A stretch of DNA of 64,000 bases from a virus, in the IMG/VR virus record IMGVR_UViG_3300035698_019240, positions 28,056 through 92,055 of that record. One strand, written 5' to 3'. The notes under the pieces were generated by a model that had not been told where the DNA came from, did not search any database, and saw only the letters and a list, made by a program, of their open reading frames with translations. Positions 1 through 64,000 of this stretch are shown piece by piece; position 1 is the first letter of the stretch; each line of letters begins with the position of its first letter. Position numbers and translations under genes: made by a program.

Positions 1-112
1 TCTTATTGATAAAATATCCGTTAACATGAATTCCGCTAAGGCCTTCGTCCCAAGGAAAAATTTCCTTTATCTTATCCAAACTCATTAGTTTTATCTTATC
101 TCCTGCTTTCAT
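1..112 (-). CDS. Small protein, partial at left edge; paralogue of 330-635
   Basis: The frame opens at an ATG that overlaps the TGA of the gene before it (ATGA at 109-112) and runs off the left edge, so about 37 codons are visible. It begins MKAGDKIKLMSLDKIK and continues to a HVNGYF segment. This lines up with the starts of 330-635 (MKVGDKIKLKTL...HINGF) and 9049-9318, so it belongs to that small family. Function unknown. Whether it carries the shared acidic C-terminal tail cannot be seen here. Confidence 0.7.
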   Translation of the reverse strand, partial: MKAGDKIKLMSLDKIKEIFPWDEGLSGIHVNGYFINK

Positions 113-333
113 ATCTCTATATCCTCAAACAATTCATCAACATCCATTATTGAGTCTTCTTTAGGTTTACAACCATCAAATTTTCGGTCTTCACCACCTA
201 TAGTTACAGTACAATCTATTGCACAATCATTTGTATATTTATGTTTACCTCTATGACTGCAATGCATCAATGGACAATTCCCTTCTATCCAACCATCACA
301 TTCCACAATTTCATGATATTCAATATCTCTCAT
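109..333 (-). CDS. Cys-rich small protein with acidic C-terminal tail
   Basis: 74 residues. The body contains six cysteines and several histidines (C13, C20, C25, C38, C42, C55), suggesting metal binding, and it ends in IMDVDELFEDIEI, the tail shared by about a dozen proteins here. The tail-coding DNA (GAGGATATAGAGATATGA) also supplies a purine-rich ribosome site and the overlapping ATG of the next gene. Both ends overlap neighbours by four bases, so this is part of a translationally coupled early operon. No family recognised beyond the tail. Confidence 0.8.
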   Translation of the reverse strand: MRDIEYHEIVECDGWIEGNCPLMHCSHRGKHKYTNDCAIDCTVTIGGEDRKFDGCKPKEDSIMDVDELFEDIEI

Positions 334-635
334 ATGTCTATCTCCGAGAATAAGTCGTCTACATCCATTATGATTTCCTTATCTATCCACTTTTCACTAA
401 ATGCCCAAATACCCTCAGGACCTATTATATCAAAATCATAACCTCTCCCATTATTATTTTTCAATAAGTTGTTGATTCTCCATGACTTCCCGAACATATC
501 AAGCATAAAACCATTAATGTGTAGATTCCCAACATTAAAATTTCTACTATTAAGTATCTCTTTCAAACTGTATTGTAATTTTATTTGTCTAAGAGTTTTC
601 AGTTTTATCTTATCTCCTACTTTCATATCTTTCAT
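330..635 (-). CDS. Small protein with acidic C-terminal tail; paralogue of 1-112 and 9049-9318
   Basis: 101 residues. The N-terminal part (GDKIKLKTLRQIK, then HINGFMLDMFGKSWRI and a W-x-F-S-E-K-W-I-D-K segment) matches 9049-9318 position by position (VLKTLEELK, MYNMFGKKHVI, WYIREEWIEK). This copy ends in IIMDVDDLFSEIDI whereas 9049-9318 has no tail, so the tail is a separable module. Start taken at the ATG overlapping the upstream TGA; a second ATG lies three codons in. Function unknown; the opening GDKIKL suggests a small beta-barrel. Confidence 0.8.
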   Translation of the reverse strand: MKDMKVGDKIKLKTLRQIKLQYSLKEILNSRNFNVGNLHINGFMLDMFGKSWRINNLLKNNNGRGYDFDIIGPEGIWAFSEKWIDKEIIMDVDDLFSEIDI

Positions 636-844
636 ATCTCTATATCCTCAAACAGTTTATCTACATCAATGATAGGACCATCATCTATTACTATCAATTC
701 TGACTCAGTGTATATAACCGTATTTGGTTGATAATCCCATCTAACATGTATAGGATAATGCAACTCATAGTCAACTATCTTAACAGTTCCATGCCTCTTA
801 AGGAGACCACTTTTTAACTTTACTCTATCATCGACTTTTATCAT
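632..844 (-). CDS. SH3-like small protein with acidic C-terminal tail
   Basis: 70 residues. It starts KVDDRVKLKSG, has a GTVKIVDY strand and a HVRWDYQ strand, then a Y-T-E-S-E-L segment, the order seen in the tandem SH3/KOW-like family at 9497-13223. Its closest match is 11537-11740 (RIDYNLRHPIYVEWD). It ends PIIDVDKLFEDIEI. It overlaps the YqeY-like gene by one base and the next gene by four. Role unknown; protein- or nucleic-acid-binding barrel plus a peptide tag is the visible architecture. Confidence 0.8.
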   Translation of the reverse strand: MIKVDDRVKLKSGLLKRHGTVKIVDYELHYPIHVRWDYQPNTVIYTESELIVIDDGPIIDVDKLFEDIEI

Positions 845-1257
845 TATTCAATAGCCATGAGTACTTTTTTTACCAGGCTTCCATCTACTGTTCCTTTCAA
901 TTCTTTCATTATTGGTCCCATTGCTTTCATCTTATTATGAAATTTACTCAAGTCTACATTGGTCTTGATATACTCTTTTATGTCATCCTCGGATAGCAAA
1001 TTTTCTTCCGGCAAGTATCCTTCAACTATATCAAGATATGTAGAAGTTTTATATTTCTTAGCATCAAGTACCATCTTTTCGTTTTTCCTTAGACCTTTCA
1101 GGATGTATACCAATTCGGCATCTGTTACTACTTCACCTACCTTTTTGTTCAACCGTGGTACCTCACCAAGTATGACCCGTATAGCACTACTCCTCAATGG
1201 CGTCTCGGCCTTCATACTTTCTTTTAAGTCTTTTCGTAATCTTTCATATATAGTCAT
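844..1257 (-). CDS. YqeY-like protein (GatB/YqeY family)
   Basis: 137 residues, close to the usual length of YqeY proteins (about 150). It shows a helical N-terminal part (ERLRKDLKESMKA...LRSSAIRVIL), then GYLPEENLLSEDDIKEYI, and the family's C-terminal signature G-P-I-M-K-E-L-K-G-T-V-D-G-S-L-V-K-K-V. In cells the family shares the tail domain of GatB, which contacts tRNA during amidation of Glu-tRNA(Gln); stand-alone YqeY has no settled role. A phage copy in an early operon suggests action on host translation or tRNA, which is inference. It has no acidic tail. Confidence 0.85.
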   Translation of the reverse strand: MTIYERLRKDLKESMKAETPLRSSAIRVILGEVPRLNKKVGEVVTDAELVYILKGLRKNEKMVLDAKKYKTSTYLDIVEGYLPEENLLSEDDIKEYIKTNVDLSKFHNKMKAMGPIMKELKGTVDGSLVKKVLMAIE

Positions 1258-1275
1258 TTACTAACTCCTTTCTTA

Positions 1276-1440
1276 TTACAGTTTAATTGTTATAATTTCA
1301 CGATCCTCATCACTAGGTACCTCATGTTCAGCACACCATTCGTTGAACATACCTGTTGTTATATCAAATCCATCCTCCCAGTCTGTTACCTTTTTACAAA
1401 CAGTACAGTATTTTCTAAGTTGTTCATCATTGAAGTCCAT
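1276..1440 (-). CDS. Small hypothetical protein with CxxC
   Basis: 54 residues: MDFNDEQLRKYCTVCKK, a central D-W-E-D-G-F-D-I segment and a C-terminal NEWCAEHE stretch followed by EIITIKL. One CxxC plus a third Cys and a His could form a small zinc site. It sits three bases from 1443-1850 with consistent minus-strand operon spacing. No family recognised. Confidence 0.65.
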   Translation of the reverse strand: MDFNDEQLRKYCTVCKKVTDWEDGFDITTGMFNEWCAEHEVPSDEDREIITIKL

Positions 1441-1442
1441 AG

Positions 1443-1850
1443 TTATATCCTTTCTACAAAAAATGGTAAACAGAAATTGAATGTATGTTTACAGTCGGCA
1501 CACATTACATTTATTGACATTCCCCCTCTTGGTCCTCCACATATGTACTCACAACCACAATCAGGACAACACCTTTCTAATAGTATCCTTTTGAGTAGAG
1601 TGTCACTATCCATTTCAATTTTATCACATAAGGAGTCACATTCTTTCTCGCAGGGTTTACATGGGTATTTTACCTCAAGTATATCACCTCTAAGGGCTTC
1701 AGGAACTCTAACAAATCCCATCGACTTCCATCTTGGGTCTCCTGGCTGTATATCTTCATTAACCTTTTCTTTATTTTTAAGTATTGCTTCGACAAATACA
1801 AACACAAAAAATAATATCAAACCTATCAAACCTATTGTTGTCCATTCCAT
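1443..1850 (-). CDS. Membrane-anchored zinc-ribbon protein; paralogue of 4444-4851
   Basis: 135 residues. Residues 1-24 form one hydrophobic segment (EWTTIGLIGLILFFVFVFVEAI), then a hydrophilic domain with YPCKPCEKECDSLC and a ribbon CCPDCG...CADCKHTFNF. 4444-4851 has the same order (YPCKSC...C..LC...CCPDCG...CEDCGHYF), so the two are paralogues. The expected topology is a single N-terminal membrane anchor with a cytosolic zinc ribbon. Target unknown. Confidence 0.75.
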   Translation of the reverse strand: MEWTTIGLIGLILFFVFVFVEAILKNKEKVNEDIQPGDPRWKSMGFVRVPEALRGDILEVKYPCKPCEKECDSLCDKIEMDSDTLLKRILLERCCPDCGCEYICGGPRGGMSINVMCADCKHTFNFCLPFFVERI

Positions 1851-1854
1851 TCCA

Positions 1855-1992
1855 TTACTCTCCTTTATTCAATTTATTCTTAGCACGTTCATAGTTGTTC
1901 GTCCTATTAAGTAGTTCAGTATACTTATCCTTTTCTATACTATTGTAAAGTCCTAAAGCAATCAATATTAATACCATTAAAATATATTCCAT
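1855..1992 (-). CDS. Single-pass membrane miniprotein
   Basis: 45 residues: MEYILMVLILIALGLYNS, a single hydrophobic segment, then a charged tail rich in K, E, N and R (EKDKYTELLNRTNNYERAK...). The start resembles 2476-2790 (MEWILFVIV) and 3007-3261 (MEYMVLVIV), so it is a member of the membrane miniprotein set lacking the zinc ribbon. Its 3' end (AAAGGAGAGTAA) carries the ribosome site for 1443-1850. Confidence 0.65.
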   Translation of the reverse strand: MEYILMVLILIALGLYNSIEKDKYTELLNRTNNYERAKNKLNKGE

Positions 1993-1998
1993 TATCAG

Positions 1999-2190
1999 TT
2001 ACTCCTTTATTATATATTGTCTTTCACATTGATAACATTTCAAACCTTCAGGCAGTGTAACACCACAACTGGGACAATCAATATCATTTTCACTAATGAA
2101 GTGATCATTTTTCCTCAGGTTTTCAAGTCGTGTGATACCACCTATGCAATACTTTATCGTATCTAATATGTCTATCAAAAATCGTTTCAT
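1999..2190 (-). CDS. Small zinc-ribbon protein
   Basis: 63 residues. A C-terminal two-knuckle ribbon CPSCGVTLPEGLKCYQCERQ (residues 39-58) is the only recognisable element; the N-terminal half is a basic, moderately hydrophobic stretch (MKRFLIDILDTIKYCIGG). It lies between membrane-anchored ribbon proteins with one- to seven-base gaps. Likely metal binding; function unknown. Confidence 0.7.
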   Translation of the reverse strand: MKRFLIDILDTIKYCIGGITRLENLRKNDHFISENDIDCPSCGVTLPEGLKCYQCERQYIIKE

Positions 2191-2191
2191 A

Positions 2192-2485
2192 TTATACCCT
2201 CGTATGACATTTATGTTCCCTACGTGCTTTGAAACTTCCCCTTAATTCCTCAACCAAAGACTCACACTCTTTACAAATGTATATTTCTATACCCTCTTCC
2301 TTCTTATCATACCATACAAATCGACTCTCTACCAGTTCACATTCCAATCGTTCCAGTTCACGTTCATAATTTTTGACTCGGTGCATTTGAGTCTTTGACA
2401 TCTGTTTCCTTTCTAAGATAATAATACCTTTAGAAATAAATACACCCAGTAAACAAAACACTATTGCAATTAAAATTATTTCCAT
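2192..2485 (-). CDS. Membrane-anchored zinc-ribbon-like protein
   Basis: 97 residues. An N-terminal membrane segment (MEIILIAIVFCLLGVFISKG) is followed by a basic/acidic helical stretch with coiled-coil character (MHRVKNYERELERLECELVES) and a CKEC...C motif near the end. The C-terminal pattern CxxC-x4-EEL-x-GS-x7-H-x-C matches 2476-2790 (CLVC...VVEEEIGS...HEC), so they are tandem paralogues that overlap by ten bases. Function unknown. Confidence 0.75.
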   Translation of the reverse strand: MEIILIAIVFCLLGVFISKGIIILERKQMSKTQMHRVKNYERELERLECELVESRFVWYDKKEEGIEIYICKECESLVEELRGSFKARREHKCHTRV

Positions 2486-2790
2486 TTTGTATCCTCATCT
2501 TCATCCTCTTCTCCATTATATTTTGCACATTCATGAATACTTCGTTGATACATGCTACCTATTTCCTCCTCAACCACTGTGCCACATACCAAACACATGT
2601 ATCGGTAATTACCCTTTTCATCTGTCCTAACAAAATGGAACATATTCTTTAACCGTTCACGTTCCAGCCGTGCCTTTATAGCTTCATAACTATCGGTTCG
2701 GGAATACAGTATCTTTCTCCACCTTTTTCTCTCCTTTTCGCTATAAACTATAATACATAAACATACAATTACAAACAATATCCATTCCAT
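2476..2790 (-). CDS. Membrane-anchored zinc-ribbon-like protein
   Basis: 104 residues. Membrane segment MEWILFVIVCLCIIVYSEK, then a basic helix (RKRWRKIL, KARLERERLKN) and a metal-binding-like MCLVCGTVVEEEIGS...HEC motif, ending in an acidic run EDEDED. Tandem paralogue of 2192-2485. Overlap of the two frames favours coupled translation. Function unknown. Confidence 0.75.
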   Translation of the reverse strand: MEWILFVIVCLCIIVYSEKERKRWRKILYSRTDSYEAIKARLERERLKNMFHFVRTDEKGNYRYMCLVCGTVVEEEIGSMYQRSIHECAKYNGEEDEDEDTKWK

Positions 2791-2806
2791 TATATTATCT
2801 CCTTTA

Positions 2807-2878
2807 TCATTTAAGTCCTAACCGTAATACTATCCACCATACGATGAAAAATATTACAAAATATATCCATTCACTCAT
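2807..2878 (-). CDS. 23-residue membrane peptide
   Basis: The frame encodes MSEWIYFVIFFIVWWIVLRLGLK, essentially one membrane helix with a basic end. The aromatic-hydrophobic composition and the gene's place among membrane miniproteins support it being real, but at 23 codons it could be chance. No recognisable family. Confidence 0.4.
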   Translation of the reverse strand: MSEWIYFVIFFIVWWIVLRLGLK

Positions 2879-3006
2879 TGTCTATTCCCTTTATATTAGG
2901 TACATCACTCCTATCTTGATGGCTCCTATTAGCCACATGATTATCTTCACTACGCCTATTAGCCACGGGGCTATCAGGCATATAATACAACCAGGTACAT
3001 CCAGTT

Positions 3007-3261
3007 TTAATTTTTCTTCTGAAGGTTTTTTCCTTCATCCTCAACAGCCTTACTTTTGTATATTGGATGTCTCTGTCCACATGAAAGGCACATATATGTG
3101 TCCTTTTCAACGGCCTTACCCTTCTCTATCATACGAATTTTTAATATCATATCATACAATTCCTTATACTCTCTTACATGTTCTCCCTTATGACTTCTAT
3201 TATGATATATATCCTTCACCCATAGAAATACTAACACGATTACCAATACCATATACTCCAT
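3007..3261 (-). CDS. Membrane-anchored small protein with CxxC
   Basis: 84 residues. Membrane segment MEYMVLVIVLVFLWVKDIY, a basic stretch, then TYMCLSCGQRHPIYKSK. The YMCLxCG string recurs in 2476-2790 (YMCLVCG), suggesting a degenerate member of the same membrane-anchored ribbon set with only one CxxC. Its ATG overlaps the stop of 3261-3533. The 128 bases after its stop hold no convincing gene. Confidence 0.7.
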   Translation of the reverse strand: MEYMVLVIVLVFLWVKDIYHNRSHKGEHVREYKELYDMILKIRMIEKGKAVEKDTYMCLSCGQRHPIYKSKAVEDEGKNLQKKN

Positions 3262-3533
3262 TATATCACATCCTTTATATACTTATCCGGCTCGTCAAAC
3301 GCCCACTCTGGTATGGTTATATTGTTGACCAATGTCCAAGCGTCATCCAGTCTAACACCACTCTTGTATAAATCAATGTGCCCTATCCATTTTTCATTCA
3401 ACACAAACTGGTCTGAATCAATCTTATACTTTTTACAGTAATACTTAACTATTATTTCGGCCGCCTTATTCATTTCCCATAAGGCATCTTTCCCTTTCCC
3501 TTGTGCTACCAGTAAATCTGTCACTAATCCCAT
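3261..3533 (-). CDS. Hypothetical small protein
   Basis: 90 residues, soluble and mixed alpha/beta in appearance: GKDALWEMNKAAEIIVKYYCKKYKIDSDQF, then WIGHIDLYKSGVRLDDAWTLVN. No motif or family recognised. It is spaced three bases from 3536-3859 and overlaps the next gene by one base, consistent with operon membership. Confidence 0.65.
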   Translation of the reverse strand: MGLVTDLLVAQGKGKDALWEMNKAAEIIVKYYCKKYKIDSDQFVLNEKWIGHIDLYKSGVRLDDAWTLVNNITIPEWAFDEPDKYIKDVI

Positions 3534-3535
3534 TT

Positions 3536-3859
3536 TTATATCTCCTTTTTTCTTAAATGTTTATAGTAAGCTTTTATTAATTTATTTATTTTTTTCCATA
3601 CCGAATCAGGTCTTGGCATATTAACATATTCAAATGTAGGCGGTTTCTCCAAATACCTTTTCAATTCAAAGTACTTGCATTTACCATCTGAGTTTAGATC
3701 AGTACATTTCAATCTAACAATATTTCCAGTAATAGGACAGATGTTACTCTTATCATGCTTACACCTGTAACCAGATGCCCCAAATTCAACAGAAGGATTA
3801 TACAAACTATGTTTACATTCTTGACATATTATCATTTTATCTTTTGTTCTTTTACCCAT
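3536..3859 (-). CDS. Cys-rich hypothetical protein
   Basis: 107 residues. The N-terminal half holds CQECKHSLYNPS, YRCKHDKSNICPITG and KCTDLNSDGKCKYFE, that is CxxC-H...C-x-H...C...C...C, a likely two-site zinc domain. The C-terminal half is basic and helical (WKKINKLIKAYYKHLRKK). The phrase DLNSDGKCKYFE is typical of small phage-encoded metal-binding proteins, but no function is known to me. Confidence 0.7.
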   Translation of the reverse strand: MGKRTKDKMIICQECKHSLYNPSVEFGASGYRCKHDKSNICPITGNIVRLKCTDLNSDGKCKYFELKRYLEKPPTFEYVNMPRPDSVWKKINKLIKAYYKHLRKKEI

Positions 3860-3896
3860 AATACATTTCCTTTACTGTTAAAGTTTTTATATACTT

Positions 3897-4121
3897 CTAC
3901 CATTTCCATCCGATAGTAATTTTATCGTACTGTTCAACCAAACCACCACTGTCCACTGGATGCCAACACATATGAGACATTTCAAAATACATACCCTGTT
4001 TGAAGATATCTACAGTTAATCCCAGGTCATATTTCACACTTGCTGGATGGAATCGTGTACTCTCACCCTCACCAACCGAGTCATCCATTAAGGTACTGAT
4101 ATTAGCCCATGGACGAAACAT
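3897..4121 (-). pseudogene. Hypothetical protein, probably interrupted by an in-frame TGA
   Basis: The open frame from ATG at 4121 gives 74 residues (MFRPWANISTLMDDS...TIGWKW), with a weak ribosome site. In the same frame the sequence continues upstream through KFNTKN to a TGA at 4143-4145, then through VAEYIAEIEVG to an ATG at 4184 that overlaps the stop of 4181-4348. The pieces read as one protein of about 95 residues broken by a single stop. TGA is an ordinary stop elsewhere here, so a nonsense mutation or a reinitiating short gene is more likely than recoding. Function unknown. Confidence 0.5.
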
Positions 4122-4180
4122 AAAATTCTTAGTATTAAACTTTCACCCTACCTCAATCTCCGCTATATACTCCGCCACAT

Positions 4181-4348
4181 TCATACTTTCAATTCTTTAA
4201 CTATCATCATACTTTCATATAACGGACACTTCTCTAATTTCTCCAGTGATATATTCTGATCCTCACCACACTCGTAAACACCTGCATCCGTATCGGCAGG
4301 GGTAAGCAACATTTCACATCCGTTTTCTTTACAATATTCTACATCCAT
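4181..4348 (-). CDS. Cys-containing small protein, first gene after an early promoter
   Basis: 55 residues from MDVEYCKENGCEMLL to the end (IVKELKV). A longer frame exists upstream, but the promoter -10 box at 4379-4384 lies inside it, and AAAGGA sits nine bases before this ATG, so the shorter start is chosen. Four cysteines (CKENGC, YECGE, KCPLY) suggest metal binding. Function unknown. Confidence 0.65.
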   Translation of the reverse strand: MDVEYCKENGCEMLLTPADTDAGVYECGEDQNISLEKLEKCPLYESMMIVKELKV

Positions 4349-4378
4349 TTTATATTCCTTTCTCTCATTTATGTATCC

Positions 4379-4407
4379 ATTATAACACACGATGACCTAT
4401 TTGTAAA
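4379..4407 (-). promoter_or_regulatory. Early-type sigma70 promoter
   Basis: On the minus strand TTTACA (4407-4402), 17 bases, then TATAAT (4384-4379) preceded by TGT, an extended -10. It fires toward 4181-4348. The element has the same grammar as six other promoters in the window. Confidence 0.8.
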
Positions 4408-4443
4408 TCCACCATTTTACACTGTCCTTTCAGTCACTTACTG

Positions 4444-4851
4444 CTACAGGCTCATCTTACTACACTTTAATCCTAAGAACATCCTCTCCACACGTGTAGG
4501 TTGTTCAAATCTGAAGCCATTAATATGAAAATAATGGCCGCAATCCTCACATTTCACATCTATTGTCCCTGGTCCACGACGCATCACAGGAACGAACAAT
4601 GACCCACAATCCGGACAGCACATGTGATTTGTTATCTTTTCCCTCAAGACATATTCATCCCTCTCCAGCAAGGAGCATAACTTTTCACACCCTGAATTGT
4701 ACATAAGACAACTCTTACATGGATATAACAAATCCTCCTTCATTTTCCGTTCATCCTTACATATATCCACCTTCAACTTTCTTATCATCCTCAACTTCTG
4801 AATGATCATCACTATCAATATCATTATTAAACTTATCGTAATTAATTCCAT
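4444..4851 (-). CDS. Membrane-anchored zinc-ribbon protein; paralogue of 1443-1850
   Basis: 135 residues. Membrane segment MELITISLIMILIVMIIQKL, a basic linker, then YPCKSCLMYNSGCEKLC and a ribbon CCPDCGSLF...CEDCGHYFH. The cysteine spacing follows 1443-1850. It overlaps the end of 4842-5009. The start region (CGTAATTAATTCCAT on the plus strand) is repeated at the start of 5016-5147, pointing to local duplication. Confidence 0.75.
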   Translation of the reverse strand: MELITISLIMILIVMIIQKLRMIRKLKVDICKDERKMKEDLLYPCKSCLMYNSGCEKLCSLLERDEYVLREKITNHMCCPDCGSLFVPVMRRGPGTIDVKCEDCGHYFHINGFRFEQPTRVERMFLGLKCSKMSL

Positions 4852-5009
4852 ATCTCTATCTCCTTAAATAGTTCATCCACATCCATTATTGGTACTTCTT
4901 TAGGTATAAACATATCAAAAACAAAATCAGGAGTAGTCTTACATTCCTTACAGGGAGACAATCTCCAATTACGTCCTGAATAATAACATGTTGTACAATT
5001 CCTTTCCAT
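4842..5009 (-). CDS. Zinc-knuckle small protein with acidic C-terminal tail
   Basis: 55 residues. The N-terminal MERNCTTCYYSGRNWRLSPCKECK has two CxxC pairs, followed by [16 protein letters not shown]. The tail is intact but, unlike the others, the frame reads ATA TGG AAT TAA instead of ATA TGA, adding WN. The next gene's ATG still overlaps the tail coding sequence. A clear case of the shared tail on an unrelated body. Confidence 0.75.
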   Translation of the reverse strand: MERNCTTCYYSGRNWRLSPCKECKTTPDFVFDMFIPKEVPIMDVDELFKEIEIWN

Positions 5010-5015
5010 AATCCC

Positions 5016-5147
5016 TTACTTTCGTCTCCGTATACCTTTCTTATTTCTCTTATTCATATAACAATCCACAACTATCACTATCAAAGCTATACCCCACATC
5101 ACCAGGACAGCAACTCTTAGTTTTAGTATTATCGTAATTAATTCCAT
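5016..5147 (-). CDS. Single-pass membrane miniprotein
   Basis: 43 residues: MELITIILKLRVAVLVMWG then IALIVIVVDCYM and a very basic end (NKRNKKGIRRRK). Same start as 4444-4851 (MELITI), so probably the duplicated membrane anchor without the ribbon domain. Expected inner-membrane protein with a cytosolic basic tail; role unknown. Confidence 0.6.
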   Translation of the reverse strand: MELITIILKLRVAVLVMWGIALIVIVVDCYMNKRNKKGIRRRK

Positions 5148-5765
5148 TTAATTCACCAACCTTATGATAGGACCACACACATCCTTTGCTAAGTTACCAT
5201 AACTGATATCCTTACCGGCGGCATGTTTCCTTTTATGACATGGTACACACAAGCACTGTCCGTTCGGTGGGTCAAGAGCTAAATACTTCTTTCTCTTTAC
5301 AGGCTCTATATGGTGTACTTCCTCCGCCTGTCGTCCACACTCCTCACAGGTGGGATAATTCTTTTTATACTTCGCCATATTCCGTCGTCCAACTTCTTTC
5401 CTCCACGCCGCCCTTTCCGAACTTATGGTAACTACACCTATCCACTCTTCCGTCTCAACACCCAGTCTACTCCTCTCGCCCGCTTTCTCCAGGTAATCAA
5501 GACCTTTACCAAATACAGGACAGGAATGTTTACATCCATCACTGCAATAGAAATTATTACTCCCCGGCAGCCTCCCCTTTAAGACACCACTTCTATGTAG
5601 TACCTGATTCATCGTAGGTCGGAACACCTTCTCACACCCACTATAGTAACATCTAACATTCAGGACATCACTATCCTCAGGGTCCCGGAAACATTCATTA
5701 GCAGGATACAACTGTGGCTGATACAATTTATAACTCGGTAACTTATCACCATACTTCCATCCCAT
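5148..5765 (-). CDS. HNH homing-type endonuclease
   Basis: About 205 residues from MGWKYGDKLPSY. Two ATGs are available; the inner one is chosen because GGAGGAG lies nine bases before it. The first half has the DPEDSDVLNVRCYYSGC...FRPT module shared with three other nucleases here, then YCSDGCKHSCP. The second half is an HNH site: CEECGRQAEEVHHIEPVK...DPPNGQCLCVPCHKRKH, with paired CxxC zinc ligands. Free-standing HNH enzymes of this kind cut DNA and mobilise themselves among phages. Confidence 0.85.
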   Translation of the reverse strand: MGWKYGDKLPSYKLYQPQLYPANECFRDPEDSDVLNVRCYYSGCEKVFRPTMNQVLHRSGVLKGRLPGSNNFYCSDGCKHSCPVFGKGLDYLEKAGERSRLGVETEEWIGVVTISSERAAWRKEVGRRNMAKYKKNYPTCEECGRQAEEVHHIEPVKRKKYLALDPPNGQCLCVPCHKRKHAAGKDISYGNLAKDVCGPIIRLVN

Positions 5766-5769
5766 ATCG

Positions 5770-5940
5770 TTATCTCCTCCACGGTAGGAAATCACAAATA
5801 CAAACCAACACTACATCCATAATAGTCACTAAGACCAACGCTATATTCATCACCATTTCCACTAACACATCAACCACTCTCACCAAGACCGTTATACAGT
5901 CCATCAATATATAAGCTATCACTTCAAGTACCGCCATCAT
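5770..5940 (-). CDS. Hydrophobic membrane miniprotein
   Basis: 56 residues, almost entirely hydrophobic with scattered acidic residues: MMAVLEVIAYILMDCITVLV, then VDVLVEMVMNIALVLVTIMDVVLVCI and a basic end LPWRR. Probably two membrane passes. It sits between two HNH genes and overlaps the ribosome site region of the next. Composition could arise by chance from low-complexity DNA, so confidence is moderate. Confidence 0.5.
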   Translation of the reverse strand: MMAVLEVIAYILMDCITVLVRVVDVLVEMVMNIALVLVTIMDVVLVCICDFLPWRR

Positions 5941-5943
5941 ACC

Positions 5944-6840
5944 CTACACCTTTCTTTTACATATTTTATTTGCTAACATTCCCGTACTACAGTCCTTATC
6001 TCCGGCAGGATGTCCTATTTTGTAGTGACACCTTTTACATAAGCACATACCGTTATTTGGATCCATTGCCTGTTCAGGATGTGTCTTAACCGGATGTATA
6101 TGGTGCACAACTTCTGCCGGCTCCTCACATTTCTCACAGGTAGGATGGAAATTATCGTATATCACTATGTTCCGTTCAATAACCTCAGTTCTCCATATGA
6201 CCCTCTCCGAAGCCGTGTATATAGTACCTTCCCATTCGTTATCTTCATCATGACCATTGTGTATCTTTATCAACGCTTCTTCCGCTCCCTTCACCGATTT
6301 ACCATATATAGGACACATATCCTTACAACCATCACTACAATAAAGATCACCACTTTTCCCACATGTTTTCATCGCATTAATCCTACGCCACACTTGACCT
6401 CTTGTAGGTCTGAACACCTTCCCACAACCACTATAGTAACATTTCACATTCAAAATATTACCATCCTCCGGGTCACGGGAACACTCATATCCAAGCAACT
6501 GTTCCGCATATAAATCATATCTCGGTATATCTCTTGTACCATACCCACCCTTCCAAGTAGGATTATTCACTCCACTAACTTTCCCCTTCGTCTCCTCAGT
6601 ATGTTTTTTTCCATACATAGGATGATTTTTTCCTCCACTCACAACACATTTATTATCACAATAATGAAATTTAGATTTACTACCTTTACTATAAAACATT
6701 TTTCCACCACAATTCCGACATATTCCTTCAAGATATAAATTAAAATCTATTTTACCACCCTTACCAACACCCTTTTTCCTCCATACTCCTTTCAATTTCA
6801 GGTGAGGTATCAAGATTTCTATACCAGTTTTATATTTCAT
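5944..6840 (-). CDS. HNH endonuclease with NUMOD-like N-terminal part
   Basis: About 298 residues starting MKYKTGIEILIPHLKLKG. A GTG four codons upstream is possible, but the MKY(K)xG start recurs in 8034-8765 and 27209-28000. In order: a CRNCGGKMFYSKG...YCDNKC zinc segment, NHPMYGKKHTEETKGK (NUMOD3-like), WKGGYGTRDIPRYD, the DPEDGNILNVKCYYSGC...FRPT module, and an HNH site CEKCEEPAEVVHHIHPVK...NGMCLCKRCHY. First gene of the leftward operon after the 6876 promoter. Confidence 0.88.
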   Translation of the reverse strand: MKYKTGIEILIPHLKLKGVWRKKGVGKGGKIDFNLYLEGICRNCGGKMFYSKGSKSKFHYCDNKCVVSGGKNHPMYGKKHTEETKGKVSGVNNPTWKGGYGTRDIPRYDLYAEQLLGYECSRDPEDGNILNVKCYYSGCGKVFRPTRGQVWRRINAMKTCGKSGDLYCSDGCKDMCPIYGKSVKGAEEALIKIHNGHDEDNEWEGTIYTASERVIWRTEVIERNIVIYDNFHPTCEKCEEPAEVVHHIHPVKTHPEQAMDPNNGMCLCKRCHYKIGHPAGDKDCSTGMLANKICKRKV

Positions 6841-6875
6841 TATTTTATCCACTTTCCTTTCACTTTTACACTATA

Positions 6876-6904
6876 AGGATAACACATTTTTTACCCATTG
6901 TAAA
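6876..6904 (-). promoter_or_regulatory. Early-type sigma70 promoter, leftward
   Basis: Minus strand TTTACA (6904-6899), 17 bases, TATCCT (6881-6876), with TGT before the -10 box. It would drive the leftward early operon starting with the HNH gene at 6840. The -10 box matches the consensus at four of six positions, weaker than the rightward partner at 7975. Confidence 0.65.
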
Positions 6905-7262
6905 TCTATTACATCTAAAATTTTGTGCGGACGGAAGTTGAATGTCCTAAGGTTTAACAGGTGTATTTGTAGTGTAGTCAAACGCACCTTCATATCCGTC
7001 ATCGCAAAAATTAGAAAATTTAGTGGCCTAAAGGTTTGGAGCAAAGGAGCACGCTCTCCGGTATAATCACAACCGCCTCAGACGCACGGGATTTCTTTTT
7101 CCTGTTCCAATCTTGCTCCAATCTCCCGTTAGTCACTATCACATCACGGCTACTGGGTTACTGTTCTCCTTTCTCACATCCCATACCACGGGATACACAT
7201 TACTCATGCACTTATTGATCAGGAGCACAGAGGCCTCGATCCTCTACACACCCAATACCATA

Positions 7263-7293
7263 TTCCCGCAGGATAACATTTTTCCTGTGGGAA
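7263..7293. other. Strong hairpin in the intergenic region
   Basis: TTCCCGCAGGA (7263-7273) pairs with TCCTGTGGGAA (7283-7293) over 11 positions with one G-U wobble and a nine-base loop. No T-run follows in either direction long enough for an ordinary terminator. It may be part of an RNA or an origin structure. Confidence 0.6.
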
Positions 7294-7325
7294 ATGAGGA
7301 AATGTGTGGGATATTGAGATAATAA

Positions 7326-7375
7326 GACCCACGGCGCACAGGACTCGTTGGATATCGTTGGGATGGTGCGCGGTC
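7326..7375. other. Bulged hairpin in the intergenic region
   Basis: GACC (7326-7329) plus GCGCAC (7334-7339) pair with GTGCGC (7366-7371) plus GGTC (7372-7375), leaving a four-base bulge and a 26-base loop. A structured RNA or protein-binding site is possible. Confidence 0.45.
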
Positions 7376-7974
7376 TTCCACATGTGAAAGGAGGTCAATG
7401 GGTGTCAGAGTGTATGATCACTCGGACTCGCGTCAGCATATACAGAATCACGATGAAATCTGCTCCAGAATCCGGGAGGGGCCCGGAATTCAATCCTCAC
7501 TACATCTTGCGCAAACCTCTCAAAAACCACTAAACCGCCCTTTACTCACCCATATAATATAAGCAAAAACACACATTTTCCTGCTCCCGGAATCCTGGAG
7601 GGGAGGATTTGCGGTAAAGCCATGGTGTCAAAAGTTCCGACGATCTTTACCTGTCTCACTATCCGTCATTTTGCGCAGTTTATACTTTTCAATCCGGATT
7701 CCGGGAAAATCCACGATTCCCATCGGAGAATGCGTTTTTAGTGTCCAGACCCCTGGATATCTATAGTACATAACTTCTTTAATACTTGGAAAGTATATAA
7801 ATATTGCTTTTCCTTTATATTTGCTTATTTTTCACTGGATTCACGAAATCCTTAGATTAACACAAATGTCCTGATACTCTTTTCCTACTTTTCAATGGTA
7901 TTTGCGTAAATTGTCAAAATAGTCCCGGGCCAGCTCAATTTCAAAACGCCGGAAATGAAGGTTACAATATTATG

Positions 7975-8003
7975 TTTACATTTTATCAAAAATAATGTAT
8001 AAT
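7975..8003 (+). promoter_or_regulatory. Early-type sigma70 promoter, rightward
   Basis: TTTACA (7975-7980), 17 bases, TATAAT (7998-8003), an almost ideal sigma70 promoter 30 bases before the first rightward gene (8034). Pairs with the leftward promoter at 6876 to bracket the control region. Confidence 0.85.
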
Positions 8004-8033
8004 AGGTATATGAAATAAAGGAATAAAGTGCAA

Positions 8034-8765
8034 ATGAAATATAGTGGGAAAAAATCTAAACCATTTACTTTCTTACATAGTGGTGTCAAGCTTTTAAAAA
8101 ACACACCTGCAAAAATAAGAGAAAGTAAAAATAAAAGTACTAAGAATAGGTGCTATGGAGAAAATCATCCTGGATGGAAAGGTGGTTATAGTATAAAAGG
8201 TATACCAACATATGATACTTACGCTCCTAAACTCTTTGCGGATGAGTGTTCCCGTGACCCGGAGGATGGTAATATCTTGAATGTGAAATGTTACTATAGT
8301 GGTTGTAAAGAATGTTTTAGGCCAAGTATAGGACAAGTCAGTGCACGACTAACTGTTATAAAAATAGGAAATGATGGTAGAAATTTCTACTGCTCGGAAG
8401 AGTGTAAAAAATCTTGTTCTGTGTATCACATGAGAGTTGAATGGATTATGAACCAGAATGATGGTAGAAATTTTTCAGATAATGAGGATAGATGGTATAG
8501 AGACACCCAACCAGAATTACGGGCCATGTGCTTGGAAAGAGATGGTTATATTTGTCAAACATGTGGAAAGCATGAGAGTGATCTTGATGTTTCATTACAC
8601 TGTCATCATAGAGAAGGTGTATTTTGGGAACCATTGATGTCTGCTGATTTAGATATGGTTTTGACCGAGTGTGAAACATGTCATTATGATATACATAGAA
8701 AAGAAGGATGTAGGTCAGTGGATATGCAATGTCCATTTCTTGGAGCAGAAGGAGCGGATATATAG
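8034..8765 (+). CDS. HNH endonuclease
   Basis: 243 residues from MKYSGKKSKPF; AAGGA lies ten bases before this ATG, and an upstream GTG is disfavoured. It has WKGGYSIKGIPTYDTYAPKLF, the shared DPEDGNILNVKCYYSGC module and YCSEECKKSC, then CQTCGKHESDLDVSLHCHHREGV...CETCHYDIH, a variant HNH core. Paralogue of the enzyme at 5944-6840 across the control region. First gene of the rightward early operon. Confidence 0.85.
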   Translation: MKYSGKKSKPFTFLHSGVKLLKNTPAKIRESKNKSTKNRCYGENHPGWKGGYSIKGIPTYDTYAPKLFADECSRDPEDGNILNVKCYYSGCKECFRPSIGQVSARLTVIKIGNDGRNFYCSEECKKSCSVYHMRVEWIMNQNDGRNFSDNEDRWYRDTQPELRAMCLERDGYICQTCGKHESDLDVSLHCHHREGVFWEPLMSADLDMVLTECETCHYDIHRKEGCRSVDMQCPFLGAEGADI

Positions 8766-8839
8766 GTGTGAATAATGGGGGTCCGTTAGGAATCGAAACA
8801 ACGATGTCCGAGGAATCGGAAAAGGAAAGGGCGTGAGTT

Positions 8840-9052
8840 ATGAAAAAAATAACAGTATGGAATCGGTTAGGAGAAAATGGTTGGAATCACAATCATATTG
8901 AGGACGGATGGGTTGAAGGATCTAAACCAAAGGCGAAAAAAGCTGAATTCAAAAGGCAGATTAGTGGTTGGAAAAATAATTTGTGGAGAAAGTCATATGA
9001 GTATTTGACTGTTGATAATAAAGTAATATGGTGGAATGGTGAAAATAAATGA
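8840..9052 (+). CDS. Hypothetical small protein
   Basis: 70 residues rich in W, N and K: MKKITVWNRLGENGWNHNHIEDGWVEG, then KAEFKRQISGWKNNLWRKSYEYL. GGAAAGG sits upstream of the ATG, which follows a 75-base gap after the HNH gene. It ends with the ATGA overlap of the next gene. No family recognised and no acidic tail. Confidence 0.65.
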   Translation: MKKITVWNRLGENGWNHNHIEDGWVEGSKPKAKKAEFKRQISGWKNNLWRKSYEYLTVDNKVIWWNGENK

Positions 9053-9318
9053 AGAGAAAGATCATGAAAAAAGGAAGCATTATAGTATTAAAAACTTTGG
9101 AAGAATTAAAGAAGGGAAAAACATGTGTTGCTGATAGAGGTGGTATTTCAATAGATGGAAAATATATACGTCCGGATATGTACAACATGTTTGGGAAAAA
9201 GCATGTGATAGAAGACATATATTATGTATGGAATGGTAGTATTATTGAAATAAAACATGAACGAAGTAATTGGTATATAAGAGAAGAATGGATTGAAAAG
9301 GTATTGAAAGGAAAATAG
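9049..9318 (+). CDS. Hypothetical small protein; untagged paralogue of 330-635
   Basis: 89 residues. From MKKGSIIVLKTLEELKKG onward it follows 330-635 and the partial 1-112 protein: basic start, VLKTL, a G-x-I-x-x-D/G turn, MYNMFGKKHVI and WYIREEWIEK. It ends WIEKVLKGK without the acidic tail. The ATG at 9064 is an alternative start that would match the paralogues better; the overlapping ATG at 9049 is kept. Function unknown. Confidence 0.7.
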   Translation: MKRKIMKKGSIIVLKTLEELKKGKTCVADRGGISIDGKYIRPDMYNMFGKKHVIEDIYYVWNGSIIEIKHERSNWYIREEWIEKVLKGK

Positions 9319-9319
9319 T

Positions 9320-9496
9320 ATGGAAAAGTATTCAAGAAAGTGGAAGTATGTTAGTAATGACAATGGTATAATTACCAAGAGATTGAAGGTTCCTAACGGT
9401 TGGATAGTTAAGTCCTGGATGGATGGTAGTCCTGATTCGTTGAATATGTTATTTGTTCCAGAAGATCAGGCACATTACTGGGAGTTAGAAAAATAA
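9320..9496 (+). CDS. Hypothetical small protein
   Basis: 58 residues: MEKYSRKWKYVSNDNG, then LKVPNGWIVKSWMDGSPDSLNMLFVPEDQAHYWELEK. Soluble, aromatic-rich, one base after the previous stop and directly abutting the next ATG. The composition looks like a compact phage regulator, but no family was recognised. Confidence 0.65.
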   Translation: MEKYSRKWKYVSNDNGIITKRLKVPNGWIVKSWMDGSPDSLNMLFVPEDQAHYWELEK

Positions 9497-9748
9497 ATGA
9501 GTGCCATTCAAATAGGAGATAGAGTAATATTAACAACTGATAGGTACGATAGTAGTGCTATGAATCCTCGTTATGATAAAACAGGAATTAAAGGAAATGT
9601 AACGAGGATAGTATATATGGACAGAAAAACAAGGATATATGTTAAATGGGATACTGGAAGGAATAATGGATATGATGTGTCGGACTTAGAAGTTGCTGAT
9701 AACATCATCATTGATGTGGATGACCTGTTCTCGGAGATTGATATATGA
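9497..9748 (+). CDS. SH3-like protein with acidic C-terminal tail, tandem copy 1
   Basis: 83 residues. GDRVILTTDRYD...NPRYDKTGIKGNVTRIVY...IYVKWDTGRNNGYDVSDLEV, then IIIDVDDLFSEIDI. The V-x-W-D-x-G-x-x-N-x-Y-x-x-x-D-L pattern resembles small beta-barrels such as KOW or MIB/HERC2 modules; this is a pattern judgement. First of four consecutive copies joined by ATGA overlaps. The DNA for the tail carries CGGAG followed by the next ATG. Confidence 0.8.
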   Translation: MSAIQIGDRVILTTDRYDSSAMNPRYDKTGIKGNVTRIVYMDRKTRIYVKWDTGRNNGYDVSDLEVADNIIIDVDDLFSEIDI

Positions 9749-9972
9749 TAGTTGGAGATACAGTAAGGTTAACGACCGACAGGTATGGTAATTGTGATGT
9801 AAATCCTTGTTATGATAAAACAGGAGTTGAAGGAGAAGTAACTGATATAGAAGAAGGTACTATATATGTTAAATGGGATAATGGAAGGAATAATGTATAT
9901 GTTAAGTCGGACTTAGGAGTTATTCTTCCTATTATAGATGTGGACGACCTGTTCTCGGAGATTGAGATATGA
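9745..9972 (+). CDS. SH3-like protein with acidic C-terminal tail, tandem copy 2
   Basis: 75 residues. GDTVRLTTDRYGNCDVNPCYDKTG, EGEVTDIEEGTIYVKWDNGRNNVY, then PIIDVDDLFSEIEI. Very similar to copy 1, from which it differs by many third-position changes in the tail codons (GAT/GAC, GTG kept, ATT/ATA). Overlaps both neighbours by four bases. Confidence 0.8.
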   Translation: MIVGDTVRLTTDRYGNCDVNPCYDKTGVEGEVTDIEEGTIYVKWDNGRNNVYVKSDLGVILPIIDVDDLFSEIEI

Positions 9973-10211
9973 AGTTTAAAGTTGGAGATAGAGTAAAACT
10001 AATAACAAAAAGACATGGTGTAGGTTATTCTAATCCTTATTGGCCAAAATATGGAATAGAAGGTGTTATAACGGAAACATGGCAGGACATAACTTTTTAT
10101 GTCAAATGGGATAATACGGGGAAAAATAGTTATAGTTCTAATGATTTGGAATTAGTAGATGTTAAACCTCTTATAGATGTGGATGAACTGTTTGAAGGGA
10201 TAGAGATATGA
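9969..10211 (+). CDS. SH3-like protein with acidic C-terminal tail, tandem copy 3
   Basis: 80 residues. KVGDRVKLITKRHGVGYSNPYWPKYG, EGVITETWQDITFYVKWDNTGKNSY, tail PLIDVDELFEGIEI. Shares the PYWPxY segment with 12739-12990, suggesting sub-lineages within the family. Tail glycine replaces the usual S/D/E before the final IEI. Confidence 0.8.
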   Translation: MKFKVGDRVKLITKRHGVGYSNPYWPKYGIEGVITETWQDITFYVKWDNTGKNSYSSNDLELVDVKPLIDVDELFEGIEI

Positions 10212-10453
10212 AAGTCGGAGATAGAGTAAGGTTAACAAAGGATCGTTTTACATTGTGTGAGGAAAATCCAAAATGGCCTGAGTATGATGTTCTTGGTGTT
10301 ATTGCTTATATCGGAAATTCAAATATGGAAATGAATATAAGGGTAGATTGGGATAATGGACATAATAATATTTATGATAACTTTGATTTAAGAATTATAG
10401 AAGATAAACCTATTATAGATGTAGATGAACTATTTAAGGAGATAGAGATATGA
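10208..10453 (+). CDS. SH3-like protein with acidic C-terminal tail, tandem copy 4
   Basis: 81 residues. KVGDRVRLTKDRFTLCEENPKWPEYDVLG, IRVDWDNGHNNIYDNFDL, tail [14 protein letters not shown]. Its tail-coding DNA (AAGGAGATAGAGATATGA) provides the ribosome site and the overlapping ATG for alanine dehydrogenase, so translation of that enzyme is coupled to this gene. Confidence 0.8.
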   Translation: MKVGDRVRLTKDRFTLCEENPKWPEYDVLGVIAYIGNSNMEMNIRVDWDNGHNNIYDNFDLRIIEDKPIIDVDELFKEIEI

Positions 10454-11562
10454 TAGTTGGAATTTTAAAAGAGATTATGGATAGTGAAAATCGTGTTTCA
10501 ATGACTCCGGCAGGAGTCGAGGTAATTAAAAAGAATGGTCATACTGTTCTAATAGAAAAGGATGCCGGTAAAAAAAGTGGTTTTGAAAACAGTGAATATG
10601 TTAAGGCAGGAGGCAACATTGTATTAAAACCTGATGATATCTATAAATGCGCTGATATGGTAATGCATGTTAAAGAACCTCTACCTGTTGAATATGGATA
10701 TTTCAGAAAAGATCAGATTATCTTTACATTTTTACACTTGGCTGCAAAAAAAGAACTCACTAATACCCTTATAAGAAAACGTTCTGTTGCTATTGCATAT
10801 GAAACCATTCAAAAAAAGGATGGCTCTTTACCATTGCTTATACCCATGAGTGAGGTGGCTGGAAGGATGTCTATTCAGGCGGGAGCGAAGTGTCTTGAAA
10901 TGACCTATGGTGGTCAGGGCATACTACTCGGTGGAGTTCCCGGTGTACAGCCCGGCATGGTTGTAATTTTAGGCGGTGGTGTAGCCGGTGTAAATGCGGC
11001 GAAGATAGCATCAGGTTTTGGTGCAAGGGTTTACCTATTGGATATTAATCAGGAACGCCTACGATATTTGAGTGATGTTATGCCGAAAAATTGTTTTCCT
11101 ATAATGTCAAGTCCTTCAAAAATTCGTGAGTTATTAAAGGAAGCCGATCTTGTTGTAGGTGCTGTTCTAATACCAGGAGCCAAGGCCCCTAAACTTGTAA
11201 CAAGAGAAATATTAAAGACCATGAAAAAAGGTTCCGTTATAGTTGATATTGCTATAGACCAGGGAGGGTGTTTTGAAACATCCAAACCCACTACACATTC
11301 AAACCCGACTTACATTGTAGACGGTGTTATTCATTATTGTGTTGCAAATATGCCCGGAGCTGTGGCAAAAACTTCAACCCTTGCCCTTACTAATGTTACA
11401 TTACCTTATGCTGTTGATATAGCAAATAAGGGATGGGAAAAAGCGGCCAGGGAAAATCCTGAAATCATGATGGGATTGAATGTGGTAAAAGGAAAGGTAA
11501 CATGTAAAGGTGTGGCAGATGCTTTTAAACTTGAATATGCTCCTATTGAAAGTTGGGGATAG
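10450..11562 (+). CDS. ald: Alanine dehydrogenase
   Basis: 370 residues, full length for the family. It catalyses L-alanine + NAD+ + H2O to pyruvate + NH4+ + NADH, or the reverse. Family residues sit at the canonical numbers: R15 (ENRV), K75 (MHVKEP), H96 (FLHLAA), D270 (DIAIDQGG). The NAD-binding Rossmann loop is GGGVAG (175-180). It starts like the family (MIVGILKEI) and ends at SWG without an acidic tail. It lies in the middle of the tagged small-gene array, coupled to the gene before it. A cellular metabolic gene, probably acquired by transfer; base composition is not obviously different. Confidence 0.95.
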
Positions 11563-11740
11563 AGTATATAACCAGAATCATGAGGGAATCGTTGTACGGA
11601 TTGATTATAATTTACGTCATCCAATATATGTTGAATGGGATGGTTCTTGTTTTCATTATTGCTACTATGCTAACGAATTGGGATTGTTGATTGAAAACAT
11701 CATAGATGTTGATGAGTTGTTTGAGGATATAGAGATATGA
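11537..11740 (+). CDS. SH3-like protein with acidic C-terminal tail
   Basis: About 67 residues from ATG 11537 ([10 protein letters not shown]), overlapping the last 26 bases of ald in another frame. A TTG at 11546 would give the family's usual K-V-G-D-R start. Body: YNQNHEGIVVRIDYNLRHPIYVEWDG...YYANEL; tail NIIDVDELFEDIEI. Closest to 632-844 on the opposite arm. The long overlap with ald suggests ald was inserted next to an existing array or that the gene start moved. Confidence 0.75.
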   Translation: MLLLKVGDRVYNQNHEGIVVRIDYNLRHPIYVEWDGSCFHYCYYANELGLLIENIIDVDELFEDIEI

Positions 11741-12009
11741 ATGCAATAACTGTTGAAATATTGATGAGTATATTTGGGGTTCTTACTTCTTTTCAAATAA
11801 TACCTCAATGTGTTAGGATACATCGTAGAAGAAAAAGTGACGATCTTAGCCTTTGGACTATGTATATTAGTATAATACAACAGGTTTTATGGTTAGGATA
11901 TGCTATTTGGAAACCTGTTATATGTCTAGTTGTAACAGAAGGTGTTTGGTTAACACTTTTAATAGTCTTGTTATGTTTTATATTTAAATATAGAGGAAAA
12001 AGAGATTGA
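11737..12009 (+). CDS. SemiSWEET-like PQ-loop membrane protein, copy 1
   Basis: 90 residues, three predicted membrane helices (residues about 5-25, 38-58, 62-84), the size of bacterial SemiSWEET half-transporters. TM1 ends in the PQ motif (IIPQCVRIHRRRKSDDLSLW; P23, Q24). The helix-2 end WLGYAIWKP is as expected. Characterised SemiSWEETs dimerise and move sugars by facilitated diffusion. The TM3 Asn known from sugar-binding members is not evident (TEGVW here), so the substrate is open. Overlaps the preceding tagged gene by ATGA; the next gene is a paralogue. Confidence 0.85.
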   Translation: MNAITVEILMSIFGVLTSFQIIPQCVRIHRRRKSDDLSLWTMYISIIQQVLWLGYAIWKPVICLVVTEGVWLTLLIVLLCFIFKYRGKRD

Positions 12010-12012
12010 TAT

Positions 12013-12285
12013 ATGAGTACATTTATTGTTGAACTATTTATGACTATATTAGGCACAATTGGTGCTTGTCAAATAATACCTCAATGTGTTAGGATACATC
12101 GTAGAGAAAAAAGTGATGATATTAGCTTTTGGACTATTGGTATTAATATAATGTCCCAGTCAGTGTGGTTAGTGTATTCCTTTTGGAAATTTGTACCATG
12201 TATGATTATATCCGGTTCCGTTTGGTTAACACTTTTACTGATAATGTTAGGATTGGTAGTGAAGCATAGAGGGGAAAATAAATGA
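12013..12285 (+). CDS. SemiSWEET-like PQ-loop membrane protein, copy 2
   Basis: 90 residues, same architecture as the gene just before: TM1 ending IIPQCVRIHRREKSDDISFW, a second helix ending WLVYSFWK, a third with SGSVWLTLLL. The two genes also match over long stretches of DNA (for example around 11801-11833 and 12074-12106), so they are a recent tandem duplication. They could form a heterodimer. Its 3' end overlaps the next tagged gene. Confidence 0.85.
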   Translation: MSTFIVELFMTILGTIGACQIIPQCVRIHRREKSDDISFWTIGINIMSQSVWLVYSFWKFVPCMIISGSVWLTLLLIMLGLVVKHRGENK

Positions 12286-12530
12286 AAAAATGGAAAGTAG
12301 GAGATAGGGTAGTACTGAATAACAACATTTATGGTGATAGTCCTAGTAACCCTTTTATAGACCAAACAGAAGGTACAATTAGAGAGGTTGATGATCCTTC
12401 TTTTTATGGTCAAAATATAGTAGTGGACTGGTTGAATGGTAGTCATAATTGTTATTATTCTAGTGATTTAAAGGAAGTTGAAGAAAATATAATAGATGTT
12501 GATGAACTATTTTCGGAGATAGATATATGA
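12282..12530 (+). CDS. SH3-like protein with acidic C-terminal tail
   Basis: 82 residues. WKVGDRVVLNNNIYGDSPSNP, IVVDWLNGSHNCYYSSDLKEV, tail NIIDVDELFSEIDI. Member of the same family as 9497-10453, resuming the array after the SemiSWEET pair. Coupled by ATGA overlaps on both sides. Confidence 0.8.
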   Translation: MKKWKVGDRVVLNNNIYGDSPSNPFIDQTEGTIREVDDPSFYGQNIVVDWLNGSHNCYYSSDLKEVEENIIDVDELFSEIDI

Positions 12531-12742
12531 AGTTAAAAATTGGAAACAGAGTGGCATGGTATGGAGATCAAAGTTTTACTCGTAAAGGAACAGTAAAGAA
12601 TATATCAAATATTTCCAAGTTTCCTTATTTAATACTATGGGATGATGGAAGTCGTGGATGGTACAGTGAATCATTTATAGTATTAATGGATGATGATAAA
12701 ATTATGGATGTTGAAGAATTATTTAAGGAGATTGAGATATGA
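12527..12742 (+). CDS. Small barrel-like protein with acidic C-terminal tail
   Basis: 71 residues. KIGNRVAWYGDQSFTRKGTVKNISN, LILWDDGSRGWYSESF, tail [15 protein letters not shown] shorter variant of the family: the V-x-W-D-x-G core is present (LILWDDG) but the N-x-Y-x-x-x-D-L part is replaced by GWYSESF. Confidence 0.78.
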   Translation: MKLKIGNRVAWYGDQSFTRKGTVKNISNISKFPYLILWDDGSRGWYSESFIVLMDDDKIMDVEELFKEIEI

Positions 12743-12990
12743 AGTTAAAAATTGGAGATGAGGTAAAATTAATAACCAAAAAGCATGGTATTAGTAATAA
12801 TAATCCTTACTGGCCCGATTATAAAAAAATAGGAACTATTGATCGTATACATAATACAGGGGGTCTGAATATTAGAGTTGTGTGGGAATTAGGAGGTATG
12901 TGTCATAATGTTTATAGTAGTTCAGATTTAGAATTGGTAGATGAACCTATTATGGATGTTGAAGAATTATTTGGAGATATAGATATATAA
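12739..12990 (+). CDS. SH3-like protein with acidic C-terminal tail
   Basis: 83 residues. KIGDEVKLITKKHGISNNNPYWPDYKKIGTI, IRVVWELGGMCHNVYSSSDLELV, tail PIMDVEELFGDIDI. Most similar to 9969-10211. The stop is TAA and the next ATG shares its last A (TAATG), a variation on the usual ATGA junction. Confidence 0.78.
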   Translation: MKLKIGDEVKLITKKHGISNNNPYWPDYKKIGTIDRIHNTGGLNIRVVWELGGMCHNVYSSSDLELVDEPIMDVEELFGDIDI

Positions 12991-13223
12991 TGCGGAAAGT
13001 AGGAGATAGAGTAAAATTAACAAGTATAGTTCACGGTATATCTGATAGTAATCCATATTTTCTAAAATACAAAATCTTGGGAACCGTTTATAAAGTTTTA
13101 GGTTTAGAATGGACTTGTCCATTTAAAGTTAAATGGGATAATGGTATAAAGAATGGATATAATTCATGGGATCTAGAAGACTCGGAATATATTATTGGTC
13201 TTGATGAGTTGTTTGAATTATGA
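12990..13223 (+). CDS. SH3-like protein with shortened tail
   Basis: 77 residues. KVGDRVKLTSIVHGISDSNPYFLKYKILGTV, FKVKWDNGIKNGYNSWDLE, then YIIGLDELFEL. The tail keeps G-L-D-E-L-F-E but has lost the final EIEI, the only clearly truncated tail in the run. It overlaps the next gene by ATGA. Confidence 0.75.
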   Translation: MRKVGDRVKLTSIVHGISDSNPYFLKYKILGTVYKVLGLEWTCPFKVKWDNGIKNGYNSWDLEDSEYIIGLDELFEL

Positions 13224-13393
13224 TGATTTGTCCCATGGCTGATAAATGTATATGTTATACATGTACTCATAGAATACCTCATAAACACTGTGACGGTCTA
13301 TCATGTTTAAGACATGTTGATAATAAATGGCCTCATGTTTGTATACCACTTATCATTGATATAGATGATTTATTTTCTGATGTTGAAGTATAA
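13220..13393 (+). CDS. Cys/His-rich small protein with acidic C-terminal tail
   Basis: 57 residues. The body is a metal-binding-like segment (CICYTCTHRIPHKHCDGLSC...HVC) unrelated to the SH3-like neighbours; the end is LIIDIDDLFSDVEV. It is the last gene of its unit, followed by an intergenic promoter, so its tail is not needed to provide a start for a downstream gene. Its codons differ from the other tails, which supports selection on the peptide itself. Confidence 0.75.
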   Translation: MMICPMADKCICYTCTHRIPHKHCDGLSCLRHVDNKWPHVCIPLIIDIDDLFSDVEV

Positions 13394-13417
13394 ACCATAT
13401 TTGAAATAAATGCTTTA

Positions 13418-13446
13418 TTTACATTTTGTTTATTTTATGTTAAACT
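13418..13446 (+). promoter_or_regulatory. Early-type sigma70 promoter
   Basis: TTTACA (13418-13423), 17 bases, TAAACT (13441-13446). The -10 box is weaker than in the other elements (four of six). It precedes the AAGGAG ribosome site and ATG of 13473. Confidence 0.6.
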
Positions 13447-13472
13447 AGATATAGAATTTAAAGGAGAATATA

Positions 13473-13685
13473 ATGGGTGAAAAGTTATTAGATAATGGAG
13501 ATCAATATTTACCAGAGCAGTATATTAAATACTGTGACAATTTACAGGAAGACAGTGAGGTCACATGGGACGATTTTTTTGATCATGTTAATCTTTCAAG
13601 TGATAAGAGGTCAGACTTTCTTATAGCTGCTATATATAAACAAGCACTGGAGACATTAAGTGTGGAAGTAGACTATCAAATATAA
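13473..13685 (+). CDS. Hypothetical acidic small protein
   Basis: 70 residues: MGEKLLDNGDQYLPEQYIKYCDNLQ, then EVTWDDFFDHVNLSSDKRSDFLIAAIYKQALETLSVEVDYQI. Acidic and helical. AAGGAG lies eight bases before the ATG. The stop abuts the next ATG. No family recognised. Confidence 0.65.
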   Translation: MGEKLLDNGDQYLPEQYIKYCDNLQEDSEVTWDDFFDHVNLSSDKRSDFLIAAIYKQALETLSVEVDYQI

Positions 13686-13921
13686 TGAGAAAAGGATTAA
13701 ATATAAATTGTATTCATTTTAAAGGTCCTTCAAGTTGTCCACGAAAACCTAAAAGACTTGGATTTTTAATGGCTAAATGTCATTTGGCTAACGATCTTAC
13801 AAAAACTTGTGCTATTCAGGAAAAATACCCAAGACCATCCCATCCACCTCCACCTCCACCACCAAAGAGAGTTATCAGTGAAGATGTAGGTTGGAAATAT
13901 ATAAAGAGAAGGAAAGGATAA
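13685..13921 (+). CDS. Hypothetical Cys-containing protein with proline run
   Basis: 78 residues. Cysteines at CIHFKGPSSCPRKPKR and AKCHLANDLTKTCAIQ could bind metal; a central PSHPPPPPPPKR polyproline run is followed by a basic end. Overlaps the stop of the preceding gene by one base. Function unknown. Confidence 0.6.
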   Translation: MRKGLNINCIHFKGPSSCPRKPKRLGFLMAKCHLANDLTKTCAIQEKYPRPSHPPPPPPPKRVISEDVGWKYIKRRKG

Positions 13922-14092
13922 ATGTGGATAGATGATAAAAGTGATGGCTGTGTTTACGATACGGTAGACTGTGACCATAATTGTCTTGGATGTAACCATG
14001 GCTCTATGCAATGTACATCATGTGGACTTATTGTATATTATCCCGATAATAAATGTGACTGTGGTCATGTTTTGGAAGACAGAGATTTCTAA
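13922..14092 (+). CDS. Small Cys-rich zinc-ribbon-like protein
   Basis: 56 residues, nine cysteines: CVYDTVDCDHNCLGC, MQCTSCGLIVYY, KCDCGHVLEDRDF. The arrangement suggests two zinc sites. Directly follows the previous stop and abuts the next ATG. No family recognised. Confidence 0.65.
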   Translation: MWIDDKSDGCVYDTVDCDHNCLGCNHGSMQCTSCGLIVYYPDNKCDCGHVLEDRDF

Positions 14093-14299
14093 ATGGAAGA
14101 TTATGTAATATGTGATGCGTATGTAATTTGTGATTGGCATGGTAAATGTCATCATAAAAAACCTCATATTAAAGATTCTATGTGTGATATCAATGGATGT
14201 AATTGTGTAGATGGAAATGTTAGTTGTTCTCCTGTAAACACTGTTGATATATTGGATAAAAATGAAGTGGATGAATGGTTCAGAGAAATAGAATTGTAA
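14093..14299 (+). CDS. Cys/His-rich small protein with divergent tail
   Basis: 68 residues. CDWHGKCHHKKPHIKDSMCDINGCNCVDGNVSC suggests metal binding. The end, VDILDKNEVDEWFREIEL, keeps the spacing E-V-D-E-W-F-x-E-I-E-L of the shared tail with W for L. It closes the tagged array just before a promoter. Confidence 0.65.
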   Translation: MEDYVICDAYVICDWHGKCHHKKPHIKDSMCDINGCNCVDGNVSCSPVNTVDILDKNEVDEWFREIEL

Positions 14300-14328
14300 T
14301 TTACATAATTACATTTATATGATATAAT
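14300..14328 (+). promoter_or_regulatory. Early-type sigma70 promoter
   Basis: TTTACA (14300-14305), 17 bases, TATAAT (14323-14328) preceded by TGA (extended -10). It overlaps the end of 14093-14299 and drives the NIF3-like gene, whose ribosome site is AAAAAGGAG. Confidence 0.85.
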
Positions 14329-14354
14329 AAAAGGTGATAAAAAAAGGAGATTAA

Positions 14355-15287
14355 ATGAAGACAGCTGAAATTTTTAATAAGGCAATAGCAACAGGAATGG
14401 AGTTTGATCCTAGAGGTTTTAAAGAAGTAAGGAAGATTCTTGTAGATACAAAAAAACAATGGGATAAACTTAAAGAAAAGGATAAGGAATATTTTGATAC
14501 AGATAAATTATTGAATCCATATCCTGATTCAAGAATTCTATTTAACTTAGAAGATGGTGTTTCAAATGTGAAGAAGATACTTGTTGGTATTGATCTTGAA
14601 GGTCCTGAATTACTTCTCGCAAGTCATATAGGTGTTGATTTGGCTATAGCTCATCATCCAGAAGGTATGGGTTATGCAGGGCTTCCTGATGTTATGAGTA
14701 TGCAAGCCGATGTTCATCATCAATTAGGTGTTCCTATCAGTACCGCAACAGGACTTATACGGCATAGACAAAACGAGGTAAGAAAAAGTATAATGGGGTC
14801 AAACTTTTCAAGACCTATTGATTTTGCAAGAATTCTAGGAATACCATATATTTGTCTACACACTCCAGCAGATAATATGGTTCAGGCAAATGTACAGAGT
14901 ACGATTGATAAAGCTTCTCCTGAAACCCTTGGAGATATAATTGATATTCTTCTTGAGTATCCTGAATATAAAAAAGGTAAGAAAATGGGAGAGGGTCCTG
15001 TTATTCATGTTGGTTCAAAATCTAATAAAGCCGGTAAAGTATTTGTTGAATTCACAGGAGGTACAAGTGGAAACAAAAACATTTATCAGAGGTTGTCTTA
15101 TGCAGGTGTTGATACAATAGTTGGAATGCATATGGGTACTGAACATGAAAAAGAAGTTAAAAAATATAACATGAATGTTATTATTGCAGGACATTATTCA
15201 AGTGATTCAATTGGTATTACAAAACTTCTTGAGCAGATTTTACCAAAAGATGTTGAGATAATAAAATGTTCAGGTTACATAAGATAA
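14355..15287 (+). CDS. NIF3/DUF34-family metal-binding protein
   Basis: 310 residues. The centre carries LAIAHHPEGMG, the His-His metal motif typical of NIF3 (YbgI/YqfO) proteins, and STATGLIRHRQNEV. The C-terminal part has IVGMHMGTEHEKEVKKY and IIAGHYSSDSIGI, where the family places its second set of His/Glu ligands. NIF3 proteins form toroidal di-metal oligomers; their reaction is unsettled (once annotated as GTP cyclohydrolase type 2). First gene after the 14300 promoter. A phage copy is unusual but not unique. Confidence 0.8.
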   Translation: MKTAEIFNKAIATGMEFDPRGFKEVRKILVDTKKQWDKLKEKDKEYFDTDKLLNPYPDSRILFNLEDGVSNVKKILVGIDLEGPELLLASHIGVDLAIAHHPEGMGYAGLPDVMSMQADVHHQLGVPISTATGLIRHRQNEVRKSIMGSNFSRPIDFARILGIPYICLHTPADNMVQANVQSTIDKASPETLGDIIDILLEYPEYKKGKKMGEGPVIHVGSKSNKAGKVFVEFTGGTSGNKNIYQRLSYAGVDTIVGMHMGTEHEKEVKKYNMNVIIAGHYSSDSIGITKLLEQILPKDVEIIKCSGYIR

Positions 15288-15288
15288 G

Positions 15289-15474
15289 ATGTCAAGGAGA
15301 AGGAAGAAACAAAAGCGTAATAAAGTAAGATGTGATAATCACGAGCTTTGTTTAATAAAAGATTGTTTTCACAGATTTTTTCATAAAGGATTTAAAGGCT
15401 GTAAAGAAAAGTGTCCATATTATGGTGGTGGATATAAATGTATGACTGAGGAGGAAATGAATGGGAAAGTATGA
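15289..15474 (+). CDS. Basic Cys-rich small protein
   Basis: 61 residues. A very basic start (SRRRKKQKRNK) is followed by CDNHELCLIKDCFHRFFHKGFKGCKEKCPYYGGGYKC, likely zinc binding. Nucleic-acid contact is plausible given the charge. Its end contains GAGGAGG, the ribosome site of the next gene, which it overlaps. Confidence 0.65.
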   Translation: MSRRRKKQKRNKVRCDNHELCLIKDCFHRFFHKGFKGCKEKCPYYGGGYKCMTEEEMNGKV

Positions 15475-15670
15475 TGATAAAAAAATGACATATAGAAGTG
15501 AGGATCTTAGTAATACTCGTAAAATAAAGGTACAGAATATACTATGTGACATTGCAAGTGAGATAACGGAACTCAAAGAAGTGGTGGATAGTTTTTCGAA
15601 AGCATGTGAACAACCACGACCAAAGCGTGAGAGTTGGTTTAAAAGATTAATAAAATGGGGTGAAAGATAA
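15461..15670 (+). CDS. Hypothetical small protein
   Basis: 69 residues, charged and helical: LSNTRKIKVQNILCDIASEITELKEVVDSFSKACEQ with coiled-coil character, then a basic end WFKRLIKWGER. GAGGAGGAA provides the ribosome site. Overlaps both neighbours. No family recognised. Confidence 0.65.
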   Translation: MGKYDDKKMTYRSEDLSNTRKIKVQNILCDIASEITELKEVVDSFSKACEQPRPKRESWFKRLIKWGER

Positions 15671-15822
15671 TGGATATTGAAAGAAAAATAGAATTGGAAA
15701 ATGTTAACACCGCAAAGCAGTTAGGAATGATAAGTACCGAAAAGGCTATTAAAATGAGAAAGAAAATTTATAAAAAAATATTTGAAGATGATATAAAAGA
15801 AGGAGAGAAAAATGGTAGATGA
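15670..15822 (+). CDS. Hypothetical helical small protein
   Basis: 50 residues: MDIERKIELENVNTAKQLGM, STEKAIKMRKKIYKKIFEDDIKEGEKNGR. Charged helices only. It begins on the last A of the previous stop and its end overlaps the next start by 11 bases, providing the GGAGAG ribosome site. No family recognised. Confidence 0.6.
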   Translation: MDIERKIELENVNTAKQLGMISTEKAIKMRKKIYKKIFEDDIKEGEKNGR

Positions 15823-16036
15823 TTTTGAAGACTTAGAAACTATTCTAAGTAGAAACATGGAAGAGGAACTTAAAGATGCCATGGATGCTGGAATAATTGA
15901 TATTAAAATCAATGGTAAAAAGGCTACAGATGTTGATATAGCTGTTGATGAGGATACAGGAGCAATCGTTATTACTAACGGTGATGGTGATACAACTGAA
16001 ATTATAATTAATGGAACAGGAGAGCATATAATATAA
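15812..16036 (+). CDS. Acidic beta-rich small protein
   Basis: 74 residues. An acidic helix (DDFEDLETILSRNMEEELKDAMDAG) is followed by strands IIDIKINGKKATDVDIAVDEDTG and AIVITNGDGDTTEIIINGTG. The beta part reads like a small repeat of D-x-D/N-G turns. Function unknown. Confidence 0.6.
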   Translation: MVDDFEDLETILSRNMEEELKDAMDAGIIDIKINGKKATDVDIAVDEDTGAIVITNGDGDTTEIIINGTGEHII

Positions 16037-16038
16037 TC

Positions 16039-16269
16039 ATGAGTGTTAATAAAACTCTTTGTAGTAAATGCGATAATTTATTTTTTGTACGATTACAAGT
16101 ACAATGGAGTAATGGTGGTAAAGGTAAGGTATCAGGATCATGTTTATTACAACCAAATTTTTTTGAGAAAACTAAAAAAATTAAGGGTGTAATGTTCGAT
16201 GGAAATGGATTACCAGTTATATTAAAATGTGGTAAGTTTAGAATTAAAAAAGGAGTAGTAAATGTTTAA
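16039..16269 (+). CDS. Hypothetical small protein with CxxC
   Basis: 76 residues: NKTLCSKCDNLFFVRLQVQWSNGGKGKVSGSCLL, later ILKCGKFRIKKG. One CxxC plus two further cysteines and several strands suggest a compact zinc-bound beta domain. Overlaps the next gene by eight bases. No family recognised. Confidence 0.6.
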   Translation: MSVNKTLCSKCDNLFFVRLQVQWSNGGKGKVSGSCLLQPNFFEKTKKIKGVMFDGNGLPVILKCGKFRIKKGVVNV

Positions 16270-16498
16270 TGATATAATAGATGGTTCAACGGGACCATGG
16301 AAAAGAAATGGTAATAATGAATGGTATCATATTGATAATATGATTATTAGATTATGTAAGAGATCATTGGTGATATATGACCTGTACTATAATGTTAATA
16401 AAACAAAAGTAGTTATAAGTAAAGTGATTGTAGGAAGAACGGAAGACGAGGCTAAGGATAAAGCGGAAAGTTATTTAAAGAAAAGAAAAATAATATAA
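16262..16498 (+). CDS. Hypothetical small protein
   Basis: 78 residues with alternating hydrophobic strands: WYHIDNMIIRLCKRSLVIYDLYYN, KTKVVISKVIVGRTEDEAKDKAESYLKKRK. The pattern WYHID...AKDKAESYLKK resembles small phage beta-beta-alpha proteins, but there is no firm family. AAAGGAG precedes the ATG. Confidence 0.6.
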   Translation: MFNDIIDGSTGPWKRNGNNEWYHIDNMIIRLCKRSLVIYDLYYNVNKTKVVISKVIVGRTEDEAKDKAESYLKKRKII

Positions 16499-16512
16499 GA
16501 AAGGAAAATACA

Positions 16513-16716
16513 ATGGATTGGAAGTTAGATACAGAATTAATAAAAATGTTTCTTGAAGAATGTGGAACAGATGGTGATAAATGGGAAAGTAAGTTCAATA
16601 AAATTCCCAATGAAGAAAGACAAATAAGTTTTGATTTTATATGTCCTGTAGAGAGGAAAAAAATAAATCTCAAATTTGGTATAACCGTTAACAATGTTAC
16701 ACTTACGGAGGTTTAA
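16513..16716 (+). CDS. Hypothetical small protein
   Basis: 67 residues: MDWKLDTELIKMFLEECGTDGDKWESKFNKIP, then QISFDFICPVERKKINLKFGITVNNVTLTEV. AAGGAAA precedes the ATG. Abuts the next ATG. Function unknown. Confidence 0.6.
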   Translation: MDWKLDTELIKMFLEECGTDGDKWESKFNKIPNEERQISFDFICPVERKKINLKFGITVNNVTLTEV

Positions 16717-16890
16717 ATGTTTTACATTCACGTAAAGAATTTTCCACTATTAACACTTGATGAAATAAAAGAACAGATAAATATGAGAATAAATGGACTC
16801 AAGAATCAAAGAGGTACAGGTATACCAAGAAAAGATGTACTGATTTCTGAAATTACAACTTTAAAAAAATTATGGAGGAAAAAGAAATGA
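16717..16890 (+). CDS. Hypothetical basic small protein
   Basis: 57 residues: MFYIHVKNFPLLTLDEIKEQINMR, then GLKNQRGTGIPRKDVLISEITTLKKLWRKKK. Basic and helical; nucleic-acid or protein contact is possible. Preceded by ACGGAGG, overlaps the next gene by ATGA. No family recognised. Confidence 0.6.
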   Translation: MFYIHVKNFPLLTLDEIKEQINMRINGLKNQRGTGIPRKDVLISEITTLKKLWRKKK

Positions 16891-17030
16891 CAACTATACT
16901 TATTATACTTATTATAATTACTATAGGTTCATCTATACACTTTTACTATAAAGGACTAAAAAGGGGATATGATGACGGATGGAAAGACGCTGGTGGTGAT
17001 AATATTCCAGAAGAGGAAAAGAATTACTAA
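16887..17030 (+). CDS. Membrane miniprotein, last gene of the rightward early region
   Basis: 47 residues: a membrane helix (TTILIILIIITIGSSIHFYYKG) and an acidic end (GYDDGWKDAGGDNIPEEEKNY). The stop overlaps the stop of the convergent gp48-like gene by four bases, and no terminator hairpin is visible at this junction, so early and late transcripts may overlap here. Confidence 0.65.
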   Translation: MTTILIILIIITIGSSIHFYYKGLKRGYDDGWKDAGGDNIPEEEKNY

Positions 17031-17857
17031 CCAACAGTTTTTCCATTTTCATCAACAACCCTTATAATACCACCTTTTTTAATTGTAGTTCTATAAAGAG
17101 GTGACATGTCAGAGAAACTTAAAGTTAATTCACATCTTGTTGGCAGTCCATTTATATATGGTTGTTGCCATGTAGGTTGTACAGAAGTCAGAGCCGCAAA
17201 TTGACATATTATGAGTTCATTCGGATGTGTTTTTAATTCAAAAATCCACGGAAGTTCAATACCTATATTCCAATCCCTAATTTCAGGTGAGGAATATTTC
17301 ATAAGGTCTTTTACTGGTTCCACTACATCTAGAGAAGGATTACTTTGTGATATCAAATTAAAAAGAAAATTCCATTCTCTTCTTCCAGAACCTGTAAATG
17401 TTAAAGGAGAATCAATCTTTTCTGTAGGTACTTTTGTTGCAAGTCCATTTGATATTTCATTAAATGCGGATCTTGCCCCAGAACCTAATTCTTTCCTTTT
17501 GGCTGAATCTCCAAGGGTATTTTTAATATTTTTTCCTATGGTTTTTACATCCCTAACAGTTTTTGAAGCTGTGATAGCTTTATTGGCAAGTGAGTTGACC
17601 GTTGAGTTTTCATAAGGAGACCAATCATTTCTAATTGTTTCCTGTATTACCTCAGGTGCTAAGAATTTAAAAGTTGGTCCTGTTTTACCTCTTGTTATTC
17701 CCCCACCTTTTGATAGAGTTGTTTGATATTTCAATTCTATTGCTTTCATTGTTATCCATAAAGCATTATCACCAAATGAACCTTGAGGAATTGTAGCACT
17801 TTCTTTTGGTCTTTGTATAGTTTGTGTTCCTGTATATGTAAAAGTATCCTTGGCCAT
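17027..17857 (-). CDS. Baseplate/tail-tube cap protein, T4 gp48-like (gp48/gp54 group)
   Basis: 276 residues (T4 gp48 is 364, gp54 is 320). The C-terminal half has the group's pattern: LTFTGSGRREWNFLF, SSPEIRDWNIGIELPWIFELKTHPNELIICQFAALTSV, then CELTLSFSDMSPLYRTTI. In T4 these proteins start and cap tube growth on the baseplate. It follows the tape measure gene directly, as genes 48 and 54 follow gene 29 in T4. The stop meets the rightward early operon. Confidence 0.8.
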   Translation of the reverse strand: MAKDTFTYTGTQTIQRPKESATIPQGSFGDNALWITMKAIELKYQTTLSKGGGITRGKTGPTFKFLAPEVIQETIRNDWSPYENSTVNSLANKAITASKTVRDVKTIGKNIKNTLGDSAKRKELGSGARSAFNEISNGLATKVPTEKIDSPLTFTGSGRREWNFLFNLISQSNPSLDVVEPVKDLMKYSSPEIRDWNIGIELPWIFELKTHPNELIICQFAALTSVQPTWQQPYINGLPTRCELTLSFSDMSPLYRTTIKKGGIIRVVDENGKTVG

Positions 17858-19743
17858 TAATAAGCTCCTTGTACAGCTAGTGATGTTATTATATTATCCA
17901 CTTCATCAGGTATTGGTCTTTCACTATCACCACCACCTTGTATATTACTTATAGCAGTTACAACTGAAACATTACCTTCTTGTGTCATTATTTCTGTTTT
18001 TTCCATAGCTTTTAATTGTTTTTCTTGTATCTTTCTATTCATATCTGATACATTTTTTTTATCAATTATACTGGATTGTATAACTACTTTTTTCATTTTA
18101 TTTATTTCGGTAAAATCTGATTTTCTTTTTACCGATTGTGGTAAATCAACAACATCTGCAGGTAAAACTCTTTCACCTCTATGTAGATTAACAAGTCCTG
18201 TTTTAACTATATCTCCACCTATTCTTCTACTTGGTATTTCTGTGACTTCAAGCTCTCCTTCCTTTTTTACTTTTCCACCAAATCCAAACATTCCTTTTAA
18301 TTTACCGAACATTTCTTTACCAGGAATAAGATCAGTAAAAAAATTAATAAGATTTTCAGTGGCGTCTTTGATAAGATCCAAGAATGAGAAGTCTTCCCAC
18401 ATAGTTTTTATTCCGTCTAAACCAGTTTTCAAACTATCAATAGGATGAAAAAATACATCTAAGATTCCATGTATAAAAGATTCAGCTTTTTCTGTAACCA
18501 AATTTATCTTTTCAATAATGTGTTCCATTCCAAAATCAAGTTTAACACCTTTTAAAAAATCTTCTCCAAATACTTTTCTTGAAAGCCATAGTAATCCATT
18601 ACCTATCATTTCAGGTATTGCTAATATAGGATCTAATAATCCAGCTGACATACCGAGTAATTTATCTCTAATAGTATCACCTTGAAAAATACCTGTAACG
18701 GCCTTTACTATCATTTCTACAGGTAATAATACCTTACCTATTATTTTACCTACTGAGAAAAACTTTCCCATTTTTCCAAAAATCCCTGTAAATTTGGTAA
18801 TGAATTTCATTGTAGATTCCACGAATTTACCTTTCATTAAATTACCAGCTTTAGAGAATGTACCACTAACGGTCTTTGTAAATTTTGTAAGTGATTTTCC
18901 TATACTACGAGCCTTGAACTTATTCAGTTTGCCTCTCAGTTCCGTTATTCTATCAAATTTCCAGCCATGAAATGCTTCTTGCATCTTAAAAATTTTAGAG
19001 CCTATAATACCGTTACCACCAAACATACTTGTTATTTTACCAAGTTTTGTACCTACACCTGTTCTAAATTTTATTAATATTTTTCCAAAAGATTTATTAA
19101 ACTTTGTCAGTGTTTTTCCAAAAACTTTGTTAAATTTAGTCATGGACTTAAAGAATGGAGGAAAAACATCTTTGAACTTTGAAATATAACCTACTATAAT
19201 ACCTGAAAGTAATGCGCCTGTAAAAAGAAGATATTTAAACACACCATCATCTTTAAATCCTTTATCACTTTGAAGATCCCATCTCTTTTGTTCCATTTTA
19301 AAATGATCTACAATTTGTCCAAGCATGGTATTTCTATTTTTATCAGTTTTAGATTCTTCCTCGTCATCCTCACCTTTACCAAACAATGCTTTTCCAATAC
19401 CAACAGTCGATTTAAGTGAACCTATAGCAACACTACTAACTTTAGTTAATTCTGGACCTAATACATCAGATGTTTGAGAGGCGACCTCTCCAACAACTTT
19501 ATCCATATCTCCCTTTATTATATTAGATATTGCTGAGGCTGTTGCTGACATTTCTTTACCAGCAACCTCTGCTACTTGTTTTCCAACTTCATCACCAGCC
19601 TTTTTAACATCATTTTTTATTACATCAGAAGTGTTGGAGAATTTTTTTAATATTCCACTAAAAAATCCTCTTGTTTGTTTCTGTGATGTCTCATTAGCTT
19701 GTTTTTGATTTTGTAGAATTTTTTCTAATTCTTCGTTAGCCAT
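17857..19743 (-). CDS. Tail tape measure / hub protein (T4 gp29 position)
   Basis: 628 residues. It starts with helical Q/K-rich sequence (EELEKILQNQKQANETSQK), a central run of amphipathic F/K/G repeats (FTKTVSGTF, KFITKFTGIFGKMGKFF), hydrophobic stretches near IIGKVLLPVEMIVKAVTGIF, and a C-terminal GLVNLHRGERVLPADVV box seen in many tape measure proteins. Tape measures set tail length and leave the tail with the DNA. Position between the gp26-like/frameshift gene and gp48-like gene supports the call. An intrinsic terminator lies only 12 bases before the start codon. Confidence 0.75.
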   Translation of the reverse strand: MANEELEKILQNQKQANETSQKQTRGFFSGILKKFSNTSDVIKNDVKKAGDEVGKQVAEVAGKEMSATASAISNIIKGDMDKVVGEVASQTSDVLGPELTKVSSVAIGSLKSTVGIGKALFGKGEDDEEESKTDKNRNTMLGQIVDHFKMEQKRWDLQSDKGFKDDGVFKYLLFTGALLSGIIVGYISKFKDVFPPFFKSMTKFNKVFGKTLTKFNKSFGKILIKFRTGVGTKLGKITSMFGGNGIIGSKIFKMQEAFHGWKFDRITELRGKLNKFKARSIGKSLTKFTKTVSGTFSKAGNLMKGKFVESTMKFITKFTGIFGKMGKFFSVGKIIGKVLLPVEMIVKAVTGIFQGDTIRDKLLGMSAGLLDPILAIPEMIGNGLLWLSRKVFGEDFLKGVKLDFGMEHIIEKINLVTEKAESFIHGILDVFFHPIDSLKTGLDGIKTMWEDFSFLDLIKDATENLINFFTDLIPGKEMFGKLKGMFGFGGKVKKEGELEVTEIPSRRIGGDIVKTGLVNLHRGERVLPADVVDLPQSVKRKSDFTEINKMKKVVIQSSIIDKKNVSDMNRKIQEKQLKAMEKTEIMTQEGNVSVVTAISNIQGGGDSERPIPDEVDNIITSLAVQGAY

Positions 19744-19754
19744 ATACTCTCCAT

Positions 19755-19793
19755 AAAAAAAGGTCTAAAGAACTGTACGCCCTTTAGACCTTT
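19755..19793 (-). terminator. Intrinsic terminator just upstream of the tape measure gene
   Basis: On the minus strand AAAGGTCTAAAG, an 11-base loop, CTTTAGACCTTT and then a T-run: a 12-bp stem with U-tract. It ends about 12 bases before the tape measure ATG at 19743. It would cut or reduce read-through from the tube and gp26-like genes into the tape measure gene. Confidence 0.85.
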
Positions 19794-19829
19794 AAAGTCC
19801 GTTGAGTTGCCTCAAGTGTGGCTTATTTA

Positions 19830-20009
19830 CTATAATTCAGATTCCTCTTTCAAGTCATTTTTTAACATATTAATGTAAGCTTCTCTTTCAAAGTCTGGTA
19901 AATAACTACTTTCAGTAATACTTATACCCGCTTTTCGCGATAGATAGTATTGTTCTTCCACAATAGTTTCAAGACTTACATTAGTAAACAGATTAACTAG
20001 ACGAAAAAA
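19830..20009 (-). CDS. Predicted -1 frameshift extension of the gp26-like protein
   Basis: The gp26-like gene ends GAA GGT TTT TTC GTC TAG. The heptamer T TTT TTC (20009-20003) is in the phase needed for -1 slippage. After it the -1 frame is open for 59 codons to TAG at 19832-19830 with sensible sequence (RLVNLFTNVSLETIVEEQYY, SRKAGISITESSYLPDFERE, YINMLKNDLKEESEL). The -1 frame has a TGA just before the slip site and no ATG until near its end, so independent initiation is unlikely. The result would be a fusion of about 305 residues. T4 places gene 51 here. Confidence 0.7.
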   Translation of the reverse strand, partial: FFRLVNLFTNVSLETIVEEQYYLSRKAGISITESSYLPDFEREAYINMLKNDLKEESEL

Positions 20010-20746
20010 CCTTCAGTAGGTACATTCACCGTTTCCTTTCTCTTACAATGGACACATTTAAAAATAAATTTAAATTCCATTCCAAAGTCATTATCTTTAT
20101 GCCATTTTTTAACTTTATCATAACCGTCTGTTGGACAATTTTCTAAAAGAAATTGTTTGTCCAATAACTCTGGTGCTTCTTTACCTTTAGGTGTTTTTAC
20201 AGATTCAATAGAAGCGGCATGTGTTAATATGGTCATTTCTGTATCTTTTTGTGTTTTAGTCATTTCATTATAACTTTCAATATTTTTAAGGGTTTCAAAT
20301 GCTTCAATATTATGTTTCCTTTTTATATATACAAGTTTTACAGAAATGTCTTTATCCACTTTTACCCATTGATCTACTTTTGTAGGTTTCTTAACCTTCA
20401 TTTTACCTATATCAATAGATTGAAGTGTGTCAGATTTACACTTTTTATTATTACATGTATGTGTAAATGTATATTTACTTCCTTTTGTTCTTTTTCTTAT
20501 TTCTACAAGAAGTTGAAATCTATCTTGTAAGTATAAATCCGTTATATCAAAATCTTCCGTTATGATAGCTGAGGACATTAGTTTATCTAATGCTTCCTCT
20601 ATTACCATAGGATCGGTTTCACCTTCATATGTCAAAAGAGTTTTCAATTGACCGGTAGTGATGGGTTTAAATTTAACCTTTTTACCACTACCTGGTAAAA
20701 CACAATCAAATTCATACACATTTAAAAATTCACGAAAATCACTCAT
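19997..20746 (-). CDS. T4 gp26-like baseplate hub / tail assembly protein
   Basis: 249 residues (T4 gp26 is 208). It reads as a folded N-terminal part (PGSGKKVKFKPITTGQLKTLLTY), a zinc-finger-like CNNKKCKSD segment near residue 120, a helical LTHAASIESV part and a final FKCVHCKRKETVNVP ribbon. T4 gp26 acts in baseplate hub assembly. Its place between tube and tape measure is also where tail assembly chaperones with programmed frameshifts lie in other phages, and a -1 frameshift signal overlaps its stop. Confidence 0.7.
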   Translation of the reverse strand: MSDFREFLNVYEFDCVLPGSGKKVKFKPITTGQLKTLLTYEGETDPMVIEEALDKLMSSAIITEDFDITDLYLQDRFQLLVEIRKRTKGSKYTFTHTCNNKKCKSDTLQSIDIGKMKVKKPTKVDQWVKVDKDISVKLVYIKRKHNIEAFETLKNIESYNEMTKTQKDTEMTILTHAASIESVKTPKGKEAPELLDKQFLLENCPTDGYDKVKKWHKDNDFGMEFKFIFKCVHCKRKETVNVPTEGFFV

Positions 20747-20777
20747 TATTATCTCCTACAATTTTTTTTTATTTTTT

Positions 20778-21296
20778 TTATTCTATAGTATGATATTGAT
20801 AACCAAATGTTATATCAAACTGTGCTGTATCATTTGAAGAATAATCTAATGTAACAGCACCCAAAGTTTTTGGATAACTGTGATGAAGTTTATAATCTAT
20901 TAATGATGCTCCATCCATGGATAAAAGCTGTAATCTTTGTACGGGTACCATATAATCATCTATACTACCATGTACATTTGTAACAGGATTATGTATTAGT
21001 GTTAACCAATTATTATATTTTTTTAAAATAGCAGCATCTTTATCAACATTAAATGTAACTGTAAAATCTGCAAAAGTATGTTTACCTGCCATCTTGAAAT
21101 CATATCCTTGCCAGTTCGTTGTTATATCTTCCAACGACATTTCTGGTAAAGTAGTACTTCGTACAAGATATGTAACTTTCTCACTTGTTAACCCTCCTGA
21201 AATAGCTCCAGGAAATGTAGGTAAGAAGTAGAAAAGGTACGCTCTTGCTCCGCCTTCAAAATTAGCTTTAAAACTTTCTATGTCAAAATTAGGCAT
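20778..21296 (-). CDS. Tail tube protein, T4 gp19-like
   Basis: 172 residues (T4 gp19 is 163). Typical features: LVRSTTLPEMSLEDITTNWQG, GKHTFADFTVTFNVDKD, a W-L-x-L-I-H-N-P region and the end GAVTLDYSSNDTAQFDITFGYQYH. It polymerises as hexameric rings inside the sheath. Directly follows the sheath gene, the T4 order 18-19. Confidence 0.88.
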   Translation of the reverse strand: MPNFDIESFKANFEGGARAYLFYFLPTFPGAISGGLTSEKVTYLVRSTTLPEMSLEDITTNWQGYDFKMAGKHTFADFTVTFNVDKDAAILKKYNNWLTLIHNPVTNVHGSIDDYMVPVQRLQLLSMDGASLIDYKLHHSYPKTLGAVTLDYSSNDTAQFDITFGYQYHTIE

Positions 21297-21314
21297 GTTT
21301 TTCCTCCTTAATTA

Positions 21315-23078
21315 TTACGGTGTAACCGCCGTTACTAATTCTGTAAACGACGCACCTGTTTTAGTTGCGATAAAATTCAATACGATGAACTCAGAAGACC
21401 TGGTAGGCTTAACATAAATATCTAACCAAAGTTCATTACGATCAACTCTTTCTGGTGTATTATTTCTTTCATCACATACAACTAAGAAATCATAAACACC
21501 TCTTCTTGCTTTAACATCTCTCAAAAAAGGTTCTACCATATCAATTAAAAGAAGTCTTGTATAGTCATCATTAGGCTCAAATAAGAAATACTTAGCGGCT
21601 GTTGCTATAGCCTTCTCAAGAACTATAAATAATCTACGAACATTAATTCTATTGAATGCTGATGATTTATCTAATAGGTTCTTTTGACCCCATATAACTT
21701 TACCTTGACCAGAAAACGATACAACTGGGTTGATACCGTTCTTATAGAGAATGTCTCTATGTCCTTGGGTTGGATTCCATGCAAGTTTTCTAATGCCTGT
21801 TAGAATTGCTCTATTGAGTCCTGCTGGAGCGAACCAAGGATCACTAACATCATCCGTATTAGCAAAAATTCCTGCAGCATGTCCTGACATTGGAATCCAT
21901 CTATATTGTGCATTCCATTTATCATAAACATTCAACCAATTACCATAGAGAACAGCGTAACTTGTATTCTCATTAAGAGTTGTTGTTCTATAATCTCTAA
22001 GGTCAGTTGTTTCAGAACCTTTGTTATTTATTACTGATGTACTAAGACAATCAAGTATTGCAACTGAATCTAATCTAGCTTCACAAATCTCTATGAGGCT
22101 TGATTTTACTGTAGTTGATTTATTAGAGTCAATGAAAATATTAACATCAATTTCCTCAGGACTTTCATATAATTCAAATGCTTCAATAATGTTTGCATCT
22201 GATACAACATCAGCTACATGACTATCATCACTATTCTGACCACCGGCAAAACTTTGATAATCAAGATGACCCATAACGGATACATCAGTATTATTTGTTG
22301 CTGCCGATATAGCAACTCTTATATAATTAGATTCTTGATTGATTACATTTTCTATAAAAATATTTCTACCTTCATCATCTTTTTTATTTGGATCAACAGA
22401 TGTGTAAAATGTTTCTTTAACAGAATATGTAGTTTTCCCTTGACTCATAACACTTACAAGTATCATAAGATCAGTTGTTTCATCAAGTGTCATATCAACA
22501 TCAATTACATCATTGTAAAGTGTTGTTGAAAGACCTGTTGTGTTTAATGTATCGCCTGCGTTTGCTTTAACTTCATCAAATTTTGTTTTACCAAGAACAG
22601 CTACTCTTATGTTATTACCCCATGCACCTCTTGAAGAGGCAATGAATGCAATATTTGAAGTTAGTTCAGGAGAAGCTGCTCCGAACGCTTCATCAGCGAA
22701 TTCATCTGGATCTGTACTATCAAAATCACCTAAGATATAGGCGTTTGCTGTAGAGTATGATGTTGCTGTAGTACCAGATGCCGCAGATGTGTACATTCCG
22801 GAAAATGTTGAATCATCTGACATACATCTTGTACAATATAATGTGTTACCAAATTTTAAATATCCTGTCGCAGTAAGAATATCAACATATGATCTTGTTT
22901 CTGGTTCACCAAATATATCTATAAGTTCATCAACCGTGGTTATTAATTGTCTTTTTAACTCAGGACCTTTATAAGTGTCACGGAGTACAGTTACAGCAAT
23001 TGATGTTGCTACTGCTGGAATTGTTGTGGATAAGTCAATCTCGTTTACATCTACTAATGGGCTTAAATATAGTGCCAT
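21315..23078 (-). CDS. Contractile tail sheath protein, T4 gp18-like
   Basis: 587 residues (T4 gp18 is 659). Starts MALYLSPLVDVNEIDLSTTIPAVATS as sheath proteins do, has a variable middle, and the conserved C-terminal domain: AWNPTQGHRDILYKNGINPVVSFSG, GQKNLLDKSSAFNRINVRRLFIVLEKAI, FLFEPND, and EFIVLNFIATKTGASF. The rings contract during infection. Preceded by three late promoter boxes. Confidence 0.92.
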   Translation of the reverse strand: MALYLSPLVDVNEIDLSTTIPAVATSIAVTVLRDTYKGPELKRQLITTVDELIDIFGEPETRSYVDILTATGYLKFGNTLYCTRCMSDDSTFSGMYTSAASGTTATSYSTANAYILGDFDSTDPDEFADEAFGAASPELTSNIAFIASSRGAWGNNIRVAVLGKTKFDEVKANAGDTLNTTGLSTTLYNDVIDVDMTLDETTDLMILVSVMSQGKTTYSVKETFYTSVDPNKKDDEGRNIFIENVINQESNYIRVAISAATNNTDVSVMGHLDYQSFAGGQNSDDSHVADVVSDANIIEAFELYESPEEIDVNIFIDSNKSTTVKSSLIEICEARLDSVAILDCLSTSVINNKGSETTDLRDYRTTTLNENTSYAVLYGNWLNVYDKWNAQYRWIPMSGHAAGIFANTDDVSDPWFAPAGLNRAILTGIRKLAWNPTQGHRDILYKNGINPVVSFSGQGKVIWGQKNLLDKSSAFNRINVRRLFIVLEKAIATAAKYFLFEPNDDYTRLLLIDMVEPFLRDVKARRGVYDFLVVCDERNNTPERVDRNELWLDIYVKPTRSSEFIVLNFIATKTGASFTELVTAVTP

Positions 23079-23133
23079 ATTATTTTTCTCCTTTTCATTA
23101 TGCAGTAATCTGCATAAGCATATTCATTACTAT

Positions 23134-23165
23134 TATTTATACTATTATTTATAAAATTATTTATA
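23134..23165 (-). promoter_or_regulatory. Three tandem T4-type late promoter boxes before the sheath gene
   Basis: TATAAATA occurs three times on the minus strand, at 23141-23134, 23153-23146 and 23165-23158, exactly 12 bases apart, inside a repeated ATTATTTATA unit. The sheath start codon is 56 bases beyond the nearest box. The box equals the T4 late promoter consensus read by gp55-type sigma factors. Confidence 0.75.
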
Positions 23166-23173
23166 AAATTATC

Positions 23174-23683
23174 TTATTCAATAGCACGAATTTCAAATCT
23201 ATTATATACAAATGACGCCTGACATTCTAAAAGACTTTCACCTTCTCTTTGGGATAATGATACCTCGCCTAACATATTAGGCCAAACATCTACAAAAAAG
23301 ATTTTTAAAGTTTCATTGTGAAAATTATCAATAATTCTTAATGTTGCGTCTACTGTATAATTTTTATAATCTTCTGAAAATTTATCTTTAGAATTATTGA
23401 TGTACATTATCCATTTAAATAGTAACTGCCAGTTTTTAAATTCCGAATCAACAAGGAAATTTACATTCCATTGTTCCCATTCTGCTTTACCTGTAGCCTT
23501 TGTTCTTTTTGTTCCCATCCAATCATCAATACCTGTTTCTAATGTTAAACTAGGAATGATTGTTGAAAATATATTTAAAGTGAGTTCATCATTATCTTTA
23601 AAACCAGCAGCTCTTGGTATAAGAGGAAATACTAATTCAAAATTTGTTGGCGAACTTTTATTTACTTGTGTAGCGAGAGCCAT
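23174..23683 (-). CDS. Tail tube-like protein
   Basis: 169 residues. FELVFPLIPRAAGFKDNDELTLNIF, SLTLETGIDDWMGTKRTK, GKAEWEQWNVNFLVDSEFKNW, and a C-terminal NMLGEVSLSQREGESLLECQASFVYNRFEI. The layout follows tail tube proteins, so this is probably a second tube-fold protein, for example a tube-end or connector protein next to gp15. Located between gp15-like and sheath genes. Confidence 0.65.
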   Translation of the reverse strand: MALATQVNKSSPTNFELVFPLIPRAAGFKDNDELTLNIFSTIIPSLTLETGIDDWMGTKRTKATGKAEWEQWNVNFLVDSEFKNWQLLFKWIMYINNSKDKFSEDYKNYTVDATLRIIDNFHNETLKIFFVDVWPNMLGEVSLSQREGESLLECQASFVYNRFEIRAIE

Positions 23684-23691
23684 TTATACTC

Positions 23692-24558
23692 CTATTGGTA
23701 GATGCTATCTAAAAATCCATCGTCACCAAATTCGGCAAGATGTGTATTTCCATGATTTTCATTACCATCAAATATTTCATAATCTAACATTTTACCTGCT
23801 TCTGTTTCCCATGGTGTGGAACCTTCTATTACTAATGATTCAGCTTCATGACCACTAGCACCAGATGTAAACATACTTGTAGGATCTTCATATCTATGTT
23901 CTTCCCAAGTATCTTTGTCCGTATAAAATCTTGTTATCATTTTCTCAACAACCCCACCATTAGTGCCTCCAAGAATTTCAAGAGGTTTAAACATGTATGT
24001 ATGAACCATAAAATCAATATTCCATTTTATAACTCTTGGTTCATCATCAGCCATGATATCGTTAACTTCAGGAGAGCAAGCCAGAAATATTACTTTGGTA
24101 TCAATAGATGCATCATATTCTGGAATATTAACTCTCATCATTATTTCAGGTGCAAAATAAGGAAGTATTTGCTCAAGTATTTGATCTACATCAACCATAT
24201 GAAGAGACCATAGACTTATTGTAAATGATATATTGTATGGTGTTGTATTAGGAAATCTTTCCAATCTACCAGCACTTGGTGTTGAACTCTTTAAAATAGT
24301 GCTTAATCTATTACCAAGTCTATCAGCTGCAAATTCAATAGAAGTTATTGATGCTGACATTATAGGAAGAACTTCTTCACTCTTTCTCTCATTTACCCAA
24401 TACCATATCTTCTCTTTAGGTCCATATTTTAATGGAACCTTTATTCTTGATCGTCTGCTTCCATCTCTGTTATATCTTACAATTTTGATATCATTGAAAA
24501 GATCCAAAAATTGGATTATATTTTTTCTTAGAATGTTATTATAATAGTATTTTTTCAT
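23692..24558 (-). CDS. Tail completion / sheath stabiliser, T4 gp15-like
   Basis: 288 residues (T4 gp15 is 272). Shared features: MKKYYYNNILRKNIIQFLDLFNDIKI at the start, a basic IKVPLKYGPKEK strand, NISFTISLWSLHMVDVDQILEQILPYFAPE, and IKWNIDFMVHTYMFKP. gp15 forms the hexamer that ends the tail and joins it to the neck. It lies between gp14-like and tube-like genes. Confidence 0.85.
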   Translation of the reverse strand: MKKYYYNNILRKNIIQFLDLFNDIKIVRYNRDGSRRSRIKVPLKYGPKEKIWYWVNERKSEEVLPIMSASITSIEFAADRLGNRLSTILKSSTPSAGRLERFPNTTPYNISFTISLWSLHMVDVDQILEQILPYFAPEIMMRVNIPEYDASIDTKVIFLACSPEVNDIMADDEPRVIKWNIDFMVHTYMFKPLEILGGTNGGVVEKMITRFYTDKDTWEEHRYEDPTSMFTSGASGHEAESLVIEGSTPWETEAGKMLDYEIFDGNENHGNTHLAEFGDDGFLDSIYQ

Positions 24559-24568
24559 TTATTAATTC

Positions 24569-25174
24569 CTAATAGCCGTAAGTCTCGGTATCTACATCTG
24601 AATAATCATCAATGACATCGGAAGCATCTTCTATAAATTCATTGTCTCCCCATGCTGAAATAGGAGCAGATTCGGTTATGTCTGCTGAATCTGATTGATC
24701 TGAGAATCTGAAAGGCTTTAAAATAAATTCCCATATTAATTTTTCCAATTGAAATATTTGTGATTCTTCATGAACATCTACAACCTCATATACTTGATTG
24801 TTCCAAAGAGTTTTCAATACATCTCCTGGTTTTGGACTGTAAGAACCAGATACATCTCTTGAGAAAGTAAATTTTGGTATTGAGGCAAATTGCACCATGT
24901 CCTCTGATGTTATACCAAATCCTGTGGTAGATGTTACTTCCTCTGTAGGTTCATATATAATTTTTGTTCTTAATGCATCCAAGTATTCTGTGTTTGTGGA
25001 CTCTCCATAGAGTTGGTCCATAGCAATACTTTCATCTCTGATATAATAATCTATAGCAATACCACTGATGTCCGTAAATTCTGTGATATAGCCTACGAAT
25101 AACTTATGCTCTGGATTGTCTTCCAGATCGTACATATTCCATTCAGGTTTACTACTTTCGAAAGGGTTAGCCAT
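24569..25174 (-). CDS. Neck protein, T4 gp14-like
   Basis: 201 residues (T4 gp14 is 256). Key pattern: YIRDESIAMDQLYGES, a GITSEDMVQFASIPKFTF stretch, SYSPKPGDVLKTLWNNQVYEVVDVHEE and FQLEKLIWEFILKPF, as in gp14. It forms the neck with gp13 and closes the filled head. Its position before gp15 matches T4. Confidence 0.8.
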   Translation of the reverse strand: MANPFESSKPEWNMYDLEDNPEHKLFVGYITEFTDISGIAIDYYIRDESIAMDQLYGESTNTEYLDALRTKIIYEPTEEVTSTTGFGITSEDMVQFASIPKFTFSRDVSGSYSPKPGDVLKTLWNNQVYEVVDVHEESQIFQLEKLIWEFILKPFRFSDQSDSADITESAPISAWGDNEFIEDASDVIDDYSDVDTETYGY

Positions 25175-25177
25175 TAA

Positions 25178-25414
25178 TTATACCTCTACTCCAGCATTTC
25201 TTAAAAAATCACGAAGGTCATTTCCTGCTTTAACAAACTTTTTTCTTAAAGTGTGAAACTTAGAATTTTTTATTTCTGAGAAATTACTATAATCCATAAA
25301 TCCATAACCAAATCCTTCATTATCCATAATACCTGATAAATCTTCAACATCCTCATCACTCAATTCTTTTTTTATAACTTCATTTATATACTCATCTATT
25401 TTTTCAGTTATCAT
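25178..25414 (-). CDS. Small protein with capsid-targeting-like N-terminus
   Basis: 78 residues beginning MITEKIDEYINE then VIKKEL. The body (NEGFGYGFMDYSNFSEIKNSKFHTLRKKFVKA) matches 25424-25633 (GFEQAFLDFGSS, KKFHALRKKFIKA), so they are tandem duplicates. The first 12 residues end in I-N-E, a prohead-protease-type site. Likely packaged inside the head; function unknown. Confidence 0.75.
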   Translation of the reverse strand: MITEKIDEYINEVIKKELSDEDVEDLSGIMDNEGFGYGFMDYSNFSEIKNSKFHTLRKKFVKAGNDLRDFLRNAGVEV

Positions 25415-25423
25415 TGTTGCTCC

Positions 25424-25633
25424 TTAATAAATATAACCTTTTAATTCATTTGTAGCTTTAATAAACTTTTTTCTTAAAGCGTGAAATTTTTTATCTTGTA
25501 TATTTTTAAAACTTGATCCAAAATCAAGAAATGCTTGTTCAAATCCTTCCTTCTCTATAATCGTATCTATATATTCAAAATCATCTTCACTCAATCCTTC
25601 GTTTAAATACTCATCTATTTTTTCTGTTATCAT
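25424..25633 (-). CDS. Small protein with capsid-targeting-like N-terminus
   Basis: 69 residues: MITEKIDEYLNE then GLSEDDFEYIDTIIEKEGFEQAFLDF and the basic HALRKKFIKATNELKG. Duplicate of 25178-25414. L-N-E followed by G fits the T4 gp21 consensus (L/I-x-E before a small residue) especially well. Confidence 0.75.
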   Translation of the reverse strand: MITEKIDEYLNEGLSEDDFEYIDTIIEKEGFEQAFLDFGSSFKNIQDKKFHALRKKFIKATNELKGYIY

Positions 25634-25647
25634 ATTAATTTCCTTTT

Positions 25648-25875
25648 CTATAAAAAATCTATCATTGACTTTAGATGTTTAATTTCATTATCCATATTAT
25701 AAATTAAATCAAAAGCTTCCGCTTCCTTTCCACTTTTTATTTTCTTCTTTACATTATTTAACTGTTTAATAATATCATCTATCATATTAATTTTTCTTTT
25801 TTGACCGGTTTTCACTTCATCAACCTTTTTATCGTTAGCTTCATTTAAATATTCATCTATTTTTTCTGTTATCAT
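25648..25875 (-). CDS. Small helical protein with capsid-targeting-like N-terminus
   Basis: 75 residues: MITEKIDEYLNE then ANDKKVDEVKTGQKRK and two helices (IDDIIKQLNNVKKKIKSG, EAFDLIYNMDNEIKHLKSM). The body is unrelated to the two neighbours that share its first 12 residues, which shows the N-terminal segment is a mobile module. L-N-E followed by A is a good protease site. Confidence 0.75.
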   Translation of the reverse strand: MITEKIDEYLNEANDKKVDEVKTGQKRKINMIDDIIKQLNNVKKKIKSGKEAEAFDLIYNMDNEIKHLKSMIDFL

Positions 25876-25876
25876 A

Positions 25877-26080
25877 TTAGTCAGCCTGTCTTTTCATCAA
25901 TTTTAGTAAAGATTCTATCTTATCCATTCTTTGTTCAAGTTTTTTAACTCTTTGTTCAAGGTTTGTACCTGGCGATCCACCATCTCTTCCAAACTCATCA
26001 ACCTTTTGTTCAGGTTTAATTATTTGTTTAATTGTTCCTTCACTCATCATTTTTTCATATGCTGATTGTACTTTATTCAT
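25877..26080 (-). CDS. Small coiled-coil protein
   Basis: 67 residues: MNKVQSAYEKMMSEGTIKQIIKPEQK, a GRDGGSPGT linker and a coiled coil LEQRVKKLEQRMDKIESLLKLMKRQ. M-M-S-E followed by G is a possible protease site. A TATAAATA box at 26098-26091 is too close to the start to leave the ribosome site in the transcript. Function unknown. Confidence 0.65.
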   Translation of the reverse strand: MNKVQSAYEKMMSEGTIKQIIKPEQKVDEFGRDGGSPGTNLEQRVKKLEQRMDKIESLLKLMKRQAD

Positions 26081-26125
26081 TTTAAACTCCTATTTATATT
26101 TTCATCAATCTCATTATCCTTTATA

Positions 26126-26944
26126 TTACCCAAAAAGTATACCATATCCATCAAATGCCTCTTCCAGGTGTAATTTTTCCTCAAGAGCAAGAACTTTCTC
26201 ATTACCCTCGGAGATTAGAGAATCACCATCAAGTGATATTCCAACATTACCAATTGACGCAAAATTGGCAAATTTATTTCTGATGCGTCCAATAATTACC
26301 ATACTCTGTGCAAATGCATAATCTAATATCCAATCCTCACCATAAAAATCAGTATTACTGTCGCCAGTTTCCCAATCAGAATATGTAGATCCTTCAATCA
26401 TGTAACCCTTCAACAAAATAAATCCCGGTGAGTCAATCACTATTGTTCCACCTGATGCGTTTAATACCTCTAATGATGACCCAGAAGATGGTGCCGGATG
26501 AATTTCTAATTGATTTGAATATCGGTGATACTTCCAGTTATACGAATCAGGAGTATATTTTCTTAGCGTCTCCAAAAAGTCCAAAGCTATATGATAATCA
26601 ATCATAGAATATGGATTACCAGATGTTGTTCGCATACCATCATATAGTCCCTGATTATACATGTAATTGTCTATAGTAAACAGCGTATTAATCCCACCTG
26701 TAGAAAAGTCCGATAGATAGGCTACTATTTCAGTAACACCTATAGGTAGATCGTAAAAATTTTGACCACCAGAGAGTGCAATTGTGAAGAAAACCTCGTG
26801 TGTACTTTGTCCTACTGCCCATTTTATCCACTTTTGACGAGCAAAATCAATCGAATCAAAAATTTGTGAGTTATCTAACTCCACTTTTACCATGGGGTGT
26901 CCAAATCTTCTTCTTATTTTTTCCGCAAGTTCTATTTTTGTCAT
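26126..26944 (-). CDS. Neck protein, T4 gp13-like
   Basis: 272 residues (T4 gp13 is 309). It begins MTKIELAEKIRRRFGHPMVKVELDNSQ, with DSIDFARQKWIKWA, a beta-rich middle and LDYAFAQSMVIIGRIRNKF, LISEGNEKVLALEEKL near the end, consistent with gp13-type head completion proteins. Followed by gp14- and gp15-like genes as in T4. Confidence 0.8.
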   Translation of the reverse strand: MTKIELAEKIRRRFGHPMVKVELDNSQIFDSIDFARQKWIKWAVGQSTHEVFFTIALSGGQNFYDLPIGVTEIVAYLSDFSTGGINTLFTIDNYMYNQGLYDGMRTTSGNPYSMIDYHIALDFLETLRKYTPDSYNWKYHRYSNQLEIHPAPSSGSSLEVLNASGGTIVIDSPGFILLKGYMIEGSTYSDWETGDSNTDFYGEDWILDYAFAQSMVIIGRIRNKFANFASIGNVGISLDGDSLISEGNEKVLALEEKLHLEEAFDGYGILFG

Positions 26945-27036
26945 ATTATTTCCTTTATATTTTTATAAATAATTTTACCCGTTTTTTTACTGGATTTTTT
27001 AAAAATCCTCAAAAAAAGTAAACCTACCACTCATTA

Positions 27037-27044
27037 TATTTATA
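27037..27044 (-). promoter_or_regulatory. T4-type late promoter box before gp13-like gene
   Basis: TATAAATA on the minus strand at 27044-27037, 93 bases before the gp13-like start. It lets neck and tail genes be transcribed independently of the terminase operon, which is separated from them by the inserted endonuclease gene. Confidence 0.6.
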
Positions 27045-27089
27045 TAAAAAAATCTGAATATAAAAAAGTGTTTAAGTATTTTTAGTAAG

Positions 27090-27117
27090 TTTACTACCTG
27101 TCGTGGTAGTATATAAT
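27090..27117 (+). promoter_or_regulatory. Sigma70-type promoter for the endonuclease
   Basis: TTTACT (27090-27095), 16 bases, TATAAT (27112-27117), followed by GGAGGTGG. It points at the HNH gene starting 27209, against the surrounding late genes. The 16-base spacing differs from the 17 elsewhere. Confidence 0.65.
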
Positions 27118-27146
27118 GGAGGTGGAATAAAAATAAATGGGTGTGA

Positions 27147-27177
27147 AAGTCCAAGTTTTATCATTTTAATTGGACTT
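27147..27177 (+). promoter_or_regulatory. Leader hairpin of the endonuclease transcript
   Basis: AAGTCCAA (27147-27154) pairs with TTGGACTT (27170-27177) as a perfect 8-bp stem. Outside it GGTGG (27121 region) can pair with CCACC (27178 region), extending the fold. A nine-codon frame (ATGGGTGTGAAAGTCC...) runs through the stem. It may control HNH expression. Confidence 0.5.
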
Positions 27178-27208
27178 ACCACCACCTTACTAATATAAAG
27201 GATAATAA

Positions 27209-28000
27209 GTGAAATATAAAGATGGAATAGCAAAAGGATTAACGAAACATCCAACGATTGAAGGGATGTGGAGGGATAAAAATAGGAAACACTACCTTAT
27301 AGGTGTATGCCATCGTTGTGGCTCCAAAATGTTTTATTATAAGGGAAATAAGGGAAGTAAGGTGAAGAATAACTATTGTGATAAGAAATGTATCAGTAAA
27401 GACCGTGAGTTATCCGAAGAACATAAAAGAAATATAGGTAAAGCAAGGAAAGGTCGGAAACATTCAGAAGAAACTAAAAGGAAAATGAGTGAGGTAAAGA
27501 AAGGTTGTAAAGGTCGGAAACAGTCAGAAGAAACCAAAAAGAAGTTGAGTTCTTATATGCAAGGAAGGTATGTCGGAGATAAACATCCTTTTTATGGGAA
27601 GAAACACTCGGAGGAAAGTAAAAGGAAAATGAGTGTTTCTACTAGTGGTAAGAGTCATCCTTTGTATATAGACGGACAAGGTAATTACCCATACACATCC
27701 GACTTTACGAAGGAATTGAAGGTAAAAATAAAAGTAAGGGATGGTGGTGTTTGTCAAGGTCGTAAGTGTAGCAGTAAAAGTAAAAATTATTGCGTCCACC
27801 ACGTAGATAGAAACCATATAAATTGTAATGAGTGGAACCTGATTTATATTTGTTTATCGTGTAATATGAAGGCGGCCCATAATTTAATAAAGGATTATAT
27901 ATACTATACTTCTATAATGGGACATTTTGACCCAGGAGTGGTAGAAGCATTTGAAAGGATTGAATTGGAGAGGAAGCAAAGGAAGGTAAATAGAAATTAA
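27209..28000 (+). CDS. HNH homing endonuclease with NUMOD3 repeats
   Basis: 263 residues, GTG start preceded by AAAGGAT. MKYKDGIAKG start, a CHRCGSKMFYYKG...NYCDKKC zinc segment, three NUMOD3-type DNA-binding repeats (LSEEHKRNIGKARKG, HSEETKRKMSEVKKG, HSEESKRKMSVSTSG) and an HNH core (RDGGVCQGRKC...YCVHHVDRNH...YICLSCNMKAAH). It is oriented against its neighbours and its end overlaps the terminase stop by four bases. A free-standing mobile gene lodged between terminase and neck genes. Confidence 0.9.
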   Translation: MKYKDGIAKGLTKHPTIEGMWRDKNRKHYLIGVCHRCGSKMFYYKGNKGSKVKNNYCDKKCISKDRELSEEHKRNIGKARKGRKHSEETKRKMSEVKKGCKGRKQSEETKKKLSSYMQGRYVGDKHPFYGKKHSEESKRKMSVSTSGKSHPLYIDGQGNYPYTSDFTKELKVKIKVRDGGVCQGRKCSSKSKNYCVHHVDRNHINCNEWNLIYICLSCNMKAAHNLIKDYIYYTSIMGHFDPGVVEAFERIELERKQRKVNRN

Positions 28001-29544
28001 TCGTATAATGAACTATCGGTAACCCACGACCAATCTTCTACTTCACTTTCTATATCTGATAATATACCCCATATTTCTTCTTCACTATCTTTCTTTTCTT
28101 CAAAAGAAAAAGATTCATCAAAAATATTCATTTCTAAGATATAAGATCCCCAATATAAAGCACTTACACAGTCATCAGGTTTATCTTTACCAAAGAATTT
28201 ACCCTTTTCTTCAATGAATGATCCTAATTCCTCTATAGTTTCTTTATCTATAAGTTCAATACTTCCATCTTCTATAAGTTTTTTCATGAGTAGAACAGCC
28301 TTAGGTTTAGTTGTTTTTGTTGCACGAATTCCAAGATTAGCTGTTTTCATTCCAGTATTAACAAGATTTTCATTTTCATGTTCCCACCAAATTCTTTGTA
28401 TAACAGCAGAACCTTCTCCATTATTTTCACACATAATATGTGCGTTGTTATAATAATATGATATACGATTTATAATATCAGAAAAATCATACACATCTGT
28501 TTGGTTATGTCTGAAAACGGCAACCTGTTTCATTTTAATAGGTGTCATTCTTATAAGTTTTAAAACTTGTATAACTGACCAGTTTTCACCAGTACCCTTT
28601 GCAGGATCAACACCAAGAACATATTTTGCATCTTTTTCAGGTTTTTCATAAATTGATAATCTATCTTGTAAATCCATTATCTCTGGTTCTTTACTAATAG
28701 AAAGTAATACTTTCAAAACTTCAGGAGATATAACGGTATTTGTAGAACCTACAAATTCAACATTAAACTCTTGAGCAAACTTAATTTTACCAAGATTTTT
28801 TACTTGCTCCTCAGCCCATTCTATATCTCTTCCTGGGACATCACTCCATGTAACCTTCTTATGTTTGAATGTATTGAGGCCTGCTTCGGATTGACTATAG
28901 ATTCTATGGAATATATTGAATAGACCGTTAGGTGTGGATATAATTATAATTTTGGCTTTCTTTGATGCGGAAATTGTTGGATAATTTGCTGCCCAGAATT
29001 CTTCTGCTTGACTACCAGGTACGAAAGCAAACTCGTCACAAATTAATAGATTCATGGATTCACCACGAAAAGCGTCAGCAGATGTAGCTGATATAAAAAT
29101 TCGCGTCCCGTTATCAAAGGTCACGAACATTTTGGAATATTCGGATGCTCCTGGTTTTAGCCATAGTGGAAGTCCCTCCCACATTCTTTTCAATCTGGCC
29201 AATATCATTTTTGCTGAGGATTCTTTATTGGAAACGATACCTATATTCTTATCCTTATTGAAAAGGGCGTACCATAAAGCGTATACACATACTGTCGTGG
29301 TTTTACCACTTTGACGTGAGCATAAAGATACAGAGAATCTATTATTCTTATAAAGTTTCAGGAGGTCTCTTTGATAGTCGTAAGGCTCGTAAAGCATTTC
29401 TCCTTCATCAGGATTGATGATTTTGACATATTTCATAAAATAGAATAAACTATCACGGCATTTGCCTAATTCTACTATATCTTCTGGTGAATATTCTATC
29501 TCCTCTCCAGGTCTTTTAACAAATTGATCATATTTCACCGGCAT
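27997..29544 (-). CDS. Terminase large subunit, T4 gp17-like
   Basis: 515 residues (T4 gp17 is 610). ATPase: Walker A-like SRQSGKTTT (near residue 78), Walker B LLICDEFAFV, coupling motif IIISTPNG. Nuclease: VLGVDPAKGTGENWSV and the later CENNGEGSAVIQ and KPDDCVSALYW acidic positions. It translocates DNA into the prohead and cuts concatemers. GGGGG-TGAT gives a strong ribosome site. It lies one gene after the LRR gene pair. Confidence 0.92.
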   Translation of the reverse strand: MPVKYDQFVKRPGEEIEYSPEDIVELGKCRDSLFYFMKYVKIINPDEGEMLYEPYDYQRDLLKLYKNNRFSVSLCSRQSGKTTTVCVYALWYALFNKDKNIGIVSNKESSAKMILARLKRMWEGLPLWLKPGASEYSKMFVTFDNGTRIFISATSADAFRGESMNLLICDEFAFVPGSQAEEFWAANYPTISASKKAKIIIISTPNGLFNIFHRIYSQSEAGLNTFKHKKVTWSDVPGRDIEWAEEQVKNLGKIKFAQEFNVEFVGSTNTVISPEVLKVLLSISKEPEIMDLQDRLSIYEKPEKDAKYVLGVDPAKGTGENWSVIQVLKLIRMTPIKMKQVAVFRHNQTDVYDFSDIINRISYYYNNAHIMCENNGEGSAVIQRIWWEHENENLVNTGMKTANLGIRATKTTKPKAVLLMKKLIEDGSIELIDKETIEELGSFIEEKGKFFGKDKPDDCVSALYWGSYILEMNIFDESFSFEEKKDSEEEIWGILSDIESEVEDWSWVTDSSLYD

Positions 29545-29576
29545 CTAAATCACCCCCTACGTTTCAACACATCTTC

Positions 29577-30104
29577 TTATTTTATATATATATTTCCTTT
29601 AACTTTACTTACCTTTCTTACATCTTCTTCTGTAAATTCTTTTGTGTTACCACTACACCTAAAATTACCATCAACTATCTTTGGTGCTCCGTCCAATGAT
29701 GTAAGTTTATTCTCAGTACAGTCAAAAAATCCACCAACACTCTTTGGTGATCCTTTAAGTGAAGTTAGTCTATTATTACTACACCAAAAAATTCCATCAA
29801 CATTCTTTGGTGATCCTTCTAATGAGGTTAGTTTATTACCACGACACCAAAAATCTCCACCAACATTCTTTGGTGATCCTTTAAGTGAGATTAATTTGTT
29901 ACCATTACATTTAAAATTACCTTTTACACTATATTCCCCTAAATCTTTAAGTTCTTGTGGTAATTCTTTAAGATTGAGATTACTAATATCTATCTTATTA
30001 AATACACTTACATTTCCTTTAATATTATATTTTAAAGATTTACCATTAATTTTTAAATATTCTTCACAAATAAAATATATATTTATTCTTTCTATTATAT
30101 CCAT
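29577..30104 (-). CDS. Leucine-rich-repeat protein with capsid-targeting-like N-terminus
   Basis: About 175 residues from MDIIERINIYFICEEY; the upstream ATG is replaced because AGGAG lies seven bases before this one. After a short domain come four to five repeats of about 20 residues (NKLTSLEGSPKNVGG-x-FWC), ending SGNTKEFTEEDVRKVSKV. It is a shortened relative of 30205-31428, and both share upstream sequence with a terminator. Function unknown; repeats suggest protein binding. Confidence 0.8.
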   Translation of the reverse strand: MDIIERINIYFICEEYLKINGKSLKYNIKGNVSVFNKIDISNLNLKELPQELKDLGEYSVKGNFKCNGNKLISLKGSPKNVGGDFWCRGNKLTSLEGSPKNVDGIFWCSNNRLTSLKGSPKSVGGFFDCTENKLTSLDGAPKIVDGNFRCSGNTKEFTEEDVRKVSKVKGNIYIK

Positions 30105-30134
30105 ATTACATCTCCTCACATTAAATTCTAAGCA

Positions 30135-30184
30135 TAAAAAAACCTTCTATCATTCCTTATTTAGAACAAGTAGAAGGCTTTTTA
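30135..30184 (-). terminator. Terminator with a late-promoter-like loop
   Basis: Minus strand: AAAAAGCCTTCTA, a loop of about 21 bases, TAGAAGGTTTTTTT. The loop contains TCTAAATA (30165-30158), one mismatch from the TATAAATA late box. It lies directly before the start of 29577-30104. Nearly the same element occurs at 31460-31506. Confidence 0.75.
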
Positions 30185-30204
30185 CTTAATTTATCTATAT
30201 ATCC

Positions 30205-31428
30205 TTACCACTTTATTGTTACTTTTCTCTTTACCTTACTTATCTTTCTTACTTCCTTTCTTGTAAATTGTTTTGTATTATTAGAACAGTCGAAGTTCCC
30301 ACCGACAATCTTTGGTGCACCTTTCAATGTTGTAAGTTTATTATCATTACAATGAAAATTCTTACCAACATTCTCTGGTGCACCTTTCAATGTTGTAAGT
30401 TTATTATTATCACAATGAAAATCACCACCAACACTCTTTGGTGCACCTTCTAATGAAGTTAAATTATTACTATTACAATAAAAATCACTATTCATAATCT
30501 TTGGTGCATATTTCAATGATGTAAGTTTATTTTGGCCACACCTAAAAAGTCCACCTATACTTGTTGGTATTCCTTCTAATGATGTAAGTTTATTAATGCT
30601 ACAATCAAAGTATCCTCTCACATGATATTCACCAAGATCCTTCAATTCTTGTGGTATTTCTTTAAGGTTTGCATCATCAATGTTCATCTCAGCAAACACA
30701 TAAACACCATTTTTTATTTCATAGTGAAATCTCCTACCAAGTACTCTGAATGTGTCTAATATCTTTAATCCTATTTTATCCACAAAGAACTTTCCTAACT
30801 TTTCATTTTCCTTAAAGAAATCTTCCAAATCCATTGTATCATCGTTTCTTCTGTCTTGTATTTCAGTATCTATATTGTTTTTATTAATAAACAATTGATA
30901 CAACTCCTTATTAGGTTTATTCTTATTCCTTATAACATATAATTTTCCTTTTTTGTTATAACTTTTCCAATGTGTAGGACCTCTACTTTTACTGGCCGTA
31001 CACCATGATGTTATTTTTCCATAAGCACCACAAGAGCTTTCAAAGTCTTTAGGTATTTCCACAATCCATTGTGAATCTGAATATATAACCTCATTAGATT
31101 CGTTACTTGATAGTTCCGCCAATTCGTCAAAAGATTTTAACCTACTTATATCTCCTTTAAAGTTTATAAGTTTTTTTCTTAGACTATCTAAATTTTTAAT
31201 TTCCAGTTTTCCTTTTTTATACCAATTCAATATAGTATTGGAAAATTTTCCAAGTTTTTTAATCACCTTTCCTTTTATTTTTGAGGTTGGATCTGCACTT
31301 ACAATTGCCATAAAAGTATTTATAGGCATGTAGTTATAGAATTTATCATATGCTATTTCTCCTGATATTTCGGTTAGCATATATTCTTCACCGATAAGAT
31401 ATATATCTATAGTTTTTATTATATCCAA
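30205..31428 (-). CDS. WCTA-domain and leucine-rich-repeat protein
   Basis: About 407 residues. Start taken at TTG 31428 (MDIIKTIDIYLIGEEY) because AGGAG lies seven bases before it, as in the paralogue. The N-terminal domain includes SQWIVEIPKDFESSCGAYG, KITSWCTASKSRGPTHW and YQLFINKNN, a W-C-T motif domain known from other phage proteins of unknown function. The C-terminal third has six LRR-type repeats (NKLTTLKGAPKIVGGNFDC). I-G-E after the N-terminal helix is a possible protease site. Confidence 0.75.
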   Translation of the reverse strand: MDIIKTIDIYLIGEEYMLTEISGEIAYDKFYNYMPINTFMAIVSADPTSKIKGKVIKKLGKFSNTILNWYKKGKLEIKNLDSLRKKLINFKGDISRLKSFDELAELSSNESNEVIYSDSQWIVEIPKDFESSCGAYGKITSWCTASKSRGPTHWKSYNKKGKLYVIRNKNKPNKELYQLFINKNNIDTEIQDRRNDDTMDLEDFFKENEKLGKFFVDKIGLKILDTFRVLGRRFHYEIKNGVYVFAEMNIDDANLKEIPQELKDLGEYHVRGYFDCSINKLTSLEGIPTSIGGLFRCGQNKLTSLKYAPKIMNSDFYCNSNNLTSLEGAPKSVGGDFHCDNNKLTTLKGAPENVGKNFHCNDNKLTTLKGAPKIVGGNFDCSNNTKQFTRKEVRKISKVKRKVTIKW

Positions 31429-31459
31429 GTTACATCTCCTCATATTAAGTTCAAAGCAT

Positions 31460-31506
31460 AAAAAAGCCTTCTATTATCCTTATTTAGAACAAGTAGAAGG
31501 CTTTTT
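31460..31506 (-). terminator. Terminator after spoVR-like gene, with a late-promoter-like loop
   Basis: Minus strand AAAAAGCCTTCTA, loop, TAGAAGGCTTTTTT. The loop again holds TCTAAATA (31488-31481). It ends the PrkA/YeaH/SpoVR-side transcript and sits just before the start of 30205-31428. Copy of the 30135 element. Confidence 0.8.
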
Positions 31507-31532
31507 ACCTAATTAATGTGAGAATTATATGT

Positions 31533-33167
31533 CTATTTTTCTATCATCACATATGTTGTGTCCACTTCCATGGGATTATATCCCTTGTTGTTTGGTTTGT
31601 TCAGTGTATTGCCAGGTATATCAGTCAAACCTTGTGACATTTGAACTAATGGTTTTCCACTCATATTCAAGCTTGGAGCTTGATCTTTTGAACATACTTT
31701 GTATGATACAACCTTTTTATCAATCTGAGTGGTCAGCGTTACAGGTCTACCCCATAATCTCCATATATGTTTCAAAGTTTCCTCTGAATATACCTTATCA
31801 AGGTTTGCTCCACTCCATTTATGTTCAAGTAACATTTCACCTGTATTATTAAAGTTACCGTTGGTAACCTCGATCTTTGGTATGTTACTATGGGCAAAGC
31901 TATTGATTATAATCTGGGCAACCTCTTTTGCTTGGTGGCCTGTGATGACAAAATCCGTATGTGAATATTCTTCTTTTGCCATATAGATATAAAGCTTGAG
32001 TTTATCCACAACTTCTTGTGTCAAGAAACTTTGCATGAAGAACCAGTCAGTCTGAGTTCTCATTGACTCAAACAATTTTTCAGTACCTTTATCTTCTTTT
32101 GTATCCCAGTTCTTTTTTTCTTCTCTGTTATCACAGTTTTCATACTCACGACCGTGACGACCTTTATCCCATCTTTCTTTAATGTCTTCCCACATACCAC
32201 TACCTATATGGTAAGGATTCATACCACCAGGATTCATGGCTTTAACAAGTGAGTTGGAATAATTGTACTGAGCATGATCAGAAACACTCAAAAGTTCCTC
32301 TTTGAATAATGTACCCATCATTTTTTCATGCCAATATGTAGCCCAACCTTCATTCATATACTTTGTTTTCATCTGAGGCCAGTAATACTGACCTTCAATT
32401 CTCAAAACTTCAAGTATATCTTTATGCCAGTCTTCAAGTTGAGGAGAATTATCAATAACATATCTCAAAATATCCTCAGTAGGCTCAACAGGCGTTTGAA
32501 GTTTAAGATATCTGTAAAGTTTCTGGTTATAAAGATGTACTTCTTCACCAGGATCAGGCTTATTACTTTCTACCAAATCTCCAAATTGCTCTCCGGGGCC
32601 TTTTTTATTTGTAAGTTTTTTCTGTCTAAAACACCTTTCAAGCTTTTCTTTTTCCGTTTCCGTATCAAATGGACTTGAGTGTAACTGTAACGCATGTCCT
32701 GCGTCAATCACTGCTTCAACTTCATCAATACCGTACATAATTTCAAATTTGTTAAAACGCTTACTGGCTTCTGACATAATTTCCACAATGTCTCGCCTTG
32801 TCTCACAAAAATGTTTATTTTCAGTGAAAAAATTAACATGTCCTATAACATGAGCCATAACCAGAGCTTGTACTGCGAAGGTATTTTCCTTCATGAGATA
32901 AGCTCTTGAAGGATTAGAGTTAATAACAACTTCATATGGTAAACCACCTGAACCGTTTTCATATATAGTTCTTTGTCTTTCATAATCTCTACCATATTTC
33001 CAGTTTGATACGTTGGTAGGCATGTGGTACGCCATTATTTCTAACATTTTCTGAGGAGGTATAATATCAAATTCTATTGGACAATATTTCATTCCAAGAT
33101 CATCTGTTGCAATTTGATTTAATCTATCCTCAATTTTTATCAGTCTTCCAAGTTCACTTTTCTGCAT
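31533..33167 (-). CDS. SpoVR/YcgB family protein
   Basis: 544 residues, normal length for SpoVR (about 500). Family landmarks: MGLKYCPIEFDIIPPQKMLEIMAY-like start region, GRDYERQRTIYENGSGGLPYEVVINSNPSRAYLMKENT, HVIGHVNFFTEN, EGQYYWPQMKTKYMNEGWATYWHEKMM, and NPYHIGSGMWEDI. The biochemical role is unknown; in Bacillus it affects spore cortex formation, and in enterobacteria ycgB is grouped with yeaG-yeaH. AGGAGC gives the ribosome site. It abuts the YeaH-like gene with no gap. Confidence 0.92.
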   Translation of the reverse strand: MQKSELGRLIKIEDRLNQIATDDLGMKYCPIEFDIIPPQKMLEIMAYHMPTNVSNWKYGRDYERQRTIYENGSGGLPYEVVINSNPSRAYLMKENTFAVQALVMAHVIGHVNFFTENKHFCETRRDIVEIMSEASKRFNKFEIMYGIDEVEAVIDAGHALQLHSSPFDTETEKEKLERCFRQKKLTNKKGPGEQFGDLVESNKPDPGEEVHLYNQKLYRYLKLQTPVEPTEDILRYVIDNSPQLEDWHKDILEVLRIEGQYYWPQMKTKYMNEGWATYWHEKMMGTLFKEELLSVSDHAQYNYSNSLVKAMNPGGMNPYHIGSGMWEDIKERWDKGRHGREYENCDNREEKKNWDTKEDKGTEKLFESMRTQTDWFFMQSFLTQEVVDKLKLYIYMAKEEYSHTDFVITGHQAKEVAQIIINSFAHSNIPKIEVTNGNFNNTGEMLLEHKWSGANLDKVYSEETLKHIWRLWGRPVTLTTQIDKKVVSYKVCSKDQAPSLNMSGKPLVQMSQGLTDIPGNTLNKPNNKGYNPMEVDTTYVMIEK

Positions 33168-34487
33168 TTATTTTGCTCCTTTCTTCTCAAATAAGAAGTG
33201 TTTTAATGTCTCCCATATATGTTCTTTTTTCTTTATTACGGCTAACAGTAATCTATGTTCGTCATTTTTATAAAAATTCGTTCCCTGTCTTGATGTTACT
33301 TTGAAGGGCCATTTATTCTTTATGGTTGTTAACAGTCCGTTAGTTGATGAGTAGTAACCCCCACCAGTTTGTATCTCTGCATATGCTAACATGTTTATGT
33401 TCTTACTTACCATTTCTTCAATCTTTGGAATTGTTTCCTGTGGACTCCAATCTTCTCCGTCTCCAAGATATACACAATATACATTCCACGAGTCTAATGG
33501 GAACTCTGTATCTATCATGTAGTTGGCTTTTTCAAATGCTGAACCACACATTGTGCCACCACTTTCTCCCTTGTGGAAGAATGTGTCTTCATCAACAACT
33601 TGGGCTGTCGTGGTATGAGTAATGAACTTAATTTGAACATTATCATAACATTTCTTTAAGAATTCTACAAGCCAGAATAACATTGAACGAGCCAGATATT
33701 TTTTATCACTGGTCATTGAACCAGATACATCCATCATTGCTATAACAACAGCGTTAGAACAATACTCCTCATCGTGTTCAATTTGTTTGTACCTCATATC
33801 ATCATCTTCAATCATGATATTACTTCTAGTTTCAGTGAGCTTGCCTTCTTTCATAATATCAATTGCATCATTGATATCACCTTTTGACTGCATCAAAGCT
33901 CTACGAGCCTCATCCTCAGTACATCCAGTTTCATCTACAATCTCTGCTTCATAAGAGACCATTCTTTTGATTGCTTCCATTATGGTTCTCTTTTTATGAA
34001 CTCTTGGCATAATACCTGTTTTTGAAATTGACTCAAATTTCCACCCTTTAGGTACAAGGGTTTCCTTTCTTGTTTTTTCCTCGATATAAGGAAGACCAAG
34101 ATCGTCAAACATTATCTTGATAAGGTAATCAATATCAACTTCGGTTTCCATGTAATCATTACCCTGTTTGTTTCCTGCTTTATCGCCTTCACCCTGACCC
34201 TGGCCATCTTTTTTTTGTCTACCTATGATATCACCACCTTCTCCATCACCTTGGCCGACACCAGAACCACCGCCTTCTCCATCATTACCATAAACAAAAC
34301 GATAATCTTTAAGACCTTTTACAGGAATACGAACTTTCTTACCTTTTCGTTTGGTGATAATGGATTCTTCACCGATAACATCCTTTACACTCTTCCTGAT
34401 TGCATCATCAATTTTTTCTTGATGTCTTTCTGCGTCTTTTTTACCTTTTTCACTTAGCTCCCAATCATCATGATGTACGATACCCAT
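33168..34487 (-). CDS. YeaH/YhbH (DUF444) family protein with VWA domain
   Basis: 439 residues. A charged N-terminal part, a Gly/Asp/Gln-rich linker (GEGGGSGVGQGDGEGGD), then a von Willebrand A-like domain whose metal site is MMDVSGSMTSDK (D-x-S-x-S), with FITHTTTAQVVDED and GGTMCGSAFEKA following the family pattern. YhbH/YeaH accompanies PrkA/YeaG kinase and SpoVR in bacteria. Function not established. Next to SpoVR and after three zinc-ribbon genes on the same transcript. Confidence 0.9.
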   Translation of the reverse strand: MGIVHHDDWELSEKGKKDAERHQEKIDDAIRKSVKDVIGEESIITKRKGKKVRIPVKGLKDYRFVYGNDGEGGGSGVGQGDGEGGDIIGRQKKDGQGQGEGDKAGNKQGNDYMETEVDIDYLIKIMFDDLGLPYIEEKTRKETLVPKGWKFESISKTGIMPRVHKKRTIMEAIKRMVSYEAEIVDETGCTEDEARRALMQSKGDINDAIDIMKEGKLTETRSNIMIEDDDMRYKQIEHDEEYCSNAVVIAMMDVSGSMTSDKKYLARSMLFWLVEFLKKCYDNVQIKFITHTTTAQVVDEDTFFHKGESGGTMCGSAFEKANYMIDTEFPLDSWNVYCVYLGDGEDWSPQETIPKIEEMVSKNINMLAYAEIQTGGGYYSSTNGLLTTIKNKWPFKVTSRQGTNFYKNDEHRLLLAVIKKKEHIWETLKHFLFEKKGAK

Positions 34488-34489
34488 TC

Positions 34490-34774
34490 TTAATCTCCTT
34501 CCTTTATCTCTATTTCAAGCCAATCGGCTTTTAAACCACTATTATTTAAAATTGCAAACCATTCACACTTACAATCATCACAAAACATTTTTTGTCTAAA
34601 AGAAGTTCTGGACATAAATTTTCCACCATTGAATCTTATATTGGTAGACCCACATAATAGACATGTAGAAGGCGAATTGTTATAAGAACTTGTGTCCTTT
34701 ATAATCTTTAACCTCTTACCCTTTTTAGTCTTTTTTTCCTCTTTTGTTATTACTATTAAATCATCGTTTATCAT
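34490..34774 (-). CDS. Zinc-ribbon small protein
   Basis: 94 residues. Basic N-terminal part (EEKKTKKGKRLKIIKD), then CLLCGSTNIRFNGGKF...MFCDDCKCEWFAI, a four-cysteine ribbon. Shares the ribbon layout with the two genes that follow upstream (34779, 35012). Located two bases from the YeaH-like gene. Confidence 0.7.
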   Translation of the reverse strand: MINDDLIVITKEEKKTKKGKRLKIIKDTSSYNNSPSTCLLCGSTNIRFNGGKFMSRTSFRQKMFCDDCKCEWFAILNNSGLKADWLEIEIKEGD

Positions 34775-34778
34775 TCTA

Positions 34779-34997
34779 TTACCTTATAGGTACAAGTGAG
34801 TTACATGTTACATACCATTTTAAACCACATGTACTGCAGACCATTTTTTTATTAAAGAACTGATTTACCATTCCTCTGGGTTCTTCCTGTATATTTTTTG
34901 AACCACAATCTATACATTTTGGATCTTTAAGATATCCCTTTATATCCCATATAATTCCTGTGGTTCTTTTTTCCTTCTTCACCAAATCCTCAAACAT
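34779..34997 (-). CDS. Zinc-ribbon small protein
   Basis: About 72 residues from MFEDLVKKEKRTTG, chosen because GAGGAGAG lies just before that ATG; longer upstream starts would overlap the next gene. Ribbon: CIDCGSKNIQEE...MVCSTCGLKWYVTC. Paralogue of 35012-35227, which begins MFDDMISEGKNKTG. Confidence 0.7.
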   Translation of the reverse strand: MFEDLVKKEKRTTGIIWDIKGYLKDPKCIDCGSKNIQEEPRGMVNQFFNKKMVCSTCGLKWYVTCNSLVPIR

Positions 34998-35011
34998 ATA
35001 CTCTCTCCTCA

Positions 35012-35227
35012 TTATACTGGTAATACAACCCAAGAAAAATTACAATTCAAACATCTCATTACTTTCATATTGAAATATGGTGGAATATTTTCATATCCTG
35101 TTGATATAACATTAACCGACTTACATTTAGGACATTGTTTATCATTATATGTATCTTTCCTGTCTTTTATATTTTCTGGTTTCTTACCAGTTTTATTTTT
35201 TCCTTCACTTATCATATCATCAAACAT
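35012..35227 (-). CDS. Zinc-ribbon small protein
   Basis: 71 residues: MFDDMISEGKNKTGKK, then CPKCKSVNVISTGYE...VMRCLNCNFSWVVL. First of three paralogous ribbon genes after the 35255 promoter. Such ribbons are common in transcription and nucleic-acid proteins, but nothing more specific can be said. Confidence 0.7.
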   Translation of the reverse strand: MFDDMISEGKNKTGKKPENIKDRKDTYNDKQCPKCKSVNVISTGYENIPPYFNMKVMRCLNCNFSWVVLPV

Positions 35228-35254
35228 TCTTAATCCTCACTCAATCGTATGTCC

Positions 35255-35283
35255 ATTATAACACATTACTAACACAAAGTAAA
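35255..35283 (-). promoter_or_regulatory. Early-type sigma70 promoter for zinc-ribbon/YeaH/SpoVR unit
   Basis: Minus strand TTTACT (35283-35278), 17 bases, TATAAT (35260-35255) with TGT before it. It lies right after the PrkA terminator and starts the unit 35227 to 31533. Confidence 0.8.
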
Positions 35284-35286
35284 CGC

Positions 35287-35325
35287 AAAAAAAAGGTGCG
35301 GCCTATAAAAGGCCGCACCTTTTTT
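35287..35325 (-). terminator. Strong intrinsic terminator after PrkA
   Basis: Minus strand GGTGCGGCC, loop of seven, GGCCGCACC followed by eight T. The GC-rich 9-bp core, extended by A/T pairs, is the strongest hairpin in the window and has A/T runs on both sides, so it could act in both directions. Confidence 0.9.
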
Positions 35326-35341
35326 GTTGAATTATGGAAAA

Positions 35342-37303
35342 CTAGTTTTCCTTTCTTATTACTTCTCCAACAAACTGTAGTAAAACGCTGGCACAGTGAT
35401 CACAATATCCCTTAGCTATAAGCCTGTTCATCGCCTCACTTCTCCGTTTTACACCCTTTGGATCAGTGTTTGTTGTATCTGATATTGAAAGTGAAACAAC
35501 AGACTTGAGGTCGTTCATGAGTTTCTTTTCAATCGCCTCACGAACAGGATCGTAATCCTTGAATGTGAACTTTTTACCTTCGCTGAGATATTCTGCCTTA
35601 TAGACAAAGATGCCATTTCTGAAGGTCTCTTTTGAGTTCACTGGGATACTTATAAGTTCTTCGATTGACCTCATAAGTTTTTCATCGGCATCAGAATATT
35701 CACCGGTGATCTTATCTTGAACCTTATCTTTCTTACAGAAAGCTGTTACATTGGTCATGTAGTTATCAAAAAGGTTCTGTGCTTGATCTTCATAAGCCGC
35801 CAAGAATGACATATTAACCTCTTTTTTGGCGATCTCTTTATACTCGTCTGCAACAGAGTTTTTATCACCTGCGAGGATGTTCAAATATGTTGCTGTATCC
35901 TCTTCGGTTATACCGATGTGATGGTTGAAGTTCTCACGAAGGGCTCTAATGATATCAATTGGATTGATACATTTTCTCTCTTCTTTCTGGCCAAGGGCAA
36001 CATTCAGGGCATTTATGATAAATCTTGGAGAAATACCGTTCATACCTTCACCCTTTTTCCGACCTTCTTCTCTGAGTGCTTTCACATCAACATCTGTCTT
36101 TTTAAATTCCTCTGTGATCTCACCGTTGTAAAGTTTCATTTTTGTTACGGCATTTGAAACTTTGTTTGATGGCACAAGCCTTGAAAGTACTGCGAACTGA
36201 GCGGCAACCTTCAAAGTATTCGGTGATATATGTATATCCTTAAAATCAGATTCATCAATCATCTTTTTATAGATTTTAATCTCATCGTCTACTTTAACAT
36301 TCCATGGTACGAAAACTGGGTACATTCTATCATGTAATGCTTCGTTCTTTTTATCAGATTTGAAAGAATCAAACTCTGTCTGATTTGTATGTGATAAGAT
36401 CAACTCATCAATATAAATCTGTGGAAAACCAGGTGATTTGATTAACTGCTCTTGAGCGGCAGTAATAAGGATGTAATGGAATTTTACATCTGCTTTCAAA
36501 ATCTCGATGTACTCAATAACACCACCGTTGGCAACTTGAAGCTCACCGTCAAACTGGTATGCTCTTGGGTCTGTTTCACCGTAACGGGCGATCTTACTCA
36601 TATTGACACGACCGATAAGCTCTGATACATCCTGTGATTTTGGATCACTTGGCTGGAATGTACCTATACCTAATCGTCTCTGCTCAGAGAATTTCATCTG
36701 AACAACAGGAACATCTTCCCATCTTACAACACCTTTTTCATCGGTAAACTCACTATCAATTACTTGCTGACATGTAGGACATAAATGTCCTTCAATTTTG
36801 ATGCCGAGTTCTTTTTCCCAGTTATCACGATCTTCAAGAGGCACAACATGAAGTGGTTCCTCATGTAAAGGACAACCCTTAATAACGTACTTTTGGGTAT
36901 CGTCCATTTCGAGTCCCTTTTTTATAAGGGCTGAAATTGTACTCTTACCGGAAGATACTGGTCCTACCATAATAAGAATTCTCTTGCCAGTCTCAGTTCT
37001 ACGGGCTGAAGCTTTGAGAAACTTCATAAGGTCATGGATTGGCTCAAGTGTTCCAAAAATCTTATCTTTGAAAAAGTTGTACCTTACCAAATCCTCATAG
37101 CCCATTGTTTTTTCACTGAGTGCAACATCCTCAGTACCATGTTTCATAATCATATTATAAATACGGCCTGGGGCAAACTGGGCGATCTCCGGTTTATCTT
37201 TGACCATATAAAGATAGTCAAGTGCTGATCCTGTCCAGTTTTGAACTCCTTTCTCTTTTCTCTGTGCTACAATTACTTCACGAAAATCTACGTTATCTTG
37301 CAT
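35342..37303 (-). CDS. PrkA/YeaG serine protein kinase
   Basis: 653 residues, full length (YeaG and PrkA are about 640). N-terminal AAA-like part with P-loop GPVSSGKST (about residue 113), CPTCQQ zinc-like segment, LRSEDLIG-equivalent and GEVDPRAY-type region (ARYGETDPRAYQFDGELQVANGG), FHYILITAAQEQL, then the C-terminal kinase-like region. PrkA-type proteins phosphorylate serine/threonine substrates and respond to starvation. It is transcribed from a sigma70-like promoter (37358) and closed by a strong terminator. Confidence 0.92.
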   Translation of the reverse strand: MQDNVDFREVIVAQRKEKGVQNWTGSALDYLYMVKDKPEIAQFAPGRIYNMIMKHGTEDVALSEKTMGYEDLVRYNFFKDKIFGTLEPIHDLMKFLKASARRTETGKRILIMVGPVSSGKSTISALIKKGLEMDDTQKYVIKGCPLHEEPLHVVPLEDRDNWEKELGIKIEGHLCPTCQQVIDSEFTDEKGVVRWEDVPVVQMKFSEQRRLGIGTFQPSDPKSQDVSELIGRVNMSKIARYGETDPRAYQFDGELQVANGGVIEYIEILKADVKFHYILITAAQEQLIKSPGFPQIYIDELILSHTNQTEFDSFKSDKKNEALHDRMYPVFVPWNVKVDDEIKIYKKMIDESDFKDIHISPNTLKVAAQFAVLSRLVPSNKVSNAVTKMKLYNGEITEEFKKTDVDVKALREEGRKKGEGMNGISPRFIINALNVALGQKEERKCINPIDIIRALRENFNHHIGITEEDTATYLNILAGDKNSVADEYKEIAKKEVNMSFLAAYEDQAQNLFDNYMTNVTAFCKKDKVQDKITGEYSDADEKLMRSIEELISIPVNSKETFRNGIFVYKAEYLSEGKKFTFKDYDPVREAIEKKLMNDLKSVVSLSISDTTNTDPKGVKRRSEAMNRLIAKGYCDHCASVLLQFVGEVIRKEN

Positions 37304-37357
37304 GTTTTTAATTATCCTTTCATCAGTTTTTTGTTCATTTTCTCAATCAATACATTA

Positions 37358-37386
37358 ATTATACTACATTTTTTCATCTATGTAAA
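37358..37386 (-). promoter_or_regulatory. Early-type sigma70 promoter for PrkA
   Basis: Minus strand TTTACA (37386-37381), 17 bases, TATAAT (37363-37358). It sits between the small terminase gene and prkA, 55 bases before the start codon. Confidence 0.8.
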
Positions 37387-37854
37387 TTACTTTTCTTCCT
37401 TTTTTTCTTCTTTCTTCTTAGAGTCTTCTAAGAGCTTTAGTACGGCTTCTCTATCAGCAATAATAAGATTTTGATTTGTGGGTGTTTTTCCCTGCTTTGA
37501 CTTCATTTCAAGTTCATATTTTTTTAAATCAGTCATCCGTGCTTTTAATAATAGAAAACTTTTTCCATACTGTCCTTGCTGTATTTCTTTTACAGAAGTA
37601 GATATAGAATTTAAAATCTGTCCAGAAACCTCAACGAGTCTTGCTGAGAAATTACCACGAGTCATTTCTTCCTCTATCTGGTCAAGAATTCCATTTGCTC
37701 TGTCAATATTATCTCTAAGTAACTTTTCGGTGGAATTATCATCGTTAAATTCTACCTCGAATGGATCTGGTCCTTCTGGTTCTATTGTTTCAGTGTTATC
37801 ATCAGTAACCAAACCAAATTCATCTTCCAAATTTTGTCTATCTAATTCAGGCAT
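37387..37854 (-). CDS. Terminase small subunit, T4 gp16-like
   Basis: 155 residues (T4 gp16 is 164). Similar layout: acidic start with LEDEFGLV (T4 has LEDDYGVV), central helices (NIDRANGILDQIEEEM, VEVSGQILNSISTSVKEIQQG), then LKARMTDLKKYE and TPTNQNLIIADREAVLKLLED; ends in a K/E run. It recognises DNA and regulates the large terminase. Unusually it is separated from terL by the PrkA and LRR islands, and it is transcribed from the early-type promoter at 38619. Confidence 0.72.
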   Translation of the reverse strand: MPELDRQNLEDEFGLVTDDNTETIEPEGPDPFEVEFNDDNSTEKLLRDNIDRANGILDQIEEEMTRGNFSARLVEVSGQILNSISTSVKEIQQGQYGKSFLLLKARMTDLKKYELEMKSKQGKTPTNQNLIIADREAVLKLLEDSKKKEEKKEEK

Positions 37855-37904
37855 TATGCCTCCTCATTCATTAAAATGGAGATTGCTTTCTCAGCGTCTT
37901 TCAT
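37854..37904 (-). CDS. 16-codon mini-ORF before the small terminase
   Basis: MKDAEKAISILMNEEA, with its ATG overlapping the stop of 37901-38056 and its stop one base from the terminase ATG (TAATG). GAGGAGG inside it is the terminase ribosome site. It may be a coupling leader or mere spacer. Confidence 0.3.
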   Translation of the reverse strand: MKDAEKAISILMNEEA

Positions 37905-38056
37905 CGTAAGACCATGGTTTTTACTTGATAATAACAAAATTTTTTGTGATATACCAAGCAACGACGAGCACCAAAACCCCATAAACATTTCTTGATACTT
38001 TTATTCTTACACCAGGCTACATTATCATTATATGTACAGTTTATTTTTTTAAACAT
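37901..38056 (-). CDS. Cys-rich basic small protein
   Basis: 51 residues: MFKKINCTYNDNVAWCKNKSIKKCLWGFGARRCLVYHKKFCYY and a basic end. Five cysteines with regular spacing (C7, C16, C24, C33, C41) suggest a disulfide or zinc mini-domain. It overlaps 38056-38610 by one base (TAATG). Similar C-x8-C short proteins with the phrase CxxxxxxxxWCKNK are common in large phages. Confidence 0.6.
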   Translation of the reverse strand: MFKKINCTYNDNVAWCKNKSIKKCLWGFGARRCLVYHKKFCYYQVKTMVLR

Positions 38057-38610
38057 TAGTCCCACCAACCCCTTATATGTTTTTTCATTATACCAAAAAG
38101 CATTGTTAAATCCTGTTCTTGAAGATAGTCAGCGTGTGTCGAACATCTCCTAAACCCTTTTCGTTCCTCCTCTTTTTCTTCAGGAGTGTTTGCTCCAGGT
38201 CGTATGATATCCAGACTTGACGTATCAGTACCTTCAATATCAGTGAATATAAAATCACCTTGTCCCCACTTTCTATCGTGGAATTTAAGGGAGTTGGTAA
38301 TATATTCGTCCTCTATTAGTCTGTCAAGAAGGTTCATACATATTTTTATTTTGTCTGCATCCTGTTTTGCTCGAATATGCATACCCCTATGTCTTATATT
38401 TTTTTCCATATCAGTTAATTTGAACCTAAGAATCTCATACAAAAAAGTATGGTCCCAGTATCTATCTTTCCAGATAACAGGAAACCATTTGACAAGGTTT
38501 TTTATACCTATCTTAATGTCCCGAAGGAAAGTTTGTTTATTTTCAAACCAATATATCAAATTATCTACCTGGAACCAGTAATCCTCTATGTCTTTTTTAT
38601 TAAATCTCAT
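38056..38610 (-). CDS. Hypothetical phage protein
   Basis: 184 residues: FNKKDIEDYWFQVDNLIYWF, GIKNLVKWFPVIWKDRYWDHTFLYEILRFKLTDMEKNIR, ADKIKICMNLLDRLIEDEY, and an end with SLKFHDRKWGQGDF and HADYLQEQDLTMLFGIMKKHIRGWWD. The WKDRYWDHTFLYEILRFKL phrase recurs in proteins of large phages, with no known role. First gene after the 38619 promoter, ahead of the small terminase. Confidence 0.7.
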   Translation of the reverse strand: MRFNKKDIEDYWFQVDNLIYWFENKQTFLRDIKIGIKNLVKWFPVIWKDRYWDHTFLYEILRFKLTDMEKNIRHRGMHIRAKQDADKIKICMNLLDRLIEDEYITNSLKFHDRKWGQGDFIFTDIEGTDTSSLDIIRPGANTPEEKEEERKGFRRCSTHADYLQEQDLTMLFGIMKKHIRGWWD

Positions 38611-38618
38611 ATATTATT

Positions 38619-38647
38619 ATTATACTACAAGAGAGGTCAAATGTAAA
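38619..38647 (-). promoter_or_regulatory. Early-type sigma70 promoter
   Basis: Minus strand TTTACA (38647-38642), 17 bases, TATAAT (38624-38619), nine bases before the start region of 38610. Drives the hypothetical/Cys-rich/small-terminase unit immediately after the capsid terminator. Confidence 0.82.
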
Positions 38648-38659
38648 CTAATTTTCCGC

Positions 38660-38695
38660 AAAAAAAAGGCCTGAGTAACGAATTACTCAGGCCTT
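38660..38695 (-). terminator. Intrinsic terminator after the major capsid gene
   Basis: Minus strand AGGCCTGAGTAA, loop TTCG, TTACTCAGGCCT and a T-run: a 12-bp stem closed by a UUCG tetraloop. It ends the head-gene transcript. Confidence 0.9.
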
Positions 38696-38716
38696 CTAAT
38701 TATATTAAATTATCAA

Positions 38717-39955
38717 TTATGGCAGATTACTTACTGAACATTTTTGATAATAATTTGCGGCTCCAAATATATGACTATGGATGGCATATCTACTCATCAA
38801 TCCGATTGCTGGATTGAAAGAATCTTCAAACGTAGCTCTTGAAACAAGAAGCTGAATGTAAGGTAGATAAATGATACCAGTATCATACTCACTTGGTCCC
38901 TTATAACCTACGATGAATTGGTTACTTGTTTGGAAAGTATCACGATATACTGTCATTCTTCCGTCAAGGCTACCGATTCTTGCAACGCCAGTTACAGCTG
39001 TGTTAACATCTGCATTTACTGGTGCTACTGTAAAAGCTGAAAGAGTTTCAAATGCTGCACAAACTACAGGTGAACATACAGCCCAGTTACCTGCTCCACG
39101 TCTTGTGTTAATTGCGATTTGATTTGATAATCTTATAAGCTTGTTATAAAGATTTCTGTATTTTTCAATTTCCCAACGACCATCTGCGTCAGCTGGATTA
39201 TTGAAATCCCATGTACTTGTTGTTGCAATAGTGTCAATATTATATACGAGTTCACGATCAATTTCTGCGGTGATTTCGTATGCCAATATATCCATCATTT
39301 CTTCTTCAAGATCAAGTCCGTGCATAGCCTTTAAATCTTGAGCAACTTCTAATGACCAACGACTTCTAAGTTTACGGGTTTTAGCCTCAACTTGAGCCTT
39401 TTCAACAGTCATGTTTACTTCTTTTATATGATTACCAGCTCCAACGCCGATACCCATATCAATACCAACACCAGTACCTGCGGCTGAACCGAGTGCTTCT
39501 GCGGTTGCTACTGCTGTACCTGTACCAGAAGGTACAGAACTATCATAAGTACCTGTACCAGAGTATGTGTTATCTATTGTGTTATATCCTACTTCGGTGT
39601 TTGCGGCATCTGCATAGTTACCAGATGATGCTGCATCGCCCGCTGTAAATCTAAGTGCGAATGCCAGACCAACAGGGCCGGTCATTGGCTGTACACCTAC
39701 GATTTGATGAGCAATAAGCTCAGGGAATGTTCTACGAACCATTGGTACTGCGATCTTATGGAACATTGCGTCTCCAGAATATCCAGTTGAATCCGGATCC
39801 ATAGTTCCTCCACCATAAGAACTTGATGTCTCTGTCAAATATGCATGTTGATTCTCTAACATAAGTGCAGTAGATTTTCTAACTTTATCACTGGAAATTT
39901 CTCTTCCTTCTTCAAGAACGTCTTTCCATTTTTTTACTAAATTACTTAAATCCAT
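38717..39955 (-). CDS. Major capsid protein, T4 gp23-like
   Basis: 412 residues (T4 gp23 is 521). Diagnostic strings: VPMVRRTFPELIAHQIVGVQPMTGPVGLAFALR and the later EIDRELVYNIDTIA, GNWAVCSPVVCAAFETL, VGYKGPSEYDTGIIYLPY. The N-terminal region has AYLTE before TSSS, an expected prohead-protease site that would remove about 43 residues. GGAGG gives the ribosome site. Confidence 0.95.
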   Translation of the reverse strand: MDLSNLVKKWKDVLEEGREISSDKVRKSTALMLENQHAYLTETSSSYGGGTMDPDSTGYSGDAMFHKIAVPMVRRTFPELIAHQIVGVQPMTGPVGLAFALRFTAGDAASSGNYADAANTEVGYNTIDNTYSGTGTYDSSVPSGTGTAVATAEALGSAAGTGVGIDMGIGVGAGNHIKEVNMTVEKAQVEAKTRKLRSRWSLEVAQDLKAMHGLDLEEEMMDILAYEITAEIDRELVYNIDTIATTSTWDFNNPADADGRWEIEKYRNLYNKLIRLSNQIAINTRRGAGNWAVCSPVVCAAFETLSAFTVAPVNADVNTAVTGVARIGSLDGRMTVYRDTFQTSNQFIVGYKGPSEYDTGIIYLPYIQLLVSRATFEDSFNPAIGLMSRYAIHSHIFGAANYYQKCSVSNLP

Positions 39956-39987
39956 TTTTCTTTTTTCCTCCTAAGATTATAATTTAC

Positions 39988-40842
39988 TTATATCTTGTTT
40001 GCTTTTAATGTACTTACATACTTTTTAACGTATGCTGCGAATGGACCTGATTCGTCCACTTTTTTCTTCTTGTCGTCGTCGTCGTCGTCGTCTTTAACTT
40101 CTGATTTACCCTTTCCTTTCTTATCATCATCGTCGTCGTCTTCTTCGTCGTCTTCTTTTATATCTTTTTTCTTCTTTTCATCGTCTTCGTCATCGTCTTT
40201 TTTCTTCTTTTCATCGTCTTCGTCGTCGTCGTCGTCTTTTGCTTTTTCTTCGGCCTTTTCAACAACTAGGTCAAACTTGCGATCAATTTCCTCAATGTCA
40301 ATAATGTCTTCCAACATATTAAAAACATGAGATTTTTGAGCCTCAGTTAAACCATCTGTTTTCTTTCTAAGATGAAGTTCCGCAGCCATTCTTTGATTGT
40401 CAAGTTCTGTATCAAGTTCTTTAGCAGTTTTTTCATCTAAACTACCACGTAGTTGCATGATCTCATCTTTTGCTTCTTTAAGAAGTCCTTTAACTTCCGC
40501 GTCAAGCATGCCCTCGTCAAGAGCTAAACGAACTTTAAACTGTTCAATAAGTTCGTGGTAGAGTTCGCCTTTCTTAGCGTACTCAAGAATTTTGTCAGGA
40601 ATTACCATTTCTTCGTCAATTACTGAGTCTACAAAGTTTGAAAATTTTGATGTTATTTCATCTTTATATTCATTAAACTTGCTTTCATAATCTTCAACAA
40701 GTTGGTCCTTTGCTTCAGTGATTTTAGATTCTGACATTTCTTTTGCCTTCAAGTCAATAATGTCTTGAAGTTTTGTCTTTATTTCCCCTTGTGCTGACTC
40801 GTCTAATTTATCAGCTCCGAGAAGTTTAAGAAGTTTGTCCAT
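39988..40842 (-). CDS. Prohead scaffold core protein, T4 gp22-like
   Basis: 284 residues (T4 gp22 is 269). Helical N-terminal part (KTKLQDIIDLKAKEMSESKITEAKDQLVEDYESKFNEY spread over residues 25-60), then a very long D/E/K low-complexity stretch near residues 200-265 made of DDDD, EDDE and KKKK blocks encoded by GTC/TTC repeats on the plus strand, then FAAYVKKYVSTLKANKI. Internal scaffolds are degraded by the protease after assembly. Position between protease and capsid genes is that of gene 22. Late promoter at 40886. Confidence 0.85.
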   Translation of the reverse strand: MDKLLKLLGADKLDESAQGEIKTKLQDIIDLKAKEMSESKITEAKDQLVEDYESKFNEYKDEITSKFSNFVDSVIDEEMVIPDKILEYAKKGELYHELIEQFKVRLALDEGMLDAEVKGLLKEAKDEIMQLRGSLDEKTAKELDTELDNQRMAAELHLRKKTDGLTEAQKSHVFNMLEDIIDIEEIDRKFDLVVEKAEEKAKDDDDDEDDEKKKKDDDEDDEKKKKDIKEDDEEDDDDDDKKGKGKSEVKDDDDDDDKKKKVDESGPFAAYVKKYVSTLKANKI

Positions 40843-40885
40843 ATAATTTCTCCTCCTCTTTATATTACTATATATAATTCATTAT

Positions 40886-40893
40886 TATTTATA
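40886..40893 (-). promoter_or_regulatory. T4-type late promoter box before the scaffold gene
   Basis: TATAAATA on the minus strand at 40893-40886, 44 bases before the gp22-like ATG. Suitable for high-level late transcription of scaffold and major capsid genes. Confidence 0.72.
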
Positions 40894-40924
40894 GTATTTA
40901 ATAAAATCCCAAAAACCTTTGGAA

Positions 40925-41179
40925 TTATTTAACCAGTTTACTTATTCGGTTCAAGTCACTCATCATTTCTCTTAATACTTTTTTAATTACTAAAGTATTA
41001 TTATTCTTTACAGCTAATGAAAGTTTGTCCATATATCTTTTTATACTTGGCATTTCCGAACTAATGGCACCTGATACACCCTTTTTACGGACCCGCATTT
41101 TAAGAATTTTATCAGATAAACCTATGCTATCAGGTGTAGTAGTCTCTAAGACCATTTTTATTTTATCTAATGTATCCAT
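40925..41179 (-). CDS. Small protein of the prohead core region
   Basis: 84 residues: MDTLDKIKMVLETTTPD, then KILKMRVRKKGVSGAISS and helical KRYMDKLSLAVKNNNTLVIKKVLREMMSDLNR. The first 12 residues look like the tagged starts here, with V-L-E followed by T as a weaker site. Basic and helical; possibly an internal head or core protein. Confidence 0.65.
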   Translation of the reverse strand: MDTLDKIKMVLETTTPDSIGLSDKILKMRVRKKGVSGAISSEMPSIKRYMDKLSLAVKNNNTLVIKKVLREMMSDLNRISKLVK

Positions 41180-41190
41180 TTATAACCCTT

Positions 41191-41457
41191 TTATTCTATT
41201 TCATCTATAAACATATCCATATTACCACCAAATTCATCCCATAAATCTGTAAACTCATCAATAATACTATCAATAGCGATTTCTATGTCTTCACTTTTTG
41301 CCTTACCTTTAATACTTCTCAATCTTCCAAACATACTCTTCAATTTTTTTTCTTCTTTATCTAACATACCCATTATAGATTTTTTATCCACTTTACCTTT
41401 AGCTTCATTAACTCTTTTATTTTCATCCGCTCTTTTTAAATATTGTTTCATTATCAT
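41191..41457 (-). CDS. Small protein with capsid-targeting-like N-terminus
   Basis: 88 residues: MIMKQYLKRADENKRVNE then AKGKVDKK; basic helices (KEEKKLKSMFGRLRSIKGKAK) and an acidic end WDEFGGNMDMFIDEIE. GGAGG lies eight bases before the ATG. V-N-E followed by A is a plausible protease site. Placed beside the protease gene, where T4 has the small core genes 67 and 68. Confidence 0.7.
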   Translation of the reverse strand: MIMKQYLKRADENKRVNEAKGKVDKKSIMGMLDKEEKKLKSMFGRLRSIKGKAKSEDIEIAIDSIIDEFTDLWDEFGGNMDMFIDEIE

Positions 41458-41469
41458 TTTAGTTACCTC

Positions 41470-42069
41470 CTACAAACTCTTTTCAATTTTTTCTATCACT
41501 TGCCAGATTTGTTTCTTATGGGCTTCTTTTGCATCTTCAAGAGTAAACTGTTTTTGTTCTTCTTTTTTAGCAAAACCTTTCCAACTTTTACCTTCATAAA
41601 TTCCATCAACCCATGATGGATGATTTGAAGGATCTGTAACAAGGTCCCAAGTTAAAAGATTATAATCTTCATTTACATAACCATCTTCATCAACAGTTCC
41701 AAGACCTCTACTTGATATACCCATTTTACCTTCTTTAACGAGTGTTTTTGCAATACTACCCATAGGCGTATCAAGAAGCTTTGCTTTACCATACACATCA
41801 TTGTTTTTCCATTCAAGTTGTGTAGTAAGTATAGCAATTTTATCAGGATTTACTTCTGGGTTAGGTGGATGTCCCAATTCACCCCAAAGAGATTTTCCTT
41901 TGACCTTTTCATTTACTTTTTCCACTTCTCTTTCAAGTATGGGTTTTTTGTAAACTCTATTGTTATTATTTTTGAGTTCCGCACTGCTGAAAATTCCAAC
42001 AATGTTAAGTCCTTTATTCTTAGATTCTGTTAGTTCAAAATCATAAGACATTTCAGTTATTAATAGCAT
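41470..42069 (-). CDS. Prohead core protease, T4 gp21-like
   Basis: 199 residues (T4 gp21 is 212). Serine protease of the prohead: VYKKPILEREVEKVNEKVKGKSLWGELGHPPNPEVNPDK contains the catalytic His region, and KMGISSRGLGTVDED the catalytic Ser. It cleaves after L/I-x-E; its own start contains LLITE and ELTE sites for self-maturation. It would process the capsid, scaffold and the tagged internal proteins described in this window. Confidence 0.9.
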   Translation of the reverse strand: MLLITEMSYDFELTESKNKGLNIVGIFSSAELKNNNNRVYKKPILEREVEKVNEKVKGKSLWGELGHPPNPEVNPDKIAILTTQLEWKNNDVYGKAKLLDTPMGSIAKTLVKEGKMGISSRGLGTVDEDGYVNEDYNLLTWDLVTDPSNHPSWVDGIYEGKSWKGFAKKEEQKQFTLEDAKEAHKKQIWQVIEKIEKSL

Positions 42070-42071
42070 AA

Positions 42072-42365
42072 TTAATCCTCTTCTTTTTTACCTTTGTATT
42101 CTGCATCTACTTCATCAAAGAATTTTTTCTTTTGATCTCCTTTGAGGTCTGCTGGAGAACTAACATCAAATTCTTTTAATTTCTTCTTAAAAAATATTTG
42201 ATACTCTGTTTCCTCGTTTACATCCTTTTTAAGTTCTAATTTATCTTTAAGAAATTCATCTCTTGATGTTGATATTTCCTTTGATAAAATTTCTTTAGCA
42301 TCTGTAAACTCATCATTCTCAAAATGGTCCAACGCTTTTCTTATTTTTTCTTTATTTATTGCCAT
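42072..42365 (-). CDS. Prohead core-type small protein
   Basis: 97 residues: MAINKEKIRKALDHFENDEFTDAKEILSKEI, a charged middle and FFKKKLKEFDVSSPADLKGDQKKKFFDEVDAEYKG. The last phrase recurs next to prohead protease genes in large phages. It fits the place of T4 core gene 67 or 68, but sequence alone does not prove homology. Late boxes at 42394-42413 precede it. Confidence 0.65.
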   Translation of the reverse strand: MAINKEKIRKALDHFENDEFTDAKEILSKEISTSRDEFLKDKLELKKDVNEETEYQIFFKKKLKEFDVSSPADLKGDQKKKFFDEVDAEYKGKKEED

Positions 42366-42393
42366 GTTTACATATTCTCCTTATACTAGTTTA

Positions 42394-42413
42394 TATTTAT
42401 ATTTATATTTATA
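42394..42413 (-). promoter_or_regulatory. Three overlapping late promoter boxes
   Basis: TATAAATA on the minus strand at 42401-42394, 42407-42400 and 42413-42406, overlapping at six-base steps (TATAAA repeated). They overlap the portal gene stop and lie 29-48 bases before the start of 42072-42365. Confidence 0.68.
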
Positions 42414-43971
42414 AATTCTCTACTTCTTTAAGTCCTAATTTTTCATCTTTTGCCATTCCATCTACATTTGCTTTAATTTCATCATCACTATACTTCAAAT
42501 ATTTTTTCATTAACCAAGATTTACTAAATTCACTTCTATCTGCTAACATAGTATAGTTGCTAAACCTTGATTCCATAAAATTTTGTTCCATTTGCTCTCT
42601 ATAATTTGATGGAGGATTCATTCTTAGTTTTATTTTCTTATCATTTAAACCATATTGTTCCTTGATACCTTTAAATTCTAAATGTAAAAGAAATAGTTTT
42701 GTAAATTCTTTACAGAAGTTATTTTGTTGTCTTTCAAGAAACTTAGCCCACTTTACCTCATCTCTTGTTATTTCTGCTGTTTGACTACCACCAAACATTA
42801 TATCTCCGGATCTATTTTCTTCACCTGCGGTTACTCTTGACATAGGATATTTTAAGGCTCTATACATTTTTCTTGCAAAATAATAAACATCATCTAATTC
42901 TGTAAAACCTTTAGCGTCTCCACCAACAGTATCTATCTGACTACCACGACCTTCAGCGGATTGAGGCATATAATAGTTCTCTAATAAACTCATAATCTCT
43001 GGTGAATGTGATAATCTTCCAGAAGCCGGATCATAAGTTTGTTTTTTAGTCATTTTCTGTTTAATCTTTTCAACATATTTCAGGGCTTTATCTCTTGGCA
43101 TATTACCAGTATCTATTCTAAAAACAAGTCTTTCAGGAGCCCTTACAATTCTGTAAATTACAACAGAAGTTTCTAATAATTTTAATGTATTATGAGGTAT
43201 CTTTACCTTTTCAAGATATCCTAATATTTGTTGTTTATTTTTACCATAAATACCATAATTTATAAAACCTATTTGTTCAGGATTAAATATTACAACATCT
43301 TCTCTTTGTTGAGCTTCTTCTAATGTTTTAGGTTTTGCTGGACGACTTGAGAGGTATTGGAAAAAATATGTAATTTTACCACTTATAAGATTATAAAAAT
43401 AATCCATTGTTTCAGAAGGCAATTTTTTAATACTTATGATACCTCTTTTTGGTTTTCTTACATCAATTATTCTTTCATAATATAATCTACCATCTATCAT
43501 GTAAGTTCTAAAAAAGTCCCATATCTTATCTTCAATATGTAATTTCTCATAAAATAAATCATTAAACTCATTATTAATATTTCTAACCATATTATCATTT
43601 TTCTTGAGTTCTGGATCTAGTATGTCTAATTGAAAGGTTTTACCTTCATCGTTTTCCATTGTAGATTCATTTGTAGCATCCTCTATGACATCTCCGATTT
43701 CTGTCTGTTCTGCCATTTGTCTATAGCCGTATATTCTTGCTACTTCATTTTCAAAATCTTTGTTTATATACCTATCATAAAAACTATGAAAAGATTGAAT
43801 ACCTACATTTCCAAATCCTTGGACATTATAGATGTCTTCTATACCCTCACCTTTTTGAGCCATCAAAGCTCTTTGTTTAGTAGGCGAACTATTACCCTTA
43901 TTTTCAAAAGGTTTTATAGCTTCATCTATCTTTTCTTCTTTTTTAGAAAACCAATCACTGTAAAATGCCAT
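42409..43971 (-). CDS. Portal vertex protein, T4 gp20-like
   Basis: 520 residues, the same length as T4 gp20 (524). Landmarks: ENDEGKTFQLDIL, RPYYERIIDVRKPKRGIISIKKLPSETMDYFYN-type region (RLYYERIIDVRKPKRG), IVYRIVRAPERLVFRIDTGNMPRDKALKYVEKIKQKM, GGDAKGFTELDDVYYFARKMYRALKYPMSR. It forms the dodecameric DNA gate and starts head assembly. Confidence 0.92.
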   Translation of the reverse strand: MAFYSDWFSKKEEKIDEAIKPFENKGNSSPTKQRALMAQKGEGIEDIYNVQGFGNVGIQSFHSFYDRYINKDFENEVARIYGYRQMAEQTEIGDVIEDATNESTMENDEGKTFQLDILDPELKKNDNMVRNINNEFNDLFYEKLHIEDKIWDFFRTYMIDGRLYYERIIDVRKPKRGIISIKKLPSETMDYFYNLISGKITYFFQYLSSRPAKPKTLEEAQQREDVVIFNPEQIGFINYGIYGKNKQQILGYLEKVKIPHNTLKLLETSVVIYRIVRAPERLVFRIDTGNMPRDKALKYVEKIKQKMTKKQTYDPASGRLSHSPEIMSLLENYYMPQSAEGRGSQIDTVGGDAKGFTELDDVYYFARKMYRALKYPMSRVTAGEENRSGDIMFGGSQTAEITRDEVKWAKFLERQQNNFCKEFTKLFLLHLEFKGIKEQYGLNDKKIKLRMNPPSNYREQMEQNFMESRFSNYTMLADRSEFSKSWLMKKYLKYSDDEIKANVDGMAKDEKLGLKEVENL

Positions 43972-43973
43972 AT

Positions 43974-44144
43974 TTAATAATCCTCAATATACGTTTTAAT
44001 TTTAAAGTTTAAAATTTCAGATGTATTTTTAAACCCTAAATGTTCACTTATTTTTTCAAAATTTAAAGTCTCGGAAGATTCTATAAATTTTAATTCTATG
44101 GATGTTATTTCAAAGTTTAAAGTTTCGGAAGTTATTACATCCAT
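43974..44144 (-). CDS. Small repetitive protein
   Basis: 56 residues built from three imperfect repeats: TSETLNFEI, SSETLNFEK and TSEILNFKI at roughly 17-residue spacing, acidic and strand-forming. The DNA repeats (AAAGTTTAAAGTTTC on the plus strand) are also visible. Ends three bases before the portal start. May be a strand-rich connector or a decoration peptide; unknown. Confidence 0.6.
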   Translation of the reverse strand: MDVITSETLNFEITSIELKFIESSETLNFEKISEHLGFKNTSEILNFKIKTYIEDY

Positions 44145-44431
44145 TATAACTCCACAACGGTCAATTCTGTAGTATGATAATATGTATAAGTATCTTTAAG
44201 AAGTCTCCATTTTATACTATACACGCCTATAGTTGATGTTACAACAGTATTTATAGTTATATATACCCTATTAACACTTATTGTTGCTGTTTGTTCAGCT
44301 ACCACCGAAACACCATCTTTTAAAATTTCAGCATATGCACCAGAAGGAGTAAAGCTTTGTCCGTCTTTGTCTCTTATAGTGAGTTCAACAGCTCTAACTT
44401 CATTCTTATTTAATGCCTGATAAGTTCTCAT
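44144..44431 (-). CDS. Beta-sandwich-like structural protein
   Basis: 95 residues: MRTYQALNKNEVRAVELTIRDKDGQSF, TPSGAYAEILKDGVSVV, TATISVNRVYITINTVVTSTIGVYSIKWRLLKDTYTYYHTTELTVVEL. The alternation of strands and the G-V-Y-S-I-K-W phrase are Ig-like, as in head or tail accessory proteins. Related in style to 56598-57239 and 61295-61705. No family name assigned. Confidence 0.65.
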   Translation of the reverse strand: MRTYQALNKNEVRAVELTIRDKDGQSFTPSGAYAEILKDGVSVVAEQTATISVNRVYITINTVVTSTIGVYSIKWRLLKDTYTYYHTTELTVVEL

Positions 44432-44432
44432 G

Positions 44433-44918
44433 TTATATTTTTCTCCTTCCCATTACCTTTCTATATTTACTTATCAAAGATGAGATAACTTTTTTGCTAA
44501 AATCTTTTGACCAAGTTGATACAATTACATTTTCCATTTGATCAATAGGCACTTCTCGTAACTTTGTAATATAATAATTAGGTGAGAAAAAATATCTCCT
44601 TGTAGCTACCTTTAATTGTGGATATTTTCTCTTTACAGTTTCCCATGTAAATTTTGGATTACCGTTAGTTCTTTCAAATTCTCTAACCCATGATCTTGCA
44701 AATTGTTTTCTTATAGCTCTTGGAACATAAGAAAAATTTATACATTGAAATAGTCTCCATTGATGTCCAGTTCTTGCATGTATTCCTTCTATGGCATACA
44801 TTAAAATTACAGTAGGTTTTGGATCGTTTTCAAAGGCTTGATAATTAAAAGTATAAATGTGTCCTGTTTTCATTACTACACCTTTAAATCTTTTTTTAAA
44901 AACCCTTCTAAGTCCCAT
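44433..44918 (-). CDS. Hypothetical phage protein
   Basis: 161 residues, basic: TGHIYTFNYQAFENDPKPTVILMYAIEG, ARTGHQWRLFQCINFSYVPRAIRKQFARSW, then FTWETVKRKYPQLKVATRRYFFSPNYYI. This arrangement occurs in large phages beside gp4-like genes, with no known function. Overlaps the gp4-like gene by one base. Confidence 0.65.
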   Translation of the reverse strand: MGLRRVFKKRFKGVVMKTGHIYTFNYQAFENDPKPTVILMYAIEGIHARTGHQWRLFQCINFSYVPRAIRKQFARSWVREFERTNGNPKFTWETVKRKYPQLKVATRRYFFSPNYYITKLREVPIDQMENVIVSTWSKDFSKKVISSLISKYRKVMGRRKI

Positions 44919-45379
44919 TATTTTTTACCTTTTCTAAACATTTGCTTCTCTGTAAGTACCTTAAATTTATAACCCATTTTGTTACACCATTTTTCCGCAG
45001 CCTTAAACTTAGCCTGATTAGTAAGGTATGTTGCCTCTTGGTATAACTTTGTTTTCGCCGATTTCTTACCTCTTTTACTTGGAGGTTTAGTCTCTTTATG
45101 AGGTTTGACTTCTATAACATATTCGTCAATTCCTCTTGGAGTTTTCATTCTAGTGAAAAAATCAGGATAATATCTCCGTTTTTTCATTTGTACGGGATCA
45201 TAGTATTGTATAACTATGTTCTCACTTGACCACTCAAGCACACCATTATTACAATCTAACCATTGACACATTAATCTTTCCCAGTGAGACCTTACCACAA
45301 TAGGATAAGACCCCACATACTTTTTGGGAAATTTAGGTATAAACTGTCCTTGATTATGTTTTTGCCTTTTTATAGACAT
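44918..45379 (-). CDS. Head completion nuclease-like protein, T4 gp4-like
   Basis: 153 residues (T4 gp4 is 150). Parallel features: YVGSYPIVVRSHWERLMCQWLDCNNGVLEWSSENIVIQYY, KKRRYYPDFFTRM, EYVIEVKPHKETKPP and AAEKWCNKMGYKFKVLTEKQ. The D-x(n)-E-x-K arrangement (PDFF...IEVK) is that of TnsA/restriction-type nucleases, proposed to trim DNA at the packaged head. Confidence 0.88.
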   Translation of the reverse strand: MSIKRQKHNQGQFIPKFPKKYVGSYPIVVRSHWERLMCQWLDCNNGVLEWSSENIVIQYYDPVQMKKRRYYPDFFTRMKTPRGIDEYVIEVKPHKETKPPSKRGKKSAKTKLYQEATYLTNQAKFKAAEKWCNKMGYKFKVLTEKQMFRKGKK

Positions 45380-45388
45380 ATTTTATTA

Positions 45389-45592
45389 CTATGTTATAAC
45401 TGCGTCTGTATTAATTTGAAACCATTCTGCTGCAGCTGCGCCATTATCTATACAAATATAAAGTACGGCAGATGTAGTATCTAACCACATTGTTCCTATA
45501 CGATATGAAGAATCTGCGGCTGTTGGTGCTGAATTCATTATAACAGTTTTTACTATGTCCGTTTTATAATTTTGTTCTGTTTGTGTTGACAT
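45389..45592 (-). CDS. Small structural protein with fibre-type segment
   Basis: 67 residues: TDIVKTVIMNSAPTAADSSYRIGTMWLDTTSAVLYICIDNGAAAAEWFQIN. The phrase G-T-M-W-L-D-T-x-x-x-x-L-Y-I-C is common in phage fibre and collar proteins as a short beta repeat; the same pattern appears as GDHYVDTDDNILYKY in 51529-53247. Probably a small virion protein. Confidence 0.65.
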   Translation of the reverse strand: MSTQTEQNYKTDIVKTVIMNSAPTAADSSYRIGTMWLDTTSAVLYICIDNGAAAAEWFQINTDAVIT

Positions 45593-45646
45593 TAAATGTC
45601 CTCCTTTGTTTTTTTTATTCTCTAATTAGAGAATTCTTTATTTTAC

Positions 45647-46069
45647 TTATGTTCTTCTTGTAATTCTCTTACCTGTAGCTGTTTTACCAGACTTAGCTTT
45701 TCTCTTAGCTAATTTAAGATGTTTTCTACCTGCAGCACTTTTTCTATAAATCTTTGCAGTTCTTTTAATTTTAGCTTTATTTTTCTTATAAGCTACTTTA
45801 TGAGCTCTTTTTTCTGTAGGTTTTATTCTTTTCAATTTGGCCGCTGCGGCATCTCCTAAGAGTTCTCCTTCATTAAGATCATTTTCAAACTCTATTATAT
45901 CAAATATTTCTCCTACAATTTCTCCTTGTTCCTCTGTTAATGTTTCCATGTCCAGAGATTCTATGAGTTTTATTGCTACATCATCAAAGGATATTTCTTC
46001 ATTATCATTTTCAAATCCTTTCATATGGTTCTCACTCAAGGCTCTTTTCATATAGTCTGTCATTTTCAT
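45647..46069 (-). CDS. Internal-protein candidate: acidic N-terminal half, highly basic C-terminal half
   Basis: 140 residues. First part acidic and helical (NDNEEISFDDVAIKLIESLDMETLTEEQG), second part strongly basic (KLKRIKPTEKRAHKVAYKKNKAKIKR, RKHLKLAKRKAKSGK). Start MKMTDYMKRALSE; a second L-N-E followed by G at about residue 67 sits exactly at the acidic/basic border, so cleavage would free a histone-like basic peptide. Same layout as 46099-46482. GGGAG lies seven bases before the ATG. Confidence 0.75.
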   Translation of the reverse strand: MKMTDYMKRALSENHMKGFENDNEEISFDDVAIKLIESLDMETLTEEQGEIVGEIFDIIEFENDLNEGELLGDAAAAKLKRIKPTEKRAHKVAYKKNKAKIKRTAKIYRKSAAGRKHLKLAKRKAKSGKTATGKRITRRT

Positions 46070-46098
46070 ATTGTTACTCCCTTATAATTTTACTGATA

Positions 46099-46482
46099 TT
46101 ATCCATGGTACTTTACTTTTCTTTTACCTGTCAAAGTTTTACTTGCTGTAGCCATTATTTTTCTTTTTGTTTTTTGTACAGTTGCTTTACCTGTTTTTCT
46201 CAACTTCTTCCTATTTATCAATATTTTAGCTTTATTTCTTCTATAGTTCTTTTTGGCTGCCTGTTTTCGTTGTGACGATGTTCTGCCTGACATTTTAAGT
46301 TCTTTTAGTAACCCACCTTCTTGCATCTTTTCAAGAAAATCAATTACTTCATCATCAAGGTCAGGTATTATGGATTCTAATATATCATTATCAAGTTTGA
46401 GAAGGTCTTCCATATCCAGTTCAACAACTTCCAAATCTTCATTATGTTTCATCTCATTTATTATTAAATCCAAATCAATCAT
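46099..46482 (-). CDS. Internal-protein candidate: acidic then basic, paralogue of 45647-46069
   Basis: 127 residues. Acidic half MIDLDLIINEMKHNEDLEVVELDMEDLLKLDND..., basic half beginning near RTSSQRKQAAKKNYRRNKAKIL and ending GKRKVKYHG. Both basic halves contain K-x-N-x-R/K-x-N-K-A-K-I. I-N-E after ten residues is a candidate protease site. Proposed packaged DNA-binding protein; function inferred from charge only. Confidence 0.72.
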   Translation of the reverse strand: MIDLDLIINEMKHNEDLEVVELDMEDLLKLDNDILESIIPDLDDEVIDFLEKMQEGGLLKELKMSGRTSSQRKQAAKKNYRRNKAKILINRKKLRKTGKATVQKTKRKIMATASKTLTGKRKVKYHG

Positions 46483-46491
46483 TATTTTCCT

Positions 46492-46791
46492 TTAATCACC
46501 AAATTTCATATACAAGAATTCCATATAATCGTCTACATCCTTACGATTGAATGCAAATTTACTCTTAAATTTCTTTATTGTATCTTCTGAAGCTTCTTCC
46601 TCAGCTCTTTCCATATCCATTTTAGTAAGTTCAACATCTTCGTCTTTATCTCTATATTTATCTTGATAAAACTCTTTTCTTATGTACCAATACCTTCGTA
46701 CAATGTTCATATTCTTACTATAAAATTCCTCAAAAGTAGGCTTAGTTGTCTCTGTAAGATATGTGTCAATTTTTTCTATTATATTAGTCAT
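46492..46791 (-). CDS. Small protein with capsid-targeting-like N-terminus
   Basis: 99 residues: MTNIIEKIDTYLTE then TTKPTFEEFYSKN; charged helices after it (KEFYQDKYRDKDEDVELTKMDMERAEEEASED, FNRKDVDDYMEFLY). L-T-E followed by T is a good site. Between the acidic/basic pair and 46866-47507. Function unknown. Confidence 0.72.
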   Translation of the reverse strand: MTNIIEKIDTYLTETTKPTFEEFYSKNMNIVRRYWYIRKEFYQDKYRDKDEDVELTKMDMERAEEEASEDTIKKFKSKFAFNRKDVDDYMEFLYMKFGD

Positions 46792-46865
46792 ATTTTTCCT
46801 TTTAGTTGTTTATGTTTCGAAAACAAACTCTCTTTTCTTTTGTCTTGCCTTCTCTTTTTTCATCT

Positions 46866-47507
46866 CTACTTTTGTTTTTTCTTTAATGCTTTTTTACCAA
46901 GTGCTTTTACAAACGGACTTTCTTCTCTTGAACCATATGTGCCTCTACTTTTAACAGCTTTTGCCACTTTTCCTTTCTTTTCTTTTTCTATTTTCTTTTT
47001 AAGTAAGTGTGGTCTCTCAGCCGCAAATTCTTCAGGGTTCTCTTTCTTCCATTTACGAAACTCTCCTACAAATTTACCACTGACAAGCATTAACCAAAAG
47101 AGTGCATATACAGAAAATTTTGTCCAGTTAACCGCTTGATCGGGTTCAAATAATTTACCTAATTCTATCCATGATGTAAGTGCTGGAAAAAAAGCTAATG
47201 TAGGAAATCCTTCAAATTTTAACATTTCCCAGTAATGTTTCCAGTCTTCATTTATATCAGTTGATTCTTTTATAGTATCTTTACCTATTTGTGTCAAACT
47301 TTTATATCTTGTTCCAAACTGTTTATTGATAATTGTTAGTGCTCTGTCTTCTTGATCAGGTCTAATCATCTTAGCAATTTTATCCCAGGCACCTTTAAAT
47401 ACTTTGAATGCGGTCTTTTCAGTTTTACTTTTTAATTTCTTTAGAGCGGCTATAAATATATTCTCACTCAATTCCATATTTTCATTAAGATACTCTTCTA
47501 ATCTCAT
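46866..47507 (-). CDS. Membrane-containing internal-protein candidate
   Basis: 213 residues: MRLEEYLNE then NMELSE, a basic helical region (LKKLKSKTEKTAFKVFK), two hydrophobic segments (FPTLAFFPALTSWIELGKLF; FSVYALFWLMLVSGKFVG), and a basic end (KKALKKKQK). It resembles injected proteins that insert in the host membrane, which is inference. Same MRL-x-x-Y start as 54033 and 55635. Confidence 0.7.
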   Translation of the reverse strand: MRLEEYLNENMELSENIFIAALKKLKSKTEKTAFKVFKGAWDKIAKMIRPDQEDRALTIINKQFGTRYKSLTQIGKDTIKESTDINEDWKHYWEMLKFEGFPTLAFFPALTSWIELGKLFEPDQAVNWTKFSVYALFWLMLVSGKFVGEFRKWKKENPEEFAAERPHLLKKKIEKEKKGKVAKAVKSRGTYGSREESPFVKALGKKALKKKQK

Positions 47508-47661
47508 TAATAATCCTCCATAAATATACTAACAATAACACATGGCAGAAACAGTTAGTTTTATGCCTATCACTAACTTCATTTCTATCTGGGTCATATA
47601 AATATCTTGTAAAATTGTTGTCTACAAGACCAGTAACCAACGAATAGTTTTCATCTGTCAC
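47485..47661 (-). CDS. Hypothetical small protein (GTG start)
   Basis: 58 residues from GTG 47661 preceded by GGAGAAAAATTAA: VTDENYSLVTGLVDNNFTRYLYDPDRNEVSDRHKTNCFCHVLLLVYLWRI..., with CFC and a hydrophobic stretch. Its last 20-odd bases overlap the start of 46866-47507. It fills what would otherwise be a 150-base gap. Moderate support only. Confidence 0.45.
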   Translation of the reverse strand: MTDENYSLVTGLVDNNFTRYLYDPDRNEVSDRHKTNCFCHVLLLVYLWRIINEIRRVS

Positions 47662-48177
47662 TTAATTTTTCTCCAATAATTTCCATCCTTCCATATTATT
47701 TATATAGTGATCATCAATATCATCTGGTTCACATGAAAACCAATCAATATTATTAAATTTTATCTCTACAAAAGAATAGGACCAAGCAACAAGGCTTGAA
47801 CATACTTGATTTCTGAAACTCTTATCCATTCTACTAAATTTGTTTGTAAAAAAAATATGATCTAAAAATTGTAAAAATATTCTTTTCCAACTATAAGGTT
47901 TACCAACTACAGTATTGCACGCTTCTATAAGTATACTCTTATCTTTATTGGTTAATTTTTTATATCTTATTATCTTATATTTTTTTGATCTCTTTCTTTT
48001 AAACACTTCACTCAACGATACTAATCGTACACTATTCTTTGCTTCAAATGCACTACTAGAATTTTTAACTAAAAGGCAATGACCCCATCTTACAGGATCT
48101 TTTTGAAAAAGATCCATAAATTTAACAATTAGGGAATCTTTTGATGTAAATATTATATCACCTGTATCCAATTTCAT
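47662..48177 (-). CDS. Permuted papain-like (NlpC/P60, YiiX-type) peptidase
   Basis: About 171 residues from MKLDTGDIIFTSKD, the ATG sharing bases with the previous stop (TAATG). Catalytic pattern of the circularly permuted family: GDIIF...RWGHCLLV with the His, then NQVCSSLVAWSYS with the Cys and an IDWFSCEPDDI segment. Members act on peptidoglycan peptides or lipid substrates. Located beside internal and fibre proteins, so a role in cell-wall penetration or lysis is possible. Confidence 0.72.
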   Translation of the reverse strand: MKLDTGDIIFTSKDSLIVKFMDLFQKDPVRWGHCLLVKNSSSAFEAKNSVRLVSLSEVFKRKRSKKYKIIRYKKLTNKDKSILIEACNTVVGKPYSWKRIFLQFLDHIFFTNKFSRMDKSFRNQVCSSLVAWSYSFVEIKFNNIDWFSCEPDDIDDHYINNMEGWKLLEKN

Positions 48178-49070
48178 TATAGTTGTTTCTCTCTGTTCAG
48201 TGTTAATGTTACAGCTGCACTCCAATCATGATCTGGTGTATTTGTGTAAGTTGTTATTTTAAATCTCATACCATGTCCTATTTCATCAACATCTGCTGAC
48301 TGCATTCTAACAAACCCAAAATTTAAGAAGTTCATTTTATTTACAAATCTTGATATAGGCACTTCAACACTAAACATATTATATTGGCCGTTGCCATACG
48401 GTGCTGCTGATATATGTTCAAATTGTTGTGTTGTTGTATTCCAGTCTGCATTCCAGTAAGCAGGTGGTTGGTTACCTTCATCATCAATAGGTATAAAAAT
48501 TAATCCACCTGTTGAAGGCATTGTACCAGTTTCGGATATGTTATCTATATTTATTGTACCATTTCCTGCAGCGGGTATAATAAGAAATCCACCATAAACA
48601 TTAAAGTATGTTCCTGACGAGACCGTTGTTGGGGTAACTCTTGGAACAATTTCAAAACTAACATTATCAAATTTTGTATTCTCCCAAGTTACATATCCTT
48701 CATGAATCCATGTTTCGTTTTCTATGATATTAAAATCAAAATAATGTGCTTCTACGGCTGGGCCTCCGGAAACATGAAAGAACTGAAATGGGTCTCCACC
48801 ACCAACATCTGTTGGATCACTTGGATCGTCTCCTGCTCCTGTCCAGTATATTTTTGTTCCTATTTTTCTTGACGTTTCATGAACTCTTTGTTTACCAGAC
48901 CTATCAACATGATTTACACTTAATTTTTTACTAACTATTGCTGTTTTATTAACATTAATAGAGTGTGTAATATTATCAGGACATACAGTAGGTTCTTCCT
49001 CTGACCATTTCATAACCCATTTACTATCTGTATTACACCAAATTCTATATTTATCTAAATCTTTACGCAT
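48177..49070 (-). CDS. Fibre-array structural protein
   Basis: 297 residues, beta-rich: MRKDLDKYRIWCNTDSKWVMKWSEEEPTVCPDN start with a C-x-x-T-D and T-V-C-P-D-N pair, then long strands (YFNVYGGFLIIPAAGNGTINI, GLIFIPIDDEGNQPPAYWNADW). The W-C-N-T-D-S-K and PTVCPDN phrases occur in phage decoration or adhesin proteins. It lies at the end of the array 53700-48177. No family name. Confidence 0.6.
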   Translation of the reverse strand: MRKDLDKYRIWCNTDSKWVMKWSEEEPTVCPDNITHSINVNKTAIVSKKLSVNHVDRSGKQRVHETSRKIGTKIYWTGAGDDPSDPTDVGGGDPFQFFHVSGGPAVEAHYFDFNIIENETWIHEGYVTWENTKFDNVSFEIVPRVTPTTVSSGTYFNVYGGFLIIPAAGNGTINIDNISETGTMPSTGGLIFIPIDDEGNQPPAYWNADWNTTTQQFEHISAAPYGNGQYNMFSVEVPISRFVNKMNFLNFGFVRMQSADVDEIGHGMRFKITTYTNTPDHDWSAAVTLTLNREKQL

Positions 49071-49084
49071 TATTTTTCACTCCA

Positions 49085-49708
49085 TTAATCAAAACCGAGC
49101 ATTACCGAAGTAATATATAATCCGGTATTGGTTTCATTTCTTTTACCTTGTATTTCTATAATAGCTTCACCGCTTGGCATCATAGATGTTGTTGTATTCC
49201 ATACAGTTTCAGATGTTTCGTTTATGTTATTCCAAGAAGCTATAATATTATCATTTGTAATATCATAAAGTCTCATTAATCCAGGATCACTTACATTATC
49301 AACCCATGCGGTTACTTTCGCCATAGTAGGCGAACCATTTATATCTGTACCTCTAAAAATAAATTGTCTAATAACTTGATATGTTGTTGATGTTACTTCA
49401 AAATAATATTGACCTGTTGCTTCTCCAGATGCTTCAAATTGCATATCAGTTGTGCTATAATCAAATGCATGTTTTTCAGTTATAGGTGTTAAATATTTTA
49501 AAGAATTTGCAATATTTAAATCATTTGATCCATCATTTATTACTATACCACCACTTGTAACATGGGATTTTAAATCTTCTGATTCTGTTATTTCTGTTAA
49601 AGTACATATTTCAAATAAATCCCTTGAACCACTTACAGCTATTGTTATACCACCTAAATCTGTAATTCTAATACTATGAGAAGTATCATTTTTTATAATA
49701 ACTTCCAT
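49085..49708 (-). CDS. Fibre-array protein with shared N-terminal module
   Basis: 207 residues. N-terminal module: IIKNDTSHSIRITDLGGITIAV, DLKSHVTSGGIVINDGSNDLNIANSLKYLTPI, also present in the next three genes. C-terminal half is a distinct beta domain (FEASGEATGQYYFEVTSTTYQVIRQFIFRGTD, MRLYDITNDNIIASW). Probably an appendage subunit anchored by the common module. Confidence 0.7.
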   Translation of the reverse strand: MEVIIKNDTSHSIRITDLGGITIAVSGSRDLFEICTLTEITESEDLKSHVTSGGIVINDGSNDLNIANSLKYLTPITEKHAFDYSTTDMQFEASGEATGQYYFEVTSTTYQVIRQFIFRGTDINGSPTMAKVTAWVDNVSDPGLMRLYDITNDNIIASWNNINETSETVWNTTTSMMPSGEAIIEIQGKRNETNTGLYITSVMLGFD

Positions 49709-50406
49709 TAATTATACCTCCAAACTACTTCAACACAAACTATTGGGTTTCGTATCTTTTTACCATCTTTACCAACCATCATTGATAATTTAGAGTCTTC
49801 ATCTATATCAATATTAATATTTGCATTCTTATACTTATAATCTACCATTTCAAATTCAAATACATCATTGTTGTTAACTTCTATTGAAAAACCTTTTGAA
49901 TCTTCTCCATGTGTTGCTGATCCATATACAGAAACTATTGTTGCTTTTTTAGGTATTAGATATCCAATATCTCCATGATTCAAATTATCTATTTTCATTT
50001 TAACATTATCAGCGTTTTTATATGAAAAGGTAAATAACCTTCTTTCTACAGATAACCATTTACCTCTATTTCTATCAAATATGTATACTTGATTATCCAT
50101 AGTATCATACCAAATGATGCATGTTGCTGTTGGTGGAGGTGTAGATGTCGTTGAATTATAAATTGACGATTCATATCCAGTTTTTATATGTAAACATTTT
50201 AAACTATCATCTATACCGAGGCCATTTATAGAAACATCACCAGCTGACACTTTTTGTGATAATGTTATAGAATTTGATATTTCTAATATATCAAATAAAT
50301 CAGTAAGTTCATATGATTCACTTGCGGGTAATGTAATACCTTCAAGATCAGTAAGTTGTATATCTTCACTTGTAGTATTTGTTATTGTAATTGCTATATT
50401 ACTCAT
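49708..50406 (-). CDS. Fibre-array protein, common N- and C-terminal modules
   Basis: About 232 residues; the ATG at 50406 shares bases with the upstream stop and is preceded by GGAG, so it is preferred over one six codons earlier. N-module: ITITNTTSEDIQLTDLEGITL...SAGDVSINGLGIDDSLKCLHI. C-module: FSYKNADNVKMKIDNLNHGDIGYLIPKKATIVSV ending VCVEVVWRYN. Between them a YDTMDNQVYIFDRNRGKWLSVERR repeat. Confidence 0.72.
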   Translation of the reverse strand: MSNIAITITNTTSEDIQLTDLEGITLPASESYELTDLFDILEISNSITLSQKVSAGDVSINGLGIDDSLKCLHIKTGYESSIYNSTTSTPPPTATCIIWYDTMDNQVYIFDRNRGKWLSVERRLFTFSYKNADNVKMKIDNLNHGDIGYLIPKKATIVSVYGSATHGEDSKGFSIEVNNNDVFEFEMVDYKYKNANINIDIDEDSKLSMMVGKDGKKIRNPIVCVEVVWRYN

Positions 50407-51491
50407 TATTCTACATATCTCCAAGCTATTTCAATCTGACATACAGTGTCAGTAACCCTAGTACTTACATTAGAAACATAAACTTTTAATATTGATCCTG
50501 CATTTAAATCTATATTAATATTACTATTTACATAAGTAAAACTTGAATCACCAGGATATGCATATAATAAAAGAACCGCATCACCGTTACTTCCATCTCT
50601 TAGTTCAAATGCTTTATTATTCAGACCATCACTACTTCTTTGATATATTCCTGTTACTGTACAATCTCTATGCATATAAAATCCAGCTTCAGAATCATTA
50701 ACATTTGAAGGTCTTAAATATGTACCGTCTGCCCCACCATCTTTAGCTAATACAAATATAGTTTTTGAAGATGTTAACCACTTTTCTCTATTTGCATCCC
50801 AAAAATAAGGAAATCCTCCTATATGATCAAACCATGAATCACCAGATTCTACTTCACCAGAAGGTGGAGGTGTTGTCGCAACACTCATAGCTTTCTGACT
50901 ACCGAGTTTCCATTCACCTGCTGAGGCACTCCATGATAGAATTTGTCCTCCAGATGGAGAATCTATTGTAACATCTAAATGTGTTGATAAATTATGTGTA
51001 TTTGATGGTGATATCGGTTTATATTCTGACGCTGATGGAACCCATGTAAGAACTTGATATAAGTCCGGAACATTATCAGATACATCTGTATGATATCCTA
51101 TTTCATGTGGTGCTATACCACCTGTAGCAGATGGTGTTATTGGAAGCCATTTATTAGTAGTATTATTCCATGAAAGAGTGTTGCCATCTACTATACCTGC
51201 AGATATTACATCTGTATGTGATAATATAGAATGACTATTATCTACATCATCTTCATATTCAGTTTCATATTCAATATGTTTAAGAGCATTCATAATTGAA
51301 AGATCACTGGTACCGTCATTTAAAATGATATCACCACTTTGAATATTAGTTTCAAGTGTTTCACATTCAATTATATCGTTCAATTCAAACAAATCTGTAA
51401 GATTTAATTGATCGGAGCCGGGTACTGATATACCCAACTCCGTCAACATTATATCTATTACAGTATTATTTTTTGCTATTATTGTAGCCAC
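50406..51491 (-). CDS. Fibre-array protein with internal repeats
   Basis: 361 residues. N-module (IDIMLTELGISVPGSDQ, NIQSGDIILNDGTSDLSIMNALKHI), a middle of short repeats around LSHTDVISAGIVDGNTLSWNNTTNKW, HTDVSDNVPDLYQVLTWVPSASEYKP and HLDVTIDSPSGGQILSWSASAGEWK, then the C-module (TYLRPSNVNDSEAGFYMHRD...VCQIEIAWRYVE). The middle repeats have the form of phage fibre repeats H-x-D-V...L-x-W. Confidence 0.72.
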   Translation of the reverse strand: MATIIAKNNTVIDIMLTELGISVPGSDQLNLTDLFELNDIIECETLETNIQSGDIILNDGTSDLSIMNALKHIEYETEYEDDVDNSHSILSHTDVISAGIVDGNTLSWNNTTNKWLPITPSATGGIAPHEIGYHTDVSDNVPDLYQVLTWVPSASEYKPISPSNTHNLSTHLDVTIDSPSGGQILSWSASAGEWKLGSQKAMSVATTPPPSGEVESGDSWFDHIGGFPYFWDANREKWLTSSKTIFVLAKDGGADGTYLRPSNVNDSEAGFYMHRDCTVTGIYQRSSDGLNNKAFELRDGSNGDAVLLLYAYPGDSSFTYVNSNINIDLNAGSILKVYVSNVSTRVTDTVCQIEIAWRYVE

Positions 51492-51528
51492 AAATAAAAA
51501 AACCTCTATTATATTATTCTACTAAGTA

Positions 51529-53247
51529 TTACGCTCTCCAGGCAATTTCAATAACTACCATAGGAACAGATACTTTATTAGTAGCGGATAAAAATCCTTG
51601 TACATAATCACCTGCTGTAAAATCATAATCAATAGCAGTTGATGCATCTTGTGCCCCAAGAGATGCTGCAGGTACTGTTAATGATTCATGAACAGTTACG
51701 GAATCATTTTTTCTTACTTCAAACACACCGCCACCAGCAGGTGCTACATTTTCAAGTTGTGCCGCCATAGAAACTATGGTCGCATTTCTTGCTAAACGAT
51801 AACCTGATTGGTTAGATGTTGTGCCACCTGCTGAGAATTCAAGATATTGATCTATAGTAGAATTTGCTCTACCAAAAACCAAGAACATTCTTTGAACAGA
51901 TAACCATTTACTTCTACCAGAATCATATGCGTATAGAAGTCCGTCTATAACTGCTAATTGTCCTGATGCGGCTCCTGCAGTTGGTGCTGCTGATAAACTA
52001 GTTAATTCTAAAGGTGCAACAAAAGCACTTGAAGCGTCTAATTTTACAGCTCCTTCATCTACGGTTACTACTCTTCCACGATTATAAGCTTCGTCAAGAT
52101 CCAGACCATCAGCACTTACAGTTATTGACTCTAATTTAGTATCAATATCTTGGATTGCTGCTTCTAAATCACCTGTACCTATATGAGTATAAGTACCTTC
52201 TACGTCTATCTCATTAGCATCATGTTTATTAGTTTCACCATCAGTATGACTATCAATATCAGCTTGTGCTCCTGTTATGGCTAATGTATTGGTATCTGCT
52301 GTACTTTGTGCTGTAGCGGCATCGGAAACTGCTCCATCTGCTGTACTTTGTGCTGTAGCGGCATCGGAAACTGCTCCATCTGCTGTACTTTGTGCTGTAG
52401 ATGCGGCTGTTGTATTAGCCCCCATCTTAGTATCTATACCACTAATTACGGATTCAAGATCAGTTGGTGAACCTGCTATATTTGTATAGGTTCCTTCTAC
52501 ATCAATCTCATCAGCGTCATGTTTGTTACTTGTACCATCTAAATGGGTTTCAATGTTACCCCAATCAACATCGGCAATTTTCATCCAAGAAGTTGAGGAT
52601 GCTTGATAAACATATTGTGCGCCTTTACCATCACCATCATCACTAATCATAACAGCATCATCACCACTTGGTGTATAAGATGTTGTCCAGTCACCAGTAC
52701 CAACAGTATATTCAAAAATTGTTTCAACACCGTCAGATAAATCTATTACTCTATTACCTTCGATTGGTGTATTTGCTACAGCGTCCCATGTGACTCCATT
52801 ATATTTGTATAAGATATTATCATCTGTATCAACATAATGATCTCCCGTAGTAGCTCCAGTAGGCGCTTCTGATTGAAGTCCTAACACTATTGCTTTTACA
52901 GGGGCACTCCATGATGGTGCTCCGTATTCTGGAACACCTGTAAGACTATCATAACTAACTACAGCGGTTCCTGCTACGAGTTCTGCTTTTGTGTAATGAT
53001 CTTCTAATAAATGATATTGATCAGTGGTCTGTAAAAATTTCACACCGTTTACGGCTGATAAAGGACCAGAGCCATCATTTAATATAATAGTACCATCACT
53101 TACTTCTTTTCTTAAATCATCAGAGTTTTGTAATTCTTGAAATTTATATTGACTATAAAGATCAACCACTCCGTTTATTGTTATACCTAAATCTACTACA
53201 TCTACACTTGAACCACTAGCTGTTAATGTAATCATTTCATTTGCCAT
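51529..53247 (-). CDS. Large fibre-array protein with coiled-coil repeats
   Basis: 572 residues. N-module (SSVDVVDLGITINGVVDL, KEVSDGTIILNDGSGPLSAVNGVKF), GDHYVDTDDNILYKYNGVTW strand repeats, a 14-residue heptad-like repeat (ADGAVSDAATAQST) encoded by an exact 42-bp tandem repeat, and the C-module (TSNQSGYRLARNATIVSMAAQ...MVVIEIAWRA). A trimeric shaft is likely from the repeat type. The largest of five related proteins. Confidence 0.75.
   Translation of the reverse strand: MANEMITLTASGSSVDVVDLGITINGVVDLYSQYKFQELQNSDDLRKEVSDGTIILNDGSGPLSAVNGVKFLQTTDQYHLLEDHYTKAELVAGTAVVSYDSLTGVPEYGAPSWSAPVKAIVLGLQSEAPTGATTGDHYVDTDDNILYKYNGVTWDAVANTPIEGNRVIDLSDGVETIFEYTVGTGDWTTSYTPSGDDAVMISDDGDGKGAQYVYQASSTSWMKIADVDWGNIETHLDGTSNKHDADEIDVEGTYTNIAGSPTDLESVISGIDTKMGANTTAASTAQSTADGAVSDAATAQSTADGAVSDAATAQSTADTNTLAITGAQADIDSHTDGETNKHDANEIDVEGTYTHIGTGDLEAAIQDIDTKLESITVSADGLDLDEAYNRGRVVTVDEGAVKLDASSAFVAPLELTSLSAAPTAGAASGQLAVIDGLLYAYDSGRSKWLSVQRMFLVFGRANSTIDQYLEFSAGGTTSNQSGYRLARNATIVSMAAQLENVAPAGGGVFEVRKNDSVTVHESLTVPAASLGAQDASTAIDYDFTAGDYVQGFLSATNKVSVPMVVIEIAWRA
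52295..52400. repeat. 42-bp tandem repeat inside the fibre gene
   Basis: Two identical 42-bp units (52295-52336, 52337-52378) and 22 bases of a third (52379-52400). They are in frame and encode the 14-residue coiled-coil repeat. Identical DNA implies recent expansion or homogenisation. Confidence 0.92.
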
Positions 53248-53250
53248 GTT

Positions 53251-53700
53251 TTATCTCCTCCATGCTATTTCCACGGTTAAAATTGGATAATTAATAGTAT
53301 CATCATCATCCACCGAAAGGAAAGCTTGTAACCAATCTTTTTTTTCTACATCCACATTTAAATTATCAATCACATCACCATTTGTTCCAGATACCTGTAA
53401 AGTTGTTATATTTGTATCAAGGTTATTTTTTCTTATATGAAAACTTGATACAGTGTTATTTTGAGATTGTGCTGTAAGGGAAATTATAGTGCCATTACGT
53501 GGTAATTTAATACCAGTTACCATTGCTCTAACTTTTCCTTCAACAGACATATATCTCTCTCCAAATATATTTTTATTATCTATACCGAATATAAAGGTCG
53601 CCCTATTAACACTTAGGTACTTTGACCTACTTGCGTCATGATAGTAAAGATTTCCATTTTCTGGAATAAATTTTTGTACACATCTTTGTGCTGTTCCCAT
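53251..53700 (-). CDS. Fibre-array protein, C-terminal module only
   Basis: 149 residues. CVQKFIPENGNLYYHDASRSKYLSVNRATFIFG, then KLPRNGTIISLTAQSQNNTVSSFHIRKN and LQAFLSVDDDDTINYPILTVEIAWRR, the shared C-module without the N-module. First gene of the leftward array; its start lies next to the 332-base intergenic region. Confidence 0.7.
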   Translation of the reverse strand: MGTAQRCVQKFIPENGNLYYHDASRSKYLSVNRATFIFGIDNKNIFGERYMSVEGKVRAMVTGIKLPRNGTIISLTAQSQNNTVSSFHIRKNNLDTNITTLQVSGTNGDVIDNLNVDVEKKDWLQAFLSVDDDDTINYPILTVEIAWRR

Positions 53701-53968
53701 TTACAAATTAGTTCCTTTTTATTTAATATTGAACGGTTATCCGTTACACTTATATTAAAAGCGATAATACCGATCAATATAAATAATGTTTGTCCAAATT
53801 AAATATAAAAAGAACGGTTGTTAGGTTAATCAGTTTTTGTGTTACACAGTTCATTTGTTCAGTTCATTTGTTCAGTTCATTTTTATTTGTCAAACGGATA
53901 CATATTTGAATTAGTATTATATAAAAATAGATTTTAAAAAAACTAACAATATAATACTAACTCAACTA

Positions 53969-53976
53969 TATTTATA
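53969..53976 (-). promoter_or_regulatory. T4-type late promoter box, leftward
   Basis: TATAAATA on the minus strand at 53976-53969. Only exact late box found between the fibre array start (53700) and the rightward gene, so it is the best candidate promoter for the leftward late region. Confidence 0.6.
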
Positions 53977-53983
53977 CTATTAA

Positions 53984-53991
53984 TATAAATA
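53984..53991 (+). promoter_or_regulatory. T4-type late promoter box, rightward
   Basis: TATAAATA at 53984-53991, 42 bases before the ATG of the HAD gene at 54033, with AAAAGGAAA as ribosome site. Back to back with the leftward box, eight bases apart. Confidence 0.7.
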
Positions 53992-54032
53992 TATAATATA
54001 GATGTGAAATTAAATTTGAAAAGGAAACGAAA

Positions 54033-54707
54033 ATGCGACTTAAAAATTATATAAATGAATTAAGTTCAATCTACGGCAAGGGAATAACTTTTTGCGACAT
54101 CGACGAAACACTCTTTAAAACATTTGCTAAGATAGATGTTAAGAAGGATGGAAAAGTAATTCATTCGTTAAGTAATACAGAATTCAATGATTATAAACTT
54201 AAAGAGGATGAAAGTTATGATTTTGGACAGTTTAGAGATGCTGAACTTTTTGCCAAAACTTCAATACCTATTCCTAATACTATCAATAGAATTAAAAGAA
54301 TGTTTAAGAATATGGATAAAAGAGGCTCAAGAGTTATATTACTAACAGCAAGGGCAGATTTTGATAAAAAAGAAACATTCTTACAAGTATTTAGGGATGC
54401 CGGTTTACCAATAGATCAGATTTATGTTGAAAGAGCAGGTAATATGAGTACTGGAACTACAGAAGAAAGAAAAGAAAAAATTATTATGAAATATTTATCC
54501 ACAGGTAAATATAGACGGGTAAGATTAATTGATGATTTTAGAAAAAACATTACAAAATTTCTTAAAATGGAAAAGAAAATGCCTAAAAAGGTTATGGATA
54601 AGATAAAGGATATACATCATATTACAGATGAAGAAAGTATTCCGCCTCTTGAATTTTTTGGTCTTTTTGTAAAAGAAAACGGATCGTTACAAAGGATTAC
54701 AATATAA
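54033..54707 (+). CDS. HAD-family phosphatase with capsid-targeting-like N-terminus
   Basis: 224 residues. HAD motifs: FCDIDETLF (D22, D24), LLTAR (T at about 110) and VRLIDDF near residue 170, the layout of phosphatases such as the phosphatase half of polynucleotide kinase. Substrate unknown. The start MRLKNYINE then LSS carries the helix plus I-N-E seen on other late proteins, so the enzyme may be packaged and injected. Late promoter box directly upstream; overlaps the next gene by one base. Confidence 0.8.
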   Translation: MRLKNYINELSSIYGKGITFCDIDETLFKTFAKIDVKKDGKVIHSLSNTEFNDYKLKEDESYDFGQFRDAELFAKTSIPIPNTINRIKRMFKNMDKRGSRVILLTARADFDKKETFLQVFRDAGLPIDQIYVERAGNMSTGTTEERKEKIIMKYLSTGKYRRVRLIDDFRKNITKFLKMEKKMPKKVMDKIKDIHHITDEESIPPLEFFGLFVKENGSLQRITI

Positions 54708-55234
54708 TGAAATCAATAAAAACATTAGTGATAGAAGATGACCCCAATTTTTTTAAATTTGTCAAAGAATTATTAAAAAAATCAGAATATACAAAATATA
54801 TACTTTCAAGATCCAAATCACTCAGAGAAGGATCAGTTACACTTAAAAAACATAAATATGATGTGATACTATTAGATTTGACGCTTCCAAATGGTCAAGG
54901 TTTAGATGTTTTTAAGAAAATTCAAAAAGTATCCAATTACACACCTATTGTTATATTATCAGCATACGAACAACTATCGTTAGAGTCTGTAAGAGAAGGA
55001 GCACAAGATTACATAGTAAAAAATAATGTTACAACTGATGCTTTGGATCGCTCTATAAGATATTCTATAGAAAGAAAAACAATACAAGATAGAAGATTTA
55101 AATTGATAAGAAAACAAGAACAATTCCAACAAGAAGTAGGTAAAATATTAGAAGATAAAATATCTGTTTGGAAAGTAGAACGAATAGCTAAGCAAAATAA
55201 AATTAATGATATGATTGATAATATAGTAATATAA
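54707..55234 (+). CDS. Response-regulator receiver-domain protein
   Basis: 175 residues. Residues 1-120 form a CheY-like receiver: acidic pair E10-D11-D12 (VIEDDPNF), phospho-acceptor D57 (VILLDLTLPNGQG), S85 (IVILSAYEQ) and K105 (DYIVKNN). No DNA-binding domain follows, only a helical tail (RKTIQDRRFKLIRKQEQFQQEVGKILED). It could interfere with host two-component signalling or act as a phosphate sink. A receiver domain in a phage late operon is unusual. Confidence 0.88.
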   Translation: MKSIKTLVIEDDPNFFKFVKELLKKSEYTKYILSRSKSLREGSVTLKKHKYDVILLDLTLPNGQGLDVFKKIQKVSNYTPIVILSAYEQLSLESVREGAQDYIVKNNVTTDALDRSIRYSIERKTIQDRRFKLIRKQEQFQQEVGKILEDKISVWKVERIAKQNKINDMIDNIVI

Positions 55235-55243
55235 GGATAATTC

Positions 55244-55618
55244 ATGAATGATGTTATACCAGAGAACATAGTAATAAAGCTGTTTGATCAAGTTGCTGAT
55301 TCAAGTGAAAAGAATTCGGACGCTACAGAAAAATTAACAACTGTTATTGGCGATCTTAATGATACTTTGAAGGATGTAGAAAGAGATAATAAACAAAAAT
55401 TAAGTGATATCCATAAAGAGATAACTACACAAAATTTAGAAATTGGAAAAATAAAGAAAGTTTCATATGACATTAAGAGTAGAGTAACAACAATGATAGC
55501 TGTAGTCCTAATTACATTCTCATTGATGTTGATATCATATTTTTTTGTCAGTAGTGGTATTGATAAAACAGTAGATATAAAAGTGAAACATGCAATAGAA
55601 CAGGTAATTAAGAAATAA
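55244..55618 (+). CDS. Coiled-coil membrane protein next to the response regulator
   Basis: 124 residues. Coiled-coil N-terminal part (SSEKNSDATEKLTTVIGDLNDTLKDVERDNKQKLSDIHKEI, split by polar residues), one membrane helix (MIAVVLITFSLMLISYFFV) and a short basic end. The arrangement resembles signalling or holin-like accessory proteins. It may act with the receiver protein encoded ten bases upstream; this is inference. Confidence 0.65.
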   Translation: MNDVIPENIVIKLFDQVADSSEKNSDATEKLTTVIGDLNDTLKDVERDNKQKLSDIHKEITTQNLEIGKIKKVSYDIKSRVTTMIAVVLITFSLMLISYFFVSSGIDKTVDIKVKHAIEQVIKK

Positions 55619-55634
55619 GTGGAGCATAAAAACA

Positions 55635-56198
55635 ATGAGACTTAAAGAATATATAAAAGATAATAAATTTAGATACTTAGCTGAGTTGATATCACTCGGT
55701 GAAGTATTGGAACTTAATGAAACATCTGACCAAACTTTAAAAGCTTTGAGAAGTGTTGGTGATAAGTTAGGACTCAAAGTTGTAAGATCAGATAGTTTAT
55801 TTGACTATCTAAAGAGAGCTGGTAAAGCAACTGATGATTTAGTAAGACTTGCATCATTATATTTATTAACAGATATTTCTAATAGTAAATTTAAAAGTGA
55901 AATTGTCAGGGATGCTAAGAAGATATTAAAGAAGCTTGATAAAAGAGAAATTATGGCGTTTATAATGCAACTTGATAGATCAACATTAGGAATAACATCA
56001 CATTTAAGACATATAACAATGTCAGTATTTGGTGTTGAGATAACAACATATAATCATTGGTTGAAGAATGTTGATTATCTTAAAAATGAAATCAAAAACA
56101 TGAAAATTACACTAAAAGGAATGCAAGGCACAGAGGACGAGATAAAAGCTCTTAAATATTTTGAAAATTTAGTAAGAAGTTTAGAGATAGGGAAATAA
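55635..56198 (+). CDS. Hypothetical helical protein with capsid-targeting-like N-terminus
   Basis: 187 residues: MRLKEYIKDNKFRYLAE then LISLG, followed by helical segments (KATDDLVRLASLYLLTD, KILKKLDKREIMAFIMQLDRST) and NHWLKNVDYLKNEIKNMK. L-A-E is a protease-type site. GTGGAGC is the ribosome site. Function unknown. Confidence 0.68.
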   Translation: MRLKEYIKDNKFRYLAELISLGEVLELNETSDQTLKALRSVGDKLGLKVVRSDSLFDYLKRAGKATDDLVRLASLYLLTDISNSKFKSEIVRDAKKILKKLDKREIMAFIMQLDRSTLGITSHLRHITMSVFGVEITTYNHWLKNVDYLKNEIKNMKITLKGMQGTEDEIKALKYFENLVRSLEIGK

Positions 56199-56210
56199 GG
56201 AGTAAAGTAT

Positions 56211-56423
56211 ATGAGTAATATTATAAAAAAGCTTGATATGTTTATAGGTGAAGAAGGAATAGTTACAGGAGATGTAGAAGCGAATACAGCAAAAGGAAGT
56301 ATTGATGTAGTTGGCGAAGAATGTAAAAAAGGATATAAATGGTGTCCTAAAGAAAAAGCTTGTATACCTATAACAAATGAAGATACTAAAGTAGAAGAGT
56401 TGAAGAATGTTAAAAACAAATAA
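56211..56423 (+). CDS. Small tagged protein followed in frame by a further ORF
   Basis: 70 residues: MSNIIKKLDMFIGE then EGIVTGD, and a KKGYKWCPKEKACIP segment of phage type. The stop TAA at 56421-56423 is followed in the same frame by an open reading frame to 56570, so the protein could extend to about 119 residues by readthrough or have lost its end. GGAG precedes the ATG. Confidence 0.65.
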   Translation: MSNIIKKLDMFIGEEGIVTGDVEANTAKGSIDVVGEECKKGYKWCPKEKACIPITNEDTKVEELKNVKNK

Positions 56424-56438
56424 GATGCTGAAAGTATA

Positions 56439-56570
56439 ATGAAAAGAAAAGGTTTGAAATGGAATAAAAAAGAAGTATCAGATCAAGGTGGAATTTTATA
56501 CACTAACAAAGGTAAAGATATTGCCATGTGGTTCAAACTTGATTCAATACTAAGAGTATACCCCTACTAA
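56439..56570 (+). CDS. Small protein or in-frame 3' part of the gene before
   Basis: 43 residues from ATG 56439: MKRKGLKWNKKEVSDQGGILYTNKGKDIAMWFKLDSILRVYPY (written in two parts it reads KRKGLKWNKKEVSDQGG and ILYTNKG...). No ribosome site is seen before it, and the frame continues from 56211-56423 with only the TAA between. It may be expressed by readthrough or be a remnant. Confidence 0.4.
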   Translation: MKRKGLKWNKKEVSDQGGILYTNKGKDIAMWFKLDSILRVYPY

Positions 56571-56597
56571 TAAAAAATAAATTAGGATTAAAAAAAT

Positions 56598-57239
56598 ATG
56601 AGCATAAGCACAACAATAGAAGTAGGCAATGAATGTCCAATTATTCTTAAATTATACGATGAAGCAAGTGATCAATACCCACAAGCGTCTGTAATAGATA
56701 ATGAAAGCAATACATTAATTACTATAGATTTAGTTCATGAAGCAAATGGTATGTATGTACCCTCTACTTCATATGTTATGCCTGATAAAGAATTTATTAA
56801 AGTTGTGTATTTTGTATATACTGATGCTATTCATACAACAAAATCTATTGATTATTTAGACGACTACGATGTTTTTAGAAGAATTATACCTACTAATTAT
56901 AAGGCAGATGTATCAGGTATACAAACAAGTTTAGACAATCAAGAAATTAAAATAGATAAAATTCTAGGTTTAGTACATCATAATATTCATATTGATGAAC
57001 CAGTATATGATATGTATGATAATTTAATTGGAGCTCGATTAAGAATATATTCAAATCCTGATTCAGTAGGAAGTAATGCAAATGTTATAGCAGATTATTC
57101 AATAACATCTGTTGGTACTGGTGTAGGCAAGTTCTCATATTGGCAACAAAAGGAATTAGTAGAAGTTGATTATTTAGAATTTGAAAATGATAGCGGAGTA
57201 TTAATTTATGAAGATGGAGATATATTAGAATTAGGATAA
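56598..57239 (+). CDS. Structural protein before the beta-helix fibre
   Basis: 213 residues. Beta-rich N-terminal part (TIEVGNECPIILKLYDEASDQYPQASVIDNESN, MPDKEFIKVVYFVYTD), then a linker with IQTSLDNQEIKIDKILGLVHHNIHIDEPVYDMYDNLIGARLRIYSN. The H-H-N-I-H-I-D region is typical of fibre assembly segments. It precedes the large fibre gene by 15 bases and probably attaches it. Confidence 0.62.
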   Translation: MSISTTIEVGNECPIILKLYDEASDQYPQASVIDNESNTLITIDLVHEANGMYVPSTSYVMPDKEFIKVVYFVYTDAIHTTKSIDYLDDYDVFRRIIPTNYKADVSGIQTSLDNQEIKIDKILGLVHHNIHIDEPVYDMYDNLIGARLRIYSNPDSVGSNANVIADYSITSVGTGVGKFSYWQQKELVEVDYLEFENDSGVLIYEDGDILELG

Positions 57240-57254
57240 TAAAAGGAAATAATT

Positions 57255-60200
57255 ATGGCAGATAAAAAGTTAAGTGAATTAACACAACATCACACAACAT
57301 TAGACACAGATTCAAGATTGTATACTGTATCTGACCCAACAGGGACCCCTACATATGGGTACACAGAATATCAAGATATAAGAGACCAAATAGATGGTTA
57401 TATTGGAGCTAATACGGTTCCATTAGACAGATGTGTATATGTTGCAAAAAATGGAATTGATGCTACCGCTAATGGTTCTGTAGGAAAACCATTTCTTACA
57501 ATACAAGTAGGTATTGATTATGCTTATACTAAATGGTATGGAAATATATCTTCTGCCAATCCTGTGGCGGTATTAATATGTCCTGGAACTTATACAGAAA
57601 ATATAGACCTAACAGGAAAACCATATATAGATTTATTATCAATTACAACCCGTGATTCTACAATTATTACAACCGCTTCAGGCACAACCTTAACATTAGG
57701 AAATGAAAAAACTAATGTTGAAAAGATAACGATAGAATCAACAGGTGGTAAAATATTAGAAGTTCCAAGTACTGGTATTGGAAAAGAATATACATTTAAG
57801 AATTGTAAATTTGATGCGATTGTTAGTAATACATATACAGAAGGTATTGAAATTAATAATGGAATTGTTCAATTTACAGGTTGTCTTATGGAGTATACCC
57901 AAACAGGAACTGGTGGCGGAACTCATAAATTAATGAATATAATAAACGCTCAGGCATTAATTTTTCTCAATAATGATATTTTAATGAATGTAGTAGATCC
58001 AGATGATGATGTAATTGGAATATATGAAGCAAATATAATAGTTCCTCTTGTAGAATCTACTTCAAGAATTGTAATATATAGAAATGGTGTAGTAACTGGT
58101 GAAACAATAGGATATTATGCGAACGGAACATCGGTCGGTAAACATCTATCAGCAGGACTTATCATACTTTTAAATAATGGTTCTGGTGGTGACGCATCTG
58201 CTGTAAAAACAGCAGGAAATGGTTGTACTATAATTCAGCAGTCAAATAAGTTTGATGTTTCAGGATTTACTAATAATTGGGCGGCAAATGTGGCATTAGG
58301 AGATACTATTAATTCTAACTTTGAAACTATATATGCCGATCAACACTATACAGGTGCTGGAACTTATAATTATGTAAATAGCCCAAAAGAAGGTGATTTA
58401 CAAATAAGTGGTTCCTATTTGAATATGTATGATCAGGCATTAACAGTTGGTGCAAGAGGTGGTGATTATACTGTTATTCAAGATGCTATTGATAGTATTA
58501 CTACCGCTACAATAGATAAAAAACATGTAATACTTATTTATCCGGGAACTTATACTGAAAATGTAGTAATGAAGCCATACATAGATTTAAAAGCGGTTTC
58601 AACTAGATCCGCCACAGTAATCACATCTCCTTCAGGAACAACTTTAACTTTATCAGATCAGACTACTCTTATTGATGATATAAAGATAATAACAACTGGT
58701 GGAAAGATTTTAGAAGTGCCCGCAGTTGCCAATACAATAAATTATAAATTTTCACGTAGTACACTTCACGCAATAATTAATAATTCTTTTACTGATGCTA
58801 TAGAAATTAAGGGTGGTACTGTTCAGTTTTCTAACTCTTTCATGCATTATGATCAAACAGGAACAGGCGGAGGAACTCATAGATTAATAAACATTACCGG
58901 TGCAGGATTAATTACTTTACTTACTACCGATATGAGAATGGATGTAGTAAGTACAACTGATGATGTAGTTGGTGTAAAAGAAGCAAATGAAGTTATTACT
59001 ACTATATTTGATTCTTCAAGACTTGTGGTAAGTAGAACAGGAATTGTAACAGGAGAAACAATAGGATATTATGCAAATGGTACGTCCGCTGATAAGTTAT
59101 TGAGTGCATGTTTCTTACAACTTTTAAATGAAGGTTCAGGCGGTAACGCTTCTATTGTAAAAACAGCGGGAAATGGTTGTGTTGTAACCAATCAGTCTAA
59201 TACTGTTAAGGTTTTAAATTTTACTAATAATTGGTCGTCAAATGTAGGAGTAGGAGATACTGTTTATTCTAATTTTGATACTATAACTGCTGCTCAAAGA
59301 TATACTGGTTCAGGAACTTTTAATGCTATACATGCCCACAGTAGTGGCGACCTTCATGTAGAAAGAGATATTGTATTGAAAAGAAATATGGAAATTGGTG
59401 GAACCTTAGCACTTGCAACAGGCACTACAGTAAATGAAATTACAACTTCTGTTACTTCTTCTGCTGCATCGGATAATAAATTACCTACTGAAAAAGCCTT
59501 AACAGATCATACTGATGGTTTAGCAAGTTTATATGTAAAGTTAGACGGTTCAACTCCATTTACTGGAACTGTTGGTGGTATAACTCCTACACTTAGCGAT
59601 CACTTATCAACTAAAGGGTATGTGGATGCTGTAGCTGCCGGTGGCGGTACAAATGATTTAGGTCCGTTTGTAACTAAAGATGCTGTAGCTCCTTCAGGTG
59701 GAGAAGCTGTTGGTGAAAAATGGATAGTTGCTGGATTAGGAGGCGCATGGTCTGGTTTTGATATAGATGATATTGCAGAAGTTGATAGCATTACCCCAAC
59801 TGTTTGGAGTAATGTAACTCCATCTGCAGGAAATCATGGTTGGGTTACTGATGAAGGAATAGATTATACATTTAATGGTTCTGATTGGGTAGTAACCGGG
59901 ACATTGATTGATCATACAGCTATACAACATATTGGAACAAATTCTCATGCAGTAATTGATACACATATTGCTAATGTTACAACTAATCCTCATGTTGTAA
60001 CTAAAACAAATGTAAGTTTAGGAAATGTAACCGATGATGCCCAGTTAAAAAGATCTGCAAATGATTTTAATGGGTTTGGTGAAGTTGCGATTCTCGCAGA
60101 TGAAGATAGGTATTTAATAGAGTATTATGATAGTGGTTCTTATACTAAGAAATATATAGTAGCATCCAATATGTATGATAGAAAAGTTAAGGTTTCTGCT

Positions 60201-60761
60201 ACTGATACAACTCAAGATTATTTAATGAGTAAGTTAACTGGTTCTGATAGTACAATAACTCTTACACAAGTTGGTGCCGGTGGAGATGAAGACCTTCAGA
60301 TTGGATATGGCACAGAACTCACAACATTAACAGACGGAAGTAATGCAGATGCCTTACATACTCATCTTAGTGGTTGGCATGGTTCTGATACAAGAATTAA
60401 AATTGCCCCAGCTGAGTTTTTACCAAATGATAGTAAGGAATGGAAACAAGTAATAGAAAATGATGGTGGATCAGTTACAGATAGTGAGGAAAAATTAACA
60501 GAATTTATTACTATTCCCATTTATATTCCAACAGGATATAAAGCAACTGCATATATGGTTTATGCAAGTGCTGCCATTACAGTTGAGATTTTTGAAAATG
60601 ACATTACAAATAATAGTAATACAAATAAGGTTAGCGGAAATGCTAACACTGAAATTAATATGACAGATGTAACATCTAGTTCAACTAATTACTTATCAAT
60701 TGTTGTAGTTGATGCTGGAGCAGATATTTATGGTGCATATGTAACTATAGAGGAAGTATAA
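57255..60761 (+). CDS. Large tail fibre/spike with duplicated beta-helix domain
   Basis: 1168 residues. N-terminal LSELTQHHTTLDTDSRLYTV adaptor, two copies of a right-handed beta-helix-like domain (about residues 55-380 and 395-700; shared landmarks PGTYTEN, GGKILEVP, QTGTGGGTH, GETIGYYANGTS, TAGNGC), a coiled-coil/fibre part (TEKALTDHTDGLASLYVKL, STKGYVDAVAAGG), then a C-terminal beta domain ending VTIEEV. Such proteins bind or degrade host surface glycans. The largest gene in the window. Confidence 0.85.
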   Translation: MADKKLSELTQHHTTLDTDSRLYTVSDPTGTPTYGYTEYQDIRDQIDGYIGANTVPLDRCVYVAKNGIDATANGSVGKPFLTIQVGIDYAYTKWYGNISSANPVAVLICPGTYTENIDLTGKPYIDLLSITTRDSTIITTASGTTLTLGNEKTNVEKITIESTGGKILEVPSTGIGKEYTFKNCKFDAIVSNTYTEGIEINNGIVQFTGCLMEYTQTGTGGGTHKLMNIINAQALIFLNNDILMNVVDPDDDVIGIYEANIIVPLVESTSRIVIYRNGVVTGETIGYYANGTSVGKHLSAGLIILLNNGSGGDASAVKTAGNGCTIIQQSNKFDVSGFTNNWAANVALGDTINSNFETIYADQHYTGAGTYNYVNSPKEGDLQISGSYLNMYDQALTVGARGGDYTVIQDAIDSITTATIDKKHVILIYPGTYTENVVMKPYIDLKAVSTRSATVITSPSGTTLTLSDQTTLIDDIKIITTGGKILEVPAVANTINYKFSRSTLHAIINNSFTDAIEIKGGTVQFSNSFMHYDQTGTGGGTHRLINITGAGLITLLTTDMRMDVVSTTDDVVGVKEANEVITTIFDSSRLVVSRTGIVTGETIGYYANGTSADKLLSACFLQLLNEGSGGNASIVKTAGNGCVVTNQSNTVKVLNFTNNWSSNVGVGDTVYSNFDTITAAQRYTGSGTFNAIHAHSSGDLHVERDIVLKRNMEIGGTLALATGTTVNEITTSVTSSAASDNKLPTEKALTDHTDGLASLYVKLDGSTPFTGTVGGITPTLSDHLSTKGYVDAVAAGGGTNDLGPFVTKDAVAPSGGEAVGEKWIVAGLGGAWSGFDIDDIAEVDSITPTVWSNVTPSAGNHGWVTDEGIDYTFNGSDWVVTGTLIDHTAIQHIGTNSHAVIDTHIANVTTNPHVVTKTNVSLGNVTDDAQLKRSANDFNGFGEVAILADEDRYLIEYYDSGSYTKKYIVASNMYDRKVKVSATDTTQDYLMSKLTGSDSTITLTQVGAGGDEDLQIGYGTELTTLTDGSNADALHTHLSGWHGSDTRIKIAPAEFLPNDSKEWKQVIENDGGSVTDSEEKLTEFITIPIYIPTGYKATAYMVYASAAITVEIFENDITNNSNTNKVSGNANTEINMTDVTSSSTNYLSIVVVDAGADIYGAYVTIEEV

Positions 60762-60762
60762 A

Positions 60763-61119
60763 ATGAAAAGTCCTTGTTGTAGATTAATAAATCTATTAGA
60801 TAAAAATAAAATAGAATTAATGAAAAAAGGTGTAGAATCTGATGGTATATTTAGAACCAATTCACAAAGAAGAATAAAAGATGGAACTAATTTTGGATGG
60901 AATATGAAAAATGAAGTGGAAGGATATCCATGTGAAAAGTTGGGTGCTGATGGTTGTAGTATCTATGAATATCGTCCCTTATGCTGTCGTAATTTTCCAA
61001 ACACACCAAAATTATTAATTAAACTTCCAACTTGTACAATAAGTTTTAATGATAAAGGTGAAAAAATAGGAACATGTAATGGTTGTAATAGTGAAACAAT
61101 AGGAGAGTTAATTGAATGA
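60763..61119 (+). CDS. YkgJ-family-like Cys-cluster protein
   Basis: 118 residues. CCRLI near the start, CEKLGADGCSIYEYRPLCCRNFP (residues about 57-79) and CNGCN near the end. The GCxIYxxRPxxCRxF phrase is the signature of YkgJ-type zinc/iron-chelating proteins. Role unknown. Begins one base after the fibre stop, so it may help fibre production or metal loading. Confidence 0.72.
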   Translation: MKSPCCRLINLLDKNKIELMKKGVESDGIFRTNSQRRIKDGTNFGWNMKNEVEGYPCEKLGADGCSIYEYRPLCCRNFPNTPKLLIKLPTCTISFNDKGEKIGTCNGCNSETIGELIE

Positions 61120-61292
61120 TAAGCATAGCAACACTCGGTAAATTCGGAGGACCAAATAAAAAAGATGGAGGTGGTGGAGGCACTACTTACATTGAAAAAA
61201 GAAAACCATTTGTTCGTGTATCTGGAATAAAATATGATAAATATAAACAGGAAAAAATAAATATAAATGTAACATCTGTTCAAGAGGAGTAA
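61116..61292 (+). CDS. Small structural-type protein
   Basis: 58 residues: ISIATLGKFGGPNKKDGGGGGTTYIEKRKPFVRVSG and YDKYKQEKININ. A five-glycine linker suggests a flexible connector. ATGA overlap with the gene before and AGAGGAG for the gene after. No family recognised. Confidence 0.6.
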   Translation: MISIATLGKFGGPNKKDGGGGGTTYIEKRKPFVRVSGIKYDKYKQEKININVTSVQEE

Positions 61293-61294
61293 AT

Positions 61295-61705
61295 ATGATT
61301 GACTTAAAAGTAAATGAAAAAAAGAAATTTAATTTTCAATTAGAAATAAGTGGTGTACAGGCACAAGATTTGAAAGGTTCAATGAAATTAATTATTGAAG
61401 GAGTAGAATATGGATTTCCTGTTAGTTTAATTGATGGGTCTGTTGTTGTTGAAGTGCCCGCAATTGAAAAAATTACTAAAGCTACATTAACTGAAGGACA
61501 ATCATTACCTGTAACTCTTGAAATTATTGCTAATGATACATTTATTATACCATGGAAAGATTCATTTACTGTTAGAAAACCAGTTAAAGTTGAGGCAAAA
61601 ATAGTTGATATAAAAGATGTCCTTGATGAAATAGATATAAAACCAAAAATTACAATAACAAATATTAAAGAAGAAAAGGTTGAAGAAAAGAAAAAAGTGT
61701 ATTAG
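61295..61705 (+). CDS. Beta-sandwich structural protein, possibly frameshift-fused to a KOW domain
   Basis: 136 residues: KKFNFQLEISGVQAQDLKGSMKLIIEGVEYGFPVSL, IEKITKATLTEGQSLPVTLEIIANDTFIIPWKDSFTV, then a charged end EEKVEEKKKVY. The fold is capsid-decoration-like. Its end runs through AAG AAA AAA GTG; in the -1 frame the sequence continues as GIGDNVKMLRGNYKG, the start of a KOW module. Confidence 0.65.
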   Translation: MIDLKVNEKKKFNFQLEISGVQAQDLKGSMKLIIEGVEYGFPVSLIDGSVVVEVPAIEKITKATLTEGQSLPVTLEIIANDTFIIPWKDSFTVRKPVKVEAKIVDIKDVLDEIDIKPKITITNIKEEKVEEKKKVY

Positions 61706-61725
61706 GTATTGGCGATAATGTTAAA

Positions 61726-61959
61726 ATGCTGAGAGGAAATTATAAAGGTAAAATTGGAAAAGTTATTGATTTTAGTCTTGAAGATGATCAAGTAGATGTG
61801 AAATTTTCAGATGGTAAAACAAGGCATCCAGGATTTGATGATATAAAAATAGTAGAGGGAAAGAAGGCTGATGAAGATTGTGGAAAAGATCACGATAAGA
61901 AAAAGAAAGATAAGAAAAAACCAACTAAAATGAGTGAAAAGGTATTTGGTAATTTATAA
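61726..61959 (+). CDS. KOW-motif small protein
   Basis: 77 residues as annotated from ATG 61726: LRGNYKGKIGKVIDFSLEDDQVDVKFSDGKTRHPGFDDIKIV, a KOW-type barrel, and a charged end DHDKKKKDKKKPTK. The usual first strand (GDNVKM) lies in frame just upstream of this ATG but has no start codon, so the native start may be a -1 frameshift from the gene before, or a non-standard start. GCTGAGAGG is a weak ribosome site. Confidence 0.65.
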   Translation: MLRGNYKGKIGKVIDFSLEDDQVDVKFSDGKTRHPGFDDIKIVEGKKADEDCGKDHDKKKKDKKKPTKMSEKVFGNL

Positions 61960-61978
61960 TAAAAGGAAAGGAAATATA

Positions 61979-63403
61979 ATGAATATACTAGAAAAGTTAG
62001 AATTAATAAACGAGCAAGATAAGATAGTCAATGAAGCTGGTATTAGAAATATGAAAACCTTAGCAAAAGAATATAAAAAAGCTGAGATATATTTTCATAT
62101 TGATCTTGATGGAGTAATGTCTGCTGTAGGTATGAAAAAGTACCTTGAAAATTATGGTATTAAAACTGTTGACGCTCATCCAATACAGTATGGTGATATG
62201 GAATATAGAGCTCCAAAACCACAAAAAGAGACATTGGCTGTTATGGTTGACTTTGCACATGGTAAACCAACAATGAAAATACATACAGATCATCATGATG
62301 CTCAAGTTGGTGTTAGTAAAGGAACAAGTACTGCGTTCAGTCATGTTCCATCAAACGCTGCATATATTTCACAAGTATTAGCAGCTGGTGATTTATTTCC
62401 AACTAAGGATGCACATATGATTAATACTGTGGATTCAGCCGATTTTGCCGCACAAGGTTTAGAACCTGATGATATTATGAGAGCTGTTTTTGGAGTAAAT
62501 AAGAAACTCTCTCCAGGTAAGAATCATCAAATGATGGCACTCGCCTCTAATAAACTCTTGTTAGCTTATAAAAATAAACCAGATTTCTTAAAACAAATAG
62601 TATTGAAAGCTAAACCTTCATTGATATCTCTATATAATGAAGTTGTTAAGTTAGCTAAGAAAGCTGGATATAAAACACCTGCTGAGATTGAAGGTGGAAC
62701 TTTTGAATATGCCGATGCTCAATCAGAAAAAGGAAAGGGAACAGGTAAACCTTCGGATGTTAAAAATTTAAAGAATGGCCAATCAGTAATGGTAGGAACT
62801 ACTTTGTTACAATATGGTGGTGGTTCAATGATAAAGGGTTTTGATAGATATACACCTTTCAAAAATAACCCTGATGCGCATTTCTTTTCAATAGTATGGC
62901 CAATGGGTCTTGTACAGTTGTCAAAAAATCCTTTTATGAAGGCTAAGAATCCTTACCATTTAGGCGACTTAGTAATGAAAAAAGTAATGCCTAAATTTAA
63001 GAGTAAATTGAATAAAGATGTAACACTTGATACTATAAAATGGATGCTTGAAAGGGATAAGAATTTTAAACCTGGTAAGTCATTAGGTTTTACATTTGAT
63101 GACCTTGTAGCATTATTTGGTAAACAAATAAAGAACTTATCTCCAAAAGGTACATATAGAGATATGATTAAAGATATTACTAATAAGCCTCACAAGTTTT
63201 TATCTTTTAAACAAAAAAATATAATAAAGAAAGTAACTATATCATTATGGGACTTAATAATGGCTCAAAGTGGAGGACATCCCGACATCACAAATGTTAG
63301 TGGTTTCAACTTCTACGGTAAAGGATATGTTGATATAATGAAAGAGGTACAAGCAGAGATTGCTGATGTAATGAAAGATAAGAAGTTAAAGGGAGATGAA
63401 TAA
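61979..63403 (+). CDS. DHH-family phosphoesterase with capsid-targeting-like N-terminus
   Basis: 474 residues from MNILEKLELINE (AAGGAAAGGAAA before it); a longer frame start is ignored. DHH motifs: D42-x-D44 (HIDLDGVMSAVG), D91 (VDFAHG), D104-H-H (HTDHHDAQ), D152 (NTVDSADF). Such enzymes cleave oligoribonucleotides, pAp or cyclic di-nucleotides with Mn2+. I-N-E then Q, and V-N-E then A at residues 17-20, are protease-type sites. If packaged, it would reach the cell with the DNA. Substrate unknown. Confidence 0.85.
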   Translation: MNILEKLELINEQDKIVNEAGIRNMKTLAKEYKKAEIYFHIDLDGVMSAVGMKKYLENYGIKTVDAHPIQYGDMEYRAPKPQKETLAVMVDFAHGKPTMKIHTDHHDAQVGVSKGTSTAFSHVPSNAAYISQVLAAGDLFPTKDAHMINTVDSADFAAQGLEPDDIMRAVFGVNKKLSPGKNHQMMALASNKLLLAYKNKPDFLKQIVLKAKPSLISLYNEVVKLAKKAGYKTPAEIEGGTFEYADAQSEKGKGTGKPSDVKNLKNGQSVMVGTTLLQYGGGSMIKGFDRYTPFKNNPDAHFFSIVWPMGLVQLSKNPFMKAKNPYHLGDLVMKKVMPKFKSKLNKDVTLDTIKWMLERDKNFKPGKSLGFTFDDLVALFGKQIKNLSPKGTYRDMIKDITNKPHKFLSFKQKNIIKKVTISLWDLIMAQSGGHPDITNVSGFNFYGKGYVDIMKEVQAEIADVMKDKKLKGDE

Positions 63404-63645
63404 TGGATACTATAAGTAAAATTAATAAGTATATAAATGAAGATAAAACATCAAGTGCTGTATTTGACGCTAAAAACGCATTGAACTTGGTTATGTCTTC
63501 TGTTCCAATGAATCGTGCGGATAAAAAAATACTGGGATATGCATATAGCCTTTTAACGACGATGAGTAAGGGACGATATGTAGCTGAAAAAATACCGGAA
63601 AGATTCCTGAAAAAAACCGGAAAAATAAAGGACAGTAAAGAATAA
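63403..63645 (+). CDS. Small protein with capsid-targeting-like N-terminus
   Basis: 80 residues: MDTISKINKYINE then DKTSSAVFDAKNALNLVMSSVPMNRADKKILGYAYSLLTTM and a basic end. Its first 13 codons are nearly identical to those of 63645 onward (ATGGATACTATAAGTAAAA), so the start segment has been copied between different bodies. Function unknown. Confidence 0.7.
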   Translation: MDTISKINKYINEDKTSSAVFDAKNALNLVMSSVPMNRADKKILGYAYSLLTTMSKGRYVAEKIPERFLKKTGKIKDSKE

Positions 63646-64000
63646 TGGACACTATAAGTAAAATTAATAATTATTTAAATGAAGAAAAATCAGTAACTAA
63701 TGATATAATGGATTTTTTTGTTGAAAATCCATATCCTAATGATGATTTAGTTCATGGTCTTGCAGAAAAATTAGGCATGGATCCTGATGATTTTGAAGCC
63801 GAAATATATTCAATTTTGAGTTCATTCTTATCTTTTGGAAAATTTAATGATGAAAAGAAAAAGGAAGAAGATATTGATACGGAAGAATTGAAAGAAGGTA
63901 TCAAAATAGAAATGGAGCATACAGAAAATCCTGTTATATCTAAAAGAATAGCTTTGGATCATTTAACAGAAATTCCTGATTATTATACTCGTTTGATTAA
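63645..64000 (+). CDS. DUF5661-like protein with capsid-targeting-like N-terminus, partial
   Basis: At least 118 residues, running off the right edge. MDTISKINNYLNE then EKSVTND, a low-complexity middle with GLAEKLGMDPDDFEAEIY, and GIKIEMEHTENPVISKRIALDHLTEIPDYYTRLI. The E-H-T-x-N-P...A-L-D-H-L-x-E-I-P-D-Y-Y-T-R-L end is the signature I associate with DUF5661, common in large phages. Function unknown. Confidence 0.72.
   Translation, partial: MDTISKINNYLNEEKSVTNDIMDFFVENPYPNDDLVHGLAEKLGMDPDDFEAEIYSILSSFLSFGKFNDEKKKEEDIDTEELKEGIKIEMEHTENPVISKRIALDHLTEIPDYYTRLI

Follow-up and report, generated by a model that had tools for sequence, protein, structure and literature searches.

How does a virus express a gp51-like domain that lies in the -1 frame behind its gp26-like gene and has no usable start codon of its own? 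The question is raised by a locus on the minus strand of the window (the whole stretch of 64,000 nucleotides that was analyzed, part of a 92-kb record), for which an earlier note had proposed a programmed -1 frameshift. The features concerned are the following.

20778..21296, minus strand: tail tube protein, upstream of the gp26-like gene (phrog_45, E = 1.3e-35)
19997..20746, minus strand: gp26-like gene, predicted short tail assembly chaperone (TAC-N, the role of lambda gpG), 249 aa (PF12322, phrog_150)
20003..20009, minus strand: slippery heptamer T_TTT_TTC in the gp26 phase (from the sequence; same motif and place in relatives)
19997..19999, minus strand: zero-frame stop TAG, overlapped by the -1 codon GTT (ATG in the near relatives L001/L002, GTG in L003)
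19830..20002, minus strand: -1 frame extension of 57 codons plus stop, gp51-like C-terminal domain (predicted TAC-C, the role of lambda T; phrog_634, alignment with 34 relatives)
17857..19743, minus strand: putative tape measure gene, 628 aa, downstream (by position and length only)

The best explanation of this arrangement is very probably a programmed -1 frameshift of the lambda G/GT type, which would give a short and a fused tail assembly chaperone. It is supported by the retention of the heptamer across very divergent relatives and, further, by gp51 homology confined to the -1 frame, by an extension that lacks a usable start and is under purifying selection, and by the position of the locus. 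In the proposed mechanism, most ribosomes would halt at the TAG codon, giving the 249-aa gp26-like protein, and a minority would slip back by one base on T_TTT_TTC, with the Phe tRNAs re-pairing on TTT TTT, and read 57 more codons to produce a gp26-gp51 fusion of 305 aa. The chaperone function of the gp26-gp51 products is predicted from the analogy with lambda gpG and gpGT: the gp26 portion common to both forms would coat the tape measure protein, and tail tube subunits would be recruited by the C-terminal portion. Sequence and comparison, in which the signal, its conservation, the gp51 homology and the selection on the extension can be read directly, give high confidence that the frameshift signal is real; we infer that slippage would take place in the host of the phage at some rate and that the fusion would be produced.

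The first gene was correctly named gp26-like, since it matches PF12322 above the curated cut-off (67 bits against 24.5, E = 2.6e-18) as well as phrog_150 (E = 1.3e-19). Its protein shares at most about 54% identity with the relatives aligned. The AlphaFold model (pLDDT 91) matched T4-like baseplate hub proteins in a BFVD fold search, with E-values down to 1e-14. The gp26 family has no significant match in sequence or fold to solved tail assembly chaperones: a PDB sequence search returned no match, and in the PDB fold search the HK97 tail assembly chaperone 2ob9 ranked 2nd and 22nd with non-significant E-values of 0.34 and 2.3. The locus does lie just before the tape measure gene, as proposed, between the phrog_45 tail tube gene and a putative tape measure ORF (17857..19743), which is assigned by position and length only and had no family match in profile searches. 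This place resembles that of lambda G/GT, where a short chaperone and its -1 frameshifted long form are likewise encoded between the tail tube and tape measure genes (the latter putative in the window). The lambda slippery sequence, G_GGA_AAG, is a different one.

The 3' end of the gp26-like gene reads GAA GGT TTT TTC GTC TAG on the minus strand, and the heptamer was found in the correct phase at 20009-20003, as previously stated. It had been placed two codons before the zero-frame stop; in fact, a single sense codon (GTC) separates it from TAG. Reading in the -1 frame meets no stop between 20012 and 19833 and ends at the stop 19832-19830, so that 57 codons follow the slip and the predicted fusion has 305 aa compared with 249 aa for the unshifted product. 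In agreement with the description of this frame as lacking a usable start, its only ATG, GTG or TTG codons are GTG 19961, ATG 19868 and TTG 19853. The first of these, at residue 15, falls inside the conserved part of the extension and has no Shine-Dalgarno sequence, its anti-SD energy being -0.9 kcal/mol against -4.2 to -11.9 kcal/mol for eight neighbouring genes. Positions 61-109 of the 121 in phrog_634 (gp51) are matched by the extension (E = 1.8e-5), the sole phrog_634 match in the 92-kb record. The extension aligns end to end across 34 unique relatives. Read in the -1 frame, the window differs from them by 0.43 at the first, 0.25 at the second and 0.54 at the third codon position; the extension is under protein-level (purifying) selection because these differences follow a coding-frame pattern.

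This constraint bears on the idea that the locus is a pseudogene or a sequencing error, in which the gp51 start was lost or one base is missing from the assembly. The record is an uncultivated virus contig and a single base change would convert GTT to GTG, but dozens of contigs obtained from other samples have the same start-less arrangement and the extension is constrained as a protein, which leaves this explanation with hardly any probability.

As for chance, a local first-order Markov model gives a probability of about 0.006 for an open frame of 57 codons. The window has 77 ORFs that are 100 aa or longer. A reachable heptamer in the right phase lies near the end of six of these, and only the gp26-like gene combines T_TTT_TTC near its stop with a long -1 extension. 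It counts against the frameshift reading that TTTTTTC occurs in 29 copies on the minus strand of the window, runs of six T being common in T-rich DNA. One other candidate, A_AAA_AAG near the stop of the ORF 3859..3536 (minus strand) with a -1 frame of 91 codons, was rejected because its A-run serves the next gene as ribosome-binding site.

Conservation of the heptamer in relatives, a check that the earlier note had proposed, gave a clear result, although the sequences counted are related and do not represent independent trials. In 80 of 80 cyanophage-type contigs (a set fetched with a gp26 alignment), T_TTT_TTC is found exactly 10 nt ahead of the gp26 stop, and the 39 nearer relatives (35 of them unique) all have an in-phase T_TTT_TTN 7-10 nt ahead of it. 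In the cyanophage set, neither codon of the heptamer varies synonymously (80/80 TTT, 80/80 TTC); over 204 testable columns of this set the median synonymous identity is 0.53, and both TTT and TTC occur at other Phe columns. Thus, a protein-level need for Phe-Phe is not the explanation. Most of the named T4-like phages checked also carry the heptamer at the gp26 end. The signal is present in 17 named phages, among them P-SSM2, S-RSM4, S-CAM9, S-CREM2, Melnitz-3, Pelagibacter HTVC008M, C48C1, Caulobacter Cr30, Desulfovibrio 7757, Stenotrophomonas BUCT608, Acidovorax ACP17, Delftia PhiW-14, Vibrio Bakedbeans, the Straboviridae phages Vibrio phi-Grn1 and Aeromonas PX29, and Rhizobium RHph_I1_9, where it is spelled T_TTT_TTG. 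The remark that T4 relatives are not known for such frameshifting therefore does not hold, as cyanophages, Vibrio and Aeromonas Straboviridae and others carry the same signal.

The start codons of these relatives bear on another route to gp51, namely its translation as a separate gene by termination-reinitiation at the gp26 stop. Relatives with an ATG-initiated gene at this place had been named in advance as evidence against frameshifting. Such starts do occur, overlapping the stop as TAATG in L001/L002 and L133 and as TAGTG in L003, but only in 3 of the 35 unique near relatives, and these keep the heptamer too. In the other near relatives the -1 codon at the overlap is mostly ATT, ATA or ATC, and in the window it is GTT, with the first start (GTG) 15 residues in and without a Shine-Dalgarno sequence. 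Most near relatives lack a canonical start at the beginning of gp51, so that ribosomes would reach this domain mainly through a fusion with gp26. Reinitiation is also favored by an ATG just after the gp26 stop in 57 of the 80 cyanophage-type contigs; against it, S-RSM4, Sf-CH1b and Melnitz-3 have no ATG, GTG or TTG ahead of the conserved gp51 domain. Several phages keep the gp26-gp51 arrangement with no canonical heptamer near the stop, including the Ackermannviridae phiA8-29, VP-1, PC3 and LIMEstone1 as well as Vibrio D531 and Rhizobium RHph_I1_18. These exceptions mostly have TAATG at the gp26 stop, and the gp26 genes of Vibrio D531 and the Ackermannviridae end in CTT TTC, ATT TTC or GTT TTT. 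Another route to gp51 therefore exists in the family, and the heptamer-less phages may use reinitiation or a non-canonical slip. For the window, reinitiation is improbable as the explanation.

The programmed ribosomal frameshift can also be compared with slippage of transcription on the T run, which would produce mixed mRNAs joining both frames. Many near relatives have a T9 run (AAT TTT TTT TTC) that would suit the latter, but in the window, as in all 80 cyanophage-type contigs, the run is only a T6 that ends in C, which is short for efficient transcriptional slippage. Moreover, the cyanophages carry an SD-like element and an RNA hairpin typical of ribosomal frameshifting, and transcriptional slippage is accordingly very unlikely. 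The SD-like element is located 5-13 nt upstream of the heptamer in 94% of the cyanophage set, compared with 11% expected from the gene body. The near relatives of the window have it in 14% of sequences (11% expected), and the window itself has no SD-like element at this spacing.

In the main cyanophage subgroup, a 13-bp hairpin starts 5 nt downstream of the heptamer. In 50 subgroup sequences, 91.7% of the cells pair compared with 30-52% in slid controls, a percentage that leans towards structure because these sequences were picked from 74 after the fold was seen and the structure was read off members of the same set. The stronger part of the evidence is the compensatory changes: the covariation score was reached by none of 500 shuffles, and one pair is seen as U-A, G-C and A-U. 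A consensus fold across all 79 cyanophage sequences gave nothing, the hairpin being clear only in the main subgroup. In the window, no hairpin or unusual structure was found downstream of the heptamer (fold z = +0.3), and the lack of both stimulators counts against the frameshift reading. The Kyanoviridae share with the window the gp26 and gp51 families, the heptamer, its place and the frame relation, and differ in their SD-like element and covarying hairpin, both missing from the window, and in a gp26 identity of only about 18-33%.

T4 has the same two domains as the window in another arrangement, with genes 26 and 51 on opposite strands as separate genes and no heptamer. Residues 1-201 of T4 gp51 match PF12322 (E = 3.9e-52), residues 147-246 match phrog_634 (E = 1e-23), and a BLASTP comparison of T4 gp51 with gp26 gave E = 2e-6. 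T4 gp51 is therefore a second gp26-like domain with a C-terminal piece, and T4 encodes short and long chaperones as two paralogous genes. The extension had been equated with the place of T4 gene 51; the correspondence is good for the last ~50-60 residues of T4 gp51 and fails for the first ~200, which are the second gp26-like domain. This composition also explains why a passage of a 2010 paper (PMC3037559) found the first ~200 residues missing from the gp51 of cyanophages and vibriophages, and why cyanophage gp51 looked "truncated". The gp26 genes of T4, GiZh and Gravdalen, which serve as the Tevenvirinae control, keep Phe-Phe, spelled GAR TTC TTT, and have no heptamer; all three phages have a separate full-length gp51, which in T4 contains the gp26 domain. 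A gp51 of the T4 type, with 80% or more of its length aligned, is found in 1,334 phage records; most of the matches listed are phages of enterobacteria, Acinetobacter and Aeromonas, and none of those listed is a cyanophage. No T4-type second gene with a gp26-like domain fused to a gp51 domain was found in the 92-kb record, which is possibly incomplete and contains one PF12322 match over the cut-off and one phrog_634 match. A 187-aa ORF at 47662-48225 (minus strand) has a weak PF12322 match below threshold, probably by chance.

Vladimirov et al. 2022 (Virology 566:9-15) reportedly identified T4-like tail assembly chaperones, in a work that, judging by its title, argues for their production by a mechanism other than frameshifting. 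With reference to it, a passage of PMC10274946 describes some T4-like phages as having a short gene and a longer fusion gene, and a passage of PMC12846349 credits it with poly-T slippery sequences in the TAC-N genes of T4-like phages. The latter source also describes -1 frameshifting in the TAC of Vandenendeviridae and Andersonviridae, with a poly-T motif (GTTTTT) at the TAC-N end; by description only, the window is alike in its proposed frameshift and in having a poly-T motif at this place, and differs from it in the motif itself. Since the earlier literature, as represented by these citing passages, already has T4-like chaperones with poly-T slippery sites, the kind of system is known, which also speaks against the supposed absence of frameshifting from T4 relatives. 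To this known kind the locus adds a further member, from an uncultivated lineage.

According to the relevant passage of a 2016 review (PMC5009743), long-tailed phages widely conserve G/GT frameshifting "except T4". The present comparison confines this exception to the branch of T4 itself (Tevenvirinae and similar phages) and offers a simple route between the one-gene frameshift and two-gene solutions. We lean slightly towards a history in which one-gene -1 frameshifting is widespread and probably ancestral in T4-like phages, in the Tevenvirinae type a duplicated and fused gene took its place and the heptamer was lost afterwards, and the lineage of the window keeps a bare heptamer without the cyanophage stimulators, with gp51 made only as a fusion.

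In several public genomes gp51 is misannotated, being begun at an internal Met or omitted (S-RSM4, Sf-CH1b, Melnitz-3, ACP17, HTVC008M and C48C1); in S-RSM4 and Melnitz-3 it is annotated from an internal Met and in Sf-CH1b it is unannotated. In the window, a hairpin followed by a T run, resembling an intrinsic terminator, lies at 19759-19793 (minus strand; fold z = -5.4) in the gap that separates the gp51 extension from the putative tape measure gene, and its T run abuts the ribosome-binding site of the next gene. A second phrog_45 gene at 23174-23683 (minus strand) flanks the sheath gene together with the copy at 20778-21296, suggesting that the tail tube protein is duplicated.

Follow-up and report, generated by a model that had tools for sequence, protein, structure and literature searches.

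The locus described here raises the question of whether two phage enzymes, a HAD phosphatase and a DHH phosphoesterase, travel in the phage head, pass into the next cell along with the DNA and act there on nucleotides. The window (the whole 64,000-nucleotide stretch analysed) is the right-hand part of a 92,055 bp contig from an uncultured T4-type myovirus. We favour, as reasonably probable, the reading that HAD and DHH are head-loaded, leader-trimmed and injected hydrolases of nucleotides or oligonucleotides that would lower host signals. The leaders, cleavage sites, protease, intact active sites, conservation and gene islands on which this reading builds are established at the level of sequence.

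The two enzymes and their active sites

The original prediction of two open reading frames with intact catalytic motifs was borne out, with the catalytic residues invariant in 36 HAD and 41 DHH proteins.

54033..54707, + strand: HAD phosphatase gene, 224 aa (open reading frame, catalytic residues, fold)
53984..53991, + strand: T4-type late-promoter-like box TATAAATA, lying 49 nt before HAD (weakly supported)
61979..63403, + strand: DHH-DHHA1-like phosphodiesterase gene, 474 aa (open reading frame, motifs, fold)

In HAD, the motifs DIDET, LLTAR, K147 and LIDDF provide the catalytic residues D22, D24, T105, R107, K147, D167 and D168, which are invariant in 36/36 aligned rows, and the T4 Pnkp-type catalytic set (DxD, T/S-x-R, K, DD) is thus present throughout. 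The HAD core is shared with T4 Pnkp (PseT) and AphA, and the DxDxT, [ST]xR, K and DD arrangement is that of PseT, including the adjacent DD of motif IV, whereas HAD differs by an insertion between motifs I and II and by having no kinase domain; it is a stand-alone protein and not a kinase-phosphatase fusion of the T4 Pnkp type. All 36 HAD proteins matched phrog_415, named polynucleotide kinase (best 1.7e-11), HAD_SAK RNA-repair families matched weakly, and the profile alignment with PseT covers the DxDxT motif only. In addition, 30 of the 36 matched PF03767 (class B acid phosphatases) at E <=0.01 (best 5.7e-8), the window protein scoring 22.6 bits, under the gathering score of 27. The modelled fold is nearest to the T4 Pnkp 3'-phosphatase (Z 13.2, rmsd 2.7, 133 aligned), with the Pnkp1/Rnl/Hen1 phosphatase domain also among its best matches and AphA at Z about 11. 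Note that late-promoter support for HAD is weak: the box precedes 9/35 HAD genes where the density across loci predicts 1.0, and 9/33 HAD genes against 41/352 other genes (p = 0.025), while window-wide there was no over-representation on the + strand (8 seen, 6.9 expected).

The DHH gene is best read from the ATG at 61979, with the ribosome-binding site GGAAAGGAAAT; the in-frame GTG at 61934, which opens the longest reading frame, was rejected in favour of this start. Its motifs HIDLDG, VDFAHG, DHH, D152 and SGGH correspond to H40, D42, D44, D91, D104-H105-H106, D152 and SGGH 431-434, and all 11 catalytic positions, including the DHHA1 GGH motif, are invariant in 41/41 proteins. When each was scanned singly, all 41 matched PF01368 at E <=0.01 (best 8.6e-6), the window DHH reaching 20.5 bits, below the Pfam cut-off of 28.1, and it matched no NCBIfam family at E <=0.01. 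The motif set (HxDxDG, VD, DHH, D, SGGH) is that of PggH, PAP phosphatase, NrnA, GdpP, RecJ and NrN; in contrast to these enzymes, the window DHH belongs to a sequence family of its own and carries a phage-specific N-terminal extension with a cleavage site. Its model (mean pLDDT 86) has a DHH-DHHA1 fold over residues 34-469, with PggH as a whole-length match (Z 16.2, rmsd 4.9, 274 aligned) that is about 150 residues shorter, followed by PAP phosphatase (Z 15.7, rmsd 4.0, 284 aligned), RecJ chains (Z about 12-13) and NrN (Z 11.3, rmsd 4.0, 233 aligned), a fold match that says nothing of substrate. PggH and GdpP are also given as the nearest folds of NrN in a passage of PMC10600005. A DHH homologue (L142) scored 17.1 bits against the curated RecJ model, whose cut-off is 396.9. 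HAD and DHH had no PDB sequence relative, the weak hits being unrelated folds, and tblastn with two queries per family turned up no member in a cultured phage.

Leaders, predicted cleavage sites and the prohead protease

The claim of a capsid-targeting-like start is strongly supported by comparison (32/36 HAD and 56/56 DHH proteins) and by an S77 protease on the same contig. As a correction, HAD and DHH carry separate leaders, and several genes lie between the two. In the lines below, a slash marks the predicted cut.

54033..54059, + strand: HAD capsid-targeting leader MRLKNYINE/LSSIYGKGITFCDIDET, predicted prohead-protease cut after E9
61979..62035, + strand: DHH leader, residues 1-19, MNILEKLELINEQDKIVNE/AGIRN, predicted cut E19/A20, alternative E12/Q13
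41470..42069, - strand: S77 prohead protease (gp21 type), presumed processing enzyme (PF03420 E 1.2e-27; phrog_207 E 5.3e-56)
38717..39955, - strand: major head protein (phrog_138 E 7e-94)
42409..43971, - strand: portal protein, head-gene context (phrog_213 E 5.7e-98)

According to passages of PMC9026906, residues 4 and 7 of the T4 IPIII capsid-targeting sequence (CTS) direct targeting and residues 8 and 10 processing, T4 gp21 cleaves after L/I-X-E, and a CTS can deliver foreign enzymes in T4. The HAD leader reproduces the -7/-4/-3/-1 spacing of T4 IPII/IPIII (MKTYQEFIAE/A), and its family carries the gp21-type site in 32 members, with F/L at -7 in 29/31 and Y/F at -4 in 29/32; four of the 36 (L006, L066, L085, L094) have no site. 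As in T4 IPI-IPIII and Alt, an N-terminal leader of about 10 residues thus combines a hydrophobic -7, an aromatic -4, I/L at -3 and E at -1. In the 56 non-redundant DHH proteins, [LIV]-x-E always precedes a conserved [STGA]-G, with L (35), I (19) or V (2) at -3 and E at -1 in every case. Leaders therefore end in L/I-X-E in HAD (I-N-E, residue 9) and in 54/56 DHH proteins, the window DHH having V at -3; position -4 is mostly L/I in DHH (40/56), and the IPIII-like -7/-4 targeting residues occur in HAD only. DHH leaders also vary in length (7-22 residues, median 8) when compared to the T4 leader, with only 7 residues in other lineages (MKKLIKE/SG). The DHH relatives of two huge phages keep the site (MISKYNQFINE/EVG and MLRKYGQFINE/EVG), and in the models HAD residues 1-11 and DHH residues 11-20 have pLDDT <50.

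The expected mature HAD starting at residue 10 agrees with the predicted cut after E9. For DHH, starts at residues 13 or 21 had been proposed; the mature protein would instead start at residue 20 because the family-conserved site is E19/A20, and a start at Q13 (INE/Q13) is possible, at a site that is not conserved. The single cellular DHH relative found, from Myxococcales, aligns only from residue 29 and bears a Sec-type signal peptide in place of the capsid-targeting leader; to judge from its sequence, this relative is probably exported, as would be expected of a general nuclease rather than of an enzyme specific to a signal.

The S77 protease was present in 8/26 records (the window's own counted), including all three >200 kb, and neither the 189-kb record with both HAD and DHH nor a 163-kb DHH record gave an S77 or phrog_207 match. 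The major head protein contains AYLTE/TSS near residue 42, a site-like sequence at which it may be cleaved. HAD and DHH are very probably packaged and cleaved: as internal head proteins of this phage, each would be carried into the prohead core by its own short N-terminal CTS, and the S77 protease would remove the leader after [LIV]-x-E, after E9 in HAD and after E19 in DHH.

Islands of leader-bearing genes

Both enzymes lie within islands of CTS-tagged genes, and such islands, as well as an S77 protease in the genome, are shared with T4 internal proteins, whose cargo differs in being small IP proteins.

54707..55234, + strand: response-regulator receiver domain gene, start overlapping the HAD stop (PF00072 E 3.3e-18)
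55635..56198, + strand: leader-like MRLKEYIKD..., with D at -1 (open reading frame)
56211..56423, + strand: small CTS gene MSNIIKKLDMFIGE/E, relative in L010 (strict pattern)
63403..63645, + strand: small CTS gene following DHH, MDTISKINKYINE/D (strict pattern)
63645..63998, + strand: second CTS gene following DHH, MDTISKINNYLNE/E, running off the end of the contig
46866..47507, - strand: CTS gene MRLEEYLNE/N (strict pattern)
46492..46791, - strand: CTS gene MTNIIEKIDTYLTE/T (strict pattern)
25178..25875, - strand: three tandem CTS genes MITEKIDEY[LI]NE/ at 25178-25414, 25424-25633 and 25648-25875 (strict pattern)

On ten distinct relative contigs, HAD and DHH occur on one strand, 2.4-8 kb apart and with HAD first. 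Between them in the window are the receiver-domain gene, a membrane protein, CTS genes and two tail-fibre-like genes. Homologues of the 55635..56198 gene sit between HAD and DHH in L014, L029, L105 and L112, those of 46866..47507 adjoin HAD on the other strand in L004, L010, L014, L028, L083 and L112, and relatives of 63645..63998 occur in L002, L014 and L112.

The strict leader pattern (^M.{2,13}[YF][LIVM].E) was found in 14/154 called genes of the contig, against 2.4 (internal windows of the same proteins) or 2.6 (shuffled N-termini) expected by chance, and site conservation across relatives is stronger evidence than this count. In window-like loci, 45/241 genes were CTS genes, 8.6-fold over internal windows; other DHH loci showed no enrichment of the strict T4-type pattern (11/539 genes, 0.8-fold), and a looser pattern picked afterwards gave 47/338 (3.9-fold). 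It is very improbable that the leaders are ordinary N-termini of cytoplasmic enzymes with an accidental fit: the motif is short and missing from four HAD proteins, and L, I, K and E abound in these proteomes, but the site is kept over the whole range of leader lengths, the cellular relative has no site, and such leaders are shared with unrelated neighbours well above the level of internal windows.

Least probable among the alternatives is that HAD serves as a switch dephosphorylating signalling proteins, namely the receiver or PAS proteins whose genes follow its own. The overlap of the receiver-domain gene with the HAD stop and the receiver (L028) or PAS proteins (L014, L112) that follow HAD in relatives fit this role; however, many HAD loci have no such neighbour (L002, L010, L004, L105), and the HAD fold is nearest to nucleotide and end phosphatases.

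Probable delivery and likely role in the next host

The tag is kept in relatives from many environmental phages, and HAD and DHH are therefore probably injected with the DNA, as suggested by the T4 precedent; the mature enzymes would remain inside the capsid until they reach the next cell. Loss of T4 IPIII raises polyhead formation (PMC9026906, in part), and therefore an internal protein can help assembly. That HAD and DHH serve the head or virion (e.g., by clearing prohead nucleotides or cut fragments) and not the next host is nevertheless quite unlikely, since T4 internal proteins with the same leader are injected and active in the host (passages of PMC9026906; PMC12373910), and a scaffold would not need invariant catalytic residues.

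Once inside, both would act immediately as metal-dependent phosphoester hydrolases, HAD as a Pnkp/AphA-like phosphomonoesterase and DHH as a DHH-DHHA1 phosphodiesterase or short exonuclease, and their substrate is likely to be a nucleotide or nucleic acid. The modelled folds of HAD (T4 Pnkp 3'-phosphatase) and DHH (pGpG/PAP phosphodiesterases, RecJ) suit end repair or signal destruction alike. An injected end-healing kit, in which HAD rids nicked phage DNA or cut tRNA of 3'-phosphates (and perhaps of 2',3'-cyclic phosphates) and a RecJ-like DHH trims or clears short fragments for repair or recycling of incoming DNA or RNA, seems rather unlikely overall. It would be in line with the best HAD folds, the phrog_415 and HAD_SAK matches, the PseT-like DD, the RecJ matches of DHH and the exported cellular relative. 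However, the genes beside HAD and DHH included no identified partner kinase or ligase, and DHH is closer to PggH and PAP phosphatase than to RecJ (Z 12.8), a fold gap that cannot name the substrate.

We lean towards a role against host signals, through the turnover of nucleotides or oligonucleotides, over end repair. The likeliest use would be to lower host-made nucleotide signals, or nearby oligonucleotides and nucleotide 3'-phosphates, before phage gene expression, and we put forward anti-signalling as the main role with some hesitation. The proposed link to CBASS was not found: HAD, DHH, two homologues and the cellular relative had no match at E <=0.01 in PADLOC-DB 2.0.0, a library that lists defence and not counter-defence. 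The counter-signalling idea for phage DHH is already in print, as passages of PMC7824862 propose it for jumbo-phage DHH phosphodiesterases and place DHH in few phages; the enzymes are alike in being phage-borne and in functional idea, whereas those passages do not mention a capsid-targeting leader. T4 Ip1-3, injected inhibitors of restriction (PMC12373910), and Tad1, which phiKZ injects against CBASS and Thoeris (PMC13282480, in part), are likewise head-delivered before phage gene expression; in contrast to these proteins, which bind enzymes or sponge signals, HAD and DHH would work by catalysis.

More tentatively still, uncultured T4-type phages, jumbo and huge ones included, may share a modular head-loaded arsenal, in which a 7-22-residue leader would suffice for an enzyme to be packed, trimmed and injected, and the conserved HAD-DHH pair would be the catalytic core, directed at nucleotide signalling by the host. 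Depending on the phage, this pair would be accompanied by CTS-tagged RimK-type ligases, a carbon-nitrogen hydrolase, a Zeta-like kinase and AAA proteins, as a catalytic counterpart of the injected Tad1 of phiKZ, active before any phage gene is read. If so, nucleotide-based immunity would be disarmed, or nucleic-acid ends mended, by ready-made catalysts as soon as infection begins, ahead of newly made counter-defence proteins, and the leader would allow injected proteins of never-cultured environmental phages to be predicted from sequence by a simple rule.

Leaders and predicted cleavage sites of the two phosphoesterases

The two genes lie on the same strand within one gene run, which begins next to divergent tail-fibre-like genes and stops close to the contig end:

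54033–54707, + strand, HAD phosphatase gene (HAD), 224 aa
61979–63403, + strand, DHH-DHHA1-like phosphodiesterase gene (DHH), 474 aa

The window (bases 28056–92055 of a 92,055-bp IMG/VR virus record) comes, judged by its gene content, from an uncultured T4-type myovirus: it encodes a major head protein, portal, large terminase and tail sheath, as well as S77, a gp21-type prohead protease (PF03420, E 1.2e-27; phrog_207, E 5.3e-56). HAD starts with MRLKNYINE|LSS and DHH with MNILEKLELINEQDKIVNE|AGIRN, where the bar marks the predicted protease cut. For DHH, the ATG at 61979 was preferred because it has a ribosome-binding site and agrees with the N-terminus of the family; a GTG at 61934 was rejected, as it overlaps the preceding gene. 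According to PMC9026906, T4 gp21 cleaves after L/I-X-E, and the first ten residues of IPIII are enough for head incorporation, residues 4 and 7 serving targeting and residues 8 and 10 processing. In the T4 record, IPII and IPIII begin with MKTYQEFIAE|A, and the HAD leader has the spacing of that of IPIII.

From 599 stretches fitting the pattern per family, profile scans of viral contigs gave at least 474 HAD and at least 576 DHH relatives, and the best 80 of each were used further. The site counts exclude homologues that were cut N-terminally or whose HMM start lay past position 6 in DHH or 16 in HAD. Thereby, 113 HMM domain rows yielded 95 DHH proteins and 55 after a 90% identity filter, and 117 rows yielded 87 and 35 HAD proteins; the window proteins bring these sets to 56 and 36. 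Every kept row had an anchor and a start, the start of one relative (L105) being an ATG of our choice. The capsid-targeting-like start that the original prediction had described on both enzymes was recovered in these relatives, with the predicted cleavage site present in 56/56 DHH and 32/36 HAD proteins from the best 80 of each. In DHH, E occupies position -1 in all 56 non-redundant proteins, noting that the anchor used to locate the site contains this E and was failed by none of the kept proteins; position -3 is L (35), I (19) or V (2), and G stands at +2 throughout. Position -2 and all upstream residues vary among the matches listed, and leader length ranges from 7 to 22 residues. Among the HAD matches listed, F/L is found at -7 in 29/31 and Y/F at -4 in 29/32; four proteins (L006, L066, L085 and L094) have no site, and one row (L030, likely site YVNE) was cut at the wrong motif in the count. 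With two queries per family, tblastn found no cultured-phage relatives of HAD or of DHH, and for DHH it returned four uncultured huge-phage records only. DHH relatives of 634- and 642-kb uncultured phages begin with MISKYNQFINE|EVG and MLRKYGQFINE|EVG, and a remote relative in a 735-kb phage has FALNE|EAS at a comparable position.

Just one clearly cellular relative of DHH was found, in a Myxococcales MAG (L187/L190); it aligns to the phage profile from residue 29 and has MSTTLKSHSLRARTRALLIAILLAFVSSSALA|AP instead of leader and site, which by eye reads as a Sec-type signal peptide. Since this relative lacks leader and site, the conserved site would lie outside the catalytic fold, a control that is suggestive because it comes from a single MAG. 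The idea that the DHH family came from cells was rejected, as the genome-contig profile scan gave two loci, one of them phage-like; in the phylum of the other, matches occurred in 2/377 genomes (the locus itself and one at E 9e-4).

Leader-bearing genes around HAD and DHH

A strict leader pattern (M, 2–13 residues, Y/F, L/I/V/M, any residue, E) is found in 14/154 called genes of the contig versus 2.4–2.6 expected, four of the 14 being apparent chance fits by eye. Two more genes with a capsid-targeting sequence (CTS) lie downstream of DHH in the window. Among the matches listed, HAD and DHH co-occur at 14 loci on ten distinct contigs, a HAD copy always lying ahead of DHH on the same strand, 2.4–8 kb apart. 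Record by record, HAD was present in 15/26 and DHH in 13/20 of those searched for each, and eight records, the window's included, have both. Note that most records examined are fragments, which bears on the protease counts: S77 was present in 8/26, a second protease model matched in 1/17 (the window's own), and the 189-kb record with both HAD and DHH gave no protease match.

Among the matches listed, other genes of window-like loci (n = 14) fit the strict pattern in 45/241 cases, 8.6-fold over internal windows, and those of other HAD loci in 33/382 (5.1-fold); other DHH loci show no enrichment (11/539, 0.8-fold). A single T4-type leader pattern for all relatives was thus rejected, as it fails in this third group. 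Its leaders, such as MKKLIKE|SG and MKKVIRLTES, appear to be of another type, as shown only with a looser pattern set post hoc (47/338, 3.9-fold, among the matches listed).

The CTS-tagged neighbors include RimK-type ATP-grasp ligases (L014:8473–9900, E 1.4e-43; L112:10569–11981, E 1.9e-42) with a C-terminal Zn-protease/RloA2-like domain, possibly injected protein-modifying enzymes like T4 Alt. A nearby Zeta-toxin-family protein (L004, E 1.5e-6) and weakly AAA_16-like proteins (L010, L028) are also tagged. The contig of the window itself also encodes a CTS-tagged carbon-nitrogen hydrolase (L024:17866–18858:-, contig coordinates; MKFKNYINE|TEA; PF00795, E 7.6e-19), a candidate further injected enzyme of this phage.

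Several other features of these loci were observed. The gene directly behind HAD encodes a receiver domain in the window (54707–55234) and in L028 (5153–5533), and a PAS domain in L014 (2777–3979) and L112 (5626–6834). L112 also carries a head-to-head HAD pair (4185–5621), both genes carrying a CTS leader as well as a TATAAATA box. This late-promoter-like box was dropped as strong evidence, since TATAAATA is not over-represented in the AT-rich window and the comparison of HAD with other genes gave only p = 0.025. At 30205–31443, the window has a CTS-like start, IIKTIDIYLIGE|E, in a gene with weak internalin-type similarity (NF033187, E 2.5e-7, far below cut-off).

Catalytic residues, folds and likely role

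The catalytic motifs, predicted to be intact in both enzymes, proved invariant among the matches listed: all seven checked positions in 36/36 aligned HAD proteins (hand-assembled from the filtered list) and all eleven in 41/41 DHH proteins, a chosen set spanning 41 of the 56. The HAD model (mean pLDDT 88.6; residues 1–11 below 50) is nearest by VIA-align to the T4 Pnkp 3'-phosphatase (5uj0; Z 13.2, rmsd 2.7, 133 aligned), followed by Pnkp1 (12.6) and AphA (about 11); Foldseek placed AphA on top (E 1.4e-3), with none below 0.001. The DHH model (mean pLDDT 86.3, leader weak) is nearest to PggH (Z 16.2, rmsd 4.9, 274 aligned) and to PAP phosphatase (Z 15.7, rmsd 4.0, 284 aligned), followed by RecJ (12.8) and others, among them NrN (11.3); the best Foldseek match was 6mtz (E 1.9e-5). 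NrN is described as a DHH enzyme degrading SAM-AMP, with PggH and GdpP also among its nearest folds (PMC10600005). Such likeness between a predicted model and a known fold tells nothing of the substrate. A direct sequence link between HAD and T4 PseT was rejected, the alignment being limited to the DxDxT motif, as were profile matches to PDB entries with unrelated folds.

Taken together, the leaders, the sites and the protease suggest that HAD and DHH are packaged and trimmed. T4 proteins with such leaders are reported to be ejected and able to block host defence (PMC12373910), and phiKZ to inject Tad1, which acts against CBASS and Thoeris (PMC13282480). The functional idea has appeared before: PMC7824862 already proposes that jumbo-phage DHH phosphodiesterases counter nucleotide signals and that HAD phosphatases act in RNA repair. 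Compared with end repair, we slightly favor counter-signalling or oligonucleotide turnover. The literature searched, mainly titles and abstract openings, described no HAD or DHH phosphoesterase with a capsid-targeting leader, and relative to it, capsid targeting as a conserved trait of both families would be new.

Some DHH homologues deviate in sequence. That of L193, an uncultured 634-kb phage, has an extra mid-protein segment that looks winged-helix-like by eye. Inserts with a stop codon occur at the same spot of the catalytic HxDLDG motif in L014 (11 nt, about 6130) and L012 (6 nt, about 6077), with a repeated CTT codon flanking each one and the remaining frame largely intact. A mini-bypass or an endonuclease-repair scar is possible, and both inserts were set aside as found on a single contig each, without second-assembly confirmation. 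L012 and L013 also have in-frame stops where relatives carry tryptophan; either errors or TGA codons decoded as Trp could account for them.

In the early region (window 109–13393 and contig 25410–27909, L025), 21 short C-terminal tags like IDVDELFEDIEI* were observed, 13 in the window, 8 in L025 and 0 in L024. They close many small proteins, several with an SH3/KOW-like repeat, and our guess is that such a shared tail could dock to a clamp, polymerase or ssDNA-binding protein.
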